A stretch of DNA of 64,000 nucleotides from Janthinobacterium lividum. GTDB taxonomy: Bacteria; Pseudomonadota; Gammaproteobacteria; Burkholderiales; Burkholderiaceae_D. Both the position numbers and the translations under genes were made by a program. The DNA lies in assembly GCF_034424625.1 (NCBI RefSeq), contig NZ_CP139976.1, positions 2,480,001-2,544,000 of the forward strand, in the 5' to 3' direction. Positions 1 through 64,000 of this stretch are shown piece by piece; the first letter of the stretch is position 1, and each line of letters starts with the position of its first letter. The notes beneath the pieces are model-generated. The model ran no database searches and was not told the DNA's origin. It saw nothing but the letters and a program-made list of their open reading frames with translations.

Positions 1-261
1 GCCGCTGCATGCGGAAAACGTTTCCAGATAGGTGATGGTTTTTTCGTACTCGTCAATCAGGTAGCGCAGTTGATATGCCCCGTCGGCAGATTCCCCGGCG
101 GTCTCGTCCTGCAGCCTGTACATATCTTTCAAAAAGCGTTTTTGCCGCGCCAGTTCCCCAGTCAGGCGCGCCTTGCGCTCGGCGGCACGCGACAGCGCGG
201 GCAGGGCGAAGTAGAGTCCTGCAACCACGGTGACGGCGGCAATGGCGGCGACGGCTTTCAT
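1..261 (-). CDS. small membrane-anchored protein, 3' end outside window
   Basis: The ATG at 259-261 overlaps the TGA that ends the full-length frame of the upstream immunity gene (ATGA), so the two look translationally coupled. The visible 87 residues start with MKAVAAIAAVTVVAGLYF, one hydrophobic segment with little before it, followed by a basic, helical region with no recognisable domain. It is probably a signal-anchored inner-membrane or periplasmic protein. I do not recognise the family. The C-terminus lies beyond base 1. A role beside the immunity protein is suggested only by the coupling. Confidence 0.6.
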   Translation of the reverse strand, partial: MKAVAAIAAVTVVAGLYFALPALSRAAERKARLTGELARQKRFLKDMYRLQDETAGESADGAYQLRYLIDEYEKTITYLETFSACSG

Positions 262-383
262 GCGCAGGGGCCGATCCCTTGTATCCGGCAGAATGCCGCC
301 AGGTCGGCCGGATAGAAGGGCGCGTCGCGATAGCTGCTGTCGTCGATGCCGAGCACGCTGGTGATGGCGGCCGCTTCCCACGA
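258..383 (-). pseudogene. C-terminal remainder of the PoNi-like gene, stranded behind an in-frame TAG
   Basis: Reading through the amber codon at 384-386 in the same frame gives 41 more codons, which read as protein (SWEAAAITSVLGIDDSSY and on to IQGIGPCA). The frame ends in a TGA that overlaps the next gene's ATG by four bases. Composition, frame and the coupled stop show this is the natural end of the immunity protein. A Trp codon (TGG) changed to TAG would be one transition. Without suppression or read-through it is untranslated. Confidence 0.7.
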
Positions 384-1088
384 CTAGTAGCCCCAGAACG
401 ACGTATCGCGCCGGTGGCTGTCGTAATAGGGCTCGCGGCGGCTGGCGTCATACCATTGCCGCAGGTAATCCTGCATCAGCGCGGGACGCGCATCTTTTTC
501 TGCCGCGAATATCTTGAGTGTGTTGATGTAGGGCAGGTGGCGCGTGCATGCGGGCCAGTCGCTATCCCTGCCGGCGACGAAGCAGGCCAGCAGCCGTTCC
601 AGCAAGCCATCCTTTTCATGGTTGTTGAAATCGATGACCGGCGCCAGCTTGGGCAGCAAACTGCCCCAGCCGAGCAGAATGCCAAGGCAGACCATGCGGT
701 TGACTTGTTCATACGCGTCGCCGGGCAGGGCGAAGTGGGGAAATCCCTGTTCGGCTTCACTGGCCTGAGCGTCAAATATCATGTCATACCGGGCAAACGC
801 CAGCCAGTAGCCGTGTATCGTGGGATATGACGCGCGCAACTCGTCGAGCGGGTGGCCGGCGCTGTAGGCGAGGGCGAGCTGGTCGATCCCATCCCAGGCC
901 CGCTGGCGCGTAGCCGTCATGAAGTTTTCTGGTGGAATATTTCGCAGCACTTCTTCCGGCTGTTGCAAGCCGGCTTCCACCATGTCGTAGCCCTCGTCCT
1001 GGCTTTCCTTGCTTTCAAGATAGATGGCATATGACAGCCGCGGTTCCCTGCGCCTGGCCAGAAAATCCTGTTCGTCCAGCGTTTGCAT
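384..1088 (-). CDS. PoNi-like (DUF1910/DUF1911) immunity protein, truncated by an amber codon
   Basis: PoNi proteins neutralise PoNe DNase effectors delivered by type VI secretion and related systems. The N-terminal half resembles DUF1910 and the C-terminal half DUF1911, with a Trp/Tyr-rich end (YYDSHRRDTSFWGY). The chosen ATG at 1086-1088 has AAGGAAC upstream; an in-frame ATG at 1142 has no ribosome site. The product stops at 234 aa, while the frame continues to 276 aa after the TAG. No PoNe toxin is seen upstream, so this is an orphan immunity gene here, or its toxin lies beyond base 1. Whether the short form still protects is unknown. Confidence 0.7.
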   Translation of the reverse strand: MQTLDEQDFLARRREPRLSYAIYLESKESQDEGYDMVEAGLQQPEEVLRNIPPENFMTATRQRAWDGIDQLALAYSAGHPLDELRASYPTIHGYWLAFARYDMIFDAQASEAEQGFPHFALPGDAYEQVNRMVCLGILLGWGSLLPKLAPVIDFNNHEKDGLLERLLACFVAGRDSDWPACTRHLPYINTLKIFAAEKDARPALMQDYLRQWYDASRREPYYDSHRRDTSFWGY

Positions 1089-1335
1089 TCTTGTTCCTTG
1101 TTCCAGGCCGGGCATGCGCATCTGGAGCGCATCCGGATACAAATGGTATGGTGACGGTACGGTAGCTCAATGATTTGTTTGCAAGATTGCACCTTAGAAA
1201 GAGTGATCGAACAAGCGTGATTCAATTGAATCGTGTGCCAGAAAGAAATATACAAAATAGCTACTATGAGCGACAAGATGGCGCGCCCTGGGTATTTGTC
1301 GGCTGCCATCGTCTTCCACATGAACCGGAGCAAGC

Positions 1336-1953
1336 ATGAGTATGATGAAATGCGCGATGCAATGCGCGGCCGCCGCGGCCCTGTGTGCCACCCTGTCGCC
1401 CGCCATGGCGGCATCCGCGCCGGCCGCACTCCCGTTTCTTGACGTGCTTGTCTATCAGTACGCCAATTGCGTCAAACCTTCCTACCATCAGGCTGACCTG
1501 CTGGTGCAGGACGGGACGGGGCGCTACCAGATCGACGTCAAGGGCGAGGCGTACACGGTCGAACTGCAGCAACGCATGGGTTTTTCGCTGCAGGCGGGCA
1601 TTGACGGTCCCGTGGCGGCCGTCGTCAAGCTGGACCGGCCTCCAACGGGGCAGTTCGAGGAGCAGGCGCGCTGGCGCGAGCGCTGGCTGCGCGATGTGGC
1701 CGAGCGCAGCGGCGTGGCGCTGGACGAGCGGACGCTTGCGGGCGGCGCGCGCCTGCTGACCGTCAACAAGGGCGAGATCAAGGGTCATTATGTAGGGCAG
1801 TCCCTGCTGATCGATCCGGCACGCTTGTTGTTCATCGATATGGCGTGGCCGAACACGCTGGGAATCTATCGTGGCCCTGACGGCCTGCGGCAGGTGCGGC
1901 AGGTGCAGGACGACGTATGGCAGCGCCTGCTGTCTTGTCCACCAGCTGCGTGA
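1336..1953 (+). CDS. secreted protein of unknown function
   Basis: This 205-aa protein opens with a clear signal peptide (MSMMKCAMQCAAAAALCATLSPAMA, cleavage after AMA near residue 25). One Cys remains in the mature part, in the segment ANCVKPSYH. The rest is mixed alpha/beta with no motif I recognise. The gene stands alone on its strand between the immunity gene and the DUF2325 gene. It is probably periplasmic, since no lipobox Cys follows the signal. Confidence 0.6.
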   Translation: MSMMKCAMQCAAAAALCATLSPAMAASAPAALPFLDVLVYQYANCVKPSYHQADLLVQDGTGRYQIDVKGEAYTVELQQRMGFSLQAGIDGPVAAVVKLDRPPTGQFEEQARWRERWLRDVAERSGVALDERTLAGGARLLTVNKGEIKGHYVGQSLLIDPARLLFIDMAWPNTLGIYRGPDGLRQVRQVQDDVWQRLLSCPPAA

Positions 1954-2000
1954 CGCTGGCGGCCACCCGATACCCCTACTGCGCGCACGCGCATAGACAA

Positions 2001-2019
2001 ATAATAATGATTCTCATTT
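2001..2019 (+). promoter_or_regulatory. Fur-box-like operator
   Basis: AATAATGATTCTCATTTAT matches 13 of 19 positions of the classical Fur consensus GATAATGATAATCATTATC, including the ATAATGAT and TCATT cores. It lies about 70 bp upstream of the DUF2325 gene in an AT-rich island in otherwise GC-rich DNA. It suggests iron-dependent repression of the downstream gene or genes. Confidence 0.6.
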
Positions 2020-2086
2020 ATAATGCGGCTCAATGGGGTGGCGATGGGCCGGCGCCATGGCGCCATGCATGGTGAGGGAGGGCATG

Positions 2087-2767
2087 ATGGGCAGTATGTA
2101 CGGCAATGAGGATTTGATCGCGCATGAGCATCGCGTGCTGATGGGCGAGTATGGGCGGGCACAGGCCCGCTGCAGTGCGCAGCTGGCCGCGCAGGCAGCA
2201 CGCATCGCGCAGCTGGAATCGGAATTGATGCGCGCGCGGGCGCAGGTGGTGATCCGCGATACGAAGCTGGCGCTGGCGCGCGACGAACTGGCGGACCTGG
2301 CGGCCGCGGCACCGGGCCTGCCCACGCGGGCACGGCTGGCGCGCAAGGTCGAGTGGCTCAGCGAGCGGGTGCAGGACCTGATGCGCGAGTTGCTGCGCCT
2401 GCAGTGGCTGCCCGCGCCTGCCTTGCAGGCCGACGTGCGCGAAAAAGCCGTGCTGTATGTGGGGAGCTATCTGGAGCAGAATGCGGGCCTGCAGGCCGCC
2501 GGCGCCAATGTGGCGCAGCAGGCCATCGAGCAGGCCGGCGGGCGCTTCCTGCATCACGCGGGCGGCGACGATGGCGCCGACGATGCGGCGGCGCTGGAAG
2601 CGGGCCTGGTGGCGGCCGACCTGGTGATTTGCCAGACGGGCTGCGTCAGCCACGACGCCTACTGGCGCGTGCATGACCACTGCAAGCGCACGGGCAAGCA
2701 GTGCGTGCTGGTCGACCAGCCGCAAGCCATGCATTTCGTGCGCAAGGAAGCGCTGGCCGCTTCTTAA
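2087..2767 (+). CDS. DUF2325 domain-containing protein
   Basis: The first 110 or so residues are a long charged helix rich in Ala, Gln and Arg, probably a coiled coil. The C-terminal 100 residues match DUF2325: VLYVGSY at the start of a Rossmann-like fold, then DLVICQTGCVSHDAYWRVH and CKRTGKQCVLVD. The family function is unknown. I chose the ATG at 2087 because GGGAGG lies five bases upstream; ATGs at 2084 and 2033 are in frame. The Fur-like box upstream suggests iron control. The next gene starts 58 bp downstream on the same strand and may share the transcript. Confidence 0.75.
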   Translation: MGSMYGNEDLIAHEHRVLMGEYGRAQARCSAQLAAQAARIAQLESELMRARAQVVIRDTKLALARDELADLAAAAPGLPTRARLARKVEWLSERVQDLMRELLRLQWLPAPALQADVREKAVLYVGSYLEQNAGLQAAGANVAQQAIEQAGGRFLHHAGGDDGADDAAALEAGLVAADLVICQTGCVSHDAYWRVHDHCKRTGKQCVLVDQPQAMHFVRKEALAAS

Positions 2768-2825
2768 CGCCCGCTTAATCCGCATGGGCCACAATGGCCG
2801 TCCCTCGACGTTCCTGAAAGCGCCC

Positions 2826-3662
2826 ATGCTGTCCCTGCAAATCGGCCCCCTGGCCCTGCCCACGGGCCTCGTCCTGCTGTTCGCCTCCGTGTGCATCGCC
2901 TACGGCGCGGCGGGCTGGCTGCGGCGCTATCGCCAGCTGCCGGATGCCGGCCCCCTCGTTTCCGACATGCTGATTGCCGGCCTGCTGGCGGCGCGGCTGG
3001 CATTCGTCTTGCGCTGGCATGAGCAGTATTTCAGCTCCCCCTCGGCGGCGCCCTGGTCCATCATCAATATCCGCGATGGCGGTTTCATGGCGCCGGCCGG
3101 CATCGCGGCTGCCCTGGCCATCGCTGCGTGGCGCTGCCGGCGTCCCGCCATGGCGACCATGCGCCGTCCGCTGGCCATCAGCGTCGCGTCCGGCGCGCTG
3201 GCCTGGGGCGTGCTGAGTGCAGGGCTCTCGCTGGCCTACGACAAGCCGGCGGCCTTGCCTGCCGTGGCGCTGCGGGCTATCGGTGGCGCGCCGGTGACCC
3301 TGGCGGCGCTGGCCGGCGGCAAGCCCATGGTGGTCAATCTGTGGGCCAGCTGGTGTCCGCCATGCCGGCGCGAGATGCCCGTGCTGGCTGCCGCGCAGCA
3401 GGCGCGCGCCGATATCGTCTTCGTGTATGCGAACCAGCGCGAGGATGCGGCGGCGGCCAGCGCTTTCCTGGACAGGAGCGGTGTAACCCTGCGCAATGTG
3501 GTGCTCGACAGCGAGGCGGCGCTGGGCAAGGCGGCCGGCTCCTCGGCCCTGCCCACCACCCTGTTTTATGATGCGCAGGGGCGACTGGTCGATACGCACC
3601 TGGGCGAATTATCCGATGCCTCGCTGGCCAGCAAGCTGCAGAAGATCGCCCCCGCGCCCTGA
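2826..3662 (+). CDS. TlpA-like thioredoxin fused to an LGT-like membrane domain
   Basis: The 278-aa protein has an N-terminal half with about four hydrophobic segments and an RDGGFMAPAG stretch resembling prolipoprotein diacylglyceryl transferase. A periplasmic thioredoxin fold follows, with the active site LWASWCPPCRREMP and a cis-Pro region SALPTTLFY. TlpA/ResE-type proteins reduce disulfides in periplasmic partners such as cytochrome apoproteins. The ATG at 2826 starts the membrane domain directly. The fusion suggests a membrane-held thiol-disulfide reductase; its partner is not identifiable. A hairpin terminator follows. Confidence 0.75.
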   Translation: MLSLQIGPLALPTGLVLLFASVCIAYGAAGWLRRYRQLPDAGPLVSDMLIAGLLAARLAFVLRWHEQYFSSPSAAPWSIINIRDGGFMAPAGIAAALAIAAWRCRRPAMATMRRPLAISVASGALAWGVLSAGLSLAYDKPAALPAVALRAIGGAPVTLAALAGGKPMVVNLWASWCPPCRREMPVLAAAQQARADIVFVYANQREDAAAASAFLDRSGVTLRNVVLDSEAALGKAAGSSALPTTLFYDAQGRLVDTHLGELSDASLASKLQKIAPAP

Positions 3663-3685
3663 CGCGGAGACGCCTTGTTGACGGA

Positions 3686-3718
3686 GCCGCCATCGTTCGC
3701 GCGATGCGCGGCTTTTTT
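3686..3718 (+). terminator. rho-independent terminator
   Basis: GCCGCCATCG pairs with CGATGCGCGGC (one bulged C) around a TTCGCG loop and is followed by six T. It closes the DUF2325/thioredoxin transcript and insulates the dmeR promoter. Confidence 0.75.
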
Positions 3719-3747
3719 GCGCCTGGCCGTGGCCGTAGCGGTTTCTG

Positions 3748-3769
3748 ATAGTATACCCCCCTATAGTAT
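3748..3769 (+). promoter_or_regulatory. DmeR (RcnR/CsoR-type) operator
   Basis: ATAGTATA, six C, then TATAGTAT: A/T-rich arms flanking a C6 tract, the hallmark of RcnR/CsoR-family operators, whose G/C tract is contacted by the tetrameric all-helical repressor. It lies 17 bp before the dmeR start, so binding would block transcription of dmeR and dmeF until Co or Ni is bound. Confidence 0.75.
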
Positions 3770-3785
3770 TTATTGAGGTGAAATC

Positions 3786-4061
3786 ATGGGACACACGGCG
3801 CACAACAAGACCAAGTTGCTTAATCGCGTCAAGCGCATCCGCGGCCAGGTGGAGGGCCTGGAGCGGGGCCTGGAAGAGGGGCGCGACTGCGGCGAAGTGC
3901 TGCAGCTGATCGCCGCCGTGCGCGGCGCCGTGAACGGCCTGATGGCCGAAGTGATCGAAGAGCACTTGCGCGAGCATGTGGCCAGTCCCGATATCTCCGG
4001 CGACGAACGGGCCAGGGGCGCCGACGACATCGCGGGCATCCTGCGCACCTACCTCAAATAA
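3786..4061 (+). CDS. dmeR: metal-sensing repressor, RcnR/CsoR family
   Basis: This is a 91-aa all-helical repressor of the DUF156 family. The four metal ligands of E. coli RcnR are in place: His3 (MGHT), Cys35, His60 and His64 (EEHLREH). This points to Co(II)/Ni(II) rather than Cu(I) sensing. It is followed 10 bp downstream by the CDF exporter DmeF, and a matching operator precedes it, as in dmeRF operons of other proteobacteria. Expected behaviour: the apo-protein represses, metal binding releases. Confidence 0.88.
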   Translation: MGHTAHNKTKLLNRVKRIRGQVEGLERGLEEGRDCGEVLQLIAAVRGAVNGLMAEVIEEHLREHVASPDISGDERARGADDIAGILRTYLK

Positions 4062-4071
4062 GGAAAATGCC

Positions 4072-5037
4072 ATGAAAGCGCAATCCCTCGGCGAAGACCT
4101 CTCCGCCTGGCAGCACGAACACGTTTTTGACAGCAGCAATGGCAGGGCCGAACGCCGTGCGCGCATCGTCATGTGGATCACCCTGGCCACCATGGCGCTG
4201 GAAATCCTCGCCGGCTGGTGGTACAACTCCATGGCCTTGCTGGCCGATGGCTGGCATATGAGTTCGCACGCGCTGGCCATCGGCCTGGCCGCGTTTGCGT
4301 ATGCGGCCGCGCGCCGCTATGCGCGCGACCCGCGCTTTGCCTTCGGCACGTGGAAGATCGAGGTGCTGGCCGGTTACACCAGCGCCATCCTGCTGCTGGG
4401 CGTGGCCGTGCTGATGGTGGCCGCTTCCGTCGAACGCCTGTTCTCGCCGCAGCCCATCCACTATCCGCAGGCGATGGCCGTGGCGGCCTTCGGCCTGGTG
4501 GTCAACCTCGTGTGCGCGCTGATCCTCGGCGGGCACCATGACCATGACCATCACCATGGTCACGGCCACGACGAGCATGACCATCACGGCCACCACCATG
4601 GCGAAGACCTGAACATGAAGGCCGCCTACATCCACGTGCTGGCCGATGCCGCCACGTCCGTGCTGGCCATCCTTGCGCTGGGCGGCGCGTGGGCTTACGG
4701 CTGGCGCTGGCTCGATCCCGTGATGGGCATCGCGGGCGCCGTGCTGGTGGCGCTGTGGGCGAAAAAACTGATGCAGGAGACGGGCAAGGTCTTGCTTGAC
4801 CGCGAAATGGACCATCCGGTGGTGGATGAAATCCGCGAGGCGGTGGAAGTGGAAAGCGCCGGCGACACGCCACGCATCGTCGACCTGCACGTGTGGCGGG
4901 TCGGAAAGCAGCTGTATTCGTGCGCCTTGTCCGTCGTCAGCCGCGATCCCGCGCTGACAGGCGCCGAGCTGCGCGCGCGCATCGGCATCCACGAGGAAAT
5001 TGTCCACAGCACCATCGAGATTATTCGCCGTCCTTGA
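4072..5037 (+). CDS. dmeF: CDF-family Co(II)/Ni(II) efflux transporter DmeF
   Basis: This 321-aa cation diffusion facilitator exports divalent metal from the cytoplasm in exchange for protons. Six membrane segments are visible; metal-site residues lie in [11 protein letters not shown] (TM2) and HVLADAATS (TM5). The cytoplasmic loop between TM4 and TM5 is very His-rich (about residues 155-180), typical of DmeF. A C-terminal CDF domain ends the protein. Translation starts at the ATG at 4072 behind AAGGAAA. The adjacent DmeR and operator indicate cobalt/nickel-induced expression. Confidence 0.88.
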
Positions 5038-5128
5038 CAATGATGGCGAAAAAAGCGCGCTGATGCGGGGCGTAGGCACTATACTGTCGGCTTTTACAGC
5101 ACGCGCTGTTCACCAGACAGAGAATAAA

Positions 5129-5470
5129 ATGAGCACATTACCACCATGCCCGCAATGCAAGTCCGAATTCACGTACGAAGATGGCAGCCAGTTGATCTGC
5201 CCTGAATGCGCGCATGAATGGTCGGCCACGGCTGGCGAAGCGGCGGAAGAGGGCGCTCGCGTGTACCGCGATGCGGCCGGCAATATCCTGCAGGACGGCG
5301 ACACGGTCAGCGTCATCAAGGACTTGAAACTGAAGGGCGGCGGCGGTGTCGTCAAGATGGGCACCAAGGTCAAGAACATTCGCCTGGTCGACAGCGACCA
5401 CGATATCGACTGCAAGATCGACGGCTTCGGTTCCATGAGCCTGAAAACCGAGTTCGTGAAAAAAGTCTAA
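5129..5470 (+). CDS. yjdM: zinc-ribbon and alkylphosphonate-utilisation-like protein (PhnA/YjdM)
   Basis: The 113-aa protein has an N-terminal zinc ribbon (CPQCKSEF and CPECAHEW) and the conserved PhnA domain ([15 protein letters not shown] and KNIRLVD). Despite the PhnA name the family is not shown to act in phosphonate breakdown, and its role is unclear. The start at 5129 puts the zinc ribbon at the N-terminus, as in homologues. A strong terminator follows. Confidence 0.88.
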
Positions 5471-5488
5471 GCTCCTCCTTGCCATCCG

Positions 5489-5525
5489 CGGCGCGCCTCG
5501 CATTCCTGCCGGCGCGCCGTTTTTT
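5489..5525 (+). terminator. rho-independent terminator
   Basis: A perfect 9-bp stem, CGGCGCGCC pairing with GGCGCGCCG, is followed by six T, directly after the yjdM stop codon. Confidence 0.85.
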
Positions 5526-5537
5526 ATTTCAGACGCC

Positions 5538-6572
5538 ATGCAAATCGACCATCTCCGCCAGCGCCTGCGCGCCCTGGGTGCCAAGCCCCTGCATGAACAG
5601 CGCGTGCTGCGCGACTGGATACAGGGCCAGCCGCACGACCAGGGCCGGCGCCGCGCCGAGGATTTTTTGCCGCTGCCCGTGCGCGAGGCCTTGCCTGCGC
5701 TCGATCTCGAGCTGCAGGGCATGCTGAAATTGCTCAGCACCCACCCGGGCGCTGACGGTTCGGCGCGCCTGCTGGTGGGACTGCACGATGGCCAGACGGT
5801 GGAAAGCGTGCTGCTGCCGCGCGATGGCTTGTGCGTGTCCAGCCAGGTCGGTTGCGCCGTCGGCTGCCAGTTCTGCATGACGGGCCGCGATGGCTTGATC
5901 CGGCAAGTGAGCAGCGGAGAAATTGTCGCGCAGGTGGTGCTGGCGCGCACCCTGCGCCCCGTGAAAAAAGTCGTCTTCATGGGCATGGGCGAGCCGGCGC
6001 ATAACCTGAACAATGTAATGGAAGCGATCGAGCTGCTGGGCACCGAGGGCAATATCGGCCACAAGAACCTCGTGTTTTCCACCGTGGGCGACCCGCGCGC
6101 CTTCGAGCGCCTGCCGCAAGGGCGCGTCAAGCCGGCGCTGGCCCTGTCGCTGCACACCACCAAGCCGGAGCTGCGCGAACAGTTGCTGCCGCGCGCGCCC
6201 AGGCTGTCGCCGCAGGAACTGGTGGACTTCGGCGAGTCGTATGCGCGCCTGACCGGCTACCCGGTGCAGTACCAGTGGACACTGATGGAAGGGGTCAACG
6301 ATGGCGAGGACGAGATGGATGGCATCGTCGCGCTCTTGCAGGGCAAGTACGCCGTGCTGAACATGATCCCGTATAACACCATCGACGACTTGCCGTTCCA
6401 GCGCCCCAGCTGGGAAAGGGCGCGCGCCATTGCCGCCACCCTGCACGCGCGCGGCGTGCTGACCAAATTGCGCGATTCGGCCGGGCAGGACGTGGAGGGC
6501 GGCTGCGGACAGTTAAGGGCGCGTGAAGCGAAGGGCAAGGTCATTCCCATCCGCGCCAGCGTGACGGCATAG
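5538..6572 (+). CDS. RlmN-family radical SAM RNA methyltransferase
   Basis: This 344-aa protein carries the radical SAM cluster motif CAVGCQFC near residues 106-113 within CVSSQVGC, as in RlmN/Cfr. It also has GMGEPAHN for SAM binding, STVGDPRAFERL, and a C-terminal GCGQL whose Cys matches the mono-methylated Cys of RlmN. RlmN methylates C2 of adenine in 23S rRNA and some tRNAs. Divergence from canonical RlmN (the FCMTG and STVGDP variants) suggests a paralogue whose RNA target could differ. The stop codon TAG is formed by the first bases of a dispersed palindromic repeat. Confidence 0.8.
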   Translation: MQIDHLRQRLRALGAKPLHEQRVLRDWIQGQPHDQGRRRAEDFLPLPVREALPALDLELQGMLKLLSTHPGADGSARLLVGLHDGQTVESVLLPRDGLCVSSQVGCAVGCQFCMTGRDGLIRQVSSGEIVAQVVLARTLRPVKKVVFMGMGEPAHNLNNVMEAIELLGTEGNIGHKNLVFSTVGDPRAFERLPQGRVKPALALSLHTTKPELREQLLPRAPRLSPQELVDFGESYARLTGYPVQYQWTLMEGVNDGEDEMDGIVALLQGKYAVLNMIPYNTIDDLPFQRPSWERARAIAATLHARGVLTKLRDSAGQDVEGGCGQLRAREAKGKVIPIRASVTA

Positions 6573-6599
6573 GTCGGATTAGCGGAGCGTAATCCGACA
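6570..6599. repeat. dispersed palindromic repeat, single unit
   Basis: TAGGTCGGATTAGCG, a GAG loop, then CGTAATCCGAC: an 11-12 bp near-perfect inverted repeat. Two further units of the same family lie at 51069-51163 between malE and malF. The TAG at its left end is the stop codon of the radical SAM gene. Confidence 0.8.
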
Positions 6600-6611
6600 T
6601 TCGCACTCGGC

Positions 6612-7016
6612 TCACACCCCACCCAGCAAATCGTTTTCATTCAAGATCGCAAACGCGATCTCGGGATGTGCGGCCAGGCAGCGGCGCACGGCGGCCGGAA
6701 TGGCGGCGCGCGTCTTGCGGCACAGGCCGGGCTGCTCCAGCAGGCGGATCTGGAAGCCGCGCACGGTGCGCACTTCGCCGCTGCCCGGTGCAATCTGCAA
6801 TTCCACGCCCAGGTTGCTTTTCAGCAGCAGTTGCAGCTTCTGCAACTGTGCATGGGTGGCGATGCCCTCGATGTGCGCCAGCAGGCGCTTTTCTTCCGTC
6901 AGGTTCAGGCGCAGGATGGCAAGGTCCGCCTGCGCATCGTCGAGCAGGCGCTCGCGTTCGCAATCGCACAACTGCGGCGGGCACTCCTTGCGGACTTCAA
7001 AGTCGACGATACGCAT
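6612..7016 (-). CDS. conserved hypothetical protein with N-terminal Cys cluster
   Basis: This 134-aa protein begins MRIVDFEVRKECPPQLCDCERE; three Cys within seven residues could bind metal. A helical middle with Leu/Gln-rich heptads (EEKRLLAHIEG, QLQKLQLLLKS) follows, then a basic end (PGLCRKTRAAIPAAVRRCLAAHPE). The family is not recognised. I used the internal ATG at 7016; an upstream in-frame ATG at 7061 is possible. It converges with the radical SAM gene. Confidence 0.6.
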   Translation of the reverse strand: MRIVDFEVRKECPPQLCDCERERLLDDAQADLAILRLNLTEEKRLLAHIEGIATHAQLQKLQLLLKSNLGVELQIAPGSGEVRTVRGFQIRLLEQPGLCRKTRAAIPAAVRRCLAAHPEIAFAILNENDLLGGV

Positions 7017-7302
7017 GCTGGTGTTCCAGTGACGTTCCAATGGCGATTCCGGATAAAGCAAGTATCGTCCGCCGCCTGGCGCATGTCAATCAGCGCGGGC
7101 TGACGATCAGGCGCCAGCGTATCGGCCCCTGCCCGCTGCTGCGCTGGTGGTGGTGTTGCGGCGGCATGGCGTGGCCTTCCGTCGAGACGAGGTGGGCGCG
7201 CCCCATTCCGGCACACAATCGTGCGCGGCCTTGACCGCGTGCCTTGGCGTGCGCGCCGCCCTGTGTTGTAATGTTGATCATCCGGACTGAACACGCAAGG
7301 CC

Positions 7303-7980
7303 ATGAGAACCCGCATCAAGATCTGCTGCATCGCTTCCATCGACGAAGCGCAACTGGCCATTGCCGCCGGCGCCGACGCGCTGGGCCTGGTGGCGGCCAT
7401 GCCATCCGGCCCCGGCCCGATTCCCGACGCGCGCATCGCGCAGATCGCCGCCTGGACGCCGCCGCCCGTGGCCACGTTCCTGCTGACTTCCGAGACGACG
7501 GCACAAGCCATCGCCGAACACGTGCGCGCCACGCAGCCGTCCACCGTGCAGATCGTCAGCCATATCGACCCCGGCGAAGTGGCGCAGCTGGCGCGCTTGC
7601 TGCCGCACGTGCGGCGCGTGCAGGTGATCCACGTGGAAGGGCCACAGGCGCTGGCGCTGATACCCGCCTATGCGCCCCATGTGCATGCTTTTTTGCTCGA
7701 TTCGGGCCGCCCCGGCGCGCAGGTCCCGGAACTGGGCGGCACGGGCCGCACGCATGACTGGTCCGTCAGCGCGCGCTTCGTGCGCGCCAGTCCCCGTCCC
7801 GTTTTCCTGGCAGGCGGGCTGGACGACACCAACGTAGCCGATGCGCTGCGCCAGGTGCGCCCCTACGGCATCGACCTGTGCTCGCGCGTGCGCACGGATG
7901 GCAAGCTCGATGTCATGAAACTGGCCTTGCTGATGGCGGCCGTGCGCGACGTGGATGCGGCGCTGTATGCGGAGGGTTAA
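7303..7980 (+). CDS. trpF: phosphoribosylanthranilate isomerase
   Basis: The 225-aa TIM barrel converts N-(5'-phosphoribosyl)anthranilate to CdRP in tryptophan synthesis. Family marks are KICCI at the N-terminus (catalytic Cys), AFLLDS with the catalytic Asp, the phosphate-binding GGTGRTHDW, and FLAGGL. No other trp gene is nearby; trpF usually sits with trpB and trpA, so this is either a detached trpF or a second copy. It runs into the convergent LysR gene with a 4-bp overlap. Confidence 0.8.
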   Translation: MRTRIKICCIASIDEAQLAIAAGADALGLVAAMPSGPGPIPDARIAQIAAWTPPPVATFLLTSETTAQAIAEHVRATQPSTVQIVSHIDPGEVAQLARLLPHVRRVQVIHVEGPQALALIPAYAPHVHAFLLDSGRPGAQVPELGGTGRTHDWSVSARFVRASPRPVFLAGGLDDTNVADALRQVRPYGIDLCSRVRTDGKLDVMKLALLMAAVRDVDAALYAEG

Positions 7981-8885
7981 TCCGCCGCTGCCAGCGCATT
8001 CATCTCGCGCACGAACGCCTCCGTAAACGCGGCCACCATGCCGCTCGCCGCGCGCGGCGAGATCAGGCCGACGACGGAATGCGACTCTTCGTCCGGCAGC
8101 GCAATAAAACGCACGCCGGGCGGCGCCACCAGGCGCATGCTGTCAGGGACGATGGCGATGCCCATATTGGCTTCGATCAGGTTCAACTGCGATGTCTTGC
8201 GCGACAGGGCGCGCGCCGCCTTGGGGAAAAAGCCCTGCGCCAGGCACAGGCCCGCCACCAGGTAGCTCAGGCCTCCGCGGTCCTTGTGCGGGATCGAGAC
8301 GAAGGCTTCGTCGCGCAATGCCGCGATGGTCGTGCGCTCCAGCGCGGCCAGGGGCGACGTCGCTGACACGGCCACCACCAGCTTTTCTGTAAACAGCTCG
8401 CGCACGACGATGTTGGCATGCTTGCGCAGGGTGGGCAGGCGCACCAGGCCCAGGTCGGCGCGGCCTTCCTCGATGTCGGCGGCCTGGTTTTCCGACGACC
8501 CTTTTGATACATCGAGCGAAACGCCGGGGAACTGCGCCAGCAGGCGGTTCAGCACCGCGCCGATGGCGGGCGTGAGGGTGACGGAGCTCGAATGCAGCAG
8601 GCGGATGATGCCTTGCGCCCCTTGTCCCACGTGGCGCGTCTGGCGCACGGTTTCGTCGATGTCTTCGAGGATGCGCTTGGCCCGCTCATAAAAGACCTGT
8701 CCCGCGGGCGTCAGTTCGATATGGCGCGCGTCGCGCGTGAGCAGCAGAGCCTGTACTTCACCTTCCAGCTCCTTGATTTGCCGGCTCAGGGCCGACTGCG
8801 CGATATATAATTTTTCCGCCGCGCGCGAGTAGCTGCCCGCATCGACGACTTCGACAAAATAGCGGAACTGTCTGATGGAAATCAA
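7977..8885 (-). CDS. LysR-family transcriptional regulator
   Basis: The 302-aa protein has an N-terminal winged helix-turn-helix (FRYFVEVVDAGSYSRAAEKLYIAQSALSRQIKELE) and a two-lobed effector-binding domain (IIRLLHSSSV to AAFTEAF). No divergent metabolic target is obvious; the 32-aa peptide gene starts about 100 bp away on the other strand. The ligand is unknown. Confidence 0.85.
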   Translation of the reverse strand: MISIRQFRYFVEVVDAGSYSRAAEKLYIAQSALSRQIKELEGEVQALLLTRDARHIELTPAGQVFYERAKRILEDIDETVRQTRHVGQGAQGIIRLLHSSSVTLTPAIGAVLNRLLAQFPGVSLDVSKGSSENQAADIEEGRADLGLVRLPTLRKHANIVVRELFTEKLVVAVSATSPLAALERTTIAALRDEAFVSIPHKDRGGLSYLVAGLCLAQGFFPKAARALSRKTSQLNLIEANMGIAIVPDSMRLVAPPGVRFIALPDEESHSVVGLISPRAASGMVAAFTEAFVREMNALAAAD

Positions 8886-8988
8886 TCGTATACCTTTTCG
8901 AGATCGGAGACTGCCTGATTTGATATTAGCCTGGCCCCGGTGTTCGCGTTACAGTGGGCTGGTCTGCTGTCACTGCAAAGGAAAGACC

Positions 8989-9087
8989 ATGCTGGAATTG
9001 ATCGGGGTGCTGGGATTGCTCGTCAGTATTATCGTAAAACTGATTTTCGTCCAGATCGGCGGAGCTGGCAAAGGGAAGGAAGACTAA
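8989..9087 (+). CDS. 32-aa single-pass membrane peptide
   Basis: MLELIGVLGLLVSIIVKLIFVQ makes one transmembrane helix, followed by a short Gly/Lys/Glu tail (GGAGKGKED). A good ribosome site, AAAGGAAAG, precedes the ATG. It starts about 100 bp from the divergent LysR start and its stop overlaps the end of the convergent PPTase gene. Single-helix peptides of this size often modulate larger membrane proteins, but no partner is visible. Confidence 0.5.
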   Translation: MLELIGVLGLLVSIIVKLIFVQIGGAGKGKED

Positions 9088-9611
9088 TATGCCAGGGTCG
9101 CCACATGCGGCGCCGGCAACGCAAAGTCGTGCAAGCGGCAAGCCGGTGCTACCCCGTTCCACTCCGTCAGTGGCAAGCCCGCACGCTTGAGCGCCGCCTC
9201 GCGCGTCGTCCACGCCTGCGCCAGGGTCAACGGGCGCTGATCGGCGGAGCAGGCGCTCAGTTCAGCAGCCACCTGCGGCCCCAGATAGTCGCGCGCCAGC
9301 TCAAACCAGTCGGGAATCTCCTGCACCCGCATCACGTCGATGCCGACAGGGCCATGCAGGCCGATGGCGGCCAGCGAGATTCCCTCGTCATGGCTGAACG
9401 ACAGGCTGGCCGTGCTTCCAGCCAGCAGCAAGCGGGGAGGGGTGCCCGGCGTTGATGCCACCGAAATCGCCCCGATACTGACATCCAGCCAGCGGGCCGC
9501 CGCCTCGCGCACGGCGGCGCGGATGCGCCACCGGGCTCCGGCGCGCGGCAGCACGGCGGCGATGCCGATCACCAGCACGCCGTCTCTTGAGAAGAGCACC
9601 TTATCATCCAT
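9084..9611 (-). CDS. 4'-phosphopantetheinyl transferase, Sfp/AcpT superfamily
   Basis: This 175-aa enzyme would move phosphopantetheine from CoA to the carrier-protein serine of the adjacent synthetase. Motifs seen are GPVGIDVM (the Mg-binding V/I-G-I-D) and WTTREAALKRAG, the usual W-x-x-K-E-x3-K with Arg in place of the first Lys. Its ATG overlaps the synthetase TGA by one base, a coupled operon end that ties its job to that enzyme. It is shorter than Sfp, closer to single-domain-sized forms. Confidence 0.85.
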   Translation of the reverse strand: MDDKVLFSRDGVLVIGIAAVLPRAGARWRIRAAVREAAARWLDVSIGAISVASTPGTPPRLLLAGSTASLSFSHDEGISLAAIGLHGPVGIDVMRVQEIPDWFELARDYLGPQVAAELSACSADQRPLTLAQAWTTREAALKRAGLPLTEWNGVAPACRLHDFALPAPHVATLAY

Positions 9612-12600
9612 CAGCTGCGCAGCGGCGCCGCCGGGCAACCGGCCCAGTTGCTGCCGGCGGGGATGTGTTCCCCCTTCATCACCAGGGTCAAGGGGCCCAG
9701 GCGCGCGTTGTCGCCGACCTTGGCGCTGTACAGCACGGAGCTGCGCGGGCCCATGTAGACGCGCTGGCCGATCTCCACATGGTCGATCTTCATCACGCGG
9801 TCTTCGAACAAATGCGTTTGCGGGCAGGTCAGCGCGTTCAATTCGCTGTAATCGCCGATGTGCACGCAGTCGAATTCCGTGATGTCGGTCGTATCCATGT
9901 AGACGCCGCGGCCGATCTTGCAGCCGAACAGGCGGAAGGCCAGCGGCAGCCACGGCGTGCCGCGCAGGTAGCGCATGAAGTTGGGTACGGCGATGCCTTC
10001 GTACAGGTTGGTCACGCCTTCCGAAATCCACACGAATGGCGTCCACATGGGCGCCGCGTGCTTGCGGTAGCGTCCCAGCAGCAGCCACTTGAACAGCACG
10101 ACCACCAGAAAATTGCCGATGCCGTAGGCCAGGCCGGCAATCGCCAGGTCGCTCACCACTTCGCCCCAGCGTCCCGCGCCCGCGATCGGCATCACGTCCA
10201 GCACCAGGGTGTAGCCGACGGCGATCACCACCGCGTGCGGCGCGACGATGCGGAACGCTTCGATCAGGCTGCGGCCCAGGCGGCGCAGCAAGGACGGCTT
10301 GAAGGTCAGGTGCTCGGCAAAGCCGCTGACCTGCTCGCGCGCGGGCAAATGCATGGGCGGGGAGCCCAGCCACGTGTCGCCGCTGTGCATCTGCTCATTG
10401 CGCGGCGCATGCGTGTGCACGCCGATCAGCACGTGTTCGGGCAGCGTGGTGCCGTCCGGGATGTAGCTGCCATTGCCGACAAAGCTGCGGTGCGAGATGA
10501 CGGTGGGGCGCATGGTCATCCAGCCGCCGTCGATCTGCTCGTCGCCCAGCATGACTGCGTCGGCGATGAAGGTGTCGTCGCCCAGGGTCAGCATGTCGGG
10601 CACCACGCCCAGCGCCGTGGAAATCTCGGCGCCCTTGCCCACCTTGGCGCCCAGCAGGCGGTACCAGTATGGCGCGTACACGGTGGCGTAGATGCCGTGC
10701 AGGACGTTCAGGCTCGATTCCTGGATATGGCTGACCAGCCACTTGGCGCAATAGATATTGCTGTGCACGGGCGAGCTGCCCGGCTTCAAGCGGGGCAGCG
10801 CACCCCAGCGGATGGCGGCCGACAGCAGGGCCGTGAGCACGATCAGCACGGCGCTGGCGGGGAAGGCCAGCAGGAAGTAGCGGGCCAGCTGGGTCGTCAC
10901 GTCGCGGCCCTGCAACCACGGCATCATTTCGCGCTCGTCGAACCAGTCGATCAGCACGAAGCTGGGGAAGACGGGCATGAAGAACAGCACCGCGATCAAG
11001 ACCATGCCGAAGCAGAAGAACACGGTTTCGCCCGTCAGGCGCAGGCGCGAGACGGCGGGGCGCGGCGGCTGGCTGGCAACGTCAAACGCGCCAATGTCGC
11101 GCGCGGGCGAGCCCGTCCAGACGCGACCGGCGGGTACCGCCGCGCCATCGGCCAGCGCCGACTGGCCCTCCAGGTGGCCGAACGCGCCCACTGTGGTATT
11201 GCCTTCCATGATCGCGTAAGAGCTGATGCAGGCGTCGTCGCCGATGCTGATGCGGCCCAGCAGCAGACGGCCCCGCTCGACCCTGGCGTTTTCAAAGTTG
11301 ACGGCATTGCCCACGCTGACGTTGTCGCCGATGACCAGCAGGTCGGGCGCGCGCAGGGTCATCGAGCCGATGACCACTTCCTTGCCCACCTTCGCGCCGA
11401 GCGCGCGCAGCCACCAGCTATTCAGGGACGAGCCGCTGAGCAGGTAGGCGGGCGCCGATTCGACCAGGCGGTCGGCCAGCCACCAGCGGTAATACGTGAC
11501 GCCCCACAGCGGATAGCTGCCCGGTTTCAAACGCCCGGCGATCAGCCACTTGCCGGCAATTGCAATGGCAAATTCGGCCAGGGTCGCCAGCAGGAACACG
11601 CCGATCGAGGCGGCGATGGCGCGCGGCACGGTATCGCCCGTGTCGCCCGTGAAGAAGTGGTAGGTGAAGAAGGGCGCCATCCACTGCGCCATGCGCAGGG
11701 TGACGAGGCCAGGCACGGCTGCCGCCTGCGCGGCGCCGCACAGCCAGCGCTTCATGGTGGACGGCGGCGTCCACTCCGCCTCCGGCGTGGCCAGCGCGGG
11801 CGCCTCGCTCAAGACGGCGGCGATCTTGCCGATCTGCCGGTTCTGGTAAATGTCGCGCACCGTCATGTGGGCGTAGGCCGGATCCGTTCGCAGGGCGGAG
11901 GCCAGGCGCGCGGCCAGGAAGGAGTGGCCGCCGAGGTCGCTGAAGAAGTCCAGCTGGCGCAAAATCGCCTGGCCCGGGAACAGCTTGGCCAGGGCCGCGA
12001 ACAGGGCCGCTTCGGCCGGCGTTTCCGGCACGTCCGATTCGCCTGCCTCGCCTGCCGGCGGGGCGGACAGGGGCATGGCTTTCAAGGCCTTCCTGTCGAT
12101 TTTTCCCGATGTCAGGCGCGGCATCAGCGGCAGCAGTTCAAAACGGCCCGGCACCATGTAGGGTGGCAAATGCAGGTTCAGGGCGGCGCGCAGGGTCTTT
12201 GCCGCCAGGGCGTCCTCGGGCGCCTCCTCGCTGCCGACGATGTAGGCCACCAGCTGGTCGATGCCGTCATCCTTGCGCAGCAACACGGCTACCGTGCCCA
12301 CGCCCGCCTGCTGCGCCAGCACGGCTTCGATCTCGCCCAACTCCACGCGGAAGCCGCGAATTTTCACCTGGTCGTCGGCGCGGCCCAGGCACAGCACCTG
12401 GCCGTCCGCATCGATGCGGGCCAGGTCGCCCGTGCGGTACAGGCGCGCGTCATCCTCGCTGGCCGCCCACGGGTTGGGCAGGAATTTTTCCACCGTCAGA
12501 TCGGGCCGGCCCAGGTAGCCCTCGGCCAGGCCGGGGCCGATGATGCACAGCTCCCCTGTCTCGCCGCGCGGCAGCAGGGCCAGGGAACGGTTTTCTCCCG

Positions 12601-13666
12601 GCTCGGCCACCTGCAACACCAGCAAGCCGTAGTTGGGCAGCGGCGTGCCGATGGTGACGGGTTCTCCGGGCCGCAACCGCGCCAGGCTGCACGAGACGGT
12701 CGCCTCCGTGGGGCCATAGGTGTTGAACATGGCGCGGCCCGGGCGCGACCAGCGCTCGACCAGGGACTCCGGGCACATCTCGCCGCCCAGGTTGATCAGG
12801 CGCAAACTGGGGACTTCCTCGGCGAACAGGGCCAGCAGGGTCGGCACGGCGTGCAGCACGGTGACCTTGTTCTCGGCCAGCGCGCGCGGCAAGGCTTCCG
12901 GGTCGCCCGAGATCTCCTTGGGACCCAGCCACAGGGTGGCGCCCACCAGGTAGGCGATCCAGATTTCCTCGAACGACATGTCGAAGGCGACGGAAAATCC
13001 CTGGTAGACGGTGTCGCTTTGCGCCACTTCCAGCACGGCGTTTTCGCTGCGCAGGAAGTGGCAGATGCTGCGTTGATTGATCAGGATGCCCTTCGGTTTG
13101 CCCGTGGAGCCGGAGGTGTAGATCACATAGGCCGGGTGTTCGGGCAGCACGGCGCCGCGCGCGGGCAGCACTTCGCCCGGCGCGGCGGGGGCCAGCAGGC
13201 TTTCCGCCGTCCACACGGGACGCTTGACGCCGGCGTCCAACAGGCGTGGCGCGAATTGCGCGCAGCTGACGATGCCGGCACCGCTGGCGTCATCGAGGCA
13301 CACTTGCAGGCGCTCGACGGGCGTGTCTTCATCGACGGGCAGCCAGGCGGCACCCGCCTTGGCGATGGCCGCCTGCATCAGCAGCAGATGGGCGCCGCGC
13401 GGCAGCCACAGGCCCACGATGTCGCCGGGCTTGACGCCGGCCGCCACCAGGCGCGACGCGGCCCGTCCCGCCTGCGCGTCGAGCTCCGCATACGTGATGC
13501 GGCGTTCGCCGTCGATCAGGGCGATCTGTTGCGGATAGCGGCGTGCCGTCGCTTCCAGCAGGTCGGCCAGTACTTCCCCGCGCAGCAGATCCGGTCGCGG
13601 CGGGCCGTACAGGATGTCGGCGTGGGTGGAAGGAGTGCCTGGGCTGACTGCGGTGAAATCGTTCAT
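9611..13666 (-). CDS. Pls/PosA-family nonribosomal peptide synthetase (poly-amino-acid synthetase-like)
   Basis: The 1351-aa protein has, in order: an adenylation domain (A3 YTSGSTGKPKG near 183, A5 NTYGPTEATV, A7 YRTGDLARI, A10 GKIDRKAL near 522); a carrier domain (DLGGHSF near 576); then from about 640 a membrane part with several helices interleaved with three left-handed beta-helix, acetyltransferase-like repeats. This is the plan of epsilon-poly-L-lysine synthetase, in which the C-terminal part polymerises amino acids without a condensation domain. My hand alignment to GrsA gives pocket residues D-M-E-H-I-L-T-V-S-K, compatible with a basic amino acid; this is a weak inference. The PPTase follows directly. 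Confidence 0.85.
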   Translation of the reverse strand: MNDFTAVSPGTPSTHADILYGPPRPDLLRGEVLADLLEATARRYPQQIALIDGERRITYAELDAQAGRAASRLVAAGVKPGDIVGLWLPRGAHLLLMQAAIAKAGAAWLPVDEDTPVERLQVCLDDASGAGIVSCAQFAPRLLDAGVKRPVWTAESLLAPAAPGEVLPARGAVLPEHPAYVIYTSGSTGKPKGILINQRSICHFLRSENAVLEVAQSDTVYQGFSVAFDMSFEEIWIAYLVGATLWLGPKEISGDPEALPRALAENKVTVLHAVPTLLALFAEEVPSLRLINLGGEMCPESLVERWSRPGRAMFNTYGPTEATVSCSLARLRPGEPVTIGTPLPNYGLLVLQVAEPGENRSLALLPRGETGELCIIGPGLAEGYLGRPDLTVEKFLPNPWAASEDDARLYRTGDLARIDADGQVLCLGRADDQVKIRGFRVELGEIEAVLAQQAGVGTVAVLLRKDDGIDQLVAYIVGSEEAPEDALAAKTLRAALNLHLPPYMVPGRFELLPLMPRLTSGKIDRKALKAMPLSAPPAGEAGESDVPETPAEAALFAALAKLFPGQAILRQLDFFSDLGGHSFLAARLASALRTDPAYAHMTVRDIYQNRQIGKIAAVLSEAPALATPEAEWTPPSTMKRWLCGAAQAAAVPGLVTLRMAQWMAPFFTYHFFTGDTGDTVPRAIAASIGVFLLATLAEFAIAIAGKWLIAGRLKPGSYPLWGVTYYRWWLADRLVESAPAYLLSGSSLNSWWLRALGAKVGKEVVIGSMTLRAPDLLVIGDNVSVGNAVNFENARVERGRLLLGRISIGDDACISSYAIMEGNTTVGAFGHLEGQSALADGAAVPAGRVWTGSPARDIGAFDVASQPPRPAVSRLRLTGETVFFCFGMVLIAVLFFMPVFPSFVLIDWFDEREMMPWLQGRDVTTQLARYFLLAFPASAVLIVLTALLSAAIRWGALPRLKPGSSPVHSNIYCAKWLVSHIQESSLNVLHGIYATVYAPYWYRLLGAKVGKGAEISTALGVVPDMLTLGDDTFIADAVMLGDEQIDGGWMTMRPTVISHRSFVGNGSYIPDGTTLPEHVLIGVHTHAPRNEQMHSGDTWLGSPPMHLPAREQVSGFAEHLTFKPSLLRRLGRSLIEAFRIVAPHAVVIAVGYTLVLDVMPIAGAGRWGEVVSDLAIAGLAYGIGNFLVVVLFKWLLLGRYRKHAAPMWTPFVWISEGVTNLYEGIAVPNFMRYLRGTPWLPLAFRLFGCKIGRGVYMDTTDITEFDCVHIGDYSELNALTCPQTHLFEDRVMKIDHVEIGQRVYMGPRSSVLYSAKVGDNARLGPLTLVMKGEHIPAGSNWAGCPAAPLRS

Positions 13667-13814
13667 GGATGACGCTTATCTGTAATGCGGAGTGAAGAAT
13701 CTGATGGGCTGCGCATGGCGCGCGGCACAGTTGATACATTACAGCACGCAAGACATTTCAGCGTTGCAGAACGGGGAATTTTGTAGAGCTTTCAGCAATT
13801 ATGTGGCGGCAGGA

Positions 13815-14522
13815 TCAACCGCCATGATTACGGAATGTAAATCGCGGAAACATGGCGCCGATTTGCGCCAAAGTATGCGCCGCCGGATAGCCGTGCAGAG
13901 GGCGGCCGGACAGCACCGCGTCCGCGCAGCCTTCGGCGCGGAATTGCTGCAGCACGTAGTTGTCGACGCCTTTCGCGGCCAGGGTGGTGGCCAGGGACAG
14001 CAACTGTTCGTCCGGCAGCAGGTCCGGGTGGGTGGTGGTGCGGCATTCGTAGGCGACGCCGCTGGCGAGGATGGCGTCCAGGCAGGCGCGCGCCGGGTCG
14101 CCGCTGCCGGCCACGCGGGTCACATGACGATAGTCGGCAAACGGCGCTTTGATGTCGAAGCCGACCCAGTCGACCAGGGGCAGCACTTCCTGCAGGCGCT
14201 GCGGATAGATGCAGGCCGTGTGCAGGCCGATGCCGAACCCCAGTTCCCTGACGTCTTGCATGGCCCGCCCCAGCGCCGGGTCCATGCACGCTTCGCCGCC
14301 GCTGAAGACGACGGCGTCGACCAGGCCTGCGCGCCGGCGCAGCCAGGTCAACACGTCGTGCCAGGGCATGGCGCCTTCCGGCGTGCGCGCCTGCAGGTGA
14401 GGATTGTGGCAATAGCCGCAACGCCAGGGGCAGCCCTGCACGAACACCACGGCCGCCAGCTTGCCAGGGTAGTCGGTGGCGGAAAAGGGCGTCAGGCCGC
14501 CCACTTTCAAATCAGCCGCCAT
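13815..14522 (-). CDS. nrdG: anaerobic ribonucleoside-triphosphate reductase activating enzyme
   Basis: This radical SAM activase installs the glycyl radical on NrdD. The cluster motif CPWRCGYC lies in GCPWRCGYCHNPHLQ, and VVFSGGEACMDPAL is the GGE SAM-binding motif. Length is 235 aa from the ATG at 14522; a start 18 bases further upstream is possible. It overlaps the small glycyl-radical ORF upstream by 11 bases, so nrdD, the small ORF and nrdG are one translationally coupled unit. Confidence 0.88.
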   Translation of the reverse strand: MAADLKVGGLTPFSATDYPGKLAAVVFVQGCPWRCGYCHNPHLQARTPEGAMPWHDVLTWLRRRAGLVDAVVFSGGEACMDPALGRAMQDVRELGFGIGLHTACIYPQRLQEVLPLVDWVGFDIKAPFADYRHVTRVAGSGDPARACLDAILASGVAYECRTTTHPDLLPDEQLLSLATTLAAKGVDNYVLQQFRAEGCADAVLSGRPLHGYPAAHTLAQIGAMFPRFTFRNHGG

Positions 14523-14712
14523 GGCAGGCGGACAGGCCAACCCGGGCGCTCGCTTCCGTAAAGTACTGGCGCTCGTGGAATTCGCCCTGCTTGCCGATGT
14601 TGAACGAGGCGACGGGGCGGTGATAGCCCATCACGCGGGTCCAGATTTCGCAGCGCTGGCGTTCGGTGTCGAGCAGAGTGATGGCGGGAGTGAAGTCGGG
14701 ACGTGCGTTCAT
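14512..14712 (-). CDS. nrdD: glycyl-radical peptide of class III ribonucleotide reductase (separate C-terminal module)
   Basis: This 66-aa protein contains CEIWTRVMGYHRPVASFN, in which the Gly of RVMGY is the expected radical site, then GKQGEFHERQYF. In single-chain NrdD proteins this segment is the extreme C-terminus. Here it is its own ORF whose ATG overlaps the TGA of the catalytic ORF (ATGA). The overlap and clean start argue for a natural split rather than a frameshift. It must dock into the catalytic chain for radical transfer. Confidence 0.8.
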   Translation of the reverse strand: MNARPDFTPAITLLDTERQRCEIWTRVMGYHRPVASFNIGKQGEFHERQYFTEASARVGLSACHGG

Positions 14713-16457
14713 GGCGTTTCCTTGAGTGGGTGAGCGAGATCGGACTGCTTGCGCGCGATCAGTTCCGCGTCGCAGGTGGGACAGAATTCATGTTTGCCGG
14801 CCAGGTAGCCGTGGCGCGGGCAGATGGAAAACGTGGGCGTGACCGTGATGTAGGGCAGCGAGAAGCGGCTCAGGGCGCGTTTCACCAGCTCGCGGCAGGC
14901 ATTCGCGTCCGACAGCGCTTCCGTCATGTACAGGTGCAGTACCGTGCCGCCCGTGTACTTGCGCTGCAGCGCGTCCTGCAATTCCAGCGCCTCGAACGGG
15001 TCGTCCGTATGGCCGACGGGCAGCTGCGACGAATTCGTGTAGTACGGGTTGTCGACCGTGCCCGCCTGCAGGATGGCGGGGAAGCGCTTGCGGTCTTCGC
15101 GGGCGAAGCGGTAGGTCGTGCCTTCGGCCGGCGTCGCTTCCAGGTTGTACATATGGCCCGTCTCTTCCTGGAATTGCACCATGCGGGCGCGCACGTGGTC
15201 GAGCAGGCGCACGGCCAGCGCATGGCCTGCTGGCGCCGTGATGTCGTAGGCGTCGCCGCTGAAATTGCGGATCATTTCGTTGATGCCGTTCACGCCCAGG
15301 GTGGAGAAGTGGTTGCGCAGGGTGCCAAGGTAGCGCTTCGTGTACGGGAACAGGCCTTGCTGCATCAGTTCCTCGATGGTGCGGCGCTTGATTTCCAGGC
15401 TCGTCTTGCCCAGTTCCAGCAGGCGGTCCAGGTCCGCCATCAGGGCTGGCTCGTCGCCGCGCCATCGGTGGCCCAGGCGCGCGCAGTTGATCGTCACCAC
15501 GCCCAGGGAACCCGTCTGCTCGGCGGAACCGAACAGGCCGTTGCCCCGTTTCAGCAGTTCGCGCAAGTCCAGCTGCAAGCGGCAGCACATGGAGCGGATC
15601 ATGTTCGGCTTGAGTTCCGAATTGATGAAGTTCTGGAAGTAGGGCAGGCCGTAGCGGGCCGTCATCTCGAACAGGCGTTCCGCGTTTTCGCTATGCCAGT
15701 CGAAATCCTCGGTGATGTTATAGGTGGGGATGGGGAAGGTGAAGACTCTGCCCTTGGCATCGCCCGCCATCATGATCTCGATGTAGGCGCGGTTGATCAT
15801 GTCCATCTCCACCTGCAGCTCGCCATAGCTGAAGTCCATCTCCTGGCCGGCGATGACGGGAATCTGCTCGCGCAGGTCGTCCGGGCAGACCCAGTCGAAG
15901 GTGAGGTTGGTAAACGGCGTCTGCGTGCCCCAGCGCGATGGCACGTTGAGGTTGAAGATCAGCTCCTGCATGTACTGGCGCACGTCTTCGTAGCGCAGGC
16001 TGTCCTTGCGGATGTAGGGTGCCATGTAGGTGTCGAAGGAGCTGAACGCCTGCGCGCCGGCCCACTCGTTTTGCAGGGTGCCGAGAAAATTGACGATCTG
16101 GCCGATGGCGCTCGACATGTGCTTGGGCGGACCGGATTCGATCTTGCCCGGCACGCCATTCAAGCCTTCGTGCAGCAGGGTGCGCAGCGACCAGCCGGCG
16201 CAATAGCCGGCCAGCATGTCGAGGTCGTGGATGTGCAGCGCCGCTTCGCGGTGCGCCGCGCCCACTTCCGGCGGATATACCTGGTCCAGCCAGTAGTTGG
16301 CGATGACCTTGCCCGACACGTTGAGTATCAGGCCGCCCAGCGAGTAGCCCTGGTTGGCGTTGGCGTTGACACGCCAGTCGCGCCGCTCCAGGTATTCATT
16401 GATGGACGCGGCGACATCGACCTGGCCGCGTGTGGGGGAAACTGCATTTGTCGTCAT
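14709..16457 (-). CDS. nrdD: class III anaerobic ribonucleoside-triphosphate reductase, catalytic chain
   Basis: The 582-aa chain reduces NTPs to dNTPs without oxygen. Recognisable segments are HIHDLDMLAGYCAGWSL, NLTFDWVCP, TFPIPTYNITEDFDW, SMCCRLQLDL with the active-site Cys pair, and a zinc site (CPRHGYLAG and CPTC) near the end. The chain then stops and the glycyl-radical segment is encoded by the next ORF. No N-terminal ATP-cone (usual VVKRDG motif) is seen, so allosteric activity control may be absent. GGAGG four bases upstream fixes the start at 16457. Its promoter carries two NrdR boxes and an FNR-like site. Confidence 0.88.
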   Translation of the reverse strand: MTTNAVSPTRGQVDVAASINEYLERRDWRVNANANQGYSLGGLILNVSGKVIANYWLDQVYPPEVGAAHREAALHIHDLDMLAGYCAGWSLRTLLHEGLNGVPGKIESGPPKHMSSAIGQIVNFLGTLQNEWAGAQAFSSFDTYMAPYIRKDSLRYEDVRQYMQELIFNLNVPSRWGTQTPFTNLTFDWVCPDDLREQIPVIAGQEMDFSYGELQVEMDMINRAYIEIMMAGDAKGRVFTFPIPTYNITEDFDWHSENAERLFEMTARYGLPYFQNFINSELKPNMIRSMCCRLQLDLRELLKRGNGLFGSAEQTGSLGVVTINCARLGHRWRGDEPALMADLDRLLELGKTSLEIKRRTIEELMQQGLFPYTKRYLGTLRNHFSTLGVNGINEMIRNFSGDAYDITAPAGHALAVRLLDHVRARMVQFQEETGHMYNLEATPAEGTTYRFAREDRKRFPAILQAGTVDNPYYTNSSQLPVGHTDDPFEALELQDALQRKYTGGTVLHLYMTEALSDANACRELVKRALSRFSLPYITVTPTFSICPRHGYLAGKHEFCPTCDAELIARKQSDLAHPLKETP

Positions 16458-16471
16458 GAAACCTCCAATAA

Positions 16472-16487
16472 ACACAACATGCGGTGT
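16472..16487 (-). promoter_or_regulatory. NrdR box, proximal
   Basis: On the minus strand ACACCGCATGTTGTGT matches 12 of 16 positions of the NrdR consensus ACACAATATATTGTGT. It lies 15 bp upstream of the nrdD start codon and is spaced 31 bp centre-to-centre from the distal box, the usual NrdR tandem geometry. Confidence 0.7.
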
Positions 16488-16502
16488 TTTTATGGAGATT
16501 AA

Positions 16503-16518
16503 TCACTAAATATAGTGA
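16503..16518 (-). promoter_or_regulatory. NrdR box, distal
   Basis: TCACTATATTTAGTGA on the minus strand matches 11 of 16 NrdR consensus positions and is itself a near-palindrome. It overlaps a TATATT that could serve as the -10 element, so NrdR binding would block initiation. Confidence 0.7.
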
Positions 16519-16552
16519 CGTCAAAGGGCGCGTGCTGTTGCGTGACGAATCC

Positions 16553-16566
16553 TTGATGCAGGTGAA
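16553..16566 (-). promoter_or_regulatory. FNR/ANR-like box upstream of nrdD
   Basis: TTCACCTGCATCAA on the minus strand: TTcAc-N4-ATCAA, with a full right half-site and two mismatches on the left. Almost the same sequence occurs upstream of ubiU. It suggests oxygen-responsive activation of the anaerobic reductase operon. Confidence 0.55.
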
Positions 16567-16580
16567 AAAAGCGCCCCCGT

Positions 16581-16991
16581 TTACTTTTTCGCGCGGCCCT
16601 GGCGCAGGATGAAGCAGCTCAGGCCAAAGTACGCGGCGGCGCAGACGGCGATGCTGATAGTGGAGGCGGGCAGCACGTGCGCCCAGATTTCCAGCGGCGA
16701 GAAGGTGCTCCAGCTGGCGATGCGGATATCGAAGGTGACGTAGTTCGCCAGCAGCCAGTAGACGGCCAGCAGGCCCGTGCTGATGGCGATCTGGCGCGGC
16801 ACCGGCATGGCGCGGCGCGCGAAGACGGCTTGCAGGAACAGCAGCAGCACGCCCGGATACGCGCCCAGTATCTCGGGCGACAGGATGGAGAGCTTTTCTT
16901 CGACATAGCCGTCGGCGGGCGCGGCCCACTGTACTTGCAGCACGGTGAGGAACAGGGTGAGCAGGAAGATCAGCAGCGGTTTGCGGGGCAT
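16581..16991 (-). CDS. four-helix inner-membrane protein of unknown function
   Basis: The 136-aa protein has four hydrophobic segments: PLLIFLLTLFLTVLQV near 5-20, PGVLLLFLQAVF near 50, a helix around ISTGLLAVYWLLANYV, and STISIAVCAAAYFGLSCFIL at the end, with a basic RQGRAKK tail inside. No family is recognised. The ATG at 16991 starts right before the first helix. It is divergent from ubiU and its promoter region shares the FNR-like box at 17077-17090, so it may be oxygen-regulated. Confidence 0.65.
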   Translation of the reverse strand: MPRKPLLIFLLTLFLTVLQVQWAAPADGYVEEKLSILSPEILGAYPGVLLLFLQAVFARRAMPVPRQIAISTGLLAVYWLLANYVTFDIRIASWSTFSPLEIWAHVLPASTISIAVCAAAYFGLSCFILRQGRAKK

Positions 16992-17076
16992 GGCGGGCAA
17001 TCGAAGAGGGAGAAAAGTGGGGCATTTTACAGCCAGGTCAAGCAAGTTGAACGCGCGCCAGCCATGCATGCATTCC

Positions 17077-17119
17077 TTCACCTGCGTCAAGGACTGGCCA
17101 GCATGGGCGGGGCTATAGT
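17077..17119 (+). promoter_or_regulatory. FNR-like class II promoter of ubiUVT
   Basis: TTCAC-CTGC-GTCAA at 17077-17090 matches the FNR/ANR/Dnr pattern TTGAY-N4-RTCAA except for one base. A TATAGT -10 element sits at 17114-17119. The implied start near 17126 puts the box centre at about -42, the position used by class II FNR activators. The genes served act only in anaerobic or microaerobic ubiquinone synthesis, which fits. Confidence 0.65.
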
Positions 17120-17153
17120 CTGCACCCTGAGCCGATACAGGACTGTGAATATC

Positions 17154-18191
17154 ATGATGCTTGAATCAACCACCGCCACCCGCGTGGCCGGACCGCTGGA
17201 ACTGGTCTGCCCCGCCGGCAGCCTGCCCGCCTTGAAAGCAGCCGTCGACAATGGCGCCGACACCGTTTACCTGGGCTTTCGCGACGCCACCAATGCGCGC
17301 AATTTCGCCGGCCTCAATTTCGACGAGAAGGCCATCGCCGAGGGCGTGCGCTACGCCCACCAATATGGGCGCAAGGTGCTGCTGGCGCTGAATACCTATC
17401 CGCAGCCGCACAACTGGGCCGTGTGGCGCAGTGCCATCGACCGCGCCGCGCAGGCCGGCATCGACGCCATGATCGTGGCCGATCCGGGCCTGATGGCCTA
17501 CGCAAGTGAGCACCACCCGCAGCTGCGCCTGCACCTGTCCGTGCAGGGCTCGGCCACCAACTACGAAGCCATCAATTTTTACCATGAGCACTTCGGCATC
17601 GCCCGCGCCGTGCTGCCGCGCGTGCTGTCGATGGCGCAGGTGGAGCAACTGATCGCCAAGACGGAAGTCGAGATCGAGGTCTTCGGTTTCGGCTCCCTGT
17701 GCGTGATGGTCGAAGGGCGTTGCGCGCTGTCGTCGTATGCGACGGGCGAGGCGCCGAATACCCATGGCGTGTGCTCGCCGGCGAAATCCGTGCGTTGGCT
17801 GGAAACGCCGAACGGCCTCGAATCGCGCCTGAACGGCGTGCTGATCGACCGCTATGCGCCCGGCGAAAACGCCAGCTATCCCACCCTGTGCAAGGGCCGT
17901 TTCGAAGTCAATGACGAAGAGTATTACGCCATCGAGGAGCCGGCCAGCCTGAATACCCTGGCGCTGCTGCCGCAACTGATCGCCATGGGCGTGCGGGCCG
18001 TGAAGATCGAAGGGCGCCAGCGCAGCCCCGCCTACGTGGCGCAGGTGACGCGCGTGTGGCGCGAGGCGATCGACGCCTGCCGCGAAGGCAATGCGCGCTA
18101 CGCCGTCAAGCCGGGCTGGATGGCGGCCATGGACAAGCTGGCCGAAGGCCAGCAGCACACATTAGGTGCTTACCACAGATCTTGGAAATAG
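17154..18191 (+). CDS. ubiU: O2-independent ubiquinone hydroxylation protein UbiU (U32 peptidase family)
   Basis: UbiU and UbiV form a 4Fe-4S heterodimer that hydroxylates ubiquinone precursors without oxygen. Seen here: LELVCPAGSLPALKAAVDNGADTVYLGF at the start, then the cluster Cys residues in GSLCVMVEGRCALSSY, THGVCSPAK and PTLCKGRF. Length is 345 aa; ATGs at 17154 and 17157 are both possible. ubiV starts 3 bp after the stop and ubiT follows, the usual order. Confidence 0.9.
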   Translation: MMLESTTATRVAGPLELVCPAGSLPALKAAVDNGADTVYLGFRDATNARNFAGLNFDEKAIAEGVRYAHQYGRKVLLALNTYPQPHNWAVWRSAIDRAAQAGIDAMIVADPGLMAYASEHHPQLRLHLSVQGSATNYEAINFYHEHFGIARAVLPRVLSMAQVEQLIAKTEVEIEVFGFGSLCVMVEGRCALSSYATGEAPNTHGVCSPAKSVRWLETPNGLESRLNGVLIDRYAPGENASYPTLCKGRFEVNDEEYYAIEEPASLNTLALLPQLIAMGVRAVKIEGRQRSPAYVAQVTRVWREAIDACREGNARYAVKPGWMAAMDKLAEGQQHTLGAYHRSWK

Positions 18192-18194
18192 AGG

Positions 18195-19097
18195 ATGAAC
18201 ATGCTGAAGCTTTCACTGGGCCCCTTGCTGTACTACTGGCCGCGTGCCACCGTCTTCGAGTTTTACCAGCAGATCGCCGGCACCGCCGTCGATATCGTGT
18301 ACTTGGGCGAAACCGTCTGCTCGCGCCGGCATGAGGTGCGCCTGGCCGACTGGCTCGATATCGCCGACATGCTGGCCGCCGCCGGCAAGGAAGTGGTGCT
18401 GTCGACGCAGGCGCTGATCGAGGCGGGCGCCGAACTGGCGACCCTGCGCCGCATCACGGGCAATGGCCGCTATGGCGTCGAGGCCAACGACATGGGCGCC
18501 GTGCACTGCATGGAAAAGGGTACGTCCTTCGTCGCCGGTCCCCATTTGAACCTGTTCAATGGCCCCAGCCTGCAATTGCTGGCGCGCCTGGGTGCACGGC
18601 GCTGGGTGATGCCGCTGGAAATGGGGCAGACGGCGCTGGCCGAGATGCAGCGCCAGAAGCCGGAAGGGCTGGAGACGGAAGTCTTCGCCTACGGCCGCAT
18701 GCCGCTGGCGTTTTCCGCGCGCTGCTTCACGGCGCGCAACCGCAACCTGCCGAAGGACGATTGCGGCTACAGCTGCCTGGAAGAGCCGGACGGCCTGCTG
18801 CTGCGCACGCGCGACGAAGTGCCATTCCTGGTACTGAATGGCACGCAGACGCAGTCGGCGCTGGTCTACAACCTAGTGCGAGAACTCGACGCCATGCGCG
18901 ACATGGGCGTGGTGGTGGCGCGCATCAGCCCGCAAGCCATGCATACGGAACAAGTCATCGCCATCTTTGACCGCGCCCGCCGTGGCCAGGTCAGCGGCAT
19001 CGGCGCCCAGGCCCAGCTGGCGGCCTGCCAGCCGGCCGGCGCCTGCGACGGCTACTGGCACGGCCAGCCCGGCATGGAACAGCACGCCCCACATTGA
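18195..19097 (+). CDS. ubiV: O2-independent ubiquinone hydroxylation protein UbiV
   Basis: This 300-aa U32-family protein partners UbiU. The four cluster Cys are in [12 protein letters not shown] (about residue 42) and in [21 protein letters not shown]. The N-terminal [12 protein letters not shown] is typical of UbiV. The C-terminal 20 residues ([19 protein letters not shown]) include a His-containing tail. Confidence 0.9.
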
Positions 19098-19117
19098 ACG
19101 CATCGAAAGGAAGCACC

Positions 19118-19645
19118 ATGCAAGATCAACTGGAAAGATTGCCGATCCCGGCCAAGCCTCCCATGAGCAAGCCCGGCGTGTCGTACCGCTTGCCGGAACC
19201 GCTGGCCGAATTGCTGTCCAAGCTGCCCCCGTATCCCGCCTCCTGGCTGTTCGTGCAAGGCTTGAACCGCCTGCTGGCGCCGCAATTGCCCGACGACGTG
19301 CGGCGCAGCCTGGAAGGGCGCAGCTTGCGCTTGCGGCTGCTGGACGCGGGCATCGCCTTCGATTTCGAGTGGCAGGGCACGGTGTTTGTGGCCGAGCGCT
19401 ATGTCGACGTGCCGGACCTGTGCATCGCGGCCAGCGTGCATGATTTGATGCTGCTGGCGCGGCGCCACGAAGATCCGGACACCCTGTTCTTCAGCCGTCG
19501 TTTGAGCCTGGAAGGCGATACGGAACTGGGCTTGCTGTTCAAGAATACGCTCGACGCCATCGAGTTGCCGCCGTTCGACCTGCAGGCGCTGGGACCGCGC
19601 CGCGTGCTGGCGCATCTGCGCGACCGGGGCGCGCGGGAAGGCTGA
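19118..19645 (+). CDS. ubiT: ubiquinone biosynthesis accessory factor UbiT (SCP2 domain)
   Basis: This 175-aa SCP2 lipid-binding protein is thought to present ubiquinone intermediates to UbiU/UbiV under anaerobiosis. The SCP2 fold spans about residues 60-150 (LRLRLLDAGIAFDFEWQGTVFVAERY, DPDTLFFSRRLSLEGDTELGLLFKNTLDAIE). The ATG at 19118 follows GAAAGGAAG. It closes the ubiUVT operon. Confidence 0.87.
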   Translation: MQDQLERLPIPAKPPMSKPGVSYRLPEPLAELLSKLPPYPASWLFVQGLNRLLAPQLPDDVRRSLEGRSLRLRLLDAGIAFDFEWQGTVFVAERYVDVPDLCIAASVHDLMLLARRHEDPDTLFFSRRLSLEGDTELGLLFKNTLDAIELPPFDLQALGPRRVLAHLRDRGAREG

Positions 19646-19672
19646 GCGGCGAAGGGAAGAGGGGGCAGGCGC

Positions 19673-19936
19673 TCAGTGGCGGCAGTGGCCGCAAGCGCCG
19701 CTGCACGATGCCAGCTGTTCTTCATCCGTCGCTTCGCCCATGAAGCCGGCGTCGTTGACGGCGGCCAGCAGGCGTTCCTGCGTGGCCAGACGTTCGTCGA
19801 ACTGCACCGTGGCGCCGTGCCGCGCCAGCGAGACGCACACGGTGCTCACGCCCGTGACGGCTTCGAGCGCGCCCGTCAGCCTGTCGGCGCAGCCTTCGTG
19901 ATCCATCCCGATAATATTCAAGCGCGCTGTCTGCAT
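19673..19936 (-). CDS. heavy-metal-associated (HMA) domain protein with altered metal site
   Basis: This 87-aa small metallochaperone-like protein has beta-alpha-beta-beta-alpha-beta spacing. The usual G-M-x-C-x-x-C loop reads GMDHEGC, so the first Cys is His. A second potential site sits at the end: CSGACGHCRH. The start MQTARLNIIG follows AGAGGAA. The altered loop and extra Cys/His tail suggest specificity other than simple Cu(I) transfer, or a gained tail site. It converges with ubiT. Confidence 0.75.
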   Translation of the reverse strand: MQTARLNIIGMDHEGCADRLTGALEAVTGVSTVCVSLARHGATVQFDERLATQERLLAAVNDAGFMGEATDEEQLASCSGACGHCRH

Positions 19937-20184
19937 GTGTTCCTCTTGTTTTTCAAATAAAAAAACAGCGTAGGCGAGGGGCGCGCATGCCGTCCAGAGC
20001 AGCACGCAAGATTTATTTCCTATTTGCGGTTTTGTTGATCTGGATTAACTCCAGCCTCTCTGCTGCAGTCTGAAACTGCTGTTGTTTTGTACACAGTTGC
20101 CGTATTCCAGTCGACAAGCGTGCTCTGCTGCGCGATACTGTCATTCTGATAAGAACGCTATGAATGCGCTGGAAAGGAGGGGCC

Positions 20185-21051
20185 ATGCGGCGCCGCCCCC
20201 TGCTCAAGCTTGCCGCCCTGTGGCCGTTGGGCGCGGCCATCGGCGCGGTGCCGCCGCTGCCGCTCGTGTATCCGCGCCATCAGGCGCTCGATGATCCGCA
20301 GCAAGGCTATGTGACGGCCTTGCTGCAACAGGCGCTGGCCCGTTCGGGCCAGGCCTATGCCTTGCGCCGCTCCGCACTGCGCATGGTGCAGACGCGCGCG
20401 ATGCAGGAAATCGCCATGGCATCGGGCAGCGTCGATGTCGTCTGGGCGATGACGAGCCGCGCGCGCGAAACGCAATTGTTGCCAGTGCGCATCCCCATCG
20501 ACCGCGGCCTCATCGGCTGGAGAGTGGCATTGATCCAGGCGCGCCAGCCGCAACTGCTGCGCGATGTGCGCAGCATTGCCGCCCTGGCGCGACTGTCTGC
20601 CGGGCAGATGCGCGACTGGCCCGACTCCGCCATCCTGCAGGCGAATGGCTTGCGCCTCGATACGTCGAGCACCTATGAGGGCCTGTTCCAGCAACTGGCG
20701 GCAGGGCGCATCGATTACTTTCCCCGTTCCGTGATCGAGGCGCAAAGCGAGCTGGCCAGCCACGCGCAATTGCCGCTGGCGCTGGACACTCACCTGGTCA
20801 TCCGCTACCCGGCCGCGCTGTACTTTTTTGTCGGCAAGCACCGGCCGGAACTGGCGCGCCACATTGAAACGGGACTGGAAACCATGCTTGCCGACGGCAG
20901 TTTCGCGCAGCTGTTCCAGCGCCATTTTGGCCGCCTCGCGCAGGGCCTGAATCTGTCCCGGCGCCACGTGCTGGAGCTGGCCAATCCCGACTTGCCGGAA
21001 GAGACACCGCTGGCGCGCAAGGCACTTTGGTATCGTCCGAGACATTACTAA
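20185..21051 (+). CDS. periplasmic substrate-binding-like protein, family 3
   Basis: The 288-aa protein has a Tat/Sec-like start (MRRRPLLKLAALWPLGAAIGAVPPLP) and a bilobed ABC-type solute-binding pattern (LVYPRHQALDDPQQGYVTALLQQAL to ETMLADGSFAQLFQRHFG). The ribosome site AAGGAGG just upstream fixes the ATG at 20185. No permease is adjacent; such orphan proteins occur widely in Oxalobacteraceae. The ligand is unknown, possibly amino-acid-like. Confidence 0.65.
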   Translation: MRRRPLLKLAALWPLGAAIGAVPPLPLVYPRHQALDDPQQGYVTALLQQALARSGQAYALRRSALRMVQTRAMQEIAMASGSVDVVWAMTSRARETQLLPVRIPIDRGLIGWRVALIQARQPQLLRDVRSIAALARLSAGQMRDWPDSAILQANGLRLDTSSTYEGLFQQLAAGRIDYFPRSVIEAQSELASHAQLPLALDTHLVIRYPAALYFFVGKHRPELARHIETGLETMLADGSFAQLFQRHFGRLAQGLNLSRRHVLELANPDLPEETPLARKALWYRPRHY

Positions 21052-21312
21052 TAGTTTTGTTGATCGATGTCAAACAAGTGCTTCAATCGTGCGCAGGATG
21101 TTTGATGAAAAGCAAAGCAAGTTCAACAGAACACCTGTTGACACTTGTAAAATTTTCACCGAACATAATTCCTCGTAACAACATTTCTCCGGCGCAAGCG
21201 TTTATCGCAAGTGCCGTGCAGGATCCGTGCGCCCGTTCAACAGCCAGCTGCCGTCAGCCGCCGAACGCTCTGTTCTCTTGTAACCATCCGTTATCTTTTC
21301 GAAGGTTTGTCC

Positions 21313-22995
21313 ATGCTCGATTCGATCACGTCCATATTGCACCAGGTGCCGGAACTGGCCCTGTTCCTGGCGCTGGGGCTAGGCTACGCGGTAGGGCAGA
21401 TACGCTTCGGCCCGATCCAGCTGGGCGGCGTGTGCGGCACCCTGATCGCCGCGCTGCTGATCGGCCAGCTGGGCATCACCCTGGACGCCAGCGTCAAGAA
21501 TGTCTTCTTCATGCTGTTCATCTTTGCCCTCGGCTATGCGGGCGGTCCCCAGTTCTTTGCCAACCTGAATGCCAAGGGCTTGCGATTAGGGCTGCTGTGC
21601 CTGATCGAAGTGGTGGTGGTGCTGGCGCTGGTGCTGCTGGCCACGCGTTTCCTGGGTCTGGACCAGGGTACGGCGGCCGGCATGATGGCGGGCGCGGCCA
21701 CGGAATCGGCCGTCGTCGGCACGGCCACGGACGCCATCTCGAAACTGGCGCTGCCGGCGGCCCGCATCGCCGAGCTGCAGGCCAACGTCGTCACCGCGTA
21801 TTCCATCACGTATATCTTCGGCCTGATCGCCATCGTCATCGCCACCAGCCAGATATTTCCGCTGTTGTTGCGCGTCAATCTGCGCGAGGAAGCCGATAAA
21901 TTGTGGGAAAAGATGGGCGGCGCGCAGACCGATGGCGACGGCGTGCAGGCGACGCCGGAAATGGTGGGCCGCGCCTACCGCATCAGCCGTGGCGCGGGAC
22001 GCCGTATAGATGCCTTGCAGCATATTTTTGCGGGCCGCGCCAGCATCACGCGCGTGCGCCGGCACGGCAAGGTATTGCCTTTGGAACCGGAACTGCGCTT
22101 GCGCAACAACGACGAAGTGCTGGTGATCGGCCACCGTCCCGCGCTGGTGGCGGCCGAAGCCATCCTGGGCGAGGAATTTGCCGACACGACGGGCTTGAAC
22201 ATGGCTGTCTCCGCCGTCGAAGTGGTGCTGCAGCAAGCATCGCTGGTGGGCCAGCCCTTGCGCCAGCTGGCCTTGCCTTCCGGCGTTCACGTGGCGGCCG
22301 TCGTTCGTGGCGAACACAGCATGCCGCCGCTGCCTGATCTTTCCTTGCAGCGCGACGACGTGCTGCGCCTGTACGGCACGACGGAAGGACGCGAGCTGAA
22401 CACGGCGCTGGCCGCCATCGGCAAGCGCGTGCCCACGGGCGACCGCAGCAATATTGTCTACGCCAGCATCGGCATCGTGCTGGGCGTGTATATCGGCGGC
22501 TTTTCCGCCAAGCTGGGCGGCATTCCGTTTTCGCTGGGCACGGGCGGCGGCGCCTTGCTGACGGGCCTCGTGTTCGGCTGGTACCAGGCGCGCAAGCCGG
22601 GCATGCAGGGCATCCCGCCCAGCGCGCTCGACATGATGAAGGATATCGGCCTGGCCACCTTCATCGCCTGCGTGGGCCTGGCGTCGGGGCCGCAGGCGAT
22701 CGATCTGATCCGCCAGTACGGGCTGTCGTTGCCGCTGATGGGCGTATTGATCGCCGTCATCCCCGCCTCGCTGTCGCTGCTGGTGGGGCACTTTTTCCTC
22801 AAGCTGGAAGCGCCCGTGCTGCTGGGCGCCATCGCCGGCCAGCAGTGCAGTACGCCGGCTTTGTCCGCCGTGCAGAACGCGGCCGGCAATTCCACGCCCT
22901 TGCTGGGCTACACGATTACGTATGCCATCTCGAACGTGGTGCTGCCCCTGCTGGGGCCGCTCATCGTGGCCTTGGCCGGCTCCGTCCACGCATGA
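21313..22995 (+). CDS. aspT: aspartate:alanine antiporter, AspT family (first copy)
   Basis: This 560-aa transporter of the AAE family has five or so N-terminal helices, a large cytoplasmic loop with two RCK_C-like regulatory segments (about residues 210-385), and a C-terminal helical half with GQQCSTPALSAVQNAAGN. It exchanges external aspartate for internal alanine; with the decarboxylase below, one proton is consumed per turnover, creating proton-motive force. The ATG at 21313 follows GAAGG. The second copy starts 56 bp downstream. Confidence 0.85.
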   Translation: MLDSITSILHQVPELALFLALGLGYAVGQIRFGPIQLGGVCGTLIAALLIGQLGITLDASVKNVFFMLFIFALGYAGGPQFFANLNAKGLRLGLLCLIEVVVVLALVLLATRFLGLDQGTAAGMMAGAATESAVVGTATDAISKLALPAARIAELQANVVTAYSITYIFGLIAIVIATSQIFPLLLRVNLREEADKLWEKMGGAQTDGDGVQATPEMVGRAYRISRGAGRRIDALQHIFAGRASITRVRRHGKVLPLEPELRLRNNDEVLVIGHRPALVAAEAILGEEFADTTGLNMAVSAVEVVLQQASLVGQPLRQLALPSGVHVAAVVRGEHSMPPLPDLSLQRDDVLRLYGTTEGRELNTALAAIGKRVPTGDRSNIVYASIGIVLGVYIGGFSAKLGGIPFSLGTGGGALLTGLVFGWYQARKPGMQGIPPSALDMMKDIGLATFIACVGLASGPQAIDLIRQYGLSLPLMGVLIAVIPASLSLLVGHFFLKLEAPVLLGAIAGQQCSTPALSAVQNAAGNSTPLLGYTITYAISNVVLPLLGPLIVALAGSVHA

Positions 22996-23051
22996 GCAGC
23001 CGGCAAGGGCACACGCAGTAAAGAATTCCTTCAACACGAAAGGCGGTCCGC

Positions 23052-24740
23052 ATGGAATGGTTGCATGAGTTATTCAAGAAGTCGCCCGAAATTGCCTTGT
23101 TTCTCTCCCTGGCAGCGGGTTACTACATCGGCAAGATCAAGTTCGGCTCGTTCCAGCTGGGCGGGGTAGCCGGTTCACTGCTGGTGGCGGTACTCGTCAG
23201 CCAGGTGGGCGTCGCCATCGATCCCGGCGTGAAATCGGTGCTGTTTGCCCTGTTCATCTACGCGGTCGGCTATGAAAGCGGCCCGCAATTTTTCAATTCG
23301 CTGGGGCGCCAGTCCGTGCGTGAAATCATCCTGGCTGTCGTGCTGGCCGTGACGGCGCTGCTGACGGTGGTCATCCTGGCCAAGGTGTTTGGCCTGGACA
23401 AGGGCCTGGCAGCGGGCGTGGCGGCGGGCGGCTTGACGCAGTCGGCCATCATCGGCACGGCCGGCGACGCGATCACCAAGCTGGGCCTGGCGGCCGACGA
23501 GGTGGCCCGCTTGCAGGGCAACGTGGCCGTCGGCTATGCCGTGACCTATGTTTTCGGCTCGTTTGGCGCCATCATTGTCTGCGTCAACATCTTGCCAAAG
23601 CTCATGGGCCGCACCATCCGCGAAGATGCGATCAAGGCGGAAACGGCGCTGCAAGCGGGTGTGCAAGTGCTGGGGCCGGGCCAGACGCCGGCCGCGCCTG
23701 ACTTGATCGGCCGCATCTACGACGTGGGCCCCGGTGCCGGCCGCTCCGTGGCGGACATCGAAAGCGCCAATCCGAACACGGCCATCACCATCGAGCGCGT
23801 GAAACGCAATGGCCAGATCATCGACGTCAGCCCGGATCTGGTGCTGGCGGCCGACGATATCGTGCTGCTGGTGGGCCGCCGCGAAGCCATGCTCAGCGTC
23901 TCTTCCCAGCTGGGCAAGGAATTGCTGGCCGTCGAAGGCATGGAACTGGTGATGCAGCGCCGCGACATGGTGCTGACCAACAAGGCTTACCACAACAAGA
24001 CCGTGGGCGAGATCCGCAGCGCCACGGCGCCGGGCGTGCGCCACGGCATCTTTGTCGTGCAGCTGAGCCGCATGGGCAAGATCCTCCCCATGCAGGCGGA
24101 AACCGTCGTGCAGACGGGCGACGTGGTGACCATCTATGGTGCCGAGCAGGACGTCAAGCGCGTGGCGGCCGAAGTGGGTTACATGATCGTGCCGAGCGCC
24201 AAGACGGACTTCGTCTACATGGGCGCCGGCCTCGTCGTCGGCCTGCTGGTGGGCTTGCTGGTGGCGCGCATCGGTTCGATTCCGCTGACCCTGGGCAGCG
24301 GTGGCGGCGTGCTGCTGTCGGGCCTGGTATTCGGGTGGTTCCGCGCCAAGCGCCAGACGTTTGGCTACATGCCCAGCGGCGCCGTGCAAATCCTGAAAGA
24401 CCTGGGCCTGGCCGGCTTCGTTGCCGTCGTCGGCCTCACGTCCGGCCTGCAAGCCGTGCAAACCGTGCGCGAACACGGCCTGACCCTGTTTGGCGTGGGG
24501 GTGGTGGTGACCATCCTGCCGATGATCTTGACCATGCTGATCGGCCGCTACATCTTGCGTTATGACAACGTGGCCGTATTCGCGGGCGCCTTGTCCGGCT
24601 CGCGCAGCGCCAATCCCGCGTTCGGCGAAGTGCTGAATGCGGCGCAAAACTCGATTCCCACCGTACCGTTTGCCATCACGTATGCCTTGGCCAACGTTTT
24701 CTTGACCCTGCTGGGGCCGCTGATTGTGGCCTTCGTCTGA
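23052..24740 (+). CDS. aspT: aspartate:alanine antiporter, AspT family (second copy)
   Basis: This 562-aa paralogue of the preceding gene has the same layout (GYYIGKIKFGSFQLGGVAGSLL at the N-terminus, RCK_C-like middle, GALSGSRSANPAFGEVLNAAQNSIPT in the C-terminal half). The pair is clearly diverged rather than a recent duplication. Tandem aspT genes could form a heteromer or divide exchange modes. The decarboxylase gene follows by 56 bp. Confidence 0.85.
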   Translation: MEWLHELFKKSPEIALFLSLAAGYYIGKIKFGSFQLGGVAGSLLVAVLVSQVGVAIDPGVKSVLFALFIYAVGYESGPQFFNSLGRQSVREIILAVVLAVTALLTVVILAKVFGLDKGLAAGVAAGGLTQSAIIGTAGDAITKLGLAADEVARLQGNVAVGYAVTYVFGSFGAIIVCVNILPKLMGRTIREDAIKAETALQAGVQVLGPGQTPAAPDLIGRIYDVGPGAGRSVADIESANPNTAITIERVKRNGQIIDVSPDLVLAADDIVLLVGRREAMLSVSSQLGKELLAVEGMELVMQRRDMVLTNKAYHNKTVGEIRSATAPGVRHGIFVVQLSRMGKILPMQAETVVQTGDVVTIYGAEQDVKRVAAEVGYMIVPSAKTDFVYMGAGLVVGLLVGLLVARIGSIPLTLGSGGGVLLSGLVFGWFRAKRQTFGYMPSGAVQILKDLGLAGFVAVVGLTSGLQAVQTVREHGLTLFGVGVVVTILPMILTMLIGRYILRYDNVAVFAGALSGSRSANPAFGEVLNAAQNSIPTVPFAITYALANVFLTLLGPLIVAFV

Positions 24741-24784
24741 GTCTGCCTGTATGTGCAAGAACCCTGAACATTGTCAGTCTATAA

Positions 24785-26407
<1,623 letters not shown>

Positions 26408-26431
26408 TTCGCCGGGTAGCTGCTTGAGCTC

Positions 26432-26463
26432 AACGGGCGCCCCGCAAGAGGCGCCCGTTTTTA
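26432..26463 (+). terminator. rho-independent terminator of the aspT-asd operon
   Basis: AACGGGCGCC pairs perfectly with GGCGCCCGTT around an 8-base loop and runs into a T tract. Confidence 0.87.
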
Positions 26464-26584
26464 TGTGTCGGCTCCGGTAACCAATAGTGCAGGCTGGAAT
26501 AGACATCCGTAGATATAATTGCTATTGTGAAAGTATAAACATGGCAACCCCGTGCTTTCCCCTCATTCATTGACTGGACGCTAC

Positions 26585-27994
26585 ATGGGCAGATTGCAAG
26601 GACACATATCATTATTGCTGGCAGGCGCGCTGGGCGCGACCCTGCCCGCGCTGGCGGAACCGCTGACATTCAACGAAGCGCTGCAGCAAGCGGCCAAGGC
26701 TTCGGGCGCCGTGCAGGGCGCCGCGCTCGACGTGCGCGCGAAAACACTGAAGGCGGAAGCCTTGTCGAATATCGATGGCCCTTCCGTGGACTTGACGGCG
26801 TTTCGCGGCCGTTTGTCGACGGACTTGAATATCGATACGAGCGGCTTGTCCGGCGTGGTGGGCGGCATCGAATCCGTGCTGCCGCCGATTCCCGGCTTGC
26901 CCACGCCGCATATTCCCAATTCCCTTAACCGCGAAGTGGTGACGGACCTGACCTCCTTCGGCTTGCTGGGCATGTGGCCCATCTACACGGGTGGGCGCCT
27001 GGATGCCGTCAAGGGCCTCGCTTCCAGCCTGACCCTGGCCGCGCAAGCGGAGCGCACGGAAGCGGAAGAGCAGCTGGCCACCCTGGTGGCGCAGCGCTAT
27101 TTCCAGCTGCTGCTGGCCAAGCGGGTGGTGGCCGTGCGGGCCGAAGTGACGGCCGGCGTGACGCAGCACCAGCGCGACGCGGCCAAGCTGGAAAAGGGTG
27201 GCCTGATTTCGCGCGCGGAACGCCTGCGCGCCGACGTGGCCCTGGACAGCGCCCGCAGCGAGGAAGCGCAGGCGCGCAGCGACGAGGAAATCGCCCAGGT
27301 GGCGCTCGACCGCTTGCTTGCCGTCAACACGCAAGTGCTTCCCAGCACGCCGCTGTTCGTCAACAGCTTGCCGGTGGGTACTTTGCAATCGTTCATCAGC
27401 ACGGGCATGCGCGAGAATGCGAACTGGAAAAAGATCGACAGCAAGCGCGTGCAGGCCGAGCAAGCCTTGAAGCTGCACGGCAAGGAATACGCGCCCACCG
27501 TCTTCGCCATCGGTAATTACAATTTGAATCGCGGCAATGAAAAACTCGTGCGTTCGAACTGGGCCATCGGCCTGGTCGTGTCCGTGCCGCTCGTGCACCG
27601 CATCAATACGGGCAAGATGATTGCCGCCGCCAAGCTCGACCAGGAGCGGGTGGAAGTGGTGGCGCGCCAGGCCGAGCGCGACATTCCCACCCTGATCGAA
27701 AAGAACTGGCGCGCGCTGGAAAACGCCCGCATCCAGTACTTGTCCACGGCCTCGTCGGTGGAGCTGGCGCGTGAAAATATCCGCTTGCAAACGGTGGCTT
27801 TCCAGCAAGGGCAAGTGACGTCGCTAGAAGTGGTCGATGCGCGCCTGAACCTGGCCAAGGTCGAGACCCAGCGCGCGCAGACGGCCTATAACTACGTGAT
27901 GGGGCTGGCGCAATTGCTGGAAGCGACAGGCGAGACGCAACGCCTGGGCAGCCTGGCGGCAGCGGCCGATATCCAATTACCTGTGGACAAATAA
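26585..27994 (+). CDS. TolC-family outer-membrane efflux protein
   Basis: The 469-aa protein has a signal peptide (HISLLLAGALGATLPALA) and two long repeated helical hairpins typical of TolC (YFQLLLAKRVVAVRAEV, AERDIPTLIEKNWRALENA). It forms the trimeric outer-membrane duct of a tripartite exporter. I used the ATG at 26585, one reading of the start; an in-frame ATG lies at 26552. The HlyD and two ABC-2 proteins follow within a few bases, so they form one machine. Confidence 0.85.
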   Translation: MGRLQGHISLLLAGALGATLPALAEPLTFNEALQQAAKASGAVQGAALDVRAKTLKAEALSNIDGPSVDLTAFRGRLSTDLNIDTSGLSGVVGGIESVLPPIPGLPTPHIPNSLNREVVTDLTSFGLLGMWPIYTGGRLDAVKGLASSLTLAAQAERTEAEEQLATLVAQRYFQLLLAKRVVAVRAEVTAGVTQHQRDAAKLEKGGLISRAERLRADVALDSARSEEAQARSDEEIAQVALDRLLAVNTQVLPSTPLFVNSLPVGTLQSFISTGMRENANWKKIDSKRVQAEQALKLHGKEYAPTVFAIGNYNLNRGNEKLVRSNWAIGLVVSVPLVHRINTGKMIAAAKLDQERVEVVARQAERDIPTLIEKNWRALENARIQYLSTASSVELARENIRLQTVAFQQGQVTSLEVVDARLNLAKVETQRAQTAYNYVMGLAQLLEATGETQRLGSLAAAADIQLPVDK

Positions 27995-27996
27995 TA

Positions 27997-28971
27997 ATGA
28001 GTACCTCCAAAAAACCCTTGGCCATAGTCGCCGCAGTGATCGTCCTGGCCTTCGTGGGCTGGGGCTTGTACCAGGCATTCCAGCCGCAGCGCCTGCCTTT
28101 GCAGGGACAGATGGATGCGCAGGAAGTCAATGTCTCGTCGAAAGTGCCGGGCAGGGTGGGCGAGCTGTACGTCAAGCTGGGCCAGACGGTTCCGAAAGGC
28201 GAGCTGCTGTTCCAGCTGACGAGTCCGGAAGTGGATGCGAAGATCGCGCAAGCGACGGCCGCCACGCAAGCGGCCGACGCCGTGGCGAAAAAAGCGGAAG
28301 CGGGGGCGCGACCGGAAGAAATCGCCGCCGCCAAGGCGAACTGGGAGCGGGCGCAAACGGGGGCCACCATCGCCAAAACCACTTACACCCGCGTCAACAA
28401 TATGTTCGAGCAAGGCGTGATCGCCCAGCAGAAACGCGACGAGGCGCAAGCCCAATGGCGCGCGGCCGACCAGCTGGCGCAAGCGGCCCGCGCGCAATAT
28501 AACATGGCGCAAAAGGGGGCCCGTCCCGAAGACAAGACGGCCGCCGCCGCCCAGGCGCGCCAGGTGGGCGCCGTGCTGACGGAAGCGCAGATCGCCCTGG
28601 CCGAGACGAAGATCGCCGCGCCCGTGGCGGGCCAGGTCAGCAAGATCCAGATACAGCCGGGCGAACTGGCGCCGCAGGGCTTTCCCGTAATCACCCTGGT
28701 GAACCTCGACGACGCCTGGGCCGTGCTGCAAGTGCGCGAAGATGAAATGGCAGCGTTTTCCATGGGCAGCACGCATACGGCCAATGTGCCCGCGCTGAAA
28801 CAGCAACTGAGTTTCAAGGTCAGCTCCGTGGCCGTGTTGCCGGACTTCGCCACGTGGCGCGCGGCCCGTCCGGGCGGCACGGATTTGCGCACGTTTGAAA
28901 TCCGTTTGCGTCCCGCCATCAAGGTCGAGGGCTTGCGCCCGGGCATGTCGGTCGTGTTCCCACCGCTCTGA
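27997..28971 (+). CDS. HlyD-family periplasmic adaptor
   Basis: The 324-aa protein is anchored by an N-terminal helix (LAIVAAVIVLAFVGWGLY). Lipoyl halves flank an Ala/Lys/Gln-rich coiled-coil hairpin (about residues 75-190), then come the second lipoyl half (IAAPVAGQVSKIQIQPGELA) and a beta-barrel. It links the inner-membrane permeases to the TolC protein. It starts 2 bp after the TolC stop codon. Confidence 0.88.
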   Translation: MSTSKKPLAIVAAVIVLAFVGWGLYQAFQPQRLPLQGQMDAQEVNVSSKVPGRVGELYVKLGQTVPKGELLFQLTSPEVDAKIAQATAATQAADAVAKKAEAGARPEEIAAAKANWERAQTGATIAKTTYTRVNNMFEQGVIAQQKRDEAQAQWRAADQLAQAARAQYNMAQKGARPEDKTAAAAQARQVGAVLTEAQIALAETKIAAPVAGQVSKIQIQPGELAPQGFPVITLVNLDDAWAVLQVREDEMAAFSMGSTHTANVPALKQQLSFKVSSVAVLPDFATWRAARPGGTDLRTFEIRLRPAIKVEGLRPGMSVVFPPL

Positions 28972-28977
28972 TAAGCG

Positions 28978-30159
28978 ATGAACGAAGCGGATAAAGAGCC
29001 GGTTTCAGCGCTGGCACGCGAGTGGCGGCGCTTGCGCGGCGACTTCTGGGATATCGGCATGCTCAGCTGGATTCCGGTGGTGCTGTGCGGCATGTTGTGG
29101 CTGGTGTTTTCCGCCGGCATCGCGCGCGACTTGCCCATCGTCGTCATCGATAACGACAATTCCACCCTGTCGCGCCAGCTCACGCGCTGGCTCGACGCTT
29201 CGCCCGGCATTGCCGTGGCGGCGAAAGTGGCGTCCAGCGACGAAGCCCTGCACCGGCTGCGCGAGCGCACGGCGTTCGGCTATCTGCTGATCCCGAACGA
29301 TTTCGAGCAGAAACTGCTGGGCGGCCGGCAAGCCACCGTGCAATGGCTGTACAACGCGCAGTTTTCCTCGCACGCGGGCGCCTTGCTGCGCGACGTGCGC
29401 ACGGTCAGCACGACCTTGTCGGCCGGCATCGAGATGACGGCGCGGATAAAGAAAGGCATGTCGGGCGTGCAGGCGGCGGCCCAGTTCGAACCGATACGCA
29501 CGACCTTGAACAGTTTATACAACGAAAACACCAGCTATGAAGCATTTTTGACCCTGGCCCTGATGCCGGCCATGCTGCAGATTTTCATCGTCGTTGCCGT
29601 CGTCACCAGTATCGGCCGCGAGTTGCGCGACGGCACGGTGCCGCAATGGCTGGCCTCGGCCGATGGCAGCTGGCTGCGCGCCATCGGCGCCAAGTTGCTG
29701 TTTCCCCTCGTCGCCTACTGCGCGCTGGCGCTGCTGTACTTGCTGTTCTTCAGCCTGGCGCGGGGCTGGGCCGTGGCGGGCAGCTTGCCGGCCTTGCTGC
29801 TGAGCATGCTGCTGCTGGTGCTGGCCTACTGCGGCCTGGCCACCTTGCTGATCGCCGCCACCCTGTCGCTGCGCCTGGCGCTGTCCGGTGCCGCCTTCAT
29901 CACGGCGCCGGCCTTTGCGTTTGCGGGTCAGGCCTTTCCCCTGATGGCCATGCCGGCGCCAGCGCGCGCCTGGGCGGAAGCCTTGCCGCTCACGCATTAT
30001 CTGCAGCTGCAAACGAAATACTGGCTGGCCGGCGCACCGTGGCGCTATGGCGTGCAGGAAATGCTGATACTGGCCGGCTTTGCCGCCGGCTGCGGCGCCG
30101 TGGGCGTATTCCTGCTGGCGCGCCGCGCGAATGCGCCTGCCGCCTGGGGACGCACATGA
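28978..30159 (+). CDS. ABC-2-type transporter permease
   Basis: This 393-aa permease resembles YhhJ/YbhR: one N-terminal helix (LSWIPVVLCGMLWLVFSAGI), a large periplasmic domain (about residues 55-185), and five C-terminal helices with the ABC-2 signature region (TLALMPAMLQIFIVVAVVTSIGRELRDGT). The next gene is a second, related permease overlapping by 4 bp. No nucleotide-binding subunit is encoded in the cluster, which leaves the energy source open. Confidence 0.83.
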   Translation: MNEADKEPVSALAREWRRLRGDFWDIGMLSWIPVVLCGMLWLVFSAGIARDLPIVVIDNDNSTLSRQLTRWLDASPGIAVAAKVASSDEALHRLRERTAFGYLLIPNDFEQKLLGGRQATVQWLYNAQFSSHAGALLRDVRTVSTTLSAGIEMTARIKKGMSGVQAAAQFEPIRTTLNSLYNENTSYEAFLTLALMPAMLQIFIVVAVVTSIGRELRDGTVPQWLASADGSWLRAIGAKLLFPLVAYCALALLYLLFFSLARGWAVAGSLPALLLSMLLLVLAYCGLATLLIAATLSLRLALSGAAFITAPAFAFAGQAFPLMAMPAPARAWAEALPLTHYLQLQTKYWLAGAPWRYGVQEMLILAGFAAGCGAVGVFLLARRANAPAAWGRT

Positions 30160-31304
30160 TGTGGCTAGCCTTTCTCGCCACCTGGCGCGCCATGCTGACG
30201 GACAAGGGCGCGCTGACCTTGCTGTTCATCGGCGGCATCATCTATTCCTTCTTCTATCCGCTGCCGTACTCGACGGAAATCGTCCAGCGCGTGCCGGTGG
30301 CGGTCGTCGACCAGGACCGCAGCGCTATGTCGCGCCAGCTGACGCGCTTTGCCATGGCCCATCCGTCGCTGCAAGTGATCGCCGTCACGCCGGACTTGCT
30401 CGTCGCGCAAGATTTGCTGTGGCGCGATCAGGTCATGGGCGTCTTGATCATCCCCGACGGCTTGCAGACGGACGTGCTGGCCGGCCGCGCCGCCCACGCG
30501 CAAGTGGCGGGCAATGGCTTGTATCTGATGTTGAACAAGGTGGCCCTGAACGGGCTGGCCGAAGTGGTGGGCACGGTGTCGGCCGGTATTGAGCTCAAGC
30601 GTCTGGGCGCGGGCACGCCGTCCACCATCCAGGCCAACCAGCAGCGCTCGCCCATCGCCTTCGACGCCGTGCCCCTGTTTAACGTCAAGGAAGGCTATGG
30701 CGCGTATGTCGTGCCGGGAGTGGCTACGCTCATTGTGCAGCAGACCTTGCTGATCGGCATGACCATGCTGTTCGGCACCTGGTACCAGCGCAAGAGTTTC
30801 CCCGTAGCCGGCACGCGCACGGCGGGTGGGTATATGGGCATGCTGCTGGCGTTCGCCTGCGTGGCCTTCTTGAACTGCTGCTATTTCTTCGGCTTTGTCT
30901 TCTGGTTCCAGGATTACCCCCGTGGCGGCAACTTTGGCGGCATGCTCTTGCTGCTGGTGTTGTTTTCCCTGGCGGAAGCGGCCTTCGGCATGCTGCTGGG
31001 CATGCTGTTCCGCACGCGCGAACGGGGTACGCAGCTGATGATCGCCACCTCGATGCCGGTGCTGTTCCTCGCGGGCCTGACCTGGCCCGTGTCGTCCATG
31101 CCCGTCGTGCTGCAATGGCTGCGCTGGCTGCTGCCATCGACGGCCGGCATCCAGGGCTTTGTCGCGCTCAACCAGATGGGCGCCTCGCTGTATGAAATCC
31201 GCCATGAAGTGGCGGGCTTGCTGGCCTTGCTGCTGGCTTGCGTGGCGCTGGGCTGGTGGCGCTGGCGCGCCGAGGCGCCGGCACCCGTCATCAAACAAGG
31301 ATGA
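30156..31304 (+). CDS. ABC-2-type transporter permease
   Basis: The 382-aa second permease has the same plan (N-terminal helix FIGGIIYSFFYPLPY, periplasmic domain, C-terminal helices around YVVPGVATLIVQQTLLIGMTML). Its ATG lies in the ATGA overlap with the preceding gene; a second Met follows at 30159. The two permeases likely form a heterodimer coupled to the HlyD/TolC duct. Confidence 0.83.
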   Translation: MMWLAFLATWRAMLTDKGALTLLFIGGIIYSFFYPLPYSTEIVQRVPVAVVDQDRSAMSRQLTRFAMAHPSLQVIAVTPDLLVAQDLLWRDQVMGVLIIPDGLQTDVLAGRAAHAQVAGNGLYLMLNKVALNGLAEVVGTVSAGIELKRLGAGTPSTIQANQQRSPIAFDAVPLFNVKEGYGAYVVPGVATLIVQQTLLIGMTMLFGTWYQRKSFPVAGTRTAGGYMGMLLAFACVAFLNCCYFFGFVFWFQDYPRGGNFGGMLLLLVLFSLAEAAFGMLLGMLFRTRERGTQLMIATSMPVLFLAGLTWPVSSMPVVLQWLRWLLPSTAGIQGFVALNQMGASLYEIRHEVAGLLALLLACVALGWWRWRAEAPAPVIKQG

Positions 31305-31306
31305 GC

Positions 31307-31825
31307 ATGAAATCAGTGCAAGCGCTGGAGCCCCCACTGGCTGTGGCGGAAGAAAGGTATGCCACGATTTTGGCATTGATACTGGCTTATACGCAGTTCT
31401 GTGACATACATGGCGACGACGACAACGCCGAATACGACAGACTCGCGGATCAATTGCAGGCACTAAGCGGAAAAGATATTTTCCGCTTCAATTTGCGCGA
31501 GTGGTGGGAAGAGGAGGGCGCGGAAGTGCTGGCGTTCAGGATCGCCTTGCCCGATCCCGTGAAACTCGACGGCGTCAGCAGGGAGAACATCGCGCACATC
31601 GTTGCCAGGTTAGGCAGCTTCGAGCTGCCCGAAAAAGACGCCAGCGAACCACGCTTCCAGCAGATATTCAGCGCTTTTCTTGATGACTACTACCACGCCT
31701 GGCTGAAGCTGCACTGCAAGACCTACAACTACCAGAAAATATTCGGTGTGCACAAGGACAAGGACGGAAAGCGCTGGTGGCTGAGCGACGAGGAGAAGGT
31801 TGACCTGCTCTGGCCTCATCGCTAG
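31307..31825 (+). CDS. hypothetical protein
   Basis: This 172-aa soluble, acidic protein is rich in Asp, Glu and Trp (CDIHGDDDNAEYDRL, LREWWEEEGAEV, KRWWLSDEEKVDLLWPHR). No domain is recognised. The in-frame ATG at 31301 overlaps the permease stop; I prefer 31307 because AAGGA sits at the right distance. It is co-directional with the exporter but its composition is different, and a functional link is unproven. Confidence 0.6.
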   Translation: MKSVQALEPPLAVAEERYATILALILAYTQFCDIHGDDDNAEYDRLADQLQALSGKDIFRFNLREWWEEEGAEVLAFRIALPDPVKLDGVSRENIAHIVARLGSFELPEKDASEPRFQQIFSAFLDDYYHAWLKLHCKTYNYQKIFGVHKDKDGKRWWLSDEEKVDLLWPHR

Positions 31826-32706
31826 CGACGGGATCCATCATGCCTCCTGTTCTGCAATGCTGCCAGCAGCAGCTGGCAAAAACCGTCACGCACGGGGTCG
31901 GGCAGGTTGTCATTGGCCCGCAGCAGGCTGGCGACACGGGGCAGCGGCGCTAGCCGTTCCAGTGCCGCATGCCGGTGCACGCCCTGGCCCAGGTTGCGTT
32001 CATTGACCACCGCCATGCCCAGGCCGGCGGCAATCGCGGTCAGCACGCCCGCCACCGACGGGCATTCCAGGCCCACGCTCCAGGCCATGCCGGCCTGGCC
32101 CAGCTTTTCCTCGGCCAGCCGGCGGTAAAAGCAGTGCGGCCCATAGGTAATCAGCTTGACGCTCTCGCCCGGCAAAGTCTGCTCTGCCGTGGCAGCGCAC
32201 CAATGCAGTGTTTCTGTCCATAACAGCGTGTCGGCCGGCGCCGCCATGCCGGCAAAATCCTGATGCAAAATCACATCGAACACGCCGTCGGCAAAGCGTT
32301 CGCGCAATACCTGGCTTTGCTCCACCACCAGTTGCACGTCCACCTTGGGGTGGTGATGCGAGAACTGCGACAGTACCGCGCACACGTCCGTCAATGAAAT
32401 CTGCTCCGTCACGCCGACGCGCAGCCGGCCATGCATCGCCGATGGCGAAAAATGGGCGACGGCGTCATCGTGGGCATCGAGTATGTTGACGGCATGCCGC
32501 AGCAGCACGGCTCCCTGGTCGGTCGTGCCAAACAGCCCGCCGCTACGCGCCAGCAGCTGGCAATCGAGCTGCTGCTCCAATCGCTTGATTTTCCAGCTGA
32601 CAGCCGACTGGCTCAGATGGAGCAGGCTGGCGGCCTGGCTCATGCTGCCGGTTTGTACCACTGCCCTGAACACACGCAGGGCATCGACGGATAGGCGAAA
32701 ATTCAT
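31822..32706 (-). CDS. LysR-family transcriptional regulator
   Basis: This 294-aa regulator has the winged helix at the N-terminus (VDALRVFRAVVQTGSMSQAASLLHLSQSAVSWKIKRLEQQLD) and a LysR substrate domain. It is transcribed away from the hydrolase/GST pair across a 99-bp gap, the classic arrangement for controlling the divergent genes. Its end overlaps the hypothetical gene by 4 bp. Confidence 0.85.
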   Translation of the reverse strand: MNFRLSVDALRVFRAVVQTGSMSQAASLLHLSQSAVSWKIKRLEQQLDCQLLARSGGLFGTTDQGAVLLRHAVNILDAHDDAVAHFSPSAMHGRLRVGVTEQISLTDVCAVLSQFSHHHPKVDVQLVVEQSQVLRERFADGVFDVILHQDFAGMAAPADTLLWTETLHWCAATAEQTLPGESVKLITYGPHCFYRRLAEEKLGQAGMAWSVGLECPSVAGVLTAIAAGLGMAVVNERNLGQGVHRHAALERLAPLPRVASLLRANDNLPDPVRDGFCQLLLAALQNRRHDGSRR

Positions 32707-32805
32707 GGGTTATGACAAAAGTTGTATTGAGGAGCAAAAGAATGTCACTGGCGTCATGTCCAGTCAAGCCTTAGTCTGCAGGTTCCGCAAACAAAAGGAC
32801 ATCTG

Positions 32806-33663
32806 ATGACGAGTCAAGAACCGCTGTTGAATGGCCACGCCCTGATTCACGGCCACCGTATCGCCACCGGCATCCATGGCGCAGGCACGCCGCTGGTGCT
32901 CGTGCATGGCACGCCGGCGCACAGCATGATCTGGCGCGAACTGGTACCGCTGTTCGTCGATGCCGGTTGCCAGGTGCACCTGTATGACTTGCTGGGCTTT
33001 GGACGGTCGGAGCGGCCCGTCGAGGCCGATACCTCGGTAGCGGCGCAGGTGACCTTGCTGGCGGCCTTGCTCGACCACTGGCAATTGCCGACCACCCATT
33101 TGTTCGGCCACGATATCGGCGGCGCCATTGCGCTGCGCCTGGCGTTCGACCACGCGTCGCGCCTGCGCAGCTTGAGCATCGCCGACGCGCCCAGCTACGA
33201 TTCCTGGCCGTCGCCCACCTGGAAGCATCTGCGCGATGATTTCGCCCGGCGTGCCTTGACGCCGGCCAGCGAGCATCGCGGCACGATGGCGCGCCAGCTG
33301 GGCATGGCCGTTTTTCACAAGGACAGGATGCAGGGCGAGCTTCTGCGGTGCTACCTGGAGCCGCTGTGCGGCGTGGTGGGCCAGCCCTCGTTCTACCAGC
33401 ACCAGGTGGCGCACTATAACGCCTGCTATACGATGGACTTTGCCGAAAGACTGCCGCAGTTGACAGTGCCGGTACAGGTGTTATGGGGCCAGCAGGACGA
33501 GTGGCAGCCGGTGGCTTACGGCCATCGCCTGCAGCGCGATATTCCCGGCGCCACCTTGCATCTGTTTGACGAGGCCGGGCACTTCCTGATGGAAGACGCG
33601 CCCTTGCCCGTCGCGGCGCAAGTCATCGCGTTTATTCATCAGATGGAGAGGAGAAGGCCATGA
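32806..33663 (+). CDS. alpha/beta hydrolase with Asp nucleophile (haloalkane dehalogenase/epoxide hydrolase-like)
   Basis: This 285-aa alpha/beta hydrolase has an oxyanion-hole motif HGTPAHSMIW and the nucleophile elbow GHDIGG (Asp103), where lipases and esterases have Ser. Asp at this place is typical of haloalkane and haloacetate dehalogenases and epoxide hydrolases. The Trp that follows Asp in haloalkane dehalogenases (GHDWGG) is Ile here. The catalytic His is in DEAGHFLMED. It forms a coupled pair with a GST and is probably LysR-controlled, suggesting detoxification of an electrophile. Confidence 0.83.
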   Translation: MTSQEPLLNGHALIHGHRIATGIHGAGTPLVLVHGTPAHSMIWRELVPLFVDAGCQVHLYDLLGFGRSERPVEADTSVAAQVTLLAALLDHWQLPTTHLFGHDIGGAIALRLAFDHASRLRSLSIADAPSYDSWPSPTWKHLRDDFARRALTPASEHRGTMARQLGMAVFHKDRMQGELLRCYLEPLCGVVGQPSFYQHQVAHYNACYTMDFAERLPQLTVPVQVLWGQQDEWQPVAYGHRLQRDIPGATLHLFDEAGHFLMEDAPLPVAAQVIAFIHQMERRRP

Positions 33664-34265
33664 TATTGATCGGCATGTTCGATTCGCCCTACGTCAGGCG
33701 CGTTGCCATCGGTATGAAAGTGCTGGGCCTGGAGCACGAACACCGGCCCTTGTCGGTGTTTTCCGATGTCGACCAGGTACGGAGCATCAACCCGGCCGTC
33801 AAAGTGCCGACCCTGGTCACGGACGACGGCCAGGTGCTGATGGACTCGACCCTGATCCTGGCGTATCTGGAGGAACTGGCCGCGCATGCTCCCCGCATCA
33901 GGCCGGAGCCGGGTCCGGCTCGCCTGCGCGCGCTGTGCCAAACCAGCTATGCTTTGGCCGCCTGCGACAAAGCCGTGCAGATCGTCTATGAACGGCGCTT
34001 GCGCCCGCAGGAAAAACAGCACCAGCCCTGGCTGGACCGCGTCCAGCTGCAGTTGCATGGGGCCTGGGCGCAGCTGGAGGCGTCATTGCGCGAAGAGGCG
34101 CCAGACTGCTTGAGTATTGCCGGCATCACCATTGCGGTGGCCTGGAGTTTTGCTCAGCAGATGGTGCCCGACGTGATGGCAGACAGCGATTATCCGGCCG
34201 TGGCCGCTTTGACGGCGCTGGCCGAGCAGCAGCCGGTGTTTTTGGCCACGCCGATGGCGGGCTGA
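33660..34265 (+). CDS. glutathione S-transferase family protein
   Basis: The 201-aa protein has an N-terminal thioredoxin-like domain (GMFDSPYVRRVAIGMKVLGLEHEH, NPAVKVPTLVTDDGQVLMDSTLILAYLE) and a C-terminal all-helical domain. The catalytic position holds Ser in DSPYVRR. Its ATG overlaps the hydrolase TGA, so the two enzymes are coupled and may act on the same compound. The 75-bp gap that follows separates it from the MoxR operon. Confidence 0.86.
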   Translation: MILIGMFDSPYVRRVAIGMKVLGLEHEHRPLSVFSDVDQVRSINPAVKVPTLVTDDGQVLMDSTLILAYLEELAAHAPRIRPEPGPARLRALCQTSYALAACDKAVQIVYERRLRPQEKQHQPWLDRVQLQLHGAWAQLEASLREEAPDCLSIAGITIAVAWSFAQQMVPDVMADSDYPAVAALTALAEQQPVFLATPMAG

Positions 34266-34340
34266 GTTGCTTGTCATCCGAACCGGTGCTTGCAGGTGGC
34301 TTGTGCAATAATTTCATTTCCTTAATGGAAGAATATTGCC

Positions 34341-35921
34341 ATGCCGTCTTTTAACCTGTTCCAGCGCCTGTCCCAGGCCCCCACCAAACCCAAGTCCGCG
34401 CCCGCCGCGCGGCAGTTCGACGTGGCGGACCTGTACCAGGGCCCCATCGCGCTGGGAGCGGAAGGCGAGGCGCAAGCGCGGCCGTTCGATGAAAAGCTGC
34501 GCCAGGCGTATTTCTGGATCGTCAATCACGCCATCATCAGCCCCCATTACGACATCGAATACAACGATGGCCCGTCGCAGACGTATTCCGTGGGCGACAG
34601 CCGCCGCACGCTGAATCTGCCGTCGGCGCAAAGCTATTCCAGCTTCATTTTGCTGCCTCTGCTGACATTTGCCACGCGCCGCAAATGCCTGTTCGTCGGC
34701 GGGCCGGGGCGGGGCAAGACGGCCAGCGCCCTGCTGATGGGCGTGCTGGCCGGCTCCACCGTCAAGGAAGTCAAGCGCGCCATGCAGCATGGCCACCCGC
34801 AGATGACGGTGGCCGATTTGCTGGGCAATCCGCTGCCGGCGGACCTGGTGAACGCGCAAAGCATGGACGATATCCGCATCGCCTGGCGCGCCTGGCTGGG
34901 CATGCGCGTGAAGATCGTCGATGAATACAACCGCATCCCCACGCGCACGCAAAGCGCGCTGCTCACCGTCATGGGAGACAATTACGCGGAAGTGCTGAAC
35001 CATATTTACGAATGCCCGGAAGCGGCCTGGTATCTGACGGCCAACGACGACCAGGGCGGCGGCACGTACCAGGTGATCGAAGCGCTGCGCGACCGGGTCG
35101 ACGTGACGGTGCAGGCGCTCGCTTTCAACCCGCGCTTCCTGAACGAACTGCTGCTGCGCGTGGAAGAAAACGTGCGGCCCGAAGAGCTGGTGCCGCCCGA
35201 TATCATCTTCACGGAAGGGGAGGTGGATCAGATCGGCGCATCCATCCGCCAGGTGGCCATACCCGACGCCGTACGCCGCCGCCTGGAATTCTTTGCCAGC
35301 CAGTTCGAGCTGTTCGAGACGGCCGGCGGCCAGTTTGAATACATGACCAAGGATACGGCCCGCCTGGCCGGCGCCGACCGGGGCGCCGCGCAGGCGGCCG
35401 ACAATGGGCGCGACCGCCTGAAAGACCTGGGCTGCCAGACCTTGAACGGCATTTCCGTGCGCACCCTGATGGCGCTGATGATCTACGCCAAGGCCATGGC
35501 TTATTTCCGCGGCAATGGCGAGGTGGCGCTGGAAGACTTGCGCCAGGTGCTGCCGTTCGTCCTGCATAACAAGCTGCAGCCGGACCCGGATGCGCCATTT
35601 TTCGCGCTGCCGGAAAACGCCGCCTACCGCAGCGACAGGCTGGGCTGGCTGCGCCGCCTGTTCGATTTGTCGAACGATGAATTCAACCGCCTGGATCTGG
35701 ACCGCGATGATCCTGTCGGCGTGCTGTCGGCCGAATTCGACCTGGGCCTCGATGGCGTCAGCGAGCGCGAGACCCTGGCGCGCCTGAACCGCATCGAAAA
35801 GCTGATCGGCGAACGCACGAAGGGCAGAAAATTGTACGGTCCCCTGTACGACGACCTGCTGAAGCTCAAGTACCTGCACCAGCGCTATACGAACTACCGC
35901 ACTTGGCTGCGTTCGCAATGA
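34341..35921 (+). CDS. MoxR-family AAA+ ATPase
   Basis: The 526-aa ATPase has Walker A GGPGRGKTAS (about residues 119-128), Walker B VKIVDEYNRI (near 192) and sensor WYLTANDDQ. The 110-residue N-terminal extension is unusual for MoxR. A C-terminal helical part continues to 526 aa, longer than the roughly 330-aa standard. MoxR ATPases work with VWA proteins to remodel or insert metal into targets; the partner here is the metallopeptidase/VWA gene three positions downstream. It opens the seven-gene operon. Confidence 0.85.
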   Translation: MPSFNLFQRLSQAPTKPKSAPAARQFDVADLYQGPIALGAEGEAQARPFDEKLRQAYFWIVNHAIISPHYDIEYNDGPSQTYSVGDSRRTLNLPSAQSYSSFILLPLLTFATRRKCLFVGGPGRGKTASALLMGVLAGSTVKEVKRAMQHGHPQMTVADLLGNPLPADLVNAQSMDDIRIAWRAWLGMRVKIVDEYNRIPTRTQSALLTVMGDNYAEVLNHIYECPEAAWYLTANDDQGGGTYQVIEALRDRVDVTVQALAFNPRFLNELLLRVEENVRPEELVPPDIIFTEGEVDQIGASIRQVAIPDAVRRRLEFFASQFELFETAGGQFEYMTKDTARLAGADRGAAQAADNGRDRLKDLGCQTLNGISVRTLMALMIYAKAMAYFRGNGEVALEDLRQVLPFVLHNKLQPDPDAPFFALPENAAYRSDRLGWLRRLFDLSNDEFNRLDLDRDDPVGVLSAEFDLGLDGVSERETLARLNRIEKLIGERTKGRKLYGPLYDDLLKLKYLHQRYTNYRTWLRSQ

Positions 35922-36403
35922 ATTACGCTCTGAATATCGATCACTGCCGCGGGTTTCTCGATGCGCTGGCCATGTTGAACAGCGAGGCCAGCGACCTGTG
36001 CGCAACTTACGAGCTGCAACGCCTGCCCGATGCGCCAGACCTGGCCACGGCGCTGGGCTTGCGCATCGAAGATTATGCCTTGACCGTCATCGAACCCGCG
36101 CGCGACTTGCCGGCGGCCTTGTGGCAGATCGCGGCGGTGCCGTGCGGGCGCGCGCAGCTGGAGCAGCTATGCCAGCGCTGGTTCTTCTCGTCGGATCACA
36201 TGCGCACGGCGCCGCCCGGCCGTTTTCGCGCCTGCCTCGTCAACGCCTTCCTCGAAGCGCTGGACATGTCGTTGACCGGATTCACCGTGCACGCCGTGAC
36301 GATGACGCCGCCACCTGGTGTCTGGTACGCGATTCACTGGGACGAGATCGCCTTCGAGTCAGGGGATGAACGCTATCTGCTGCACTTTTCGCACAGCGAT
36401 TGA
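35918..36403 (+). CDS. unknown protein of the MoxR operon (first)
   Basis: The 161-aa soluble alpha/beta protein has Cys residues at about 10, 28, 76, 85 and 106. The C-terminal half has beta-like strands (FTVHAVTMTPPPGVWYAIHWDEIAFES). No family is recognised. Its ATG overlaps the MoxR TGA (ATGA), so it is translated in step with the ATPase. Confidence 0.72.
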   Translation: MNYALNIDHCRGFLDALAMLNSEASDLCATYELQRLPDAPDLATALGLRIEDYALTVIEPARDLPAALWQIAAVPCGRAQLEQLCQRWFFSSDHMRTAPPGRFRACLVNAFLEALDMSLTGFTVHAVTMTPPPGVWYAIHWDEIAFESGDERYLLHFSHSD

Positions 36404-36412
36404 CAGGCTGCG

Positions 36413-37384
36413 ATGATTTCTCCTGCCTTTTCCTCGATACTTGCCAGCGGCCGCGCCCAGTTCAATGCGCGCGCTGTGGAGGCGCGCCGGCGCTTTCCCG
36501 CGCTCGACATGGCCGCCTTTGGCGCCTTCCTGCACGACGGCGTCGATCCGCTGGTGGTGGCCTTGGCCGCCGCCGCGCCCGAGCGCGTGGGCGGCGCTAC
36601 CTTTGCCGCCTATGACATGGCGCTGGAACTGGTGGGCCATGGTCTGGCCGGGCCTGCCGCGAAAAATCCGTTCCTGAATACCGTCTGGCGCGAACTGGCG
36701 CCCTCATTTGCGCCGTTGCTGGCCACCGCGCACGTGGATGTATTGGGCATGCTCAGCAACGCCGCCATCCACATTGGCGCCGTTGCGGGAGCGCGGCCCG
36801 CGCAATGGCAGGCCGGAATGGCTGCCGTGGCGCCGCAAGTCGGCAGCGTCGCGCAGCTGCGTGCCGTGGGCCAGGTGCTGGCCTGGCGCGCCGGCGTCGC
36901 ACATTTCCGCCTGGGTGCGCTGGCCGCCGCCGACACCTTGCCACAAGCGCTGGCGCTGGCCGCCTTTGGCGAGCCGGGCGCGCAATGGCCGCAGGTGCAT
37001 GCGCAGTTGCTGGCGAATCCCTGGCGCGGCAATGCCGAGGGCAGGGCGTTCGGCAGCTTCAGCGGCCTCGGTGGCGACTTCGGCACCCCGCCGCAAGTGC
37101 GCGCGACAAAGGACGGTTTTGTCGTGCGCAGCGCCGAGCGCCACTACCTGCTGGTGGCCGACGCCTATGGCGCCGTGCTGCACAGCGCGACGGCGCAGGA
37201 GTTCGAGCAGGCGCCAAGTGCCATGCCGGCGTCCGTGCGCCTCGAGGGGGCGACCGTGCATATCGGCGCGCGCAGCATCGCGCTCGACCTGCCGGCCGGC
37301 GACATCGCCATCGCCGCGAATGCGCATACGCTGGCCGTCACGTCACCGTGGACGCATGCGATCCGTTTGCTGCCGCTCGCATGA
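36413..37384 (+). CDS. unknown protein of the MoxR operon (second)
   Basis: The 323-aa protein has an Ala-rich all-helical first 200 residues (with GAFLHDGVDPLVVALAAAAPERVGG) and a C-terminal 120-residue beta-rich segment (GFVVRSAERHYLLVADAYGAVLH, VHIGARSIALDLPAGDIAIAANA). No catalytic motif or signal peptide is seen. It could be a scaffold or adaptor for the ATPase and the peptidase. It starts 9 bp after the previous gene and overlaps the next by 4. Confidence 0.72.
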   Translation: MISPAFSSILASGRAQFNARAVEARRRFPALDMAAFGAFLHDGVDPLVVALAAAAPERVGGATFAAYDMALELVGHGLAGPAAKNPFLNTVWRELAPSFAPLLATAHVDVLGMLSNAAIHIGAVAGARPAQWQAGMAAVAPQVGSVAQLRAVGQVLAWRAGVAHFRLGALAAADTLPQALALAAFGEPGAQWPQVHAQLLANPWRGNAEGRAFGSFSGLGGDFGTPPQVRATKDGFVVRSAERHYLLVADAYGAVLHSATAQEFEQAPSAMPASVRLEGATVHIGARSIALDLPAGDIAIAANAHTLAVTSPWTHAIRLLPLA

Positions 37385-39144
37385 AGAACGATGTCGACTT
37401 GATCGACCGCTGGCGCGCCGCCTGGCCCGAGGCCCTGGCCGCGTGGAGCAAATTTACGCGCCTGCGCGACCCGAACCTGTGCGCCAGCCGCGTCGAGGCC
37501 AGCAGGCAGGGCTTGTCCGGCAGCTTCGCCATGATCCGCTTGCTGGACCAGAGCGTGGTGGTGGACTTGCCGCTGGTGACGGAGCTGGGCCTGGACGACT
37601 ATGCGCTGGAAGTGCTTGCCCATGAAATCGGCCACCACATTCTCGCGCCGGGCAGTGCCAGCGACCAGTTCCGCCTGCTGGCGCGCATGCGCCGCGCCTT
37701 GCCGACCCTGGAGCAGCATGCGCCCATGGTGGCCAACCTGTACACGGACCTGTTCATCAACGACCGTTTGCAGCGCCAGGCGAATCTGCGCATGGCCGAT
37801 ATCTACCGCAAGCTGGAGCATGGGCGCTCTGCGCAAGCCGATGCCAAGGGTAGCGGCGGCGTATGGACCCTGTACATGCGCATCTATGAAAATCTGTGGC
37901 AGCTGCAAAAGGGCGAACTCGGAGGCGGTAGTGCAGACGAACGCCTGGACACGGATGCCTGGCTGGGCGCGCGCCTGATCCGTGTTTACGCGAACGACTG
38001 GATGCTGGCGGCGGGCCGCTTCGCCACCTTGCTGCTGCCTTACCTGGTGGAAGACATGGATGCCTTGAGCCCGAGCCGCTATCTGCTCGACACGCGCGAC
38101 GCGGCCCGTGGCTGCCAGACCTATGGCGCGCAGCAGATCGAGGACGACGAGGCGGACGGCGCCATCCACCCGGTGCACGACAAGCGCATTTCCGGCCTTG
38201 ATGGCGAGGAACCTGTGACCGAGGCGCCCGCCAGGCAGGGCGGCGGGCAACTGCGCGAACCGTTCGAGCTGGGCGATATCTTAAAGGCGTCGGGCGTGAA
38301 CCTGAGCGACCATGAAATCGCCATCCGCTATTACCGCGAACGGGCATTGCCGCACCTGGTGGCGTTCCCCAGCCGCCCCGCGCCCGAGTCGCAGGAACCG
38401 CAGATGGAAGGGCTGGAAGCATGGGAAATCGGCGACCCGCTGGAAGACATCGACTGGCTGCAATCGGTGATGCAATCGCCGCGCCCCGTGCCGGGCGTGA
38501 CCACCGTGCGCCGCGTGTACGGCCGCGAACCGGCGCGCGCCACCGATGCCGTGCCCGTCGACCTGGACATGTACGTGGACAGTTCCGGCTCCATGCCGAA
38601 CCCGCAGGCGCATACCTCGTTCCTGACACTGGCTGGCGCCGTGATCGCCTTGTCCGCCCTGCGCGCCGGCGCGAAGGTGCAGGTGACCCTGTGGAGCGGC
38701 AAGAACGAGGTGATGCAAACGCCAGGCTTCGTGCGCGATGAAGACATGATCCTGGGTGTGCTGACGGAATTTTTTGGCGGTGGCACCTGTTTCCCCATCC
38801 ACCGCCTGCGCCAGACCTATGCGGCCAGGCGCGAACGGTCCGCGCACATCCTGATGATTTCCGACGACGGCATCACCACCATGTTCGACAAGGATGAACT
38901 GGGCAACAGCGGCTGGGATATCTCGGCGAAAGCGCTGGCGCAGGGCGGCGCGGGCGGCACCATGGCCCTGAACCTGGAGCGCGACTGGGATGGCGCGGCG
39001 GCCCATAAGTGGCTGCAGCAGACCTATGACGATCTGAAGCGCGCGCGCCGCGAGCAGGGCTGGGATATCCACGCCGTCGAGCGCTACGAGGACTTGCTGG
39101 ACTTTGCGCGCGCGTTCAGCCGGCGCCACTACATACAACAATGA
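37381..39144 (+). CDS. zinc metallopeptidase/VWA-domain protein (DUF2201-like)
   Basis: The 587-aa protein has an N-terminal domain with HEIGHH (residues 81-86), the zinc-metallopeptidase signature, and a C-terminal VWA domain with a MIDAS motif DMYVDSSGSM near 396 and ISDDG later. A metallopeptidase domain fused to a VWA-like domain and placed beside a MoxR ATPase fits the DUF2201 type. The linker is acidic and probably disordered. The MIDAS presumably grips the ATPase or substrate while the peptidase acts; this is inference. ATGA overlap upstream. Confidence 0.83.
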   Translation: MKNDVDLIDRWRAAWPEALAAWSKFTRLRDPNLCASRVEASRQGLSGSFAMIRLLDQSVVVDLPLVTELGLDDYALEVLAHEIGHHILAPGSASDQFRLLARMRRALPTLEQHAPMVANLYTDLFINDRLQRQANLRMADIYRKLEHGRSAQADAKGSGGVWTLYMRIYENLWQLQKGELGGGSADERLDTDAWLGARLIRVYANDWMLAAGRFATLLLPYLVEDMDALSPSRYLLDTRDAARGCQTYGAQQIEDDEADGAIHPVHDKRISGLDGEEPVTEAPARQGGGQLREPFELGDILKASGVNLSDHEIAIRYYRERALPHLVAFPSRPAPESQEPQMEGLEAWEIGDPLEDIDWLQSVMQSPRPVPGVTTVRRVYGREPARATDAVPVDLDMYVDSSGSMPNPQAHTSFLTLAGAVIALSALRAGAKVQVTLWSGKNEVMQTPGFVRDEDMILGVLTEFFGGGTCFPIHRLRQTYAARRERSAHILMISDDGITTMFDKDELGNSGWDISAKALAQGGAGGTMALNLERDWDGAAAHKWLQQTYDDLKRARREQGWDIHAVERYEDLLDFARAFSRRHYIQQ

Positions 39145-39145
39145 C

Positions 39146-39739
39146 ATGCATACTCACGGTCCCCACCTCGAAACCCTGACCCACCGCCTGGCCGACACCC
39201 CCGTCGAATTCCTCGCCGAGCCGCGCATCGCCGGCGTCGCCAATGCGCAAGCCGTGGCGGTGGCCGCGCTGGTCAACGATATTTTGCTGCTGCATGGCGC
39301 GCGTGCGCCGGCGGCATCCTTGCAGGGTTTTATCGGCGCGCAGGTGAAGGCGGACCGCAACCGGCTGGCGCTGGCCATGATCCTGTGCTGGCTGCTGGCC
39401 GACGACTGGTTCATCGGCCAGCAGTTGCCGCAGCACGATTTGTTGCAGGTGCTGGGCGAGGCGGCGCGCGAACTGGCCGCTGCCACGCCGGCCCACCAGT
39501 TCACGCAAGACCCCGAGCGGCGCGAGGAACTGGCGCGCATCGTGCTGGCGCGCCTGGGCTTTCGGCCTCGCGACGAAAGCGTGGCGCAGGCCACGGACCG
39601 CTTGTCCGCCATCAGCGGCACGGAGCGCCGCCGCCTGCTCGAAGCGAGCCGGCTGGCCGAGCAGCGCGCGCGCGAAATCCGCGAAGCGCTGGCAAAGAAG
39701 GCGGCCGAGGAATCGGCCGACAAGTGGTCGCGCGAATGA
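39146..39739 (+). CDS. unknown helical protein of the MoxR operon (third)
   Basis: The 197-aa, mostly helical protein has a charged Arg/Glu/Ala-rich tail (SAISGTERRRLLEASRLAEQRAREIREALAKKAAEE) that could form a coiled coil. The N-terminal part is His/Leu-rich (THGPHLETLTHRLADTPVEFL). No family is recognised. It lies one base after the VWA gene and overlaps the ligase gene by 4 bp. Confidence 0.7.
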   Translation: MHTHGPHLETLTHRLADTPVEFLAEPRIAGVANAQAVAVAALVNDILLLHGARAPAASLQGFIGAQVKADRNRLALAMILCWLLADDWFIGQQLPQHDLLQVLGEAARELAAATPAHQFTQDPERREELARIVLARLGFRPRDESVAQATDRLSAISGTERRRLLEASRLAEQRAREIREALAKKAAEESADKWSRE

Positions 39740-41103
39740 GCGTGGACGTCAATTTGCCGGGCGGCGCCTGGGAATCGGACTGCGACTACTGTCCCACCCT
39801 GACGCAGGCGGGCGCGCGCATGCTGGAAAAACTGCGCAGCCATCCCGCGGCACCCCGGTACCGCAACCGCAGCGGCAACAAGCTGCTGGCCGGGGAGGTC
39901 GAAGCGCTGCGCGCCTACGAGCAGGAAGTCATGCAGGCGGAGATCGGCTGGAGCAAAGACGCGCCGCTGCCCTGGCTGGCGGATTTTCTCAGGACGACCT
40001 ACGCCACCGTGCCGCATTACCGCGCCTGCGGTTCGCCGCCCGCGCGTCTTGCGGACGTGGCGCCCATCAGCCGCGCCGAACTGGCCTACGACATCGCCGC
40101 CTTCGTGCCCGACGACGCGGACCTGGCGCGCATGATCAACTTCCAGACGACAGGCACGACTGGCCACCCGCTGCTGATCGCCTCGCACCCGCTGGTGGCG
40201 GGGCGCTACCTGGCCTTCCACAAACGCGCGCTGTACCGCTTCGGCGTCACCCTGCGCCATGGCGCGGGCCAGGTGGGCGTGATGCTGCTGGGGCATCAGC
40301 GCCGCTGCTTCACCTATGTCTCCGTCACGCCGACGATGAACGAATCGGGCCTGGCGAAGATCAACCTGCACGAGGACGACTGGCGCGACCCGGGCGACCG
40401 CGCGCGCTACCTGGACGCCATGGCGCCCGAGCTGATTGCGGGCGACCCCATCTCGTTTGCCGAGCTCCTGACCTTGCCCATGGCGCACAAGCCGGCCGCG
40501 CTGCTGTCCGTGTCGATGATGCTGTTGCCCGGCATGCGCGCGCGCCTCGAAGCGGCGTTTGGCTGCCCCGTGCTCGATATCTATTCGCTCAATGAAGTGG
40601 GGCCCGTGGCCGTCTACGATGAACAGGCGGGTGGCCACGTGCTGCTGCAGCACCGGCTGTACGTGGAAATCCTCGATAGCGCGGGCCAGCCCGTGCCGGA
40701 TGGCGCACGCGGCGAAATTACCGTGACGGGCGGCTTCAATTTTTGCCTGCCGCTGGTTCGCTACCGCACCGGTGATTACGCTTCGCTGGCGCATGGCCCG
40801 CACGGTCCCGTGCTGGTGGGCCTGGCCGGCCGCAGTCCCCTGCGCTACAGGACGATCAATGGCGAATGGATCAACAATATCGACATTACGCATGCCCTGA
40901 AACCGCTGGCCATCGCCCTGTTCGGCGTGCACCAGCATGGCGACGGCGCCATCGCGCTGCGCCTGGCGCCGAACGCCATGCCGCAGGCTGACCGGGCGCG
41001 CTCCTTGCTCGCGCCTTTTTTCGGCGCCATCGCGGTCGAGACCTTGCTGGCGGAAGACAAGATCATTCAATACACTTCGGATTTGCAGGAAGCAGTGGCA
41101 TGA
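39736..41103 (+). CDS. AMP-forming acyl-adenylate ligase, phenylacetate-CoA-ligase-like
   Basis: The 455-aa ANL-type enzyme has the adenylation P-loop FQTTGTTGHP (near residue 138), LDIYSLNEVGPVAVYDE, and LVRYRTGDYASL (the A8-like hinge). Such enzymes activate carboxylates as acyl-AMP before thioester formation. The N-terminal CDYCP motif is an unusual addition. No acyl carrier protein is encoded nearby, so CoA or a protein Lys/Cys acceptor is possible. It is coupled on both sides by ATGA overlaps. Confidence 0.8.
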   Translation: MSVDVNLPGGAWESDCDYCPTLTQAGARMLEKLRSHPAAPRYRNRSGNKLLAGEVEALRAYEQEVMQAEIGWSKDAPLPWLADFLRTTYATVPHYRACGSPPARLADVAPISRAELAYDIAAFVPDDADLARMINFQTTGTTGHPLLIASHPLVAGRYLAFHKRALYRFGVTLRHGAGQVGVMLLGHQRRCFTYVSVTPTMNESGLAKINLHEDDWRDPGDRARYLDAMAPELIAGDPISFAELLTLPMAHKPAALLSVSMMLLPGMRARLEAAFGCPVLDIYSLNEVGPVAVYDEQAGGHVLLQHRLYVEILDSAGQPVPDGARGEITVTGGFNFCLPLVRYRTGDYASLAHGPHGPVLVGLAGRSPLRYRTINGEWINNIDITHALKPLAIALFGVHQHGDGAIALRLAPNAMPQADRARSLLAPFFGAIAVETLLAEDKIIQYTSDLQEAVA

Positions 41104-42128
41104 ACCTTTATAAACGCGGCCTCGTGGTCGGTAAATTCTGCCCGCTGCACCAGGGCCACGAACTGTTGCTCCATCGTGCGCAAGAGGCCAGCGAAGAACT
41201 GCTGGTGGTCAGCTACACCAAGCCCGAATTTCCCGGTTACGAGCCGGCGCGCCGGGAACGGTGGCTGCGCGCGCAATTCCCGCAGGCGCGCATCGTCGTG
41301 CTGGACGACGCGCGCCTGGCCGCCCTGTGCGCGGCGCGCGGCGTGCCGGCGCGTACGCTGCCGCACAACGACGACGATGGCGAGCTGCATCGCCACTTCA
41401 TGGGCTGGCTGTGCTGGACGGTGCTGGCGCTGCCCGTCGATGCCGTCTTCACCAGCGAGGACTATGGCCCCGGTTTTGCGCGGGTGCTGGAACGGCATTA
41501 TGCAAGCGGGCCGGTGGCGCATGTGAGCGTGGACCAGGCGAGAACTGTGGTGCCCGTGTCCGGCACGCGGGCCAGGCAAGACCCGCATGCGCACAGCGCC
41601 TTCCTGTCGCCGATTGTGCGTGCCGATTTTGTCACGCGCGTGTGCGTGCTCGGTGGCGAATCGAGCGGCAAGACGACCTTGGCGCAAGCACTGGCGGCGC
41701 ATTTCGAGACGGCCTGGGTAGCCGAATATGGCCGCGAGTTGTGGGAAATCCAGGATGGCATATTGAACTATGACGATCTGCTGAAGATCGGCCGGGAACA
41801 GCTGCGCCGCGAAGCGCAGGCGCTATTGGCTGCGCGGCGCTGGCTGTTTTGCGATACCTCGCCCATGACGACGTATTTTTACTGTGTCGAGATGTTTGGC
41901 AGGGCCGAACAGGAATTGGCGCAGCTGGCAGAACACCGTTACGATCTGGTGCTGCTGTGCGCCCCAGACTTCCCCTTCATCCAGGATGGCACGCGCCGCG
42001 ACGAGGATTTTCGCGCGCGCCAGCATGCGTGGTACCAGGACGAGCTGGCGCGGCGGGGGATCGCCTTTGTCGATGTGTCCGGCACGGTGGCCGACAGGGT
42101 CAGGCAGGTGGCGCAAGTGTTGCGCTGA
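41100..42128 (+). CDS. NadR-like NMN adenylyltransferase/nicotinamide riboside kinase
   Basis: The 342-aa two-domain protein has an N-terminal nucleotidyltransferase with GKFCPLHQGHELLL (HxGH at 17-20) and a C-terminal kinase with P-loop GGESSGKTT (near 186) and WVAEYGREL. It lacks the N-terminal HTH of enteric NadR. It would make NAD from nicotinamide riboside or NMN using ATP. Association with a MoxR/metallopeptidase operon and an adenylate ligase is unexpected; these share adenylate chemistry. It ends inside the convergent tetR gene (29-bp overlap). Confidence 0.83.
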   Translation: MNLYKRGLVVGKFCPLHQGHELLLHRAQEASEELLVVSYTKPEFPGYEPARRERWLRAQFPQARIVVLDDARLAALCAARGVPARTLPHNDDDGELHRHFMGWLCWTVLALPVDAVFTSEDYGPGFARVLERHYASGPVAHVSVDQARTVVPVSGTRARQDPHAHSAFLSPIVRADFVTRVCVLGGESSGKTTLAQALAAHFETAWVAEYGRELWEIQDGILNYDDLLKIGREQLRREAQALLAARRWLFCDTSPMTTYFYCVEMFGRAEQELAQLAEHRYDLVLLCAPDFPFIQDGTRRDEDFRARQHAWYQDELARRGIAFVDVSGTVADRVRQVAQVLR

Positions 42129-42663
42129 CTGCCGCCAGGATCTCATCGGAAAACGCGGCATCGTCGACGGCGCGCGCCAGCGCCACGGCGCCCACCATGG
42201 CTGACAGCATGACGATGGCTTCCTGTTGTCGGTTGCGCTTTTTCTGCCACGGAAAATGCGTGGCCAGCTTGCCGATGATGGTTTTCAGGTGGACGGTGAA
42301 GGCGGGGCGCACGGCCGGCTGCTTGCGCGCGTCGCCGGCCAGGGCGGCCAGCAAACAGCCATCGCCCGGCGCGTCTCGGTGGGCCGCGCTCACGTAATCG
42401 CGCACATACTGGCGCATGGCTTCCGGGCTTGCCGTTGCCGCATCGAGCGCCACGCGCGAGTGTTCCGAGCCGTGCAGCGTGCTTTCCGCCATCAGCGCTT
42501 CCTTCGAAGCGAAGTGGTTGTAAAAGGGGCCATGCGTGAGTCCCGTCGCCTGCATGATCTGTCCCACGCTGACGCCGTCGTAGCCCTTTTCACGGAACAG
42601 CCGCGCCGCTTGCGTCAGGATGCGCTGGTGCTTTTCAGCGGTTTCTTCGGCGGGATAACGCAT
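42100..42663 (-). CDS. TetR-family transcriptional repressor
   Basis: The 187-aa protein has an N-terminal HTH (ARLFREKGYDGVSVGQIMQATGLTHGPFYNHFASKEALM) and an all-helical ligand domain. AGGAG lies ahead of the ATG at 42663. It is transcribed away from an SDR gene across an intergenic region carrying three near-identical operator copies. Autorepression with control of the SDR gene is the likely logic; the inducer is unknown. Confidence 0.87.
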   Translation of the reverse strand: MRYPAEETAEKHQRILTQAARLFREKGYDGVSVGQIMQATGLTHGPFYNHFASKEALMAESTLHGSEHSRVALDAATASPEAMRQYVRDYVSAAHRDAPGDGCLLAALAGDARKQPAVRPAFTVHLKTIIGKLATHFPWQKKRNRQQEAIVMLSAMVGAVALARAVDDAAFSDEILAAVSATLAPPA

Positions 42664-42707
42664 GGCAGGCTCCTGATTGCGGTTCAAAAATAATGGTTGA
42701 CATCATA

Positions 42708-42723
42708 CATGATGTTCGTCATG
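42708..42723. promoter_or_regulatory. TetR operator copy 1
   Basis: CATGATGTTCGTCATG, the left of three 16-bp near-palindromic sites that start at exact 31-bp intervals between tetR and the SDR gene. Confidence 0.7.
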
Positions 42724-42738
42724 CTTCAACACATTAAA

Positions 42739-42754
42739 CATGATGACCGTCATA
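42739..42754. promoter_or_regulatory. TetR operator copy 2 (centre)
   Basis: CATGATGACCGTCATA, the central copy. It is flanked by 15-bp spacers that are exact reverse complements of one another (CTTCAACACATTAAA and TTTAATGTGTTGAAG), so the centre of the region forms a large palindrome. Confidence 0.7.
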
Positions 42755-42769
42755 TTTAATGTGTTGAAG

Positions 42770-42785
42770 CATGATGGCTGTCATG
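42770..42785. promoter_or_regulatory. TetR operator copy 3
   Basis: CATGATGGCTGTCATG, the right copy, starting 45 bp before the SDR start codon. With copies 1 and 2 it shares CATGATG and GTCAT. Confidence 0.7.
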
Positions 42786-42829
42786 TTTGATGGCGCCAGT
42801 CCACCCCCTATACTGAAGAAGGAATGATC

Positions 42830-43633
42830 ATGAATGCAGTTACCACCCAAGGCACGGCCCTCGTCACCGGCGCATCGTCGGGCCTGGGCGCCGTGTATGC
42901 GGACCGCCTGGCCAGCCGTGGCTTCGATTTGATCCTGGTGGCGCGCCGGGTCGAACGCCTGGGCGTGCTGGCCAAGTCGCTGGCGGAAAAGTATGGCGTG
43001 TCCGTGCGCGCCATGGCGGCGGACCTGTCCGCACCGGCCGACCTGCAGCGCGTGGCCGATGAACTGGCCAGCAATCCGGCCATTACCATGCTGGTCAATA
43101 ATGCGGGCGCCTCGACCCTGGCGCCCGTCGTCGATACGCCGAAAGCGGGCATCGCCACCATGGACAAGGTCAACGTGACGGCCGTGGCGGAGTTGAGCTA
43201 CGCCGTGCTGCCGCAGTTCAAGCTGCGCAACAGCGGCACCATCATCAATATCGGCTCCGTGCTGTCCTTCCACATCTTGCCCGTCAGCACGATCTACAGC
43301 GCCACCAAGGGCTATGTGATGAATTTCACGCGCGGCTTGCAGCAGGAGCTGGCCGGCACGGGCATTACGGTGCAGCTGGTGCTGCCCGCATCGACGGCGA
43401 CGGAAATCTGGGAATTGAGCGGCGTGCCGTTGGCGCAGCTGGACCAGGCCACCATCATGCGCGCGGAAGACTGTGTCGATGCGGCGCTGGCGGGCCTGGA
43501 TCAGGGCGAACTGGTGACCTTGCCTTCCGTCGAAGACCAGGCCTTGTGGGAGCAGTTTGACTCTGCCCGTCTGGCCCTGTTCGCAGGCGCGATGCGCGGC
43601 AAGCCGGCATCGCGTTATGGTATCGCGGGCTGA
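42830..43633 (+). CDS. short-chain dehydrogenase/reductase
   Basis: The 267-aa classical SDR has the NAD(P) motif TGASSGLG, NNAG, and the catalytic Ser/Tyr/Lys region (GSVLSFHILPVSTIYSATKG). The Arg pair following the second strand (VARRVERL) suggests NADP(H). I start at the ATG at 42830 because AAGGA is spaced properly; 42824 is too close to it. Control by the divergent TetR repressor is expected. The substrate is unknown. Confidence 0.87.
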   Translation: MNAVTTQGTALVTGASSGLGAVYADRLASRGFDLILVARRVERLGVLAKSLAEKYGVSVRAMAADLSAPADLQRVADELASNPAITMLVNNAGASTLAPVVDTPKAGIATMDKVNVTAVAELSYAVLPQFKLRNSGTIINIGSVLSFHILPVSTIYSATKGYVMNFTRGLQQELAGTGITVQLVLPASTATEIWELSGVPLAQLDQATIMRAEDCVDAALAGLDQGELVTLPSVEDQALWEQFDSARLALFAGAMRGKPASRYGIAG

Positions 43634-43651
43634 TACACGCGAAAGAGGAAG

Positions 43652-44644
43652 CTACAGGGGCCGCACGGGGATGCAGATGTCGCAGGAGAATTCGCCGGTG
43701 GCCGGGTCCAGCGCCGTGGCCGCGGAAAAGCGCTCGAAGCACGGGCGCTCATCCCACTGCAGGCCGCTGGCCGGCAGCCATTCGCGCGTCATGCGCGTCC
43801 ATGTTTCGGCAATGGCGCTGGATGGTCCCTTGAATTGCGCCACCGCATAGCGCCCGCCCGGCAGGGTGGTGATGCTGGCCCGGCCGCCCGACTGGAACGC
43901 ATCGGGCACGGTGACGCAGGCGTCGTAGCGGCATTTGTCTGGCGGCGTGATGCTGGGATCGTCATGGCCGATGCCGTAGCACGTCGCGTCGCCCAGGCCG
44001 TGCGACTGCATCCATGGCGCGACGGTGTCGCGCCAGAAGGCGCCGATGGCGGGACCGTAGGGGCCGATATGGCGCTGGCACGCCACCGTGGCGGGCGGCA
44101 GGTCGAGGATGGTGACTTGCATGGGACTCTCTCTGTGAAGTGGATTGGAGTGCCCATGGTGCTGGAAGTTCGGCCCGTTTTCCTGACCAGGATTGCGCAT
44201 GGCCTGATCCGGATTGCTAGCTTGCCGGCGCAGGCGCATGGCTGCGAGCATGGCAGCGTTTTTTGCGGCGATGCCGGCGCGCCAGGCCGTTGGCGTGCAG
44301 CCGAATTTCAGCTTGAAGGCGCGCGCAAACGCTTCGCCGGAACCGAAGCCCGTCGCCAGCGCGATGTCCAGTATCGTTTCGTCGGGACGGCAGGCCAGCC
44401 GCAGGGCGGCCGTTTCCAGGCGCCGGCGGCGCGCATAGTCGCCCAGCGTCTCGCCCATCCAGGCGGCGAATACGCGGTGAAAGTGGAAACGTGAAAAATG
44501 CGCGACGTCGGCCAGCTGGGCCAGGTCCAGCGGCGTGTCGAGGTGGCGGTCGATATGGTCAAGCACGGCATTCATGCGCCGCGCGTATTCGGCGCGGAAA
44601 TGGCCGGATGCCGGCTGTTCAGGGGGAGTAGGAGGGGAAGACAT
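43652..44644 (-). CDS. AraC-family regulator with GyrI-like effector domain
   Basis: The 330-aa protein has the AraC double helix-turn-helix at the N-terminus (LDLAQLADVAHFSRFHFHRVFAAWMGETLGDYARRRRLETAA) and a GyrI-like small-molecule-binding domain from about residue 175 (ILDLPPATVACQRHIGPYGPAIGAFW). This Rob/SoxS-like layout often senses drugs or toxic amphiphiles. It converges with the SDR gene. Confidence 0.88.
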   Translation of the reverse strand: MSSPPTPPEQPASGHFRAEYARRMNAVLDHIDRHLDTPLDLAQLADVAHFSRFHFHRVFAAWMGETLGDYARRRRLETAALRLACRPDETILDIALATGFGSGEAFARAFKLKFGCTPTAWRAGIAAKNAAMLAAMRLRRQASNPDQAMRNPGQENGPNFQHHGHSNPLHRESPMQVTILDLPPATVACQRHIGPYGPAIGAFWRDTVAPWMQSHGLGDATCYGIGHDDPSITPPDKCRYDACVTVPDAFQSGGRASITTLPGGRYAVAQFKGPSSAIAETWTRMTREWLPASGLQWDERPCFERFSAATALDPATGEFSCDICIPVRPL

Positions 44645-44693
44645 GCCGCCGATTATGGCATGAAGTCCCCTCCGGGCGGCGTGGAAAAGAGGC

Positions 44694-45980
44694 TTACGCC
44701 GCGTTCAAGGCTTGCTCCAGGTCTTCGCGCAAGTCGTCGATATGCTCGATGCCGACGGACAGGCGCAGCATGTCTTCCGACACGCCTGCCTTCGCCAGTT
44801 CTTCGGGATTGAGCTGGCGGTGCGTGGTGGAGGCAGGGTGCGTGGCCAGCGACTTGGCGTCGCCGATGTTGACCAGGCGCGTGAACAGTTGCAGGGCGTC
44901 GAGCACGCGGGCGCCGGCCGCGCGTGGATCCTCACCAGCCGCCAGTTTCAGGCCGAACGATAAAATGCCCGAGGCGCGGCCATTCATGTATTTCTTCACC
45001 AGCGCGTGGTCCGGGTGGTCTTCCAGGCCCGCGTAATTGACCCATGCGACTTTCGGATGCTGTTTCAGGTGCCTGGCCAGAGCCAGCGTGTTGTCGCAGA
45101 TGCGGTCCATGCGCAGGGCCAGCGTCTCGATGCCCTGGATCAGCTGGAAGGCGGAGAGTGGCGAGATGGCCGCGCCCATATTGCGCAGAGGGACGACCCT
45201 GGCGCGGCCGATGAAGGCGGCCGGGCCGAAGGCTTCCGTGTAGACGACGCCGTGATACGACACGTCCGGTTCGTTCAGGCGCTTGAAGCGTTCTTTGTGC
45301 TCGGCCCACGGGAACTTGCCGCTGTCGACGATGGCGCCGCCCACGGTGGTGCCGTGGCCGCCCAGGTATTTGGTCAGCGAGTGCACGACGATATCGGCGC
45401 CATGCTCGATGGGACGGAACAGATAGGGACTCGGCACCGTGTTATCGACGATCAGCGGGATGCCGTGCGCATGCGCGATCTCGGCCAGTTTCGCTACATC
45501 GGTGACATTGCCCAGCGGGTTGCCGATCGATTCGCAGAAGATGGCCTTGGTGCGCGCGTCGATCAGAGCGGCAAACGTCTCGGGCTGGCGCGCGTCGGCG
45601 AAGCGCACTTCGATGCCGATCTGCGGCAGGGTGTGGGCAAACAGGTTGTAGGTGCCGCCATACAGCTGGCTGGCGGAGATGAAATTGTCGCCCGCTTCGG
45701 CGATGGTCTGGATCGCATAGGTGATCGCCGCCATGCCCGACGCCACGGCCAGCGCGGCCACGCCGCCTTCCAGCGCCGCGACCCGTTTTTCCAGCACGTC
45801 CTGCGTGGGGTTCATGATGCGCGTGTAGATATTGCCGGCGACCTTGAGGTCGAACAGGTCGGCGCCATGCTGGGCATTGTCGAAGGCGTAGGCCACCGTC
45901 TGGTAAATGGGGACGGCGGCGGCCTTGGTGGTCGGGTCGGGGGTGTAGCCGGCGTGCACGGCCAGGGTTTCGATTCTCAT
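44694..45980 (-). CDS. metY: O-acetylhomoserine aminocarboxypropyltransferase (sulfhydrylase)
   Basis: The 428-aa Cys/Met-metabolism PLP enzyme incorporates sulfide into O-acetylhomoserine to make homocysteine. The PLP lysine lies in [18 protein letters not shown], with [10 protein letters not shown] and YTRIMNPT near the start. The ATG at 45980 has GGAGACC upstream; a longer in-frame start at 46034 lacks it. It is a single gene with no adjacent met genes. Confidence 0.9.
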
Positions 45981-46074
45981 GTGGTCTCCGGTTGCTATGG
46001 TATGCGGTGGTGAAATCCGCAGCCATTGTGCCATGCGTCCGTTAACTGGTTGCTACGCTTGATAGAATATTAAT

Positions 46075-46986
46075 TCATAAGCTAGTGCTGTCTTGATATA
46101 AGTCATGCAGCTCTGCCAGCCCGATGAACCGTTCATGCGTGCCGTTCTGCGCGCAGGCAAATGCGCCGCCGATGGCGCCGCGGCGCATGGCGTCGTCCAG
46201 GCCCGCGCCGCCCAGCCAGGCATGCAGGAAGGCCGCCACGAACGAGTCGCCGGCGCCGTTCGTGTCTACCACGGGCAGTTTCAAGCCTGCCGTCGGCGTG
46301 TGACGCACGGTCTCGCCGCCCCGTTCCAGCAGGTAGGCGCCGTCCGCTCCGGCCATGGCGATGACGGCCTGTGCGCGGCCTTCCGAGATAATGGCGCGCA
46401 TGACGGACTCCGTACGCTCGCCCAGCGCGGCCGTGCTGAGGAAGACCAGGTCGGCGCGCAGCGCAAAGACCTTGTGGTGCGGGTTGACGCCATCCCAGTC
46501 GTGCAAATCCGTCGACACCGTGGTGCCGCACACTTGCGCATCGTCAAACAGCTCGGCCACCCAGCCCATGATGGAAAAGTGCGCATGGCGCGCCGGGCCC
46601 AGGTAGGGAAGATAAAAAGCGGCCGGCATGCGCACGTCTTCCGGATGGCGTCCGTCGTACAGCGACAGCCGGCACCCTTGCGGGTCGACCAGGTTGACGC
46701 TGCGCCGCGTGCCCGAGGGTTCGACAAGGTGTGAAAAATCGAGCCGGGCTTCCTTGTAGCGCTGCAGGATGGCCGCGCCCTGCGCATCGTCGCCGATGAA
46801 GTCGATGAACTTGCAGCGCAAGCCCAGCGCGTGGCAGCCCAGTGCCACGCCGTTGCCCGTGTGCGCCACGTAGTCGCGGATGGGCGGCACGTGCAGCGAA
46901 TCGGCGACGGGCAATTGCAGGTCGGGGACGCGCACGATCGTGTCGATGCCGGCGCCGCCGACCACTAAAATGTCATAGGTACTCAT
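46075..46986 (-). CDS. PfkB-family carbohydrate kinase
   Basis: The 303-aa ribokinase-fold kinase has a Gly-rich start (VVGGAGIDTIVRV) and the C-terminal signature VVDTNGAGDSFVAAFL with the catalytic Asp (Asn replaces the usual Thr). The substrate is not recognisable from sequence. Its ATG overlaps the end of the amylase gene by 4 bp, making it the last gene of the maltose operon, so a glucose- or fructose-type substrate from maltodextrin breakdown is plausible but inferred. Confidence 0.82.
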   Translation of the reverse strand: MSTYDILVVGGAGIDTIVRVPDLQLPVADSLHVPPIRDYVAHTGNGVALGCHALGLRCKFIDFIGDDAQGAAILQRYKEARLDFSHLVEPSGTRRSVNLVDPQGCRLSLYDGRHPEDVRMPAAFYLPYLGPARHAHFSIMGWVAELFDDAQVCGTTVSTDLHDWDGVNPHHKVFALRADLVFLSTAALGERTESVMRAIISEGRAQAVIAMAGADGAYLLERGGETVRHTPTAGLKLPVVDTNGAGDSFVAAFLHAWLGGAGLDDAMRRGAIGGAFACAQNGTHERFIGLAELHDLYQDSTSL

Positions 46987-48617
46987 GGTGCAGCTTTCTC
47001 CAGCAGGACGGTGCCGCCCGCGTTCACCGCGACGGTGCCGTTTTTTACGATATAGGTTTGATTCGTGTAAGCGTCGCGCAGACTGGTGCCGTCGGCGAAC
47101 ACGCCGTGCACTTTCAGTTCGAGCGGGCCTTGCGCCTCGGGTACGGCGATGACGGCGTCGCCATCCGTCACGCGGGCGAATGCGTACGGCTTGTCGTCGA
47201 TGAAGCGGTGTTCGCCGCGCGCCAGGGCAGGGTGGCGCAGCCGGAACTGGCCCAGCTTGCGCGCATGCGCCAGGGTGGGCGCATCCAGCGCAGACCAGTT
47301 CATGCTTGACCGCGTGGCCTGCTGTTCGTCGCCGACGGGCGCCGCGCCAGGCTGGCGCGCGCTTTCATCGCCATAGAACAGCTGCACGCCGCCCGGCGCC
47401 AGCAGCAGGGCGGACAAGCCATGTTTCAGCCGGTCGCGCGGGAACAGGCTGGTGTCGTGCGACGAGATATACGACAGGATGTCGTAGCGGGGGCCCGGGC
47501 CCTTGCCCAGCAAGCCCGCGTACTGGCGGTAGACGCCATCGATGCTTTTCCAGTCGCCGCCAGCGCGGCTTTGAAAGTCGAAATTGATCATCGAATCGAA
47601 ACCGGCGTCATGCCAGCTGCTGCGCTCGGGGCCGTGGCCCCACGCTTCGCCCGTCATCCAGAACGGCGCGTCATCGATCTTTTGCTGCGGATGGCGGGTT
47701 TTCCAATCCTTGAGGGCATCGGTGGCTGCCGCGCGCAGGGCCAGCCAGCTGGTCGGCTCCACGTGCTTGACGGTGTCGGCCCTGAAGCCGTCGACGCCGA
47801 ATTCGCGCACCCAGTCGGCCAGCCAGTTGACAAGGTAAGTGCGGACAGTCGCATCGGGCAGGGCCACGGCGCGCGTGTCGGCCTTGCGCTGCAAAATCGG
47901 CGGCAAGCCCACGCCCTTGCCGCTCTCCGTGCGGAAGTCGGGCAGGTAGGCCAGCTGCATGGTGAAATCATCCTTGCCGCCGTCGGCGTAGCCGGGCAAG
48001 CCGGCGCGCACCCAGTCCGGGCCCCACCACTGCTTGAATTCGAAGTTGTTATAGTCGATGAAGCTGTGATAGTCGCGCAGCACGGCCTGCTCATGGCCGG
48101 GCCACAGGACCGGCACCTTGTATTCGGACAGGGTGCGCAAGTCCGCGTAGCCGGGATGGTTCAGCACCACGTCGAACAGCACGCGGATGCCTTGCGCATG
48201 GGCCGTGTCTATCATCTCGCGCAGTTCCTCGCGCGTGCCCATGTTGGCATCCATGGTCGTGAAGTCGAGCGCCCAGTAGCCGTGGTAGGCGTAGTGCTGG
48301 AACTGCTGCTTGCCGCCCACCACCCAGCCGTGGATCTGTTCGTACGGCGCCGTGATCCACAGGGCGTTGACGCCCAGGTCGCGGAAGTAGCCGGCTTTGA
48401 GCTGCTGCGTAATGCCGGCGATGTCGCCGCCGTGAAAGCTGCCCACATCGCCGCCTTGCGGGTCGGCGGCGCGGCCATAACTGTGGTCGTTTCCAGGATT
48501 GCCGTTGGCGAAGCGGTCCGTCACGGCGAAGTAGACGATGGGGTTGTCCGCAAAGCTCCCTGCCTGCGCCGAAGCGCTGAGTAACAGGGCGGCCAGCGTA
48601 GTCAGGGCGCGGCGCAT
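46983..48617 (-). CDS. secreted alpha-amylase, GH13
   Basis: This 544-aa protein has a signal peptide (MRRALTTLAALLLSASAQA), then the TIM barrel with region motifs VLFDVVLNHPG, GFRADTVKH (nucleophile Asp), MTGEAWGHG (acid/base Glu) and SSHDTS (stabilising Asp). It resembles periplasmic MalS-like amylases. I use the ATG at 48617, 2 bp after the malG stop and behind GAAGGG; a 39-codon longer frame has no signal peptide at its start. It would cut maltodextrins in the periplasm or outside. Confidence 0.87.
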   Translation of the reverse strand: MRRALTTLAALLLSASAQAGSFADNPIVYFAVTDRFANGNPGNDHSYGRAADPQGGDVGSFHGGDIAGITQQLKAGYFRDLGVNALWITAPYEQIHGWVVGGKQQFQHYAYHGYWALDFTTMDANMGTREELREMIDTAHAQGIRVLFDVVLNHPGYADLRTLSEYKVPVLWPGHEQAVLRDYHSFIDYNNFEFKQWWGPDWVRAGLPGYADGGKDDFTMQLAYLPDFRTESGKGVGLPPILQRKADTRAVALPDATVRTYLVNWLADWVREFGVDGFRADTVKHVEPTSWLALRAAATDALKDWKTRHPQQKIDDAPFWMTGEAWGHGPERSSWHDAGFDSMINFDFQSRAGGDWKSIDGVYRQYAGLLGKGPGPRYDILSYISSHDTSLFPRDRLKHGLSALLLAPGGVQLFYGDESARQPGAAPVGDEQQATRSSMNWSALDAPTLAHARKLGQFRLRHPALARGEHRFIDDKPYAFARVTDGDAVIAVPEAQGPLELKVHGVFADGTSLRDAYTNQTYIVKNGTVAVNAGGTVLLEKAAP

Positions 48618-48619
48618 GG

Positions 48620-49510
48620 TCAGCCCTTCACGCCGCCAGCCGTCAGGCCGGAGATCATCCATTTTTGCGCCAGCAGGAATACGGCCGTGATGGGCAGGCC
48701 GGACAAAATGGCTGCCGCGGCGAAGTCGCCCCACAGGTATTTTTGCTCGTACAGGAACAGTTTCGAGCCGACGGCCAGGGTCAGGTTGTTCTGTTCATGC
48801 AGCAACACGGAGGCGATCGGGTATTCGATGATGGCGCCGATGAACGACAGCAGGAATACCACCATCAGGATCGGCACCGTCATCGGCAGCAGCACGTAGA
48901 TGAATGCCTGCCATTGCGTGGCGCCGTCGACCTTGGCCGCTTCCTCGATCTCGATGGGGATGGTTTGATAGTAGCCCTTGATGGTCCAGATATGCAGGGC
49001 GATGCCGCCCGTGTAGGCCAGCACCAGGCTGCCGTGGTGGTCGATGCCCAGCCACGGCACGTAGCTGCCCAGCACATCGAAAATGGCGTAGATGGCCACC
49101 AGGGCCAGCACGGCGGGGAACATCTGCAGCAGCATCAGCGCGGACAGGGTTTGCGACTTGAAGCGGAACTGCATGCGCGCGAACGCATACGCGCAGGTGG
49201 TCGACAGCAGCACGGTGACGGTGGCGCTCATGCTGGCCACCTTGATGGAATTCCACAGCCACAGCAGCACGGGGAAATCAGGCTCGACCAGGGTGCCGTT
49301 GGGCGCCTGGTAAGACATGCCCAGCGCCAGGCGCCAGTGCTCGAAGCTGATCTCGGGCGGTATCAGGCTGCCCGAGGCGAAATTGCCAGGGCGCAAAGAG
49401 ATCGACAAGATCATCAGGAAGGGGAACATCACCAGCGCGATCAGCGCGATCACGGCGACGTGGGCCGCCAGGATGCGCCAGCGGTTGGAACGGTCGACAA
49501 CGATAGCCAT
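48620..49510 (-). CDS. malG: maltose/maltodextrin ABC transporter permease MalG
   Basis: The 296-aa permease has six membrane segments and the EAA loop [21 protein letters not shown] that contacts MalK. It pairs with MalF from the gene just upstream. Its stop is 2 bp from the amylase start. Confidence 0.9.
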
Positions 49511-49520
49511 ATGCTGTCCT

Positions 49521-51032
49521 TTATGCTTTGTTCATGCGCGTCAGGCGCATGTTGACCAGCGAAATCGCGGCCACGAGGAAGAAGATCAGGGTCGAGATGG
49601 CGGCGGCCAGGCCAAAGTTCTGGCCGGAATCCTCGAACGCGATGCGATAGGTGTAGGACACGAGCAAGTCCGTCGTGCCGGCCGGTAACGTCGTGTCGAG
49701 GAAATCGGGGCGCCCGCCCGTCAGCAAGCTGATCAGCACGAAATTATTGAAGTTAAAACCCAGGCTGGCCACCATCAGCGGCGTCAGCGGTTTGATGATC
49801 AACGGCAGCGTGATCTTGAAGAAATTCGTCAGCGGTCCCGCGCCGGCCAGGGCCGACGCTTCGTACAGGTCCGACGGGATCGCCTTGATCAAGCCCATGC
49901 ACACCACCATCATGTAGGGGTAGCCGAGCCAGGTGTTGACGATCAAAATCATGGCCTTGGCCAGCGTGGTGTCCGAGAACCAGGCGGGCTTGATACCGAA
50001 CAGGGCGTCGAGCACGAGGTTGATTTCGCCGAAGTTATTGTTGAACAAGCCCTTGAAGACCAGGATGGAGATAAAACCCGGCACGGCGTACGGCAGGAAC
50101 AGCAGGGTGCGGTACAGGCCGCGGAAGCGCAGCGCATCCCAGTTCAGCAGTACGGCCAGCACCATGCCCAGGCCCGTCGTCGTGGCCACGCTGATCAGGG
50201 CGAAAACGATGGTCCACACGAAAATGCGCAGGAAGGGGCCGCGGAACGCTTCATCGGAGAAGATTTTGACGAAGTTGGCGAAGCCGACATTGACCTTGAA
50301 GCCCGGTTCCAGCTTGGTACCGTCCGGCATTTCATAAAAGCCCGTCTTGAAGTTCGGTGTCACGAGCTCGCCCGTGGCGATTTTCTTCAGGGTCTTGTCG
50401 GGCAGTTGTTTGTAGACATGCGCGACAGGGCCGAATTCGCGCAAGCCCACCATGCGCAGCTCGATCTTGTTCGGCATGACCAGGGTGAGCAGCTTCAAGT
50501 CCTTTTGCAGGGCGATGATGTCCTTGATGGGCAGCGGCGGGGCCAGCACGGGCGCCTGCACGGGATCCAGCGGCGCCACTTCCACGTTCAGGGGGACGGC
50601 GCGCTTGAGGGCCAGCGGCTGCGTCAAGAGCACTTCGCCCGTGTCCGGGCTTTCCAGGCGCAGGCGGTATTCCTTGTTGTCGGCATGCACGGTCATGGCA
50701 TAGCCGGCGCTTTCCACGCGCTGCGTCTCGTCGAGCAGGTATTGCGTGGCCCGCTCATACGTGAGCAGGTTGCGCGAACTGAAATTGGTAAAGCCGATCG
50801 ACACCGTGTACACCATCGGCAGCAGCACGAAGACGATGACCGCCGTAATGCCGGGAAACAGATAGCGGTAGGCATAGGCGCGCGGCGACGTGAAGACAAA
50901 CGTCGTCAGGGTCAGCAAGCCGAGGAAAACGGCGGCCAGCATGGTCTGGCCGGAAATGTACAACATGAAGAGCAGATACAGACCCAGCGCCATGCTGATG
51001 GTCAATACCGTAGGGCCGATAAACTTGCGCAC
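49521..51032 (-). CDS. malF: maltose/maltodextrin ABC transporter permease MalF
   Basis: The 503-aa protein matches the size of E. coli MalF, with N-terminal helices, a large periplasmic P2-like domain (about residues 90-260) and a core permease with the EAA motif [20 protein letters not shown]. It lies 10 bp from malG. The 140-bp gap separating it from malE contains a double palindromic repeat. Confidence 0.9.
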
Positions 51033-51068
51033 GATGGATACCTGTGAAGATGGAGTGATACGAGATGG

Positions 51069-51163
51069 CGTAGGTCGGATTAGCGGCTATGCCGCGTAAT
51101 CCGACAACATTGTTGGCTGCTGGTGTCGGATTACGGCCCTTCGGGCCTAATCCGACCTACGCC
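51069..51163. repeat. double palindromic repeat between malE and malF
   Basis: Two hairpin units, 51074-51105 (GTCGGATTAGCGGC ... GCCGCGTAATCCGAC) and 51125-51156 (GTCGGATTACGGCC ... GGGCCTAATCCGAC), share the GTCGGATTA/TAATCCGAC arms of the single unit at 6570-6599. GCGTAGG/CCTACGC at the outer ends lets both pair into one larger fold. Position between malE and malF parallels the REP elements in E. coli. Confidence 0.85.
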
Positions 51164-51172
51164 TTGACCTGC

Positions 51173-52393
51173 TTAATTGGCGGTCGTAATCCGCTTCGCC
51201 GCCGCATCCAGGCCATCCTTGGTCGTCTGGCGGCCTTGCGTGATGTTTTCCAGCGCCGATTGCATCGACGACCAGAAGCGGCCCATTTCCGGGTTGTTCG
51301 GCATCGGACGGCCCGCTTGCGCGCTTTCCATCGTCGCCTGGATGTTCGGATTGGCTTTCAATTCCGCGAACAGCACCTTGTTCGCTGGCGTGCCCAGCGG
51401 GACGTCGGCGTTGATGGTTTTCAGGCCATTGATCTGCAGCATCTGGTTTTCCAGGAATTCCGTGGCCAGGTCCTTGTTCGGGCTAGCCTTGGAAATCATC
51501 GCGCCCAGCACGCCCACGAACGGGGTGGCCGTCTTGCCTGCCACGGTAGGGATCGTTGCCACGCCAAAGTTGATCTTCGATTTGCGCGCATTGTCCCACG
51601 ACCATGGGCCGTTGATCATCATGGCGATCTTGCCCTGATTGAAACCGGCTTCCATTTCCGCGTAGCCCGCGCCCTTCGGCATGGCGCCGCTGTTGATCAG
51701 GGTCATCAGCGCATTCACGCCAGCCTGCGAACCGGCATTGTTCACGCCCGTCTTGGCTGCATCGTAGCGGCCGTCGGCCTTGACTTCAAACGGGAAGCCG
51801 CCGCCCGCGCCCAGCAAAGGCCACGTGAAATAGGTGTTCGTGTAATCCCACAGGATGGCTTTCTTGCCCTGCGCGGACAATTTCTTGTCCAGCGCGGCGA
51901 TTTCTTCGAAGGTTTTTGGTGGCGTCGGCACCAGGTCCTTGTTGTAGACGAGGGCGACGGCTTCGATGGAGATCGGGTAGCCCCAGGTCTTGCCGCCCAC
52001 CGTGAAGGCGTTCCAGGCCAGCGGCAGGATGGCGGCGCGGGCTTCCTTGCTTGGCGTCAATGGTTGCAGCAAGCCGGCGTCGATCCAGGTGCCGATGCGG
52101 TCATGCGGCCAGATCCAGATGTCCGGACCCTTGCCGGCGGCCGCCGCTTGCTGGAATTTGTTCGGTGCATCTTCCGGATGCTCGACGACGACCTTGACGC
52201 CCGTCTTCTTGGTGAATTCCTCGCCGACCTTTGCCAGGCCCTTGTAGCCCTTGTCGCCATTGATCCAGATCAAGAGAGTGCCTGCTTCGGCCGCGTTCGC
52301 CATGCTGACGGCGGCCAGGTTGCCGATGCCGGCCAGGGCGGCGGCGATCAGGGTGGTTTTGATGAAGCTGCGTTTCGCGTGTGTGAAGGACAT
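51173..52393 (-). CDS. malE: maltose/maltodextrin-binding protein MalE
   Basis: The 406-aa periplasmic binding protein has a signal peptide with a basic start ([31 protein letters not shown]) and the MalE-type N-lobe [51 protein letters not shown] and a C-terminal segment with [20 protein letters not shown] are family-typical. It delivers maltodextrins to MalFGK. A GC hairpin lies between it and the upstream malK. Confidence 0.9.
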
Positions 52394-52449
52394 GTCAATC
52401 TCCAGTGTCTTTTTTTATGTTAAGTATCAAGGCTGAGACGATACAACCA

Positions 52450-52477
52450 GGCCAGGCGGCGCCTGTAGCGCCTGGCC
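52450..52477 (-). other. intercistronic hairpin between malK and malE
   Basis: GGCCAGGC pairs with GCCTGGCC around a 12-base loop (GGCGCCTGTAGC). No T tract follows on the minus strand, so it is more likely an mRNA-stability or partial-termination element than a strong terminator. Confidence 0.45.
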
Positions 52478-52491
52478 CTTTAAATTCGGAA

Positions 52492-53577
<1,086 letters not shown>

Positions 53578-53738
53578 GTCTGTCGTCCTCAATCTCACTG
53601 AATGTGCCTGGCCAAATCTACTGCGCGTCGAGATTTGCGGCTGGCGATGCTCACTGTGCCTTCGCACAGCTGCGCTTCTCTGCCACAACTCTCATCCGCT
53701 CGCTACGATTTTGCCAGGCACTGATACGCTGTTATTTG

Positions 53739-53758
53739 GCCCCGCTGATGCGCGGGGC
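53739..53758. other. hairpin between alpha-glucosidase gene and malK
   Basis: A GCCCCGC/GCGGGGC hairpin with a 6-base loop lies in the 222-bp gap between the alpha-glucosidase stop and malK. No T tract follows on the minus strand. It may modulate expression within the operon. Confidence 0.4.
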
Positions 53759-53799
53759 TCGTTATTGTAATTGGCGGCATGGCCGCCAAAGCCTGCGAT

Positions 53800-55437
53800 T
53801 TACGCCAGGGTGCCGAACCAGCCGCCATGCGGGGGCAGGCTGAGCTGTTGGCCATCTTTGCTACCTGGCAAGCCGTGACCGGCCAGGTCGGCCGCTGGCG
53901 CCGCGTCCGGCCAGGCGAAGGTGACCGCTTGCGTGCCCAGGTTGAAGGCGGCCAGGACGGACGGTTGACCAGGCAAGTCGCGGCGCAGGGCCAGCACGGG
54001 TTCCGGCGCATCGAAGAAGACGATGTCGCCGCGCAGCAATTGCGGCAGGGTGCGGCGCCAGGCGAGGATGTTCTGCGCAAACTGCAAGGGTGAAGCGGAA
54101 TCGTTTTCTTCGACATCCACCGCGCGCGCCAGATGCTCGGGCGGCACGGGCAGCCAAGGTTTTGCCGTGCTGAAGCCGCCATGCGGCGCCTCGGCCACCC
54201 ACGGCATCGGCGTGCGGCAGCCATCGCGGCCCTTGAACTGGGGCCAGAACGGGATGCCGTACGGGTCTTGCAGCGCCTCGAAAGGAATGTCCGCTTCCGT
54301 CAGGGCCAGCTCGTCGCCCTGGTACAGGCAAGGCGTGCCTTTCAGCGCGGCCTGCACGGCCAGCACCACCTTGGCCAGCGATGGCGACGGGTTTTCGCCA
54401 CCCCAGCGCGTCATGACGCGCACGCTGTCGTGGTTGCCCACGGACCAGGAAGCCCAGCCGTCGGCCACTTGCGCCTCGAATTCTTCCACCTGGGTGCGGA
54501 TGTGCGCGGCCGAAAATTCCGCCGTCAGCAAGTTGAAACTGTAGGCCATGTGCAGCTTGTCGGCGCCCGTGTAGGCAGCCATGGTGGCCAGCGCATTGTC
54601 GTCGCCCACTTCGCCGATGGAAATGGCTTGATATTCGTCAAGTATGGCGCGCACGCGCTGCAAATAGGCGATGTTTTCCGGCTGCGTCTTGTCGTACACG
54701 TGCGCCTGCATGCCGTACGGGTTGATGGCCGACACGCTGCTCGCATCGCGCTGCACGGCGGGCGGATTGTCGCGCAGCAGCTGGTCGTGATACGGGAAGT
54801 TGCAGGAGTCGAAACGGAAGCCATCGACGCCGCGCTCGAGCCAGAAACGCAGGTTGTCCAGCTGGGCCTGCTGCACGGCTGGATTGTGGAAATTCAGGTC
54901 GGGCTGGCTGGCGAGGAAATCGTGCAGGTAATACTGGCCGCGGCGCGGCTCCCATTGCCAGGCGGAACCGCCGAACACGGACAGCCAGTTGTTCGGCGCC
55001 GTGCCGTCCGGCTTCTGGTCGGCCCACACATACCAGTCGGCCTTGGCATTGTCGCGGCTGGAGCGGCTCTCCACGAACCACGGGTGGTTGTCGGACGAGT
55101 GCGACAGCACCTGGTCGATCATCACTTTCAAGCCCAGTTCATGGGCGCGCGCCACCAGGCGGTCGAAATCGGCCAGAGTGCCAAACATGGGATCGACGTC
55201 GCAGAAGTCGGCTACGTCGTAGCCGAAATCCTTCATCGGCGACGTGAAGAAGGGCGAGATCCACACGATGTCGGCGCCCAGGGCGGCGATGTAATCGAGC
55301 TTGGAGGTGATGCCAGGCAAGTCGCCGATGCCGTCGCCATTGCTGTCGAGGAAGCTGCGTGGATAAACCTGGTAGATGACGGCGCTGCGCCACCAGTCGG
55401 CGGGCAGGTGGGCGAGATTGTTCTGGATGGTCGGCAT
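53800..55437 (-). CDS. alpha-glucosidase, GH13
   Basis: The 545-aa enzyme has no signal peptide, so it acts in the cytoplasm. Barrel motifs: GADIVWISPFFTSPMKDFGYDV, VMIDQVLSHSS, GFRFDSCNF (nucleophile Asp), SIGEVGDD (acid/base Glu), VGNHDSVR. It would hydrolyse imported maltodextrins to glucose. Two CAAAGCGCTTTG operators lie 84-127 bp upstream, and this is the first gene of the long mal operon after the regulator gene. Confidence 0.88.
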   Translation of the reverse strand: MPTIQNNLAHLPADWWRSAVIYQVYPRSFLDSNGDGIGDLPGITSKLDYIAALGADIVWISPFFTSPMKDFGYDVADFCDVDPMFGTLADFDRLVARAHELGLKVMIDQVLSHSSDNHPWFVESRSSRDNAKADWYVWADQKPDGTAPNNWLSVFGGSAWQWEPRRGQYYLHDFLASQPDLNFHNPAVQQAQLDNLRFWLERGVDGFRFDSCNFPYHDQLLRDNPPAVQRDASSVSAINPYGMQAHVYDKTQPENIAYLQRVRAILDEYQAISIGEVGDDNALATMAAYTGADKLHMAYSFNLLTAEFSAAHIRTQVEEFEAQVADGWASWSVGNHDSVRVMTRWGGENPSPSLAKVVLAVQAALKGTPCLYQGDELALTEADIPFEALQDPYGIPFWPQFKGRDGCRTPMPWVAEAPHGGFSTAKPWLPVPPEHLARAVDVEENDSASPLQFAQNILAWRRTLPQLLRGDIVFFDAPEPVLALRRDLPGQPSVLAAFNLGTQAVTFAWPDAAPAADLAGHGLPGSKDGQQLSLPPHGGWFGTLA

Positions 55438-55520
55438 GAATGATTTCTTAAAAGTTGCCTGTAGCCTTGGCTATCAGGGCGGCGCTGCTGGTTGGTAGGC
55501 GAACGTCTTATTTTAAAATT

Positions 55521-55564
55521 CAAAGCGCTTTGGGTATGAAATGAGTATAGTTCAAAGCGCTTTG
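55521..55564. promoter_or_regulatory. two LacI-type operators upstream of the mal operon
   Basis: CAAAGCGCTTTG occurs perfectly at 55521-55532 and at 55553-55564, 32 bp apart centre-to-centre (three helical turns). The same 12-mer is repeated three times before the maltoporin gene. The LacI-family regulator encoded next door is the obvious binder. Confidence 0.8.
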
Positions 55565-55669
55565 AAAAGTAAAGCGATACACGCGCCAGACATACGATTT
55601 TTTTATGAGGGTGATTCAGGAAGGCAAAGCAGAGCGGAAGAGGGAGTTCTACGAAACCCCAAGCGGAGG

Positions 55670-55736
55670 CTGGGGTCGGACCCTGAGGGGGAATGCGTCC
55701 CAATGGGATGCATTCCAATGCAGTGACCGACCCCAG
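55670..55736. repeat. nested palindrome after the regulator gene
   Basis: Outer arms CTGGGGTCGG (55670-55679) and CCGACCCCAG (55727-55736) enclose an inner near-palindrome GGAATGCGTCCC-AAT-GGGATGCATTCC. It begins 20 bp past the regulator's stop codon and could also act as its transcription end, though no T tract follows. The form is typical of dispersed non-coding repeats. Confidence 0.75.
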
Positions 55737-55756
55737 TAGTTTGCTCTAGGGGTAAA

Positions 55757-56770
55757 TCATGCGTGTATTACGGGCCCTGCCGACTCGCCCGGCAGCAGTT
55801 CGCACGGCCACAGTTCCTGCAGGTCGGTGACGGGCGTGCCATCCATCAGGGCCAGCAGCATGTGGATCATCTTCGCGCCAGCGCCGCGCGGGTCGGGCTG
55901 GACGACGGTGGTGACGTTGTGGCCGGCCAGGGAATCCTCCATCACGCCCCAGACGATCAGCGACATTTCGCTGCCGATGGCGATGCCCGCGTCGAGCAGG
56001 GCGCGCACGGCGCCCACGCCCGACATGTGATTGTCGACGATGACGGCCGTGGGGCGGGGCGAGCGGGCCAGCAGGCGCTGCATGGCCTGGTAGCCGGCGC
56101 GGCGGTCGTGCGCATTGTCGACCAGGTTGTCCGGGTCGACGGCCAGGCCGCCCGCTTGCATGGCGTGCTGGAAACTCTCGACGCGCTGGCGCACGAAGTT
56201 CAGGTCCGGCGTGGCGCTGATCAGGCCGATGCGCTGATGGCCCAGCTGCGCCAGGCGCTCGACGGCCAGGCGCATGCCCGCCTCGTTGTCGTAGTCGAAC
56301 CACGCGTGCGGCTGGTTCAGCTGGGTGCGGCCATGGGCGACGAACGGCATGCCCTGCTGCGCCAGGTAGGCGATGCGCTCGTCGAACGGTTTCGTGCGTC
56401 CGACGATCAGGCCATCGATGCGGCGGCCCTTGACCATGCGTTCATAGGTGTGGAATTCGTTGCCGGCCGAGGCGGGCGCGATCATCATGTCCATCTGCTG
56501 GGCTTCCAGCGCTTCCGACATGCCGCCCACGATTTCGATGAACATGGGGTCGGCCAGATCGTTCGGCATCAGCGGGTAGATGATGCCGACGATATTCGTG
56601 CGTCCCACGGCCAGGCTGCGCGCCATGGGATTGGGACGGTAGCCGGCCGCCTGCGCGGCGGCCAGCACCCGCTCGCGCGTGCGTTCGCTCACTTCCGGAT
56701 AGCCATTCAAGGCGCGGCTGACGGTGGTTTCGGATATTCCTAGCGTTTTGGCGAGATTTTTGAGGTTCAT
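55757..56770 (-). CDS. LacI-family transcriptional regulator of the maltose genes
   Basis: The 337-aa protein has an N-terminal LacI HTH (MNLKNLAKTLGISETTVSRALNGYPEVSERTRERVLAAAQAAGY) with the hinge PNPMARSLAVGRTN and a periplasmic-binding-like sensor domain (GIIYPLMPNDLADPMFIEI onward). It sits directly upstream of the operon whose promoter carries CAAAGCGCTTTG sites. Maltose, a derivative or glucose as effector is inferred from context. Confidence 0.88.
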   Translation of the reverse strand: MNLKNLAKTLGISETTVSRALNGYPEVSERTRERVLAAAQAAGYRPNPMARSLAVGRTNIVGIIYPLMPNDLADPMFIEIVGGMSEALEAQQMDMMIAPASAGNEFHTYERMVKGRRIDGLIVGRTKPFDERIAYLAQQGMPFVAHGRTQLNQPHAWFDYDNEAGMRLAVERLAQLGHQRIGLISATPDLNFVRQRVESFQHAMQAGGLAVDPDNLVDNAHDRRAGYQAMQRLLARSPRPTAVIVDNHMSGVGAVRALLDAGIAIGSEMSLIVWGVMEDSLAGHNVTTVVQPDPRGAGAKMIHMLLALMDGTPVTDLQELWPCELLPGESAGPVIHA

Positions 56771-56886
56771 GGATGCTGCAGTTGGGGTCTATCCAGGGTG
56801 GGTCGGGAGCGATGCGGTGCGATGACGGGTAGTTTATCTGATAAATGCCGGAATGATCAGGGGTATGACAAGCGGCGGCAGCGCCC

Positions 56887-56921
56887 AAAAAAATACGCGG
56901 GCAAACCCAGGGGCGCCCGCG
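56887..56921 (-). terminator. rho-independent terminator of lamB
   Basis: On the minus strand CGCGGGC pairs with GCCCGCG around a 12-base loop and is followed by TA and seven T. It lies about 165 bp past the maltoporin stop and before the regulator gene. Confidence 0.75.
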
Positions 56922-57038
56922 CTAAAAGAGGATACTGCTGAATCACTACATTGAAGCTGCCGGCCATCGCGTGCAGCGGCGAAATGGTGGATCCGGATAT
57001 TACTTGCCCCTGGATAAGCGGGCGGTGTTGCTGCCACC

Positions 57039-57062
57039 GGCAAGCGTCCGGGGACGCTTGCC
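57039..57062. other. perfect 11-bp hairpin near the lamB stop
   Basis: GGCAAGCGTCC pairs with GGACGCTTGCC around a two-base loop, 20 bp past the lamB stop codon. No T tract follows on either strand, so it probably protects the lamB mRNA 3' end rather than ending transcription. Confidence 0.55.
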
Positions 57063-57082
57063 AACGTTCTAGCGGCCTGCGA

Positions 57083-58300
57083 TTACCACCAGGATTCCAC
57101 TTGGAAACCGACGGAGCTGCCGTTGGTCTTGCCACCGAACACGCCCGTCGACGACAGCGCCGATTCCGCGGCGGCGGCCGACTGGGCTGCCTTGTTCCAT
57201 TTGGCATAGGTGTAGAAGGCGCGCAGCACGGGACGCGACCAGAAGCTGTTGCCGGCCGACAGTTGCGGCGCGAACGTCAGCTTGGTCAGGTTGCGGCTTT
57301 CGCCGCCTTCCGGCTTGACGATGTCGTGGCCCAGTTCCACGGCCAGGCTGTAGTTGTCCGTGAAGTGGTAGACGGGGCGCGCGCCGATCGATGTCCACTT
57401 GCTGCTCACGCCTGCCGTTTCCTTGTCTTCATAGACGAAGGTGCCCATGCCCGACCAGGCGCCTTTGGGCTGGATCATGATCTGTTCCGTCAGACGCACG
57501 ACCTTGTCATCCTTGCCGGCGCCCAGGCTGAAGCCGCCCGTGTTGGCGGCGCTGCCCTTACCGTACTGCAATGCCACCTTGTTGAAGCCGCCCAGCAGAT
57601 TGCCTTGCGTATGCATGATGGTCAGCAGGTGGCCGCTGGCGATGGGGGCCGCGCCTTGCGCATTGCGTTTCTGGTTGAATTGCAGGCCCAAGGTCAGTTC
57701 GCCATCGGGATTGACCTTGATGCCGGAGAAGCGCAGGTCGTGGGACAGGCCCATGCGCTTGCTGTCGCCGTCATCGGCCGTGCGCACGACGGCGTAGGCC
57801 AGCTTGGCGGCGCCCAGGTCGATGTTTTCCAGGCCGGCGCCAGGGCCGCTGTTATTCCAGAAGTAGTAATCGGTGATGTGCACGTCCTGGCGGTCGTAGT
57901 AGCGCTTGCCGACCCAGGCGCGCGCTTCGGCGAAGGCGCCCGTGCCGATCTTGTCGGCGACCACGTTCATTTCGCGCCACGATGGGTCCGATTGCTCCCA
58001 ATCCTGGTTCTGATTGACGGAAAACGCCACCAGGGTATTGATGCGGAAGGTGGTGCCGTTGGCTGCCTTGAAGGCTTCGCCGCCGAATTTCAGTTCGCCG
58101 TAGGTTTCGCACTCATTGCCCAGACGATACTTGGACGAGGCGCCGGCCAGGCCGAAACACGCTTCCTTGCCGCCTTCGCTGCTGGTGCCGAAGCCCGAGC
58201 GGATATAGCCGCCGAAGTCGATCGGCAGGGCGGCCTGGGCCGACGCACTCAAGGCCATCAGCACTGCCGCTGGCAACGCTTTCAAGAAAAATTTGTTCAT
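57083..58300 (-). CDS. lamB: maltoporin (LamB family)
   Basis: The 405-aa outer-membrane sugar porin has a signal peptide (MNKFFLKALPAAVLMALSASAQA) and then a beta-barrel opening with LPIDFGGYIRSGFGTSSEGG. A paired Cys (about residues 48 and 63), FNQKRNAQG and a C-terminal aromatic residue (QVESWW) support barrel assembly. It lets maltodextrins into the periplasm. Three operators precede its start. Confidence 0.88.
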   Translation of the reverse strand: MNKFFLKALPAAVLMALSASAQAALPIDFGGYIRSGFGTSSEGGKEACFGLAGASSKYRLGNECETYGELKFGGEAFKAANGTTFRINTLVAFSVNQNQDWEQSDPSWREMNVVADKIGTGAFAEARAWVGKRYYDRQDVHITDYYFWNNSGPGAGLENIDLGAAKLAYAVVRTADDGDSKRMGLSHDLRFSGIKVNPDGELTLGLQFNQKRNAQGAAPIASGHLLTIMHTQGNLLGGFNKVALQYGKGSAANTGGFSLGAGKDDKVVRLTEQIMIQPKGAWSGMGTFVYEDKETAGVSSKWTSIGARPVYHFTDNYSLAVELGHDIVKPEGGESRNLTKLTFAPQLSAGNSFWSRPVLRAFYTYAKWNKAAQSAAAAESALSSTGVFGGKTNGSSVGFQVESWW

Positions 58301-58354
58301 TGTGTCTCCAGTGTTTTTATAGGTGTGGGATCGGCGCGCATCAATTTGCACAAC

Positions 58355-58408
58355 CAAAGCGCTTTAACTATGTTTCAAAGCGCTTTGAGTATAGTTCAAA
58401 GCGCTTTG
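58355..58408. promoter_or_regulatory. three LacI-type operators upstream of lamB
   Basis: CAAAGCGCTTTA (58355-58366), then CAAAGCGCTTTG at 58376-58387 and 58397-58408. The starts are exactly 21 bp apart, two helical turns, so three dimers could line up on one face. They lie 55-108 bp upstream of the lamB start. Confidence 0.8.
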
Positions 58409-58472
58409 ATAAGTAAACTCGTTTTGTTCTTGAAAACTTTTGAGGTGTTGCAGAGAAACATCAAAGGCGGGC

Positions 58473-58492
58473 GGCGGCGCGTGGGCGCCGCC
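58473..58492 (-). terminator. possible terminator after the MFS gene
   Basis: GGCGGCGC pairs with GCGCCGCC around a 4-base loop just downstream of the MFS stop codon. Only a short CGCCTTT follows on the minus strand, so efficiency is doubtful. Confidence 0.35.
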
Positions 58493-58538
58493 GGGTATGG
58501 CGGGACAGGGGATGGTTGCCGCGGGAAAGCCGGGCGAC

Positions 58539-60104
58539 TTAGTTTGGCGCCTTGCAGGTGGGCAGGGCGGCCGTGTCCGTGGCCGCTGTGGCCGGATGGC
58601 GCAAAAAGGCGAGGATCAGCAGGGCCGATGCCGTGGTGATGCTGGCCAGCACATACAGCAAGTGGTGGAAGGCCGTGCCATACACTTGCGCCAGCTCGGC
58701 GGCGGGAGCGTGTGGCAGCAGGGTGCTCGCATGGCGCAGCTCGCCCAGCGCCAGGAAGGGGCCGGCATGCGCCGCCTGCTCCGCGCCGATGCCGGCAATG
58801 CCGGCGCCGCCCAGCGCCGCGACGGTGAGCGTACCCAGCAGCGCGCTGACGATGGCCAGCGCCAGGCCTTCGCCCGCCACGCGCGTCGTATTGAAGATGC
58901 CGGCCGCCATGCCGGCCCGCTCGACGGGCACGACGCTGATGGCCAGACCATCCATCAAGCCCCAGGGCAGGCTGATGCCGCAGCCGATCAGCAGTAGCGG
59001 CCCCAGCAATGTGGCGGGCGACTGGCCCGGCGCGCAGGTGGAGAGCCACAGCAAGCCGCCCGCCGCCAGCAGCAGGCCGCTGGCGCAGATGTGGGCGGCG
59101 GCGAGGCGTTGCGCCGCCATGCCGGCCAGGACCGGCAGCACCAGCATGGGTGCCGACAGGGCGATCATCATGCGTCCCGCTTCCAGCGCGCTGTAGCCTT
59201 CGATGCCGATGAAGCGGGCCGGCAGCAGTACCAGCAGTACGACAAAGGAAAACGCGGGCGCTGCCGCCAGCAGTTGTACGCCAGCAAAAGCAGGCAGGCG
59301 GAACAGGGTCAAGTCCAGCATGGGCCGCGCCGCGCGCCGCTCCACGCGGATGAATGCGCCCAGCAGCACGGCCGCGCCACCGAGCAGCCCCAGGCTGGCA
59401 TCACTGCCCCAGCCGCTGTCGGGCGCCTGCAGCAAGCCATACGTAAACAGTGACAATGCGCCGGTAAACGTCAGGGCGCCGGGCCAATCGACGCCCTGCG
59501 CCTGCGGATCGCGCGATTCGCGCATGGCGCGCGCGGCGGCCAGCAGGGCGGCCAGGCCGGCCGCGGCAGTGGCGACAAAAATGGTGCGCCAGCCCGTGTG
59601 GGTGATCAAGGTGCCTGCCAGAAAGGGGCCGAAGGCCAGGCCCGCGCCGAAAGCCGTGCCGATCAGGCTGAAGGCGCGCGCGCGGGCGGGGCCGTCGAAT
59701 TCCTGCGCCAGGGCCGCCAGTCCGCCCGACAGGGCCATGGCGCAGCCCAGGCCCTGCACGGCGCGCAGCACGTCGAGCAGGGCAATGGACGGCGCCGCCG
59801 CCAGCGCCAGCGCGGCGGCGGAAAACACGCCCATGCCCAGCAAGAACACGCGCTTGCGGCCATAGCGGTCGGCCAGCGCGCCGGCCACCATCAGGCAGCC
59901 GCCAAAGCTGAGCATGAAGGCATTCGTGATCCACGCCAGCGCCAGCGGCGAGCCGTGCAGCTCGGCGGCGATGGCGGGGATGGCGATGGCCGGTCCCGTA
60001 AAACTGAGCGGCATGCATAGCGCGGCCAGGCAGACGGCGGCCAGCACCAGCGTGCGCCGTGCAGTCGCTTGGTCCGGGGTTTGCGCGGGAAGATTCGTAT
60101 CCAT
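58539..60104 (-). CDS. MFS efflux transporter, DHA2-type (14 helices)
   Basis: This 521-aa protein has about 14 hydrophobic segments. It has the loop 2-3 motif GALADRYGRKRVFLLG and motif C-like GTAFGAGLAFGPFLAG in TM5, typical of drug:H+ antiporters of the EmrB/QacA class. It is divergent from a LysR regulator with a 115-bp shared promoter region, so LysR-controlled export of a drug or metabolite is likely. Confidence 0.85.
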   Translation of the reverse strand: MDTNLPAQTPDQATARRTLVLAAVCLAALCMPLSFTGPAIAIPAIAAELHGSPLALAWITNAFMLSFGGCLMVAGALADRYGRKRVFLLGMGVFSAAALALAAAPSIALLDVLRAVQGLGCAMALSGGLAALAQEFDGPARARAFSLIGTAFGAGLAFGPFLAGTLITHTGWRTIFVATAAAGLAALLAAARAMRESRDPQAQGVDWPGALTFTGALSLFTYGLLQAPDSGWGSDASLGLLGGAAVLLGAFIRVERRAARPMLDLTLFRLPAFAGVQLLAAAPAFSFVVLLVLLPARFIGIEGYSALEAGRMMIALSAPMLVLPVLAGMAAQRLAAAHICASGLLLAAGGLLWLSTCAPGQSPATLLGPLLLIGCGISLPWGLMDGLAISVVPVERAGMAAGIFNTTRVAGEGLALAIVSALLGTLTVAALGGAGIAGIGAEQAAHAGPFLALGELRHASTLLPHAPAAELAQVYGTAFHHLLYVLASITTASALLILAFLRHPATAATDTAALPTCKAPN

Positions 60105-60219
60105 GGGAATGATTCCAGAAAGAGGGAATCCGATGATAATATGGGCGTAATCAATGAAAAAGTGGCTGAAAATCCACTCATAACGGACAAATATTCCCTA
60201 ATCGAGATGGCGAGATGGC

Positions 60220-61146
60220 ATGGATAATCTGAATGGCATTGCCGCCTTCGTGCGCGCGGCGGAAACGCGCAGTTATGTGGCGGCCGGGCGGCTGCTCGGC
60301 GTGTCGGCCTCGGCCGTGGGCAAGAGCGTGGCGCGGCTGGAAGAAAAGCTGGGTGTGCGCCTGCTCAACCGCAGCACGCGGCGCATCAGCCTGAGCAACG
60401 AGGGGGCGCTGTTTTACGAACGCTGCCAGCGCATCCTGGCCGACCTCGGTGATGCCGAGGCGGAACTGTCGCACCTGGCCGAGGCGCCGCGCGGCAAGCT
60501 GCGCGTCAGCCTGCCCGTGATCGGCTACCGCATCATCCTGCCCCTGCTGGCCGAGTTTACGCGGCGGTACCCGGAGATCGAGCTCGACCTCGATTTCAAC
60601 GACCGCCTGGTCGACGTGGTAGCCGAAGGCGTCGACGTGGCCGTGCGCAGCGGCACCTTGACGGATTCGCGGCTGATGGCGCGCGAGCTGGGGCCGTTTG
60701 CCTTCGCCATCGTGGGCTCGCCCGCGTATTTCGCCCGCCATGGCGTGCCGGCCACGCCGCGCGCGCTGGAAGGGCACGCTTGCGTGCGCTATAAATTCCC
60801 CACCACAGGGAAACTGCAGGAATGGGCGCTGCAGCGGGCCGACGGCGACAGCGGCGGCGAGTTGCGCTTGCCGACTGCCTTGACCTGCAACAATATCGAG
60901 GCCTTGATCGGCGCCGCCACGCAGGGCGTGGGCCTGGCTTACCTGCCTGACTTTATCGTGCGCGACGCCATCGCGCGCGGCGAACTGCAAGCCGTGCTGG
61001 CCGATTGCCTGCTGTACTCGAGCAAGTTCTGGGTGCTGTGGCCGTCGAGCCGTCACCTGTCACCTAAAATCCGCGTCTTTGTTGACCATTTGTGTACCCA
61101 CCTGCATTTTTCTCCGCCCCCTCCCGACCCTGCATCATCCCTTTGA
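60220..61146 (+). CDS. LysR-family transcriptional regulator
   Basis: The 308-aa protein has an N-terminal winged helix (NGIAAFVRAAETRSYVAAGRLLGVSASAVGKSVARLEEKLGVRLLNRSTRR) and a LysR substrate domain. The pattern is of the CrgA/YhjC-like subgroup. It lies divergent from the MFS pump gene and probably controls it. Confidence 0.87.
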   Translation: MDNLNGIAAFVRAAETRSYVAAGRLLGVSASAVGKSVARLEEKLGVRLLNRSTRRISLSNEGALFYERCQRILADLGDAEAELSHLAEAPRGKLRVSLPVIGYRIILPLLAEFTRRYPEIELDLDFNDRLVDVVAEGVDVAVRSGTLTDSRLMARELGPFAFAIVGSPAYFARHGVPATPRALEGHACVRYKFPTTGKLQEWALQRADGDSGGELRLPTALTCNNIEALIGAATQGVGLAYLPDFIVRDAIARGELQAVLADCLLYSSKFWVLWPSSRHLSPKIRVFVDHLCTHLHFSPPPPDPASSL

Positions 61147-61459
61147 TGGCCCTGGCCGCCGCGCTGGCGGCTGCTTGGGGAATATTCCTACCCCAAAACG
61201 ATTATTCCTAACGCCGCTGGATTTATATTTGCTGCGCCGCATCACGCCATGCCGCACGGCATCAACTTATGGCCTTCCTGAATACCCGTCATTCGTTATG
61301 GAAATTGCCATAAGGAATTTATTTATGTTAATTTCATATCTGTTTCTGCAACATTGCATCGGCTGGTCGCTTGCGGGAACATGTGCAGGATTAGGCGCCA
61401 TAAGCGTGTAGTAACCAACAATTAAGGGATGGTAACCCCGTTCCGTTCAGGGAGTGTGC
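61147..61459. other. 313-bp gap before the patatin-like gene
   Basis: No convincing protein gene is present apart from a doubtful 28-codon frame at 61325-61411. The left part contains GGGGAATATTCC and ATTATTCC runs, and the right part is AT-richer than the surroundings; it presumably holds the patatin-like gene promoter. Confidence 0.5.
61325..61411 (+). CDS. possible 28-aa hydrophobic peptide
   Basis: The frame reads MLISYLFLQHCIGWSLAGTCAGLGAISV with TAAGGAA about 8-10 bases upstream. It could be a small membrane peptide. Nothing else supports it, so it is listed as doubtful. Confidence 0.2.
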   Translation: MLISYLFLQHCIGWSLAGTCAGLGAISV

Positions 61460-62581
61460 ATGAAGACAGTCACTACGACGCCGCAGGATCCGGCGCCAGC
61501 CACGACAGCGAAACCGGCCCGCAAAACGGGTTTGCTGCTGGGTGGCGGCGCACCAAATTCCACCTTGATCGCCGGCGCCCTGGCTGCTTTCCTTGACGAG
61601 GGCATCGAGTTCGACGTTATTTCCGCCTCGGGCGCCGGCGTGTTGATGGGTTTGCTTTACACGACGCCGCACGAGGCCACGCCGCGCCAGGCCTTGCAAA
61701 GCTGGGCCGACACGGGCGTGGCCGACAGCATCTACAAGATGATCCCGATCAACTACAAGGTGTTCCAGAAGCCGGGCATGCATGCGAGCACTTTCCGCGA
61801 CGCCTTCCAGCCGCCGGCCAACAATCCTTTTTTTCAGGCCTTCCAGCAAACGTTTGCGGGCGTGCCCACGGCCTGGTCGGACTGGGGCAAGCTGATGGTG
61901 TCGTCGCTGTCGCCATCGGACCTGTCGGCGAAAAGCCTGGGCCTGTGCGCGCACTTGCCCTTCCTGGAAAAAGCCGTGGATTTCTCGGGCGTGGCCCGCA
62001 TGCGCCCCGATTTCTACATCAATGCCTACAACCTCAGCGAGCACCGCATGCAAATCTGGGGCAAGCACGAGATCGAAGCTATCCACGTGCGCGCCGCGTT
62101 GTCGTTCCCGTTCCTGTATGCGCCCACGACCATCGCCGGCGACGACTACATTGAAGGCGCGGCGCTCGATACGCTCAATTTCGACCCGTTTATCGAAGGC
62201 AAGGGCGAGCACCATGACGCCGATACGCTGGTCATCCTCGACATCCTCGGCGACGAGCGACTGCTGCGCAAGCCGCGCAACCTGTACGACGCCTGGGTGC
62301 GCTCCATCATCACGCCGCTGGTGAAAATTTCCAAGAGCGAGCTGCGCCTGTTCGAACTCGAACACAACACGGATGCGCGCACGGGCCAGCCCAAGCGGCG
62401 CCTGCTCAAGCTCGACTTGATGGGCGGCATCCCGGAGCAGCACTGGCCCGATACGCTGGACTGGTCCAGTTCGAACATGCAGTTGCTGTTCGACGTGGGC
62501 CACAAGGCGGGCCTGGCATTTTGCCGCCAGCATGGCGACTTGCTGCGCCGCGCGCCCGAGGCTTCCCCGCTGGCGGCCTAG
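61460..62581 (+). CDS. patatin-like protein with altered catalytic motifs
   Basis: The 373-aa patatin fold protein has LLLGGGAPNSTLIAGALAAFLDEGI at the start. Where patatins have G-T-S-A-G the sequence is A-S-G-A-G (Ser57-Gly58), so the nucleophile Ser is displaced by one residue. The dyad D-G-G/A reads E-G-A (YIEGAALDTL). Both catalytic positions are thus changed, which suggests loss of lipase activity or altered chemistry. GGAG lies 5 bases before the ATG at 61460. Confidence 0.8.
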   Translation: MKTVTTTPQDPAPATTAKPARKTGLLLGGGAPNSTLIAGALAAFLDEGIEFDVISASGAGVLMGLLYTTPHEATPRQALQSWADTGVADSIYKMIPINYKVFQKPGMHASTFRDAFQPPANNPFFQAFQQTFAGVPTAWSDWGKLMVSSLSPSDLSAKSLGLCAHLPFLEKAVDFSGVARMRPDFYINAYNLSEHRMQIWGKHEIEAIHVRAALSFPFLYAPTTIAGDDYIEGAALDTLNFDPFIEGKGEHHDADTLVILDILGDERLLRKPRNLYDAWVRSIITPLVKISKSELRLFELEHNTDARTGQPKRRLLKLDLMGGIPEQHWPDTLDWSSSNMQLLFDVGHKAGLAFCRQHGDLLRRAPEASPLAA

Positions 62582-62621
62582 CAACCGATCCCCGGCCACC
62601 TGATCGGCAGCTACTTATCCT

Positions 62622-62647
62622 GCCTGGCCTTGCCAGGCTACCTTTTT
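62622..62647 (+). terminator. rho-independent terminator of the patatin-like gene
   Basis: GCCTGGC-CTT-GCCAGGC, a perfect 7-bp stem, then TACC and five T. Confidence 0.7.
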
Positions 62648-62660
62648 ACTGTGACACACC

Positions 62661-64000
62661 ATGAATATCACCAAGCAATTAATTCTGACCCTGACCATCG
62701 CCTTGCTGGCCCTGCTATTGCTGGGCGCCGGCGGCGCCATCCAGCTGCAGCGCGCCCAGGAGCGTTTTGATACCGTGCAAAACCGCATCATTCCCAGCAT
62801 CCAGGGCTTGAATGCGGCCAAGGGTTTCCTGGCCGACTCGCGCCTGGCCGGCTACCGCCTGTCCGTATTCTCGAACCTGGCCGACAAGACGGCGCTGGAC
62901 AAGGCCGTGGCCGATGCCAACACGAATTTCGACAAGGTCATCGCCACCTACCGTGCCGAGCGCCTGTATGACGCGACGGACAGCAAGATGCTCGACGCCG
63001 ACCAGGCCGCGATGGAAGCCTACCGCCGCGCGCTGGCGCCATTCTTTGCCGCCGCCTACGCGGGCGACATGGATGGCGTACGCGCCACCTTGCTGGCCGG
63101 CACGCCGCTGGCCATCACGGCCGCCGCCGCGAAGAAAAGCATGGATGACCATATCGCCTACAACAACAAGCTGGTCGATGACGTGAAAGCGGAAAGCCTG
63201 GCCGCCTACGACACGGCGTTCAACACCATGCTGGCCGTGCTGGGCGTGGCCGTGTTGCTGACGGGCGCGCTGGCCTGGCATATCTACCGCACCATCAGCG
63301 GCGGCCTGGGCAATATCGAACACACGCTGGAGCGCGTCAGCGCTTCGCTGGACCTGTCCGCCGCCATGCCCGTCGAGCGCATGGATGAAGTGGGCCGCAC
63401 GGCCACCGCCTTCAATAAATTCCTCGAGCGCATCGTCGGCGTGATCGCCACTGTGCGCGCCTCGGCCGATACGGTCAGCGTGGCGGCCGCGCAGATTTCC
63501 GCCGGCAACGCGGACTTGTCGGTGCGCACCGAACAGCAGGCGTCTTCCCTGGAAGAAACGGCATCCAGCCTGGAAGAGCTGACCTCGGCCGTGCGCCAGA
63601 ATACGGACAATGCGCGCCAGGCGAACTCGCTGGCCGTGTCCGCCTCGGACGTGGCCCGCAAGGGCGGCGCCGTGGTGGCGCAAGTGGTGGGTACGATGGG
63701 TTCGATCAACGAATCGGCGAAGAAGATCGCCGACATTATCGGCGTGATCGACGGCATTGCCTTCCAAACCAACATTCTGGCGCTGAATGCGGCCGTGGAA
63801 GCGGCGCGCGCAGGCGAGCAGGGCCGGGGCTTTGCCGTGGTGGCCACGGAAGTGCGCAACCTGGCGCAGCGCTCGGCGGCTGCCGCCAAGGAAATCAAGG
63901 GCTTGATCGAAGATTCCGTCGATAAGGTCAACACGGGCAGCGCGCTGGTCGACCAGGCGGGCGCGACGATGGAAGAAATCGTCGCCAGCATCCGCCGCGT
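62661..64000 (+). CDS. methyl-accepting chemotaxis protein, 3' end outside window
   Basis: The visible 446 residues contain an N-terminal helix ([20 protein letters not shown]), a four-helix-bundle type periplasmic sensor to about residue 190, a second membrane helix ([20 protein letters not shown]), HAMP, and the signalling domain with methylation region and hairpin tip [41 protein letters not shown]. It relays ligand state to CheA/CheW. The ligand is unknown. The reading frame remains open at base 64000. Confidence 0.9.

Follow-up and report, generated by a model that had tools for sequence, protein, structure and literature searches.

We analyzed a 64,000-nucleotide stretch of Janthinobacterium lividum DNA, hereafter the window, which contains a compact run of seven genes, named g1 to g7 (Table 1). 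All four gene overlaps consist of an ATGA (at 35918, 37381, 39736, and 41100) and the intergenic gaps within the run measure 9 and 1 bp, which confirms the layout given in the initial annotation; the motifs quoted there (Walker, HEIGHH, DMYVDSSGSM, FQTTGTTGHP, HQGH as the HxGH motif, and GGESSGKTT) are indeed present in the translations. The promoter-like stretch preceding g1 has one match in the window against 0 expected by chance, and the same string is found 5' of g1 in 18 of the 20 Janthinobacterium loci, L016 and L019 being the exceptions; a consensus promoter scan detected no sigma-70 site at this stretch.

Table 1. Genes and conserved upstream stretch of the locus, in window coordinates.
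Feature	Description	Coordinates	Strand	Size and remarks
TGCAATAATTTC	Promoter-like conserved stretch, between the upstream gene and g1	34304..34315	+	
g1	MoxR-type AAA+ ATPase	34341..35921	+	526 aa
g2		35918..36403	+	161 aa; Janthinobacterium-only among the loci compared
g3	Core protein	36413..37384	+	323 aa
g4	Zincin-like HExGHH domain, then VWA domain with MIDAS motif	37381..39144	+	587 aa
g5	Helical core protein	39146..39739	+	197 aa; constant g6 neighbor
g6	PaaK-like adenylate-forming ligase	39736..41103	+	455 aa
g7	NadR-like NMN adenylyltransferase and nicotinamide-riboside kinase, without N-terminal HTH	41100..42128	+	342 aa

The g1 product belongs to the MoxR family, as both the AAA+ domain and the lid models score above their cut-offs (PF07726, 32.2 bits against 27; PF17863, 31.2 bits against 22.7), and its nearest solved chain is 2r44 (E 1.2e-5). 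Walker A, Walker B, and a loose sensor-1 pattern are found in 53/53 full-length relatives. Its similarity to chelatase subunits is weak (E 7e-4), and an identity as Mg/Co chelatase was rejected, with 18.4 bits against the BchD-ChlD cut-off of 499.55. Full-length g4 relatives retain HExGHH (58/58), DxSGS (58/58), and NLYxDxxxN (57/58); by its DxSGS motif, g4 qualifies as the linked VWA gene with a MIDAS, though the Pfam VWA_2 model scores 18.1 bits, under the cut-off of 27. DUF2201 proteins carry an HExxH metallopeptidase motif followed by a VWA domain, the type with which the initial annotation compared its pair: the succession of an HExxH domain and a VWA domain holds in all 58 relatives, but the DUF2201 models themselves matched neither the window g4 at E≤1 nor 10 of its relatives at E≤0.1. 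The g3 and g5 proteins give confident structure models despite matching no known family; neither has a convincing Pfam match, VMAP and iSTAND profiles lying outside the set searched. The N-terminal two thirds of g3 are helical, and its C-terminal third is β-rich and may be propeller-like. No Pfam or NCBIfam match was obtained for g2 at E≤1, and none of the g1–g7 Pfam matches is to an FtsH-type AAA+ third component. The sequences support the predicted activities of a MoxR AAA+ motor for g1 and of a VWA co-chaperone with an intact zincin motif for g4, with g3 as a constant third member.

The g6 product matches NF045666 (E 4.1e-22, 78.7 bits, cut-off 300) and, with profile A2, the solved phenylacetate-CoA ligase 9s3l (E 7.8e-18); the phosphate-loop motif is kept in 51/52 full-length relatives. 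All the ligase models score far under their cut-offs, and the PaaK phenylacetate-CoA ligase equivalog was rejected for g6 (43.9 bits against 646.3). The g5 model (pLDDT 93.0) displays a 39-residue C-terminal helix (residues 158–196) and has no Foldseek match with E≤0.001. The supported prediction for the pair is an adenylate-forming ligase accompanied by a constant helical neighbor.

Against TIGR01526, g7 scores 172.6 bits (E 1.2e-50), below the cut-off of 341.15, and we therefore describe it as NadR-like and withhold the name NadR. It matches the NadR structures 9x6f, 8x7f, 1lw7, and 6gye, and its full-length relatives conserve HxGH (45/45), ISxTxxR (45/45), and the kinase P-loop (44/45). In two Chloroflexi loci (L036 and L048), g7 is reduced to the NMNAT half, a hint that the important step is the adenylylation of NMN. 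The accessory PnuC of the relatives scores above the PF04973 cut-off; those of L102, L023, L042, and L089 also pass TIGR01528 (75.9–109.4 bits, cut-off 42.45), as does the L103 copy (90.5 bits), though it is read as thiamine-linked. The window's genome carries a second PnuC away from the cassette (G000:C1:857048-857575), which falls in a group with PnuCs from the cassettes of other genera (support 0.985), and among 145 genomes of the family, PnuC is present in 14/14 with the cassette against 72/131 without. In Paucimonas (L023), the gene that ends 93 bp upstream of g1 is NrtR-like (75.3 bits with PF21906, cut-off 27), a neighbor seen in no other of the loci collected. NadA is encoded in 18 of the 20 cassette genomes examined, so that riboside salvage should be mostly dispensable for NAD as such. 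PnuC is predicted to import nicotinamide riboside and g7 to convert it to NMN and NAD, activities that the matches support.

Outside Janthinobacterium, g1, g3, g4, g5, and g6 occur together in 27/27 loci, a linked NadR-like g7 in 24, the nicotinamide-riboside transporter PnuC in 15, and a radical-SAM enzyme gene in 8, being absent from the other 19, all counts referring to uncut loci with close kin counted separately. The g2 gene is found in 16 of the 20 Janthinobacterium loci and in the window but in 0/40 other loci (model threshold E 1e-6) and therefore falls outside the conserved set. Of the seven-gene operon of the initial annotation, six genes form the conserved set, g2 being the exception; the association described there of a MoxR ATPase, a metallopeptidase/VWA protein, a ligase, and an NMN adenylyltransferase/NR kinase is a conserved unit with its motifs kept. 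Within the searches made, the genes co-occur and their order is not that of a characterized pathway. Since all 27 loci keep g1 and g3–g6 and the catalytic motifs are retained, the arrangement is more than chance. Active-site motifs are near-invariant among full-length relatives, and the seven families have correlated pairwise distances (r 0.78–0.94), species relatedness being still included in these values.

The cassette g1-g3-g4-(radical SAM)-g5-g6-(PnuC)-g7 is rare, chromosomal, and co-inherited, and the window holds one version of it. Its hosts include Proteobacteria, Verrucomicrobia, Chloroflexi, and spirochaetes; positive genomes amount to 3/200, 3/398, 14/145, 1/251, 8/149, and 2/387 in six genome sets, and 8/8 genomes listed for the window's genus carry it, the 145-genome family set behind this last count including 111 cassette-negative genomes without names listed. 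The PnuC and radical-SAM genes belong to the cassettes of relatives and are missing from that of the window; in 14 of 20 genomes no radical-SAM copy was found anywhere at E≤1e-30. Gene order varies while linkage is kept: PnuC-g7 lies upstream of g1 in L092, and in L089 the pair is on the opposite strand, 2.4 kb away. The g5-g6 pair is duplicated as a unit in L037 and L048, and the second g5 of L036 is in two pieces. L087 has g1-g3-g4 only, within 9 kb downstream, and three uncut loci (L033, L035, and L041) have no linked g7. In the L033 and L035 genomes, PnuC adjoins a NadR relative elsewhere; neither of the two NMNAT patterns was found in the L033 one. The recurrent neighbors are, by eye, antisense ORFs and generic or housekeeping genes, and no client gene travelling with the cassette was recognizable among them. 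A ZIP metal-transporter gene lies on the opposite strand within the L090 cassette.

Our preferred, still tentative, reading is that the cassette encodes a MoxR/VWA-zincin machine for the maturation or modification of a client protein, equipped with a paired ligase (g5-g6) and a riboside-to-NAD supply of its own. As NorQ does with NorD, the g1 ring would act on the g4 VWA arm, and the client protein would thereby be opened or remodeled. The g5-g6 pair would convert a carboxylate into an acyl-AMP (or acyl-CoA), and the activated carboxylate would be attached to, or assembled into, a group that the client needs, with the radical-SAM enzyme assisting in some hosts; g7 and PnuC would furnish the process with NAD or NMN of its own, for use as a substrate or a redox partner, and the g4 zincin domain could serve in trimming or gating of the client. 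Arguing for this machine are the gene counts in the 27 loci, the changes of order with linkage kept, the trans-linked PnuC, the NrtR-like gene, the duplication of g5-g6 as a unit, the distance correlations with motifs kept, and the ZIP gene of L090. Arguing against it are the lack of a recognizable client gene, the low ligase scores, the loci missing the radical SAM or a linked g7, the reduced L087, the frequent NadA, and the species relatedness still contained in the distance correlations. The parts of the cassette are well supported, and a client and a product are what we infer; protein modification with a gated peptidase, as first proposed, is a live reading.

A small-molecule pathway is unlikely, yet conceivable. 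Its starting material would be an amino or pyridine carboxylic acid, activated by g5-g6 and tailored by radical-SAM and flavin enzymes to give a metabolite, a metallophore, or a cofactor; the MoxR/VWA core would be the inserter, in the manner of the Mg- and Co-chelatases. The tandem g5-g6 pairs and the weak chelatase similarity of g1 would fit, as would the additional genes of two Chloroflexi loci, namely a DAO-type FAD oxidase, a PNPOx-like enzyme, and an esterase in L037 and a proline-racemase-family enzyme in L036. However, each of the DAO, PNPOx, and racemase genes was seen in a single locus of those collected, g1 falls far short of the BchD-ChlD cut-off, and neither a chelatase large subunit nor a carrier protein was recognized in the window's cassette by Pfam or NCBIfam. 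That only g7 and PnuC serve NAD salvage, the MoxR-ligase linkage reflecting co-regulation with no biochemical coupling, is improbable: the relocation of PnuC away from the cassette in Janthinobacterium, the three loci without linked g7, and the NrtR-like regulator gene would agree with it, whereas the linkage of g7 in 24/27 loci, across several phyla and in varied positions, and the presence of NadA in most hosts argue against it. A conflict system, in which the MoxR/VWA core would sense infection or damage while the ligase and NAD enzymes produce a signal or restore NAD under NAD-based attack, has a slim chance; a conflict link, one of the possibilities raised initially, would suit the patchy distribution and the proposal, in PMC7159879, of MoxR-VWA ternary conflict systems, some with a radical-SAM effector, but gained no positive support, as PADLOC at E≤1 gave one weak match only (mad8 for g7, E 0.011), g4 matched none of 50,697 phage or 72,556 plasmid records at E≤1e-5, Pfam recognized no effector domain (g2, g3, and g5 being without functional assignment), and the catalytic motifs, the gene order, and the presence in every listed genome of the window's genus are conserved features.

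A further reading, which we regard as a long shot, would have a pyridine nucleotide turned into a prosthetic group or protein tag of a new kind. Imported riboside would be made into NAD or an NAD-like dinucleotide by g7, modified or coupled through an acyl-adenylate by g5-g6, joined by the radical SAM in hosts that have it, and the derived group would be put into the client protein by the g1-g3-g4 motor. The nickel-pincer nucleotide is an enzyme-bound cofactor derived from NAD metabolism; if true, this reading would constitute a second, unrelated route of that kind.

To our knowledge, MoxR/VWA machines are widespread and few of their clients are known. Gene linkage in the cassette connects such a motor with acyl-adenylation and with riboside-to-NAD conversion, both of them defined chemistries, and the role of the machine is therefore directly approachable by genetics in a commonplace genus of soil and water. 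Searches of an open-licence library listed no paper recognizable as describing this gene combination. As in g1-g4, the NorQ-NorD metal-insertion chaperones, which CbbQ-CbbO and CoxD-CoxE resemble, have a MoxR-type AAA+ gene beside a MIDAS-bearing VWA gene; the cassette differs by the intact zincin motif of g4, by g3 as a constant third core gene, and by having no recognized client enzyme nearby. The motor reading has two precedents: NorQ working on NorD (PMC13036017), and, in group 2.2 jumbo phages, a MoxR paired with a metallopeptidase-VWA protein and proposed for virion assembly (PMC7824862). The phage partner has, like g4, an N-terminal metallopeptidase domain fused to a VWA co-chaperone, whereas the cassette is bacterial, includes g3, ligase, and NAD genes, and has a g4 unmatched in the phage records. 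The ternary conflict systems of PMC7159879 combine MoxR, VWA, and further components, one type having a radical SAM, as do some of the cassettes; among the Pfam matches, neither a defining third component of theirs nor an effector domain was recognized. The PaaK-like ligases and the DVU_1553 family ligase have the core adenylate-forming motifs in common with g6, which differs by scoring under every curated cut-off and by its constant small neighbor g5. Finally, PnuC-NadR nicotinamide-riboside salvage offers the same combination of PnuC with a bifunctional NMNAT/NR kinase, which here lacks the HTH part, may be limited to its NMNAT half, and is embedded in the cassette.

The window carries the seven genes at the positions proposed in the initial annotation, and the four ATGA overlaps and the gaps of 9 and 1 bp were confirmed. 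The MoxR-type AAA+ ATPase g1 scores above the Pfam cut-offs for AAA_3 and AAA_lid_2. The g4 protein, whose closest named relatives are from Janthinobacterium (identity up to 96%), has a zincin-like HEIGHH motif in its N-terminal portion and a VWA domain with DxSGS, which at 18.1 lies below the Pfam cut-off of 27. g6 is a PaaK-type adenylate-forming ligase that scores under all NCBIfam cut-offs and has phenylacetate-CoA ligases as its best solved relatives, and the NadR-like g7 possesses the two catalytic halves without the HTH part. No Pfam family was matched at E<=1 by g2, g3 or g5; g2 and g3 match no NCBIfam family, and g5 gives only two weak NCBIfam matches, far below threshold.

A g4 pattern scan over a genome collection of 84,980 species gave 44 loci, and further loci came from whole-genome samples. 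The 61 loci compared are the window, 20 from Janthinobacterium and 40 others, among which 12 are truncated at a contig end and one (L098) duplicates L032, leaving 27 uncut loci that extend at least 1.5 kb past the outermost family match on either side (close kin counted separately). All 27 contain g1, g3, g4, g5 and g6 (with g1 in two frames in L041), and the order of the cassette genes is almost constant. A linked g7 is found in 24 (in L036 only as the NMNAT half, to which it is also reduced in L048), the transporter gene pnuC in 15 and a radical SAM gene in eight, while g5 and g6 adjoin in 27 of 27; g2 is a Janthinobacterium addition.

The variations around this core are modular. The g5-g6 pair is duplicated in L037 and L048, and the second g5 of L036 is broken into two pieces. 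Extra genes lie between g3 and g4 in L037 (DAO-type oxidase) and L036 (proline-racemase family), and between g4 and g5, on the opposite strand, in L090 (ZIP transporter). The PnuC-g7 pair, which can move as a unit, is located upstream of g1 in L092 and 2.4 kb away on the opposite strand in L089. In L087, g1-g3-g4 are linked, with no g5, g6 or g7 in the 9 kb downstream that were searched; since this locus groups with L086, where g5 and g6 are present, a loss is suggested. A radical SAM match at E<=1e-30 was detected in six of 20 genomes, always at the cassette, and nowhere in the other 14; the enzyme appears to be an optional component that serves the cassette specifically.

Active-site motifs are well retained among full-length relatives: Walker A and B of g1 in 53/53, HExGHH and DxSGS of g4 in 58/58 (its SD[DE]G motif in 53/58), HxGH and ISxTxxR of g7 in 45/45 and its P-loop in 44/45. 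The ligase keeps the phosphate loop in 51/52, Y-x-x-NE-x-G in 49/52 and the C-terminal lysine pattern in 45/52, the L089 ligase failing all four ligase patterns; the radical SAM CxxxCxxC is present in 10/10. Pairwise distances correlate at 0.78–0.94 over 21 family pairs outside Janthinobacterium, uncorrected for species relatedness. Sequence comparison establishes the encoded activities, their retained motifs and the joint inheritance of the genes. Branching in the 34-row g4 tree agrees largely with phylum; L089, which comes from a Spirochaetota-centred sample, adjoins L093 from the window's order, a long branch of unsure placement. The g4 of L022, a locus in a MAG labelled Acidobacteria, shares 71% identity with that of the window and groups with Betaproteobacteria; its contig may be misbinned.

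The cassette, scored by g4, is present in 14/145 genomes of the window's family, 3/200 of its order and 3/398 of its phylum, own genome included. Samples centred on other phyla gave 8/149 for Spirochaetota (two previously known), 2/387 for Verrucomicrobiota (one being the centre) and 1/251 for Chloroflexota (the centre itself), and phage and plasmid records gave no g4 match at E<=1e-5. At E<=1e-20, downstream TetR and SDR genes are common to 11/20 Janthinobacterium loci and an upstream GST-like gene to 4/20; none of six flanking genes tested lies beside the cassette in any other genus. The stretch TGCAATAATTTC precedes g1 in 18/20 Janthinobacterium loci, and its persistence where the upstream gene differs makes it likely that the cassette has its own promoter; a consensus promoter scan found none at this stretch. 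Inverted repeats of GGGTCNGACC type are present in the intergenic stretch ahead of g1 in several Janthinobacterium genomes (L009, L017, L018, L034, partly L026), and the one version searched for in the window is absent.

PnuC of cassette relatives passes PF04973 and TIGR01528 and is encoded in 19/20 cassette genomes. Across the 145 genomes of the family (14 g4-positive, 86 PnuC-positive), PnuC occurs in 14/14 with the cassette vs 72/131 without it, close kin counted separately, and at least two matches occur in 13/14 vs 14/131 (G691 has three, of which two are contig-end pieces). In the PnuC tree, L102, a non-cassette copy in the window's genome, clusters with copies from two relatives (L105, L107) and with six cassette PnuCs (support 0.985), and the other copy of that genome (L103) belongs to a different clade; the cassette PnuCs are not one clade, with L037, L042, L045, L046, L089 and L092 on the opposite side. 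The NadR relative at L103 aligns to g7 over the kinase half only, which, with the TPP riboswitch there, points to possible thiamine rather than riboside salvage, though the L103 transporter passes TIGR01528. From this and the tree, Janthinobacterium riboside salvage probably proceeds via the L102 PnuC and g7. NadA is encoded in 18/20 cassette genomes (the two others are Chloroflexi), so salvage is mostly dispensable for NAD. Paucimonas L023 is the only locus where the gene for an NrtR-like regulator stands ahead of g1, with 93 bp separating its end from g1; farther out there is a weak nicotinamidase-like gene, on the other strand.

Coordinates of the window, the operon and features at compared loci
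Feature	Position	Strand	Description
Window	C1:2480001-2544000		Within 6.76 Mb genome
g1-g7	34341..42128 (window)	+	Seven-gene operon
L102	C1:857048		PnuC
L103	G000:C1:4642500-4657500		PnuC at C1:4649591
L103	4156-7835		TPP riboswitch before gene resembling TonB receptor (by eye)
L103		Opposite to TonB-receptor-like gene	PnuC-family transporter, kinase-only NadR relative, within the same 4156-7835 stretch
L108 (genome of L033)	7705-8742		NadR relative adjoining PnuC; kinase P-loop kept, neither of the NMNAT patterns searched is present
L036 (Chloroflexi)	8810-9823		Proline-racemase-family enzyme
L037 (Chloroflexi)	8604-9944, 14639-15268		DAO-type FAD oxidase, PNPOx-like enzyme
L041 (Leptospiraceae MAG)	7366-8827		g1 over two reading frames; no g7 within 8 kb downstream
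L086 (Spirochaetota-centred sample)	6475-8277		600 aa protein, VWA and CsgG-like matches, lipoprotein-like by eye, immediately before g1
L087	5682-8326	Opposite to cassette	Protein kinase gene and VWA-like DTTGS-motif protein (by eye) beside g1-g3-g4

We infer a scheme in which g1-g3-g4 would remodel a client protein, this client would gain a group activated by g5-g6, and PnuC-g7 would provide NAD or NMN. The gene combination was not recognised in the open-licence literature searched. MoxR motors are described in PMC13036017 as working via VWA partners, and pairs of MoxR with a metallopeptidase-VWA protein in PMC7824862; we file the cassette as a variant of the MoxR/VWA kind that carries modules new to us in that setting.
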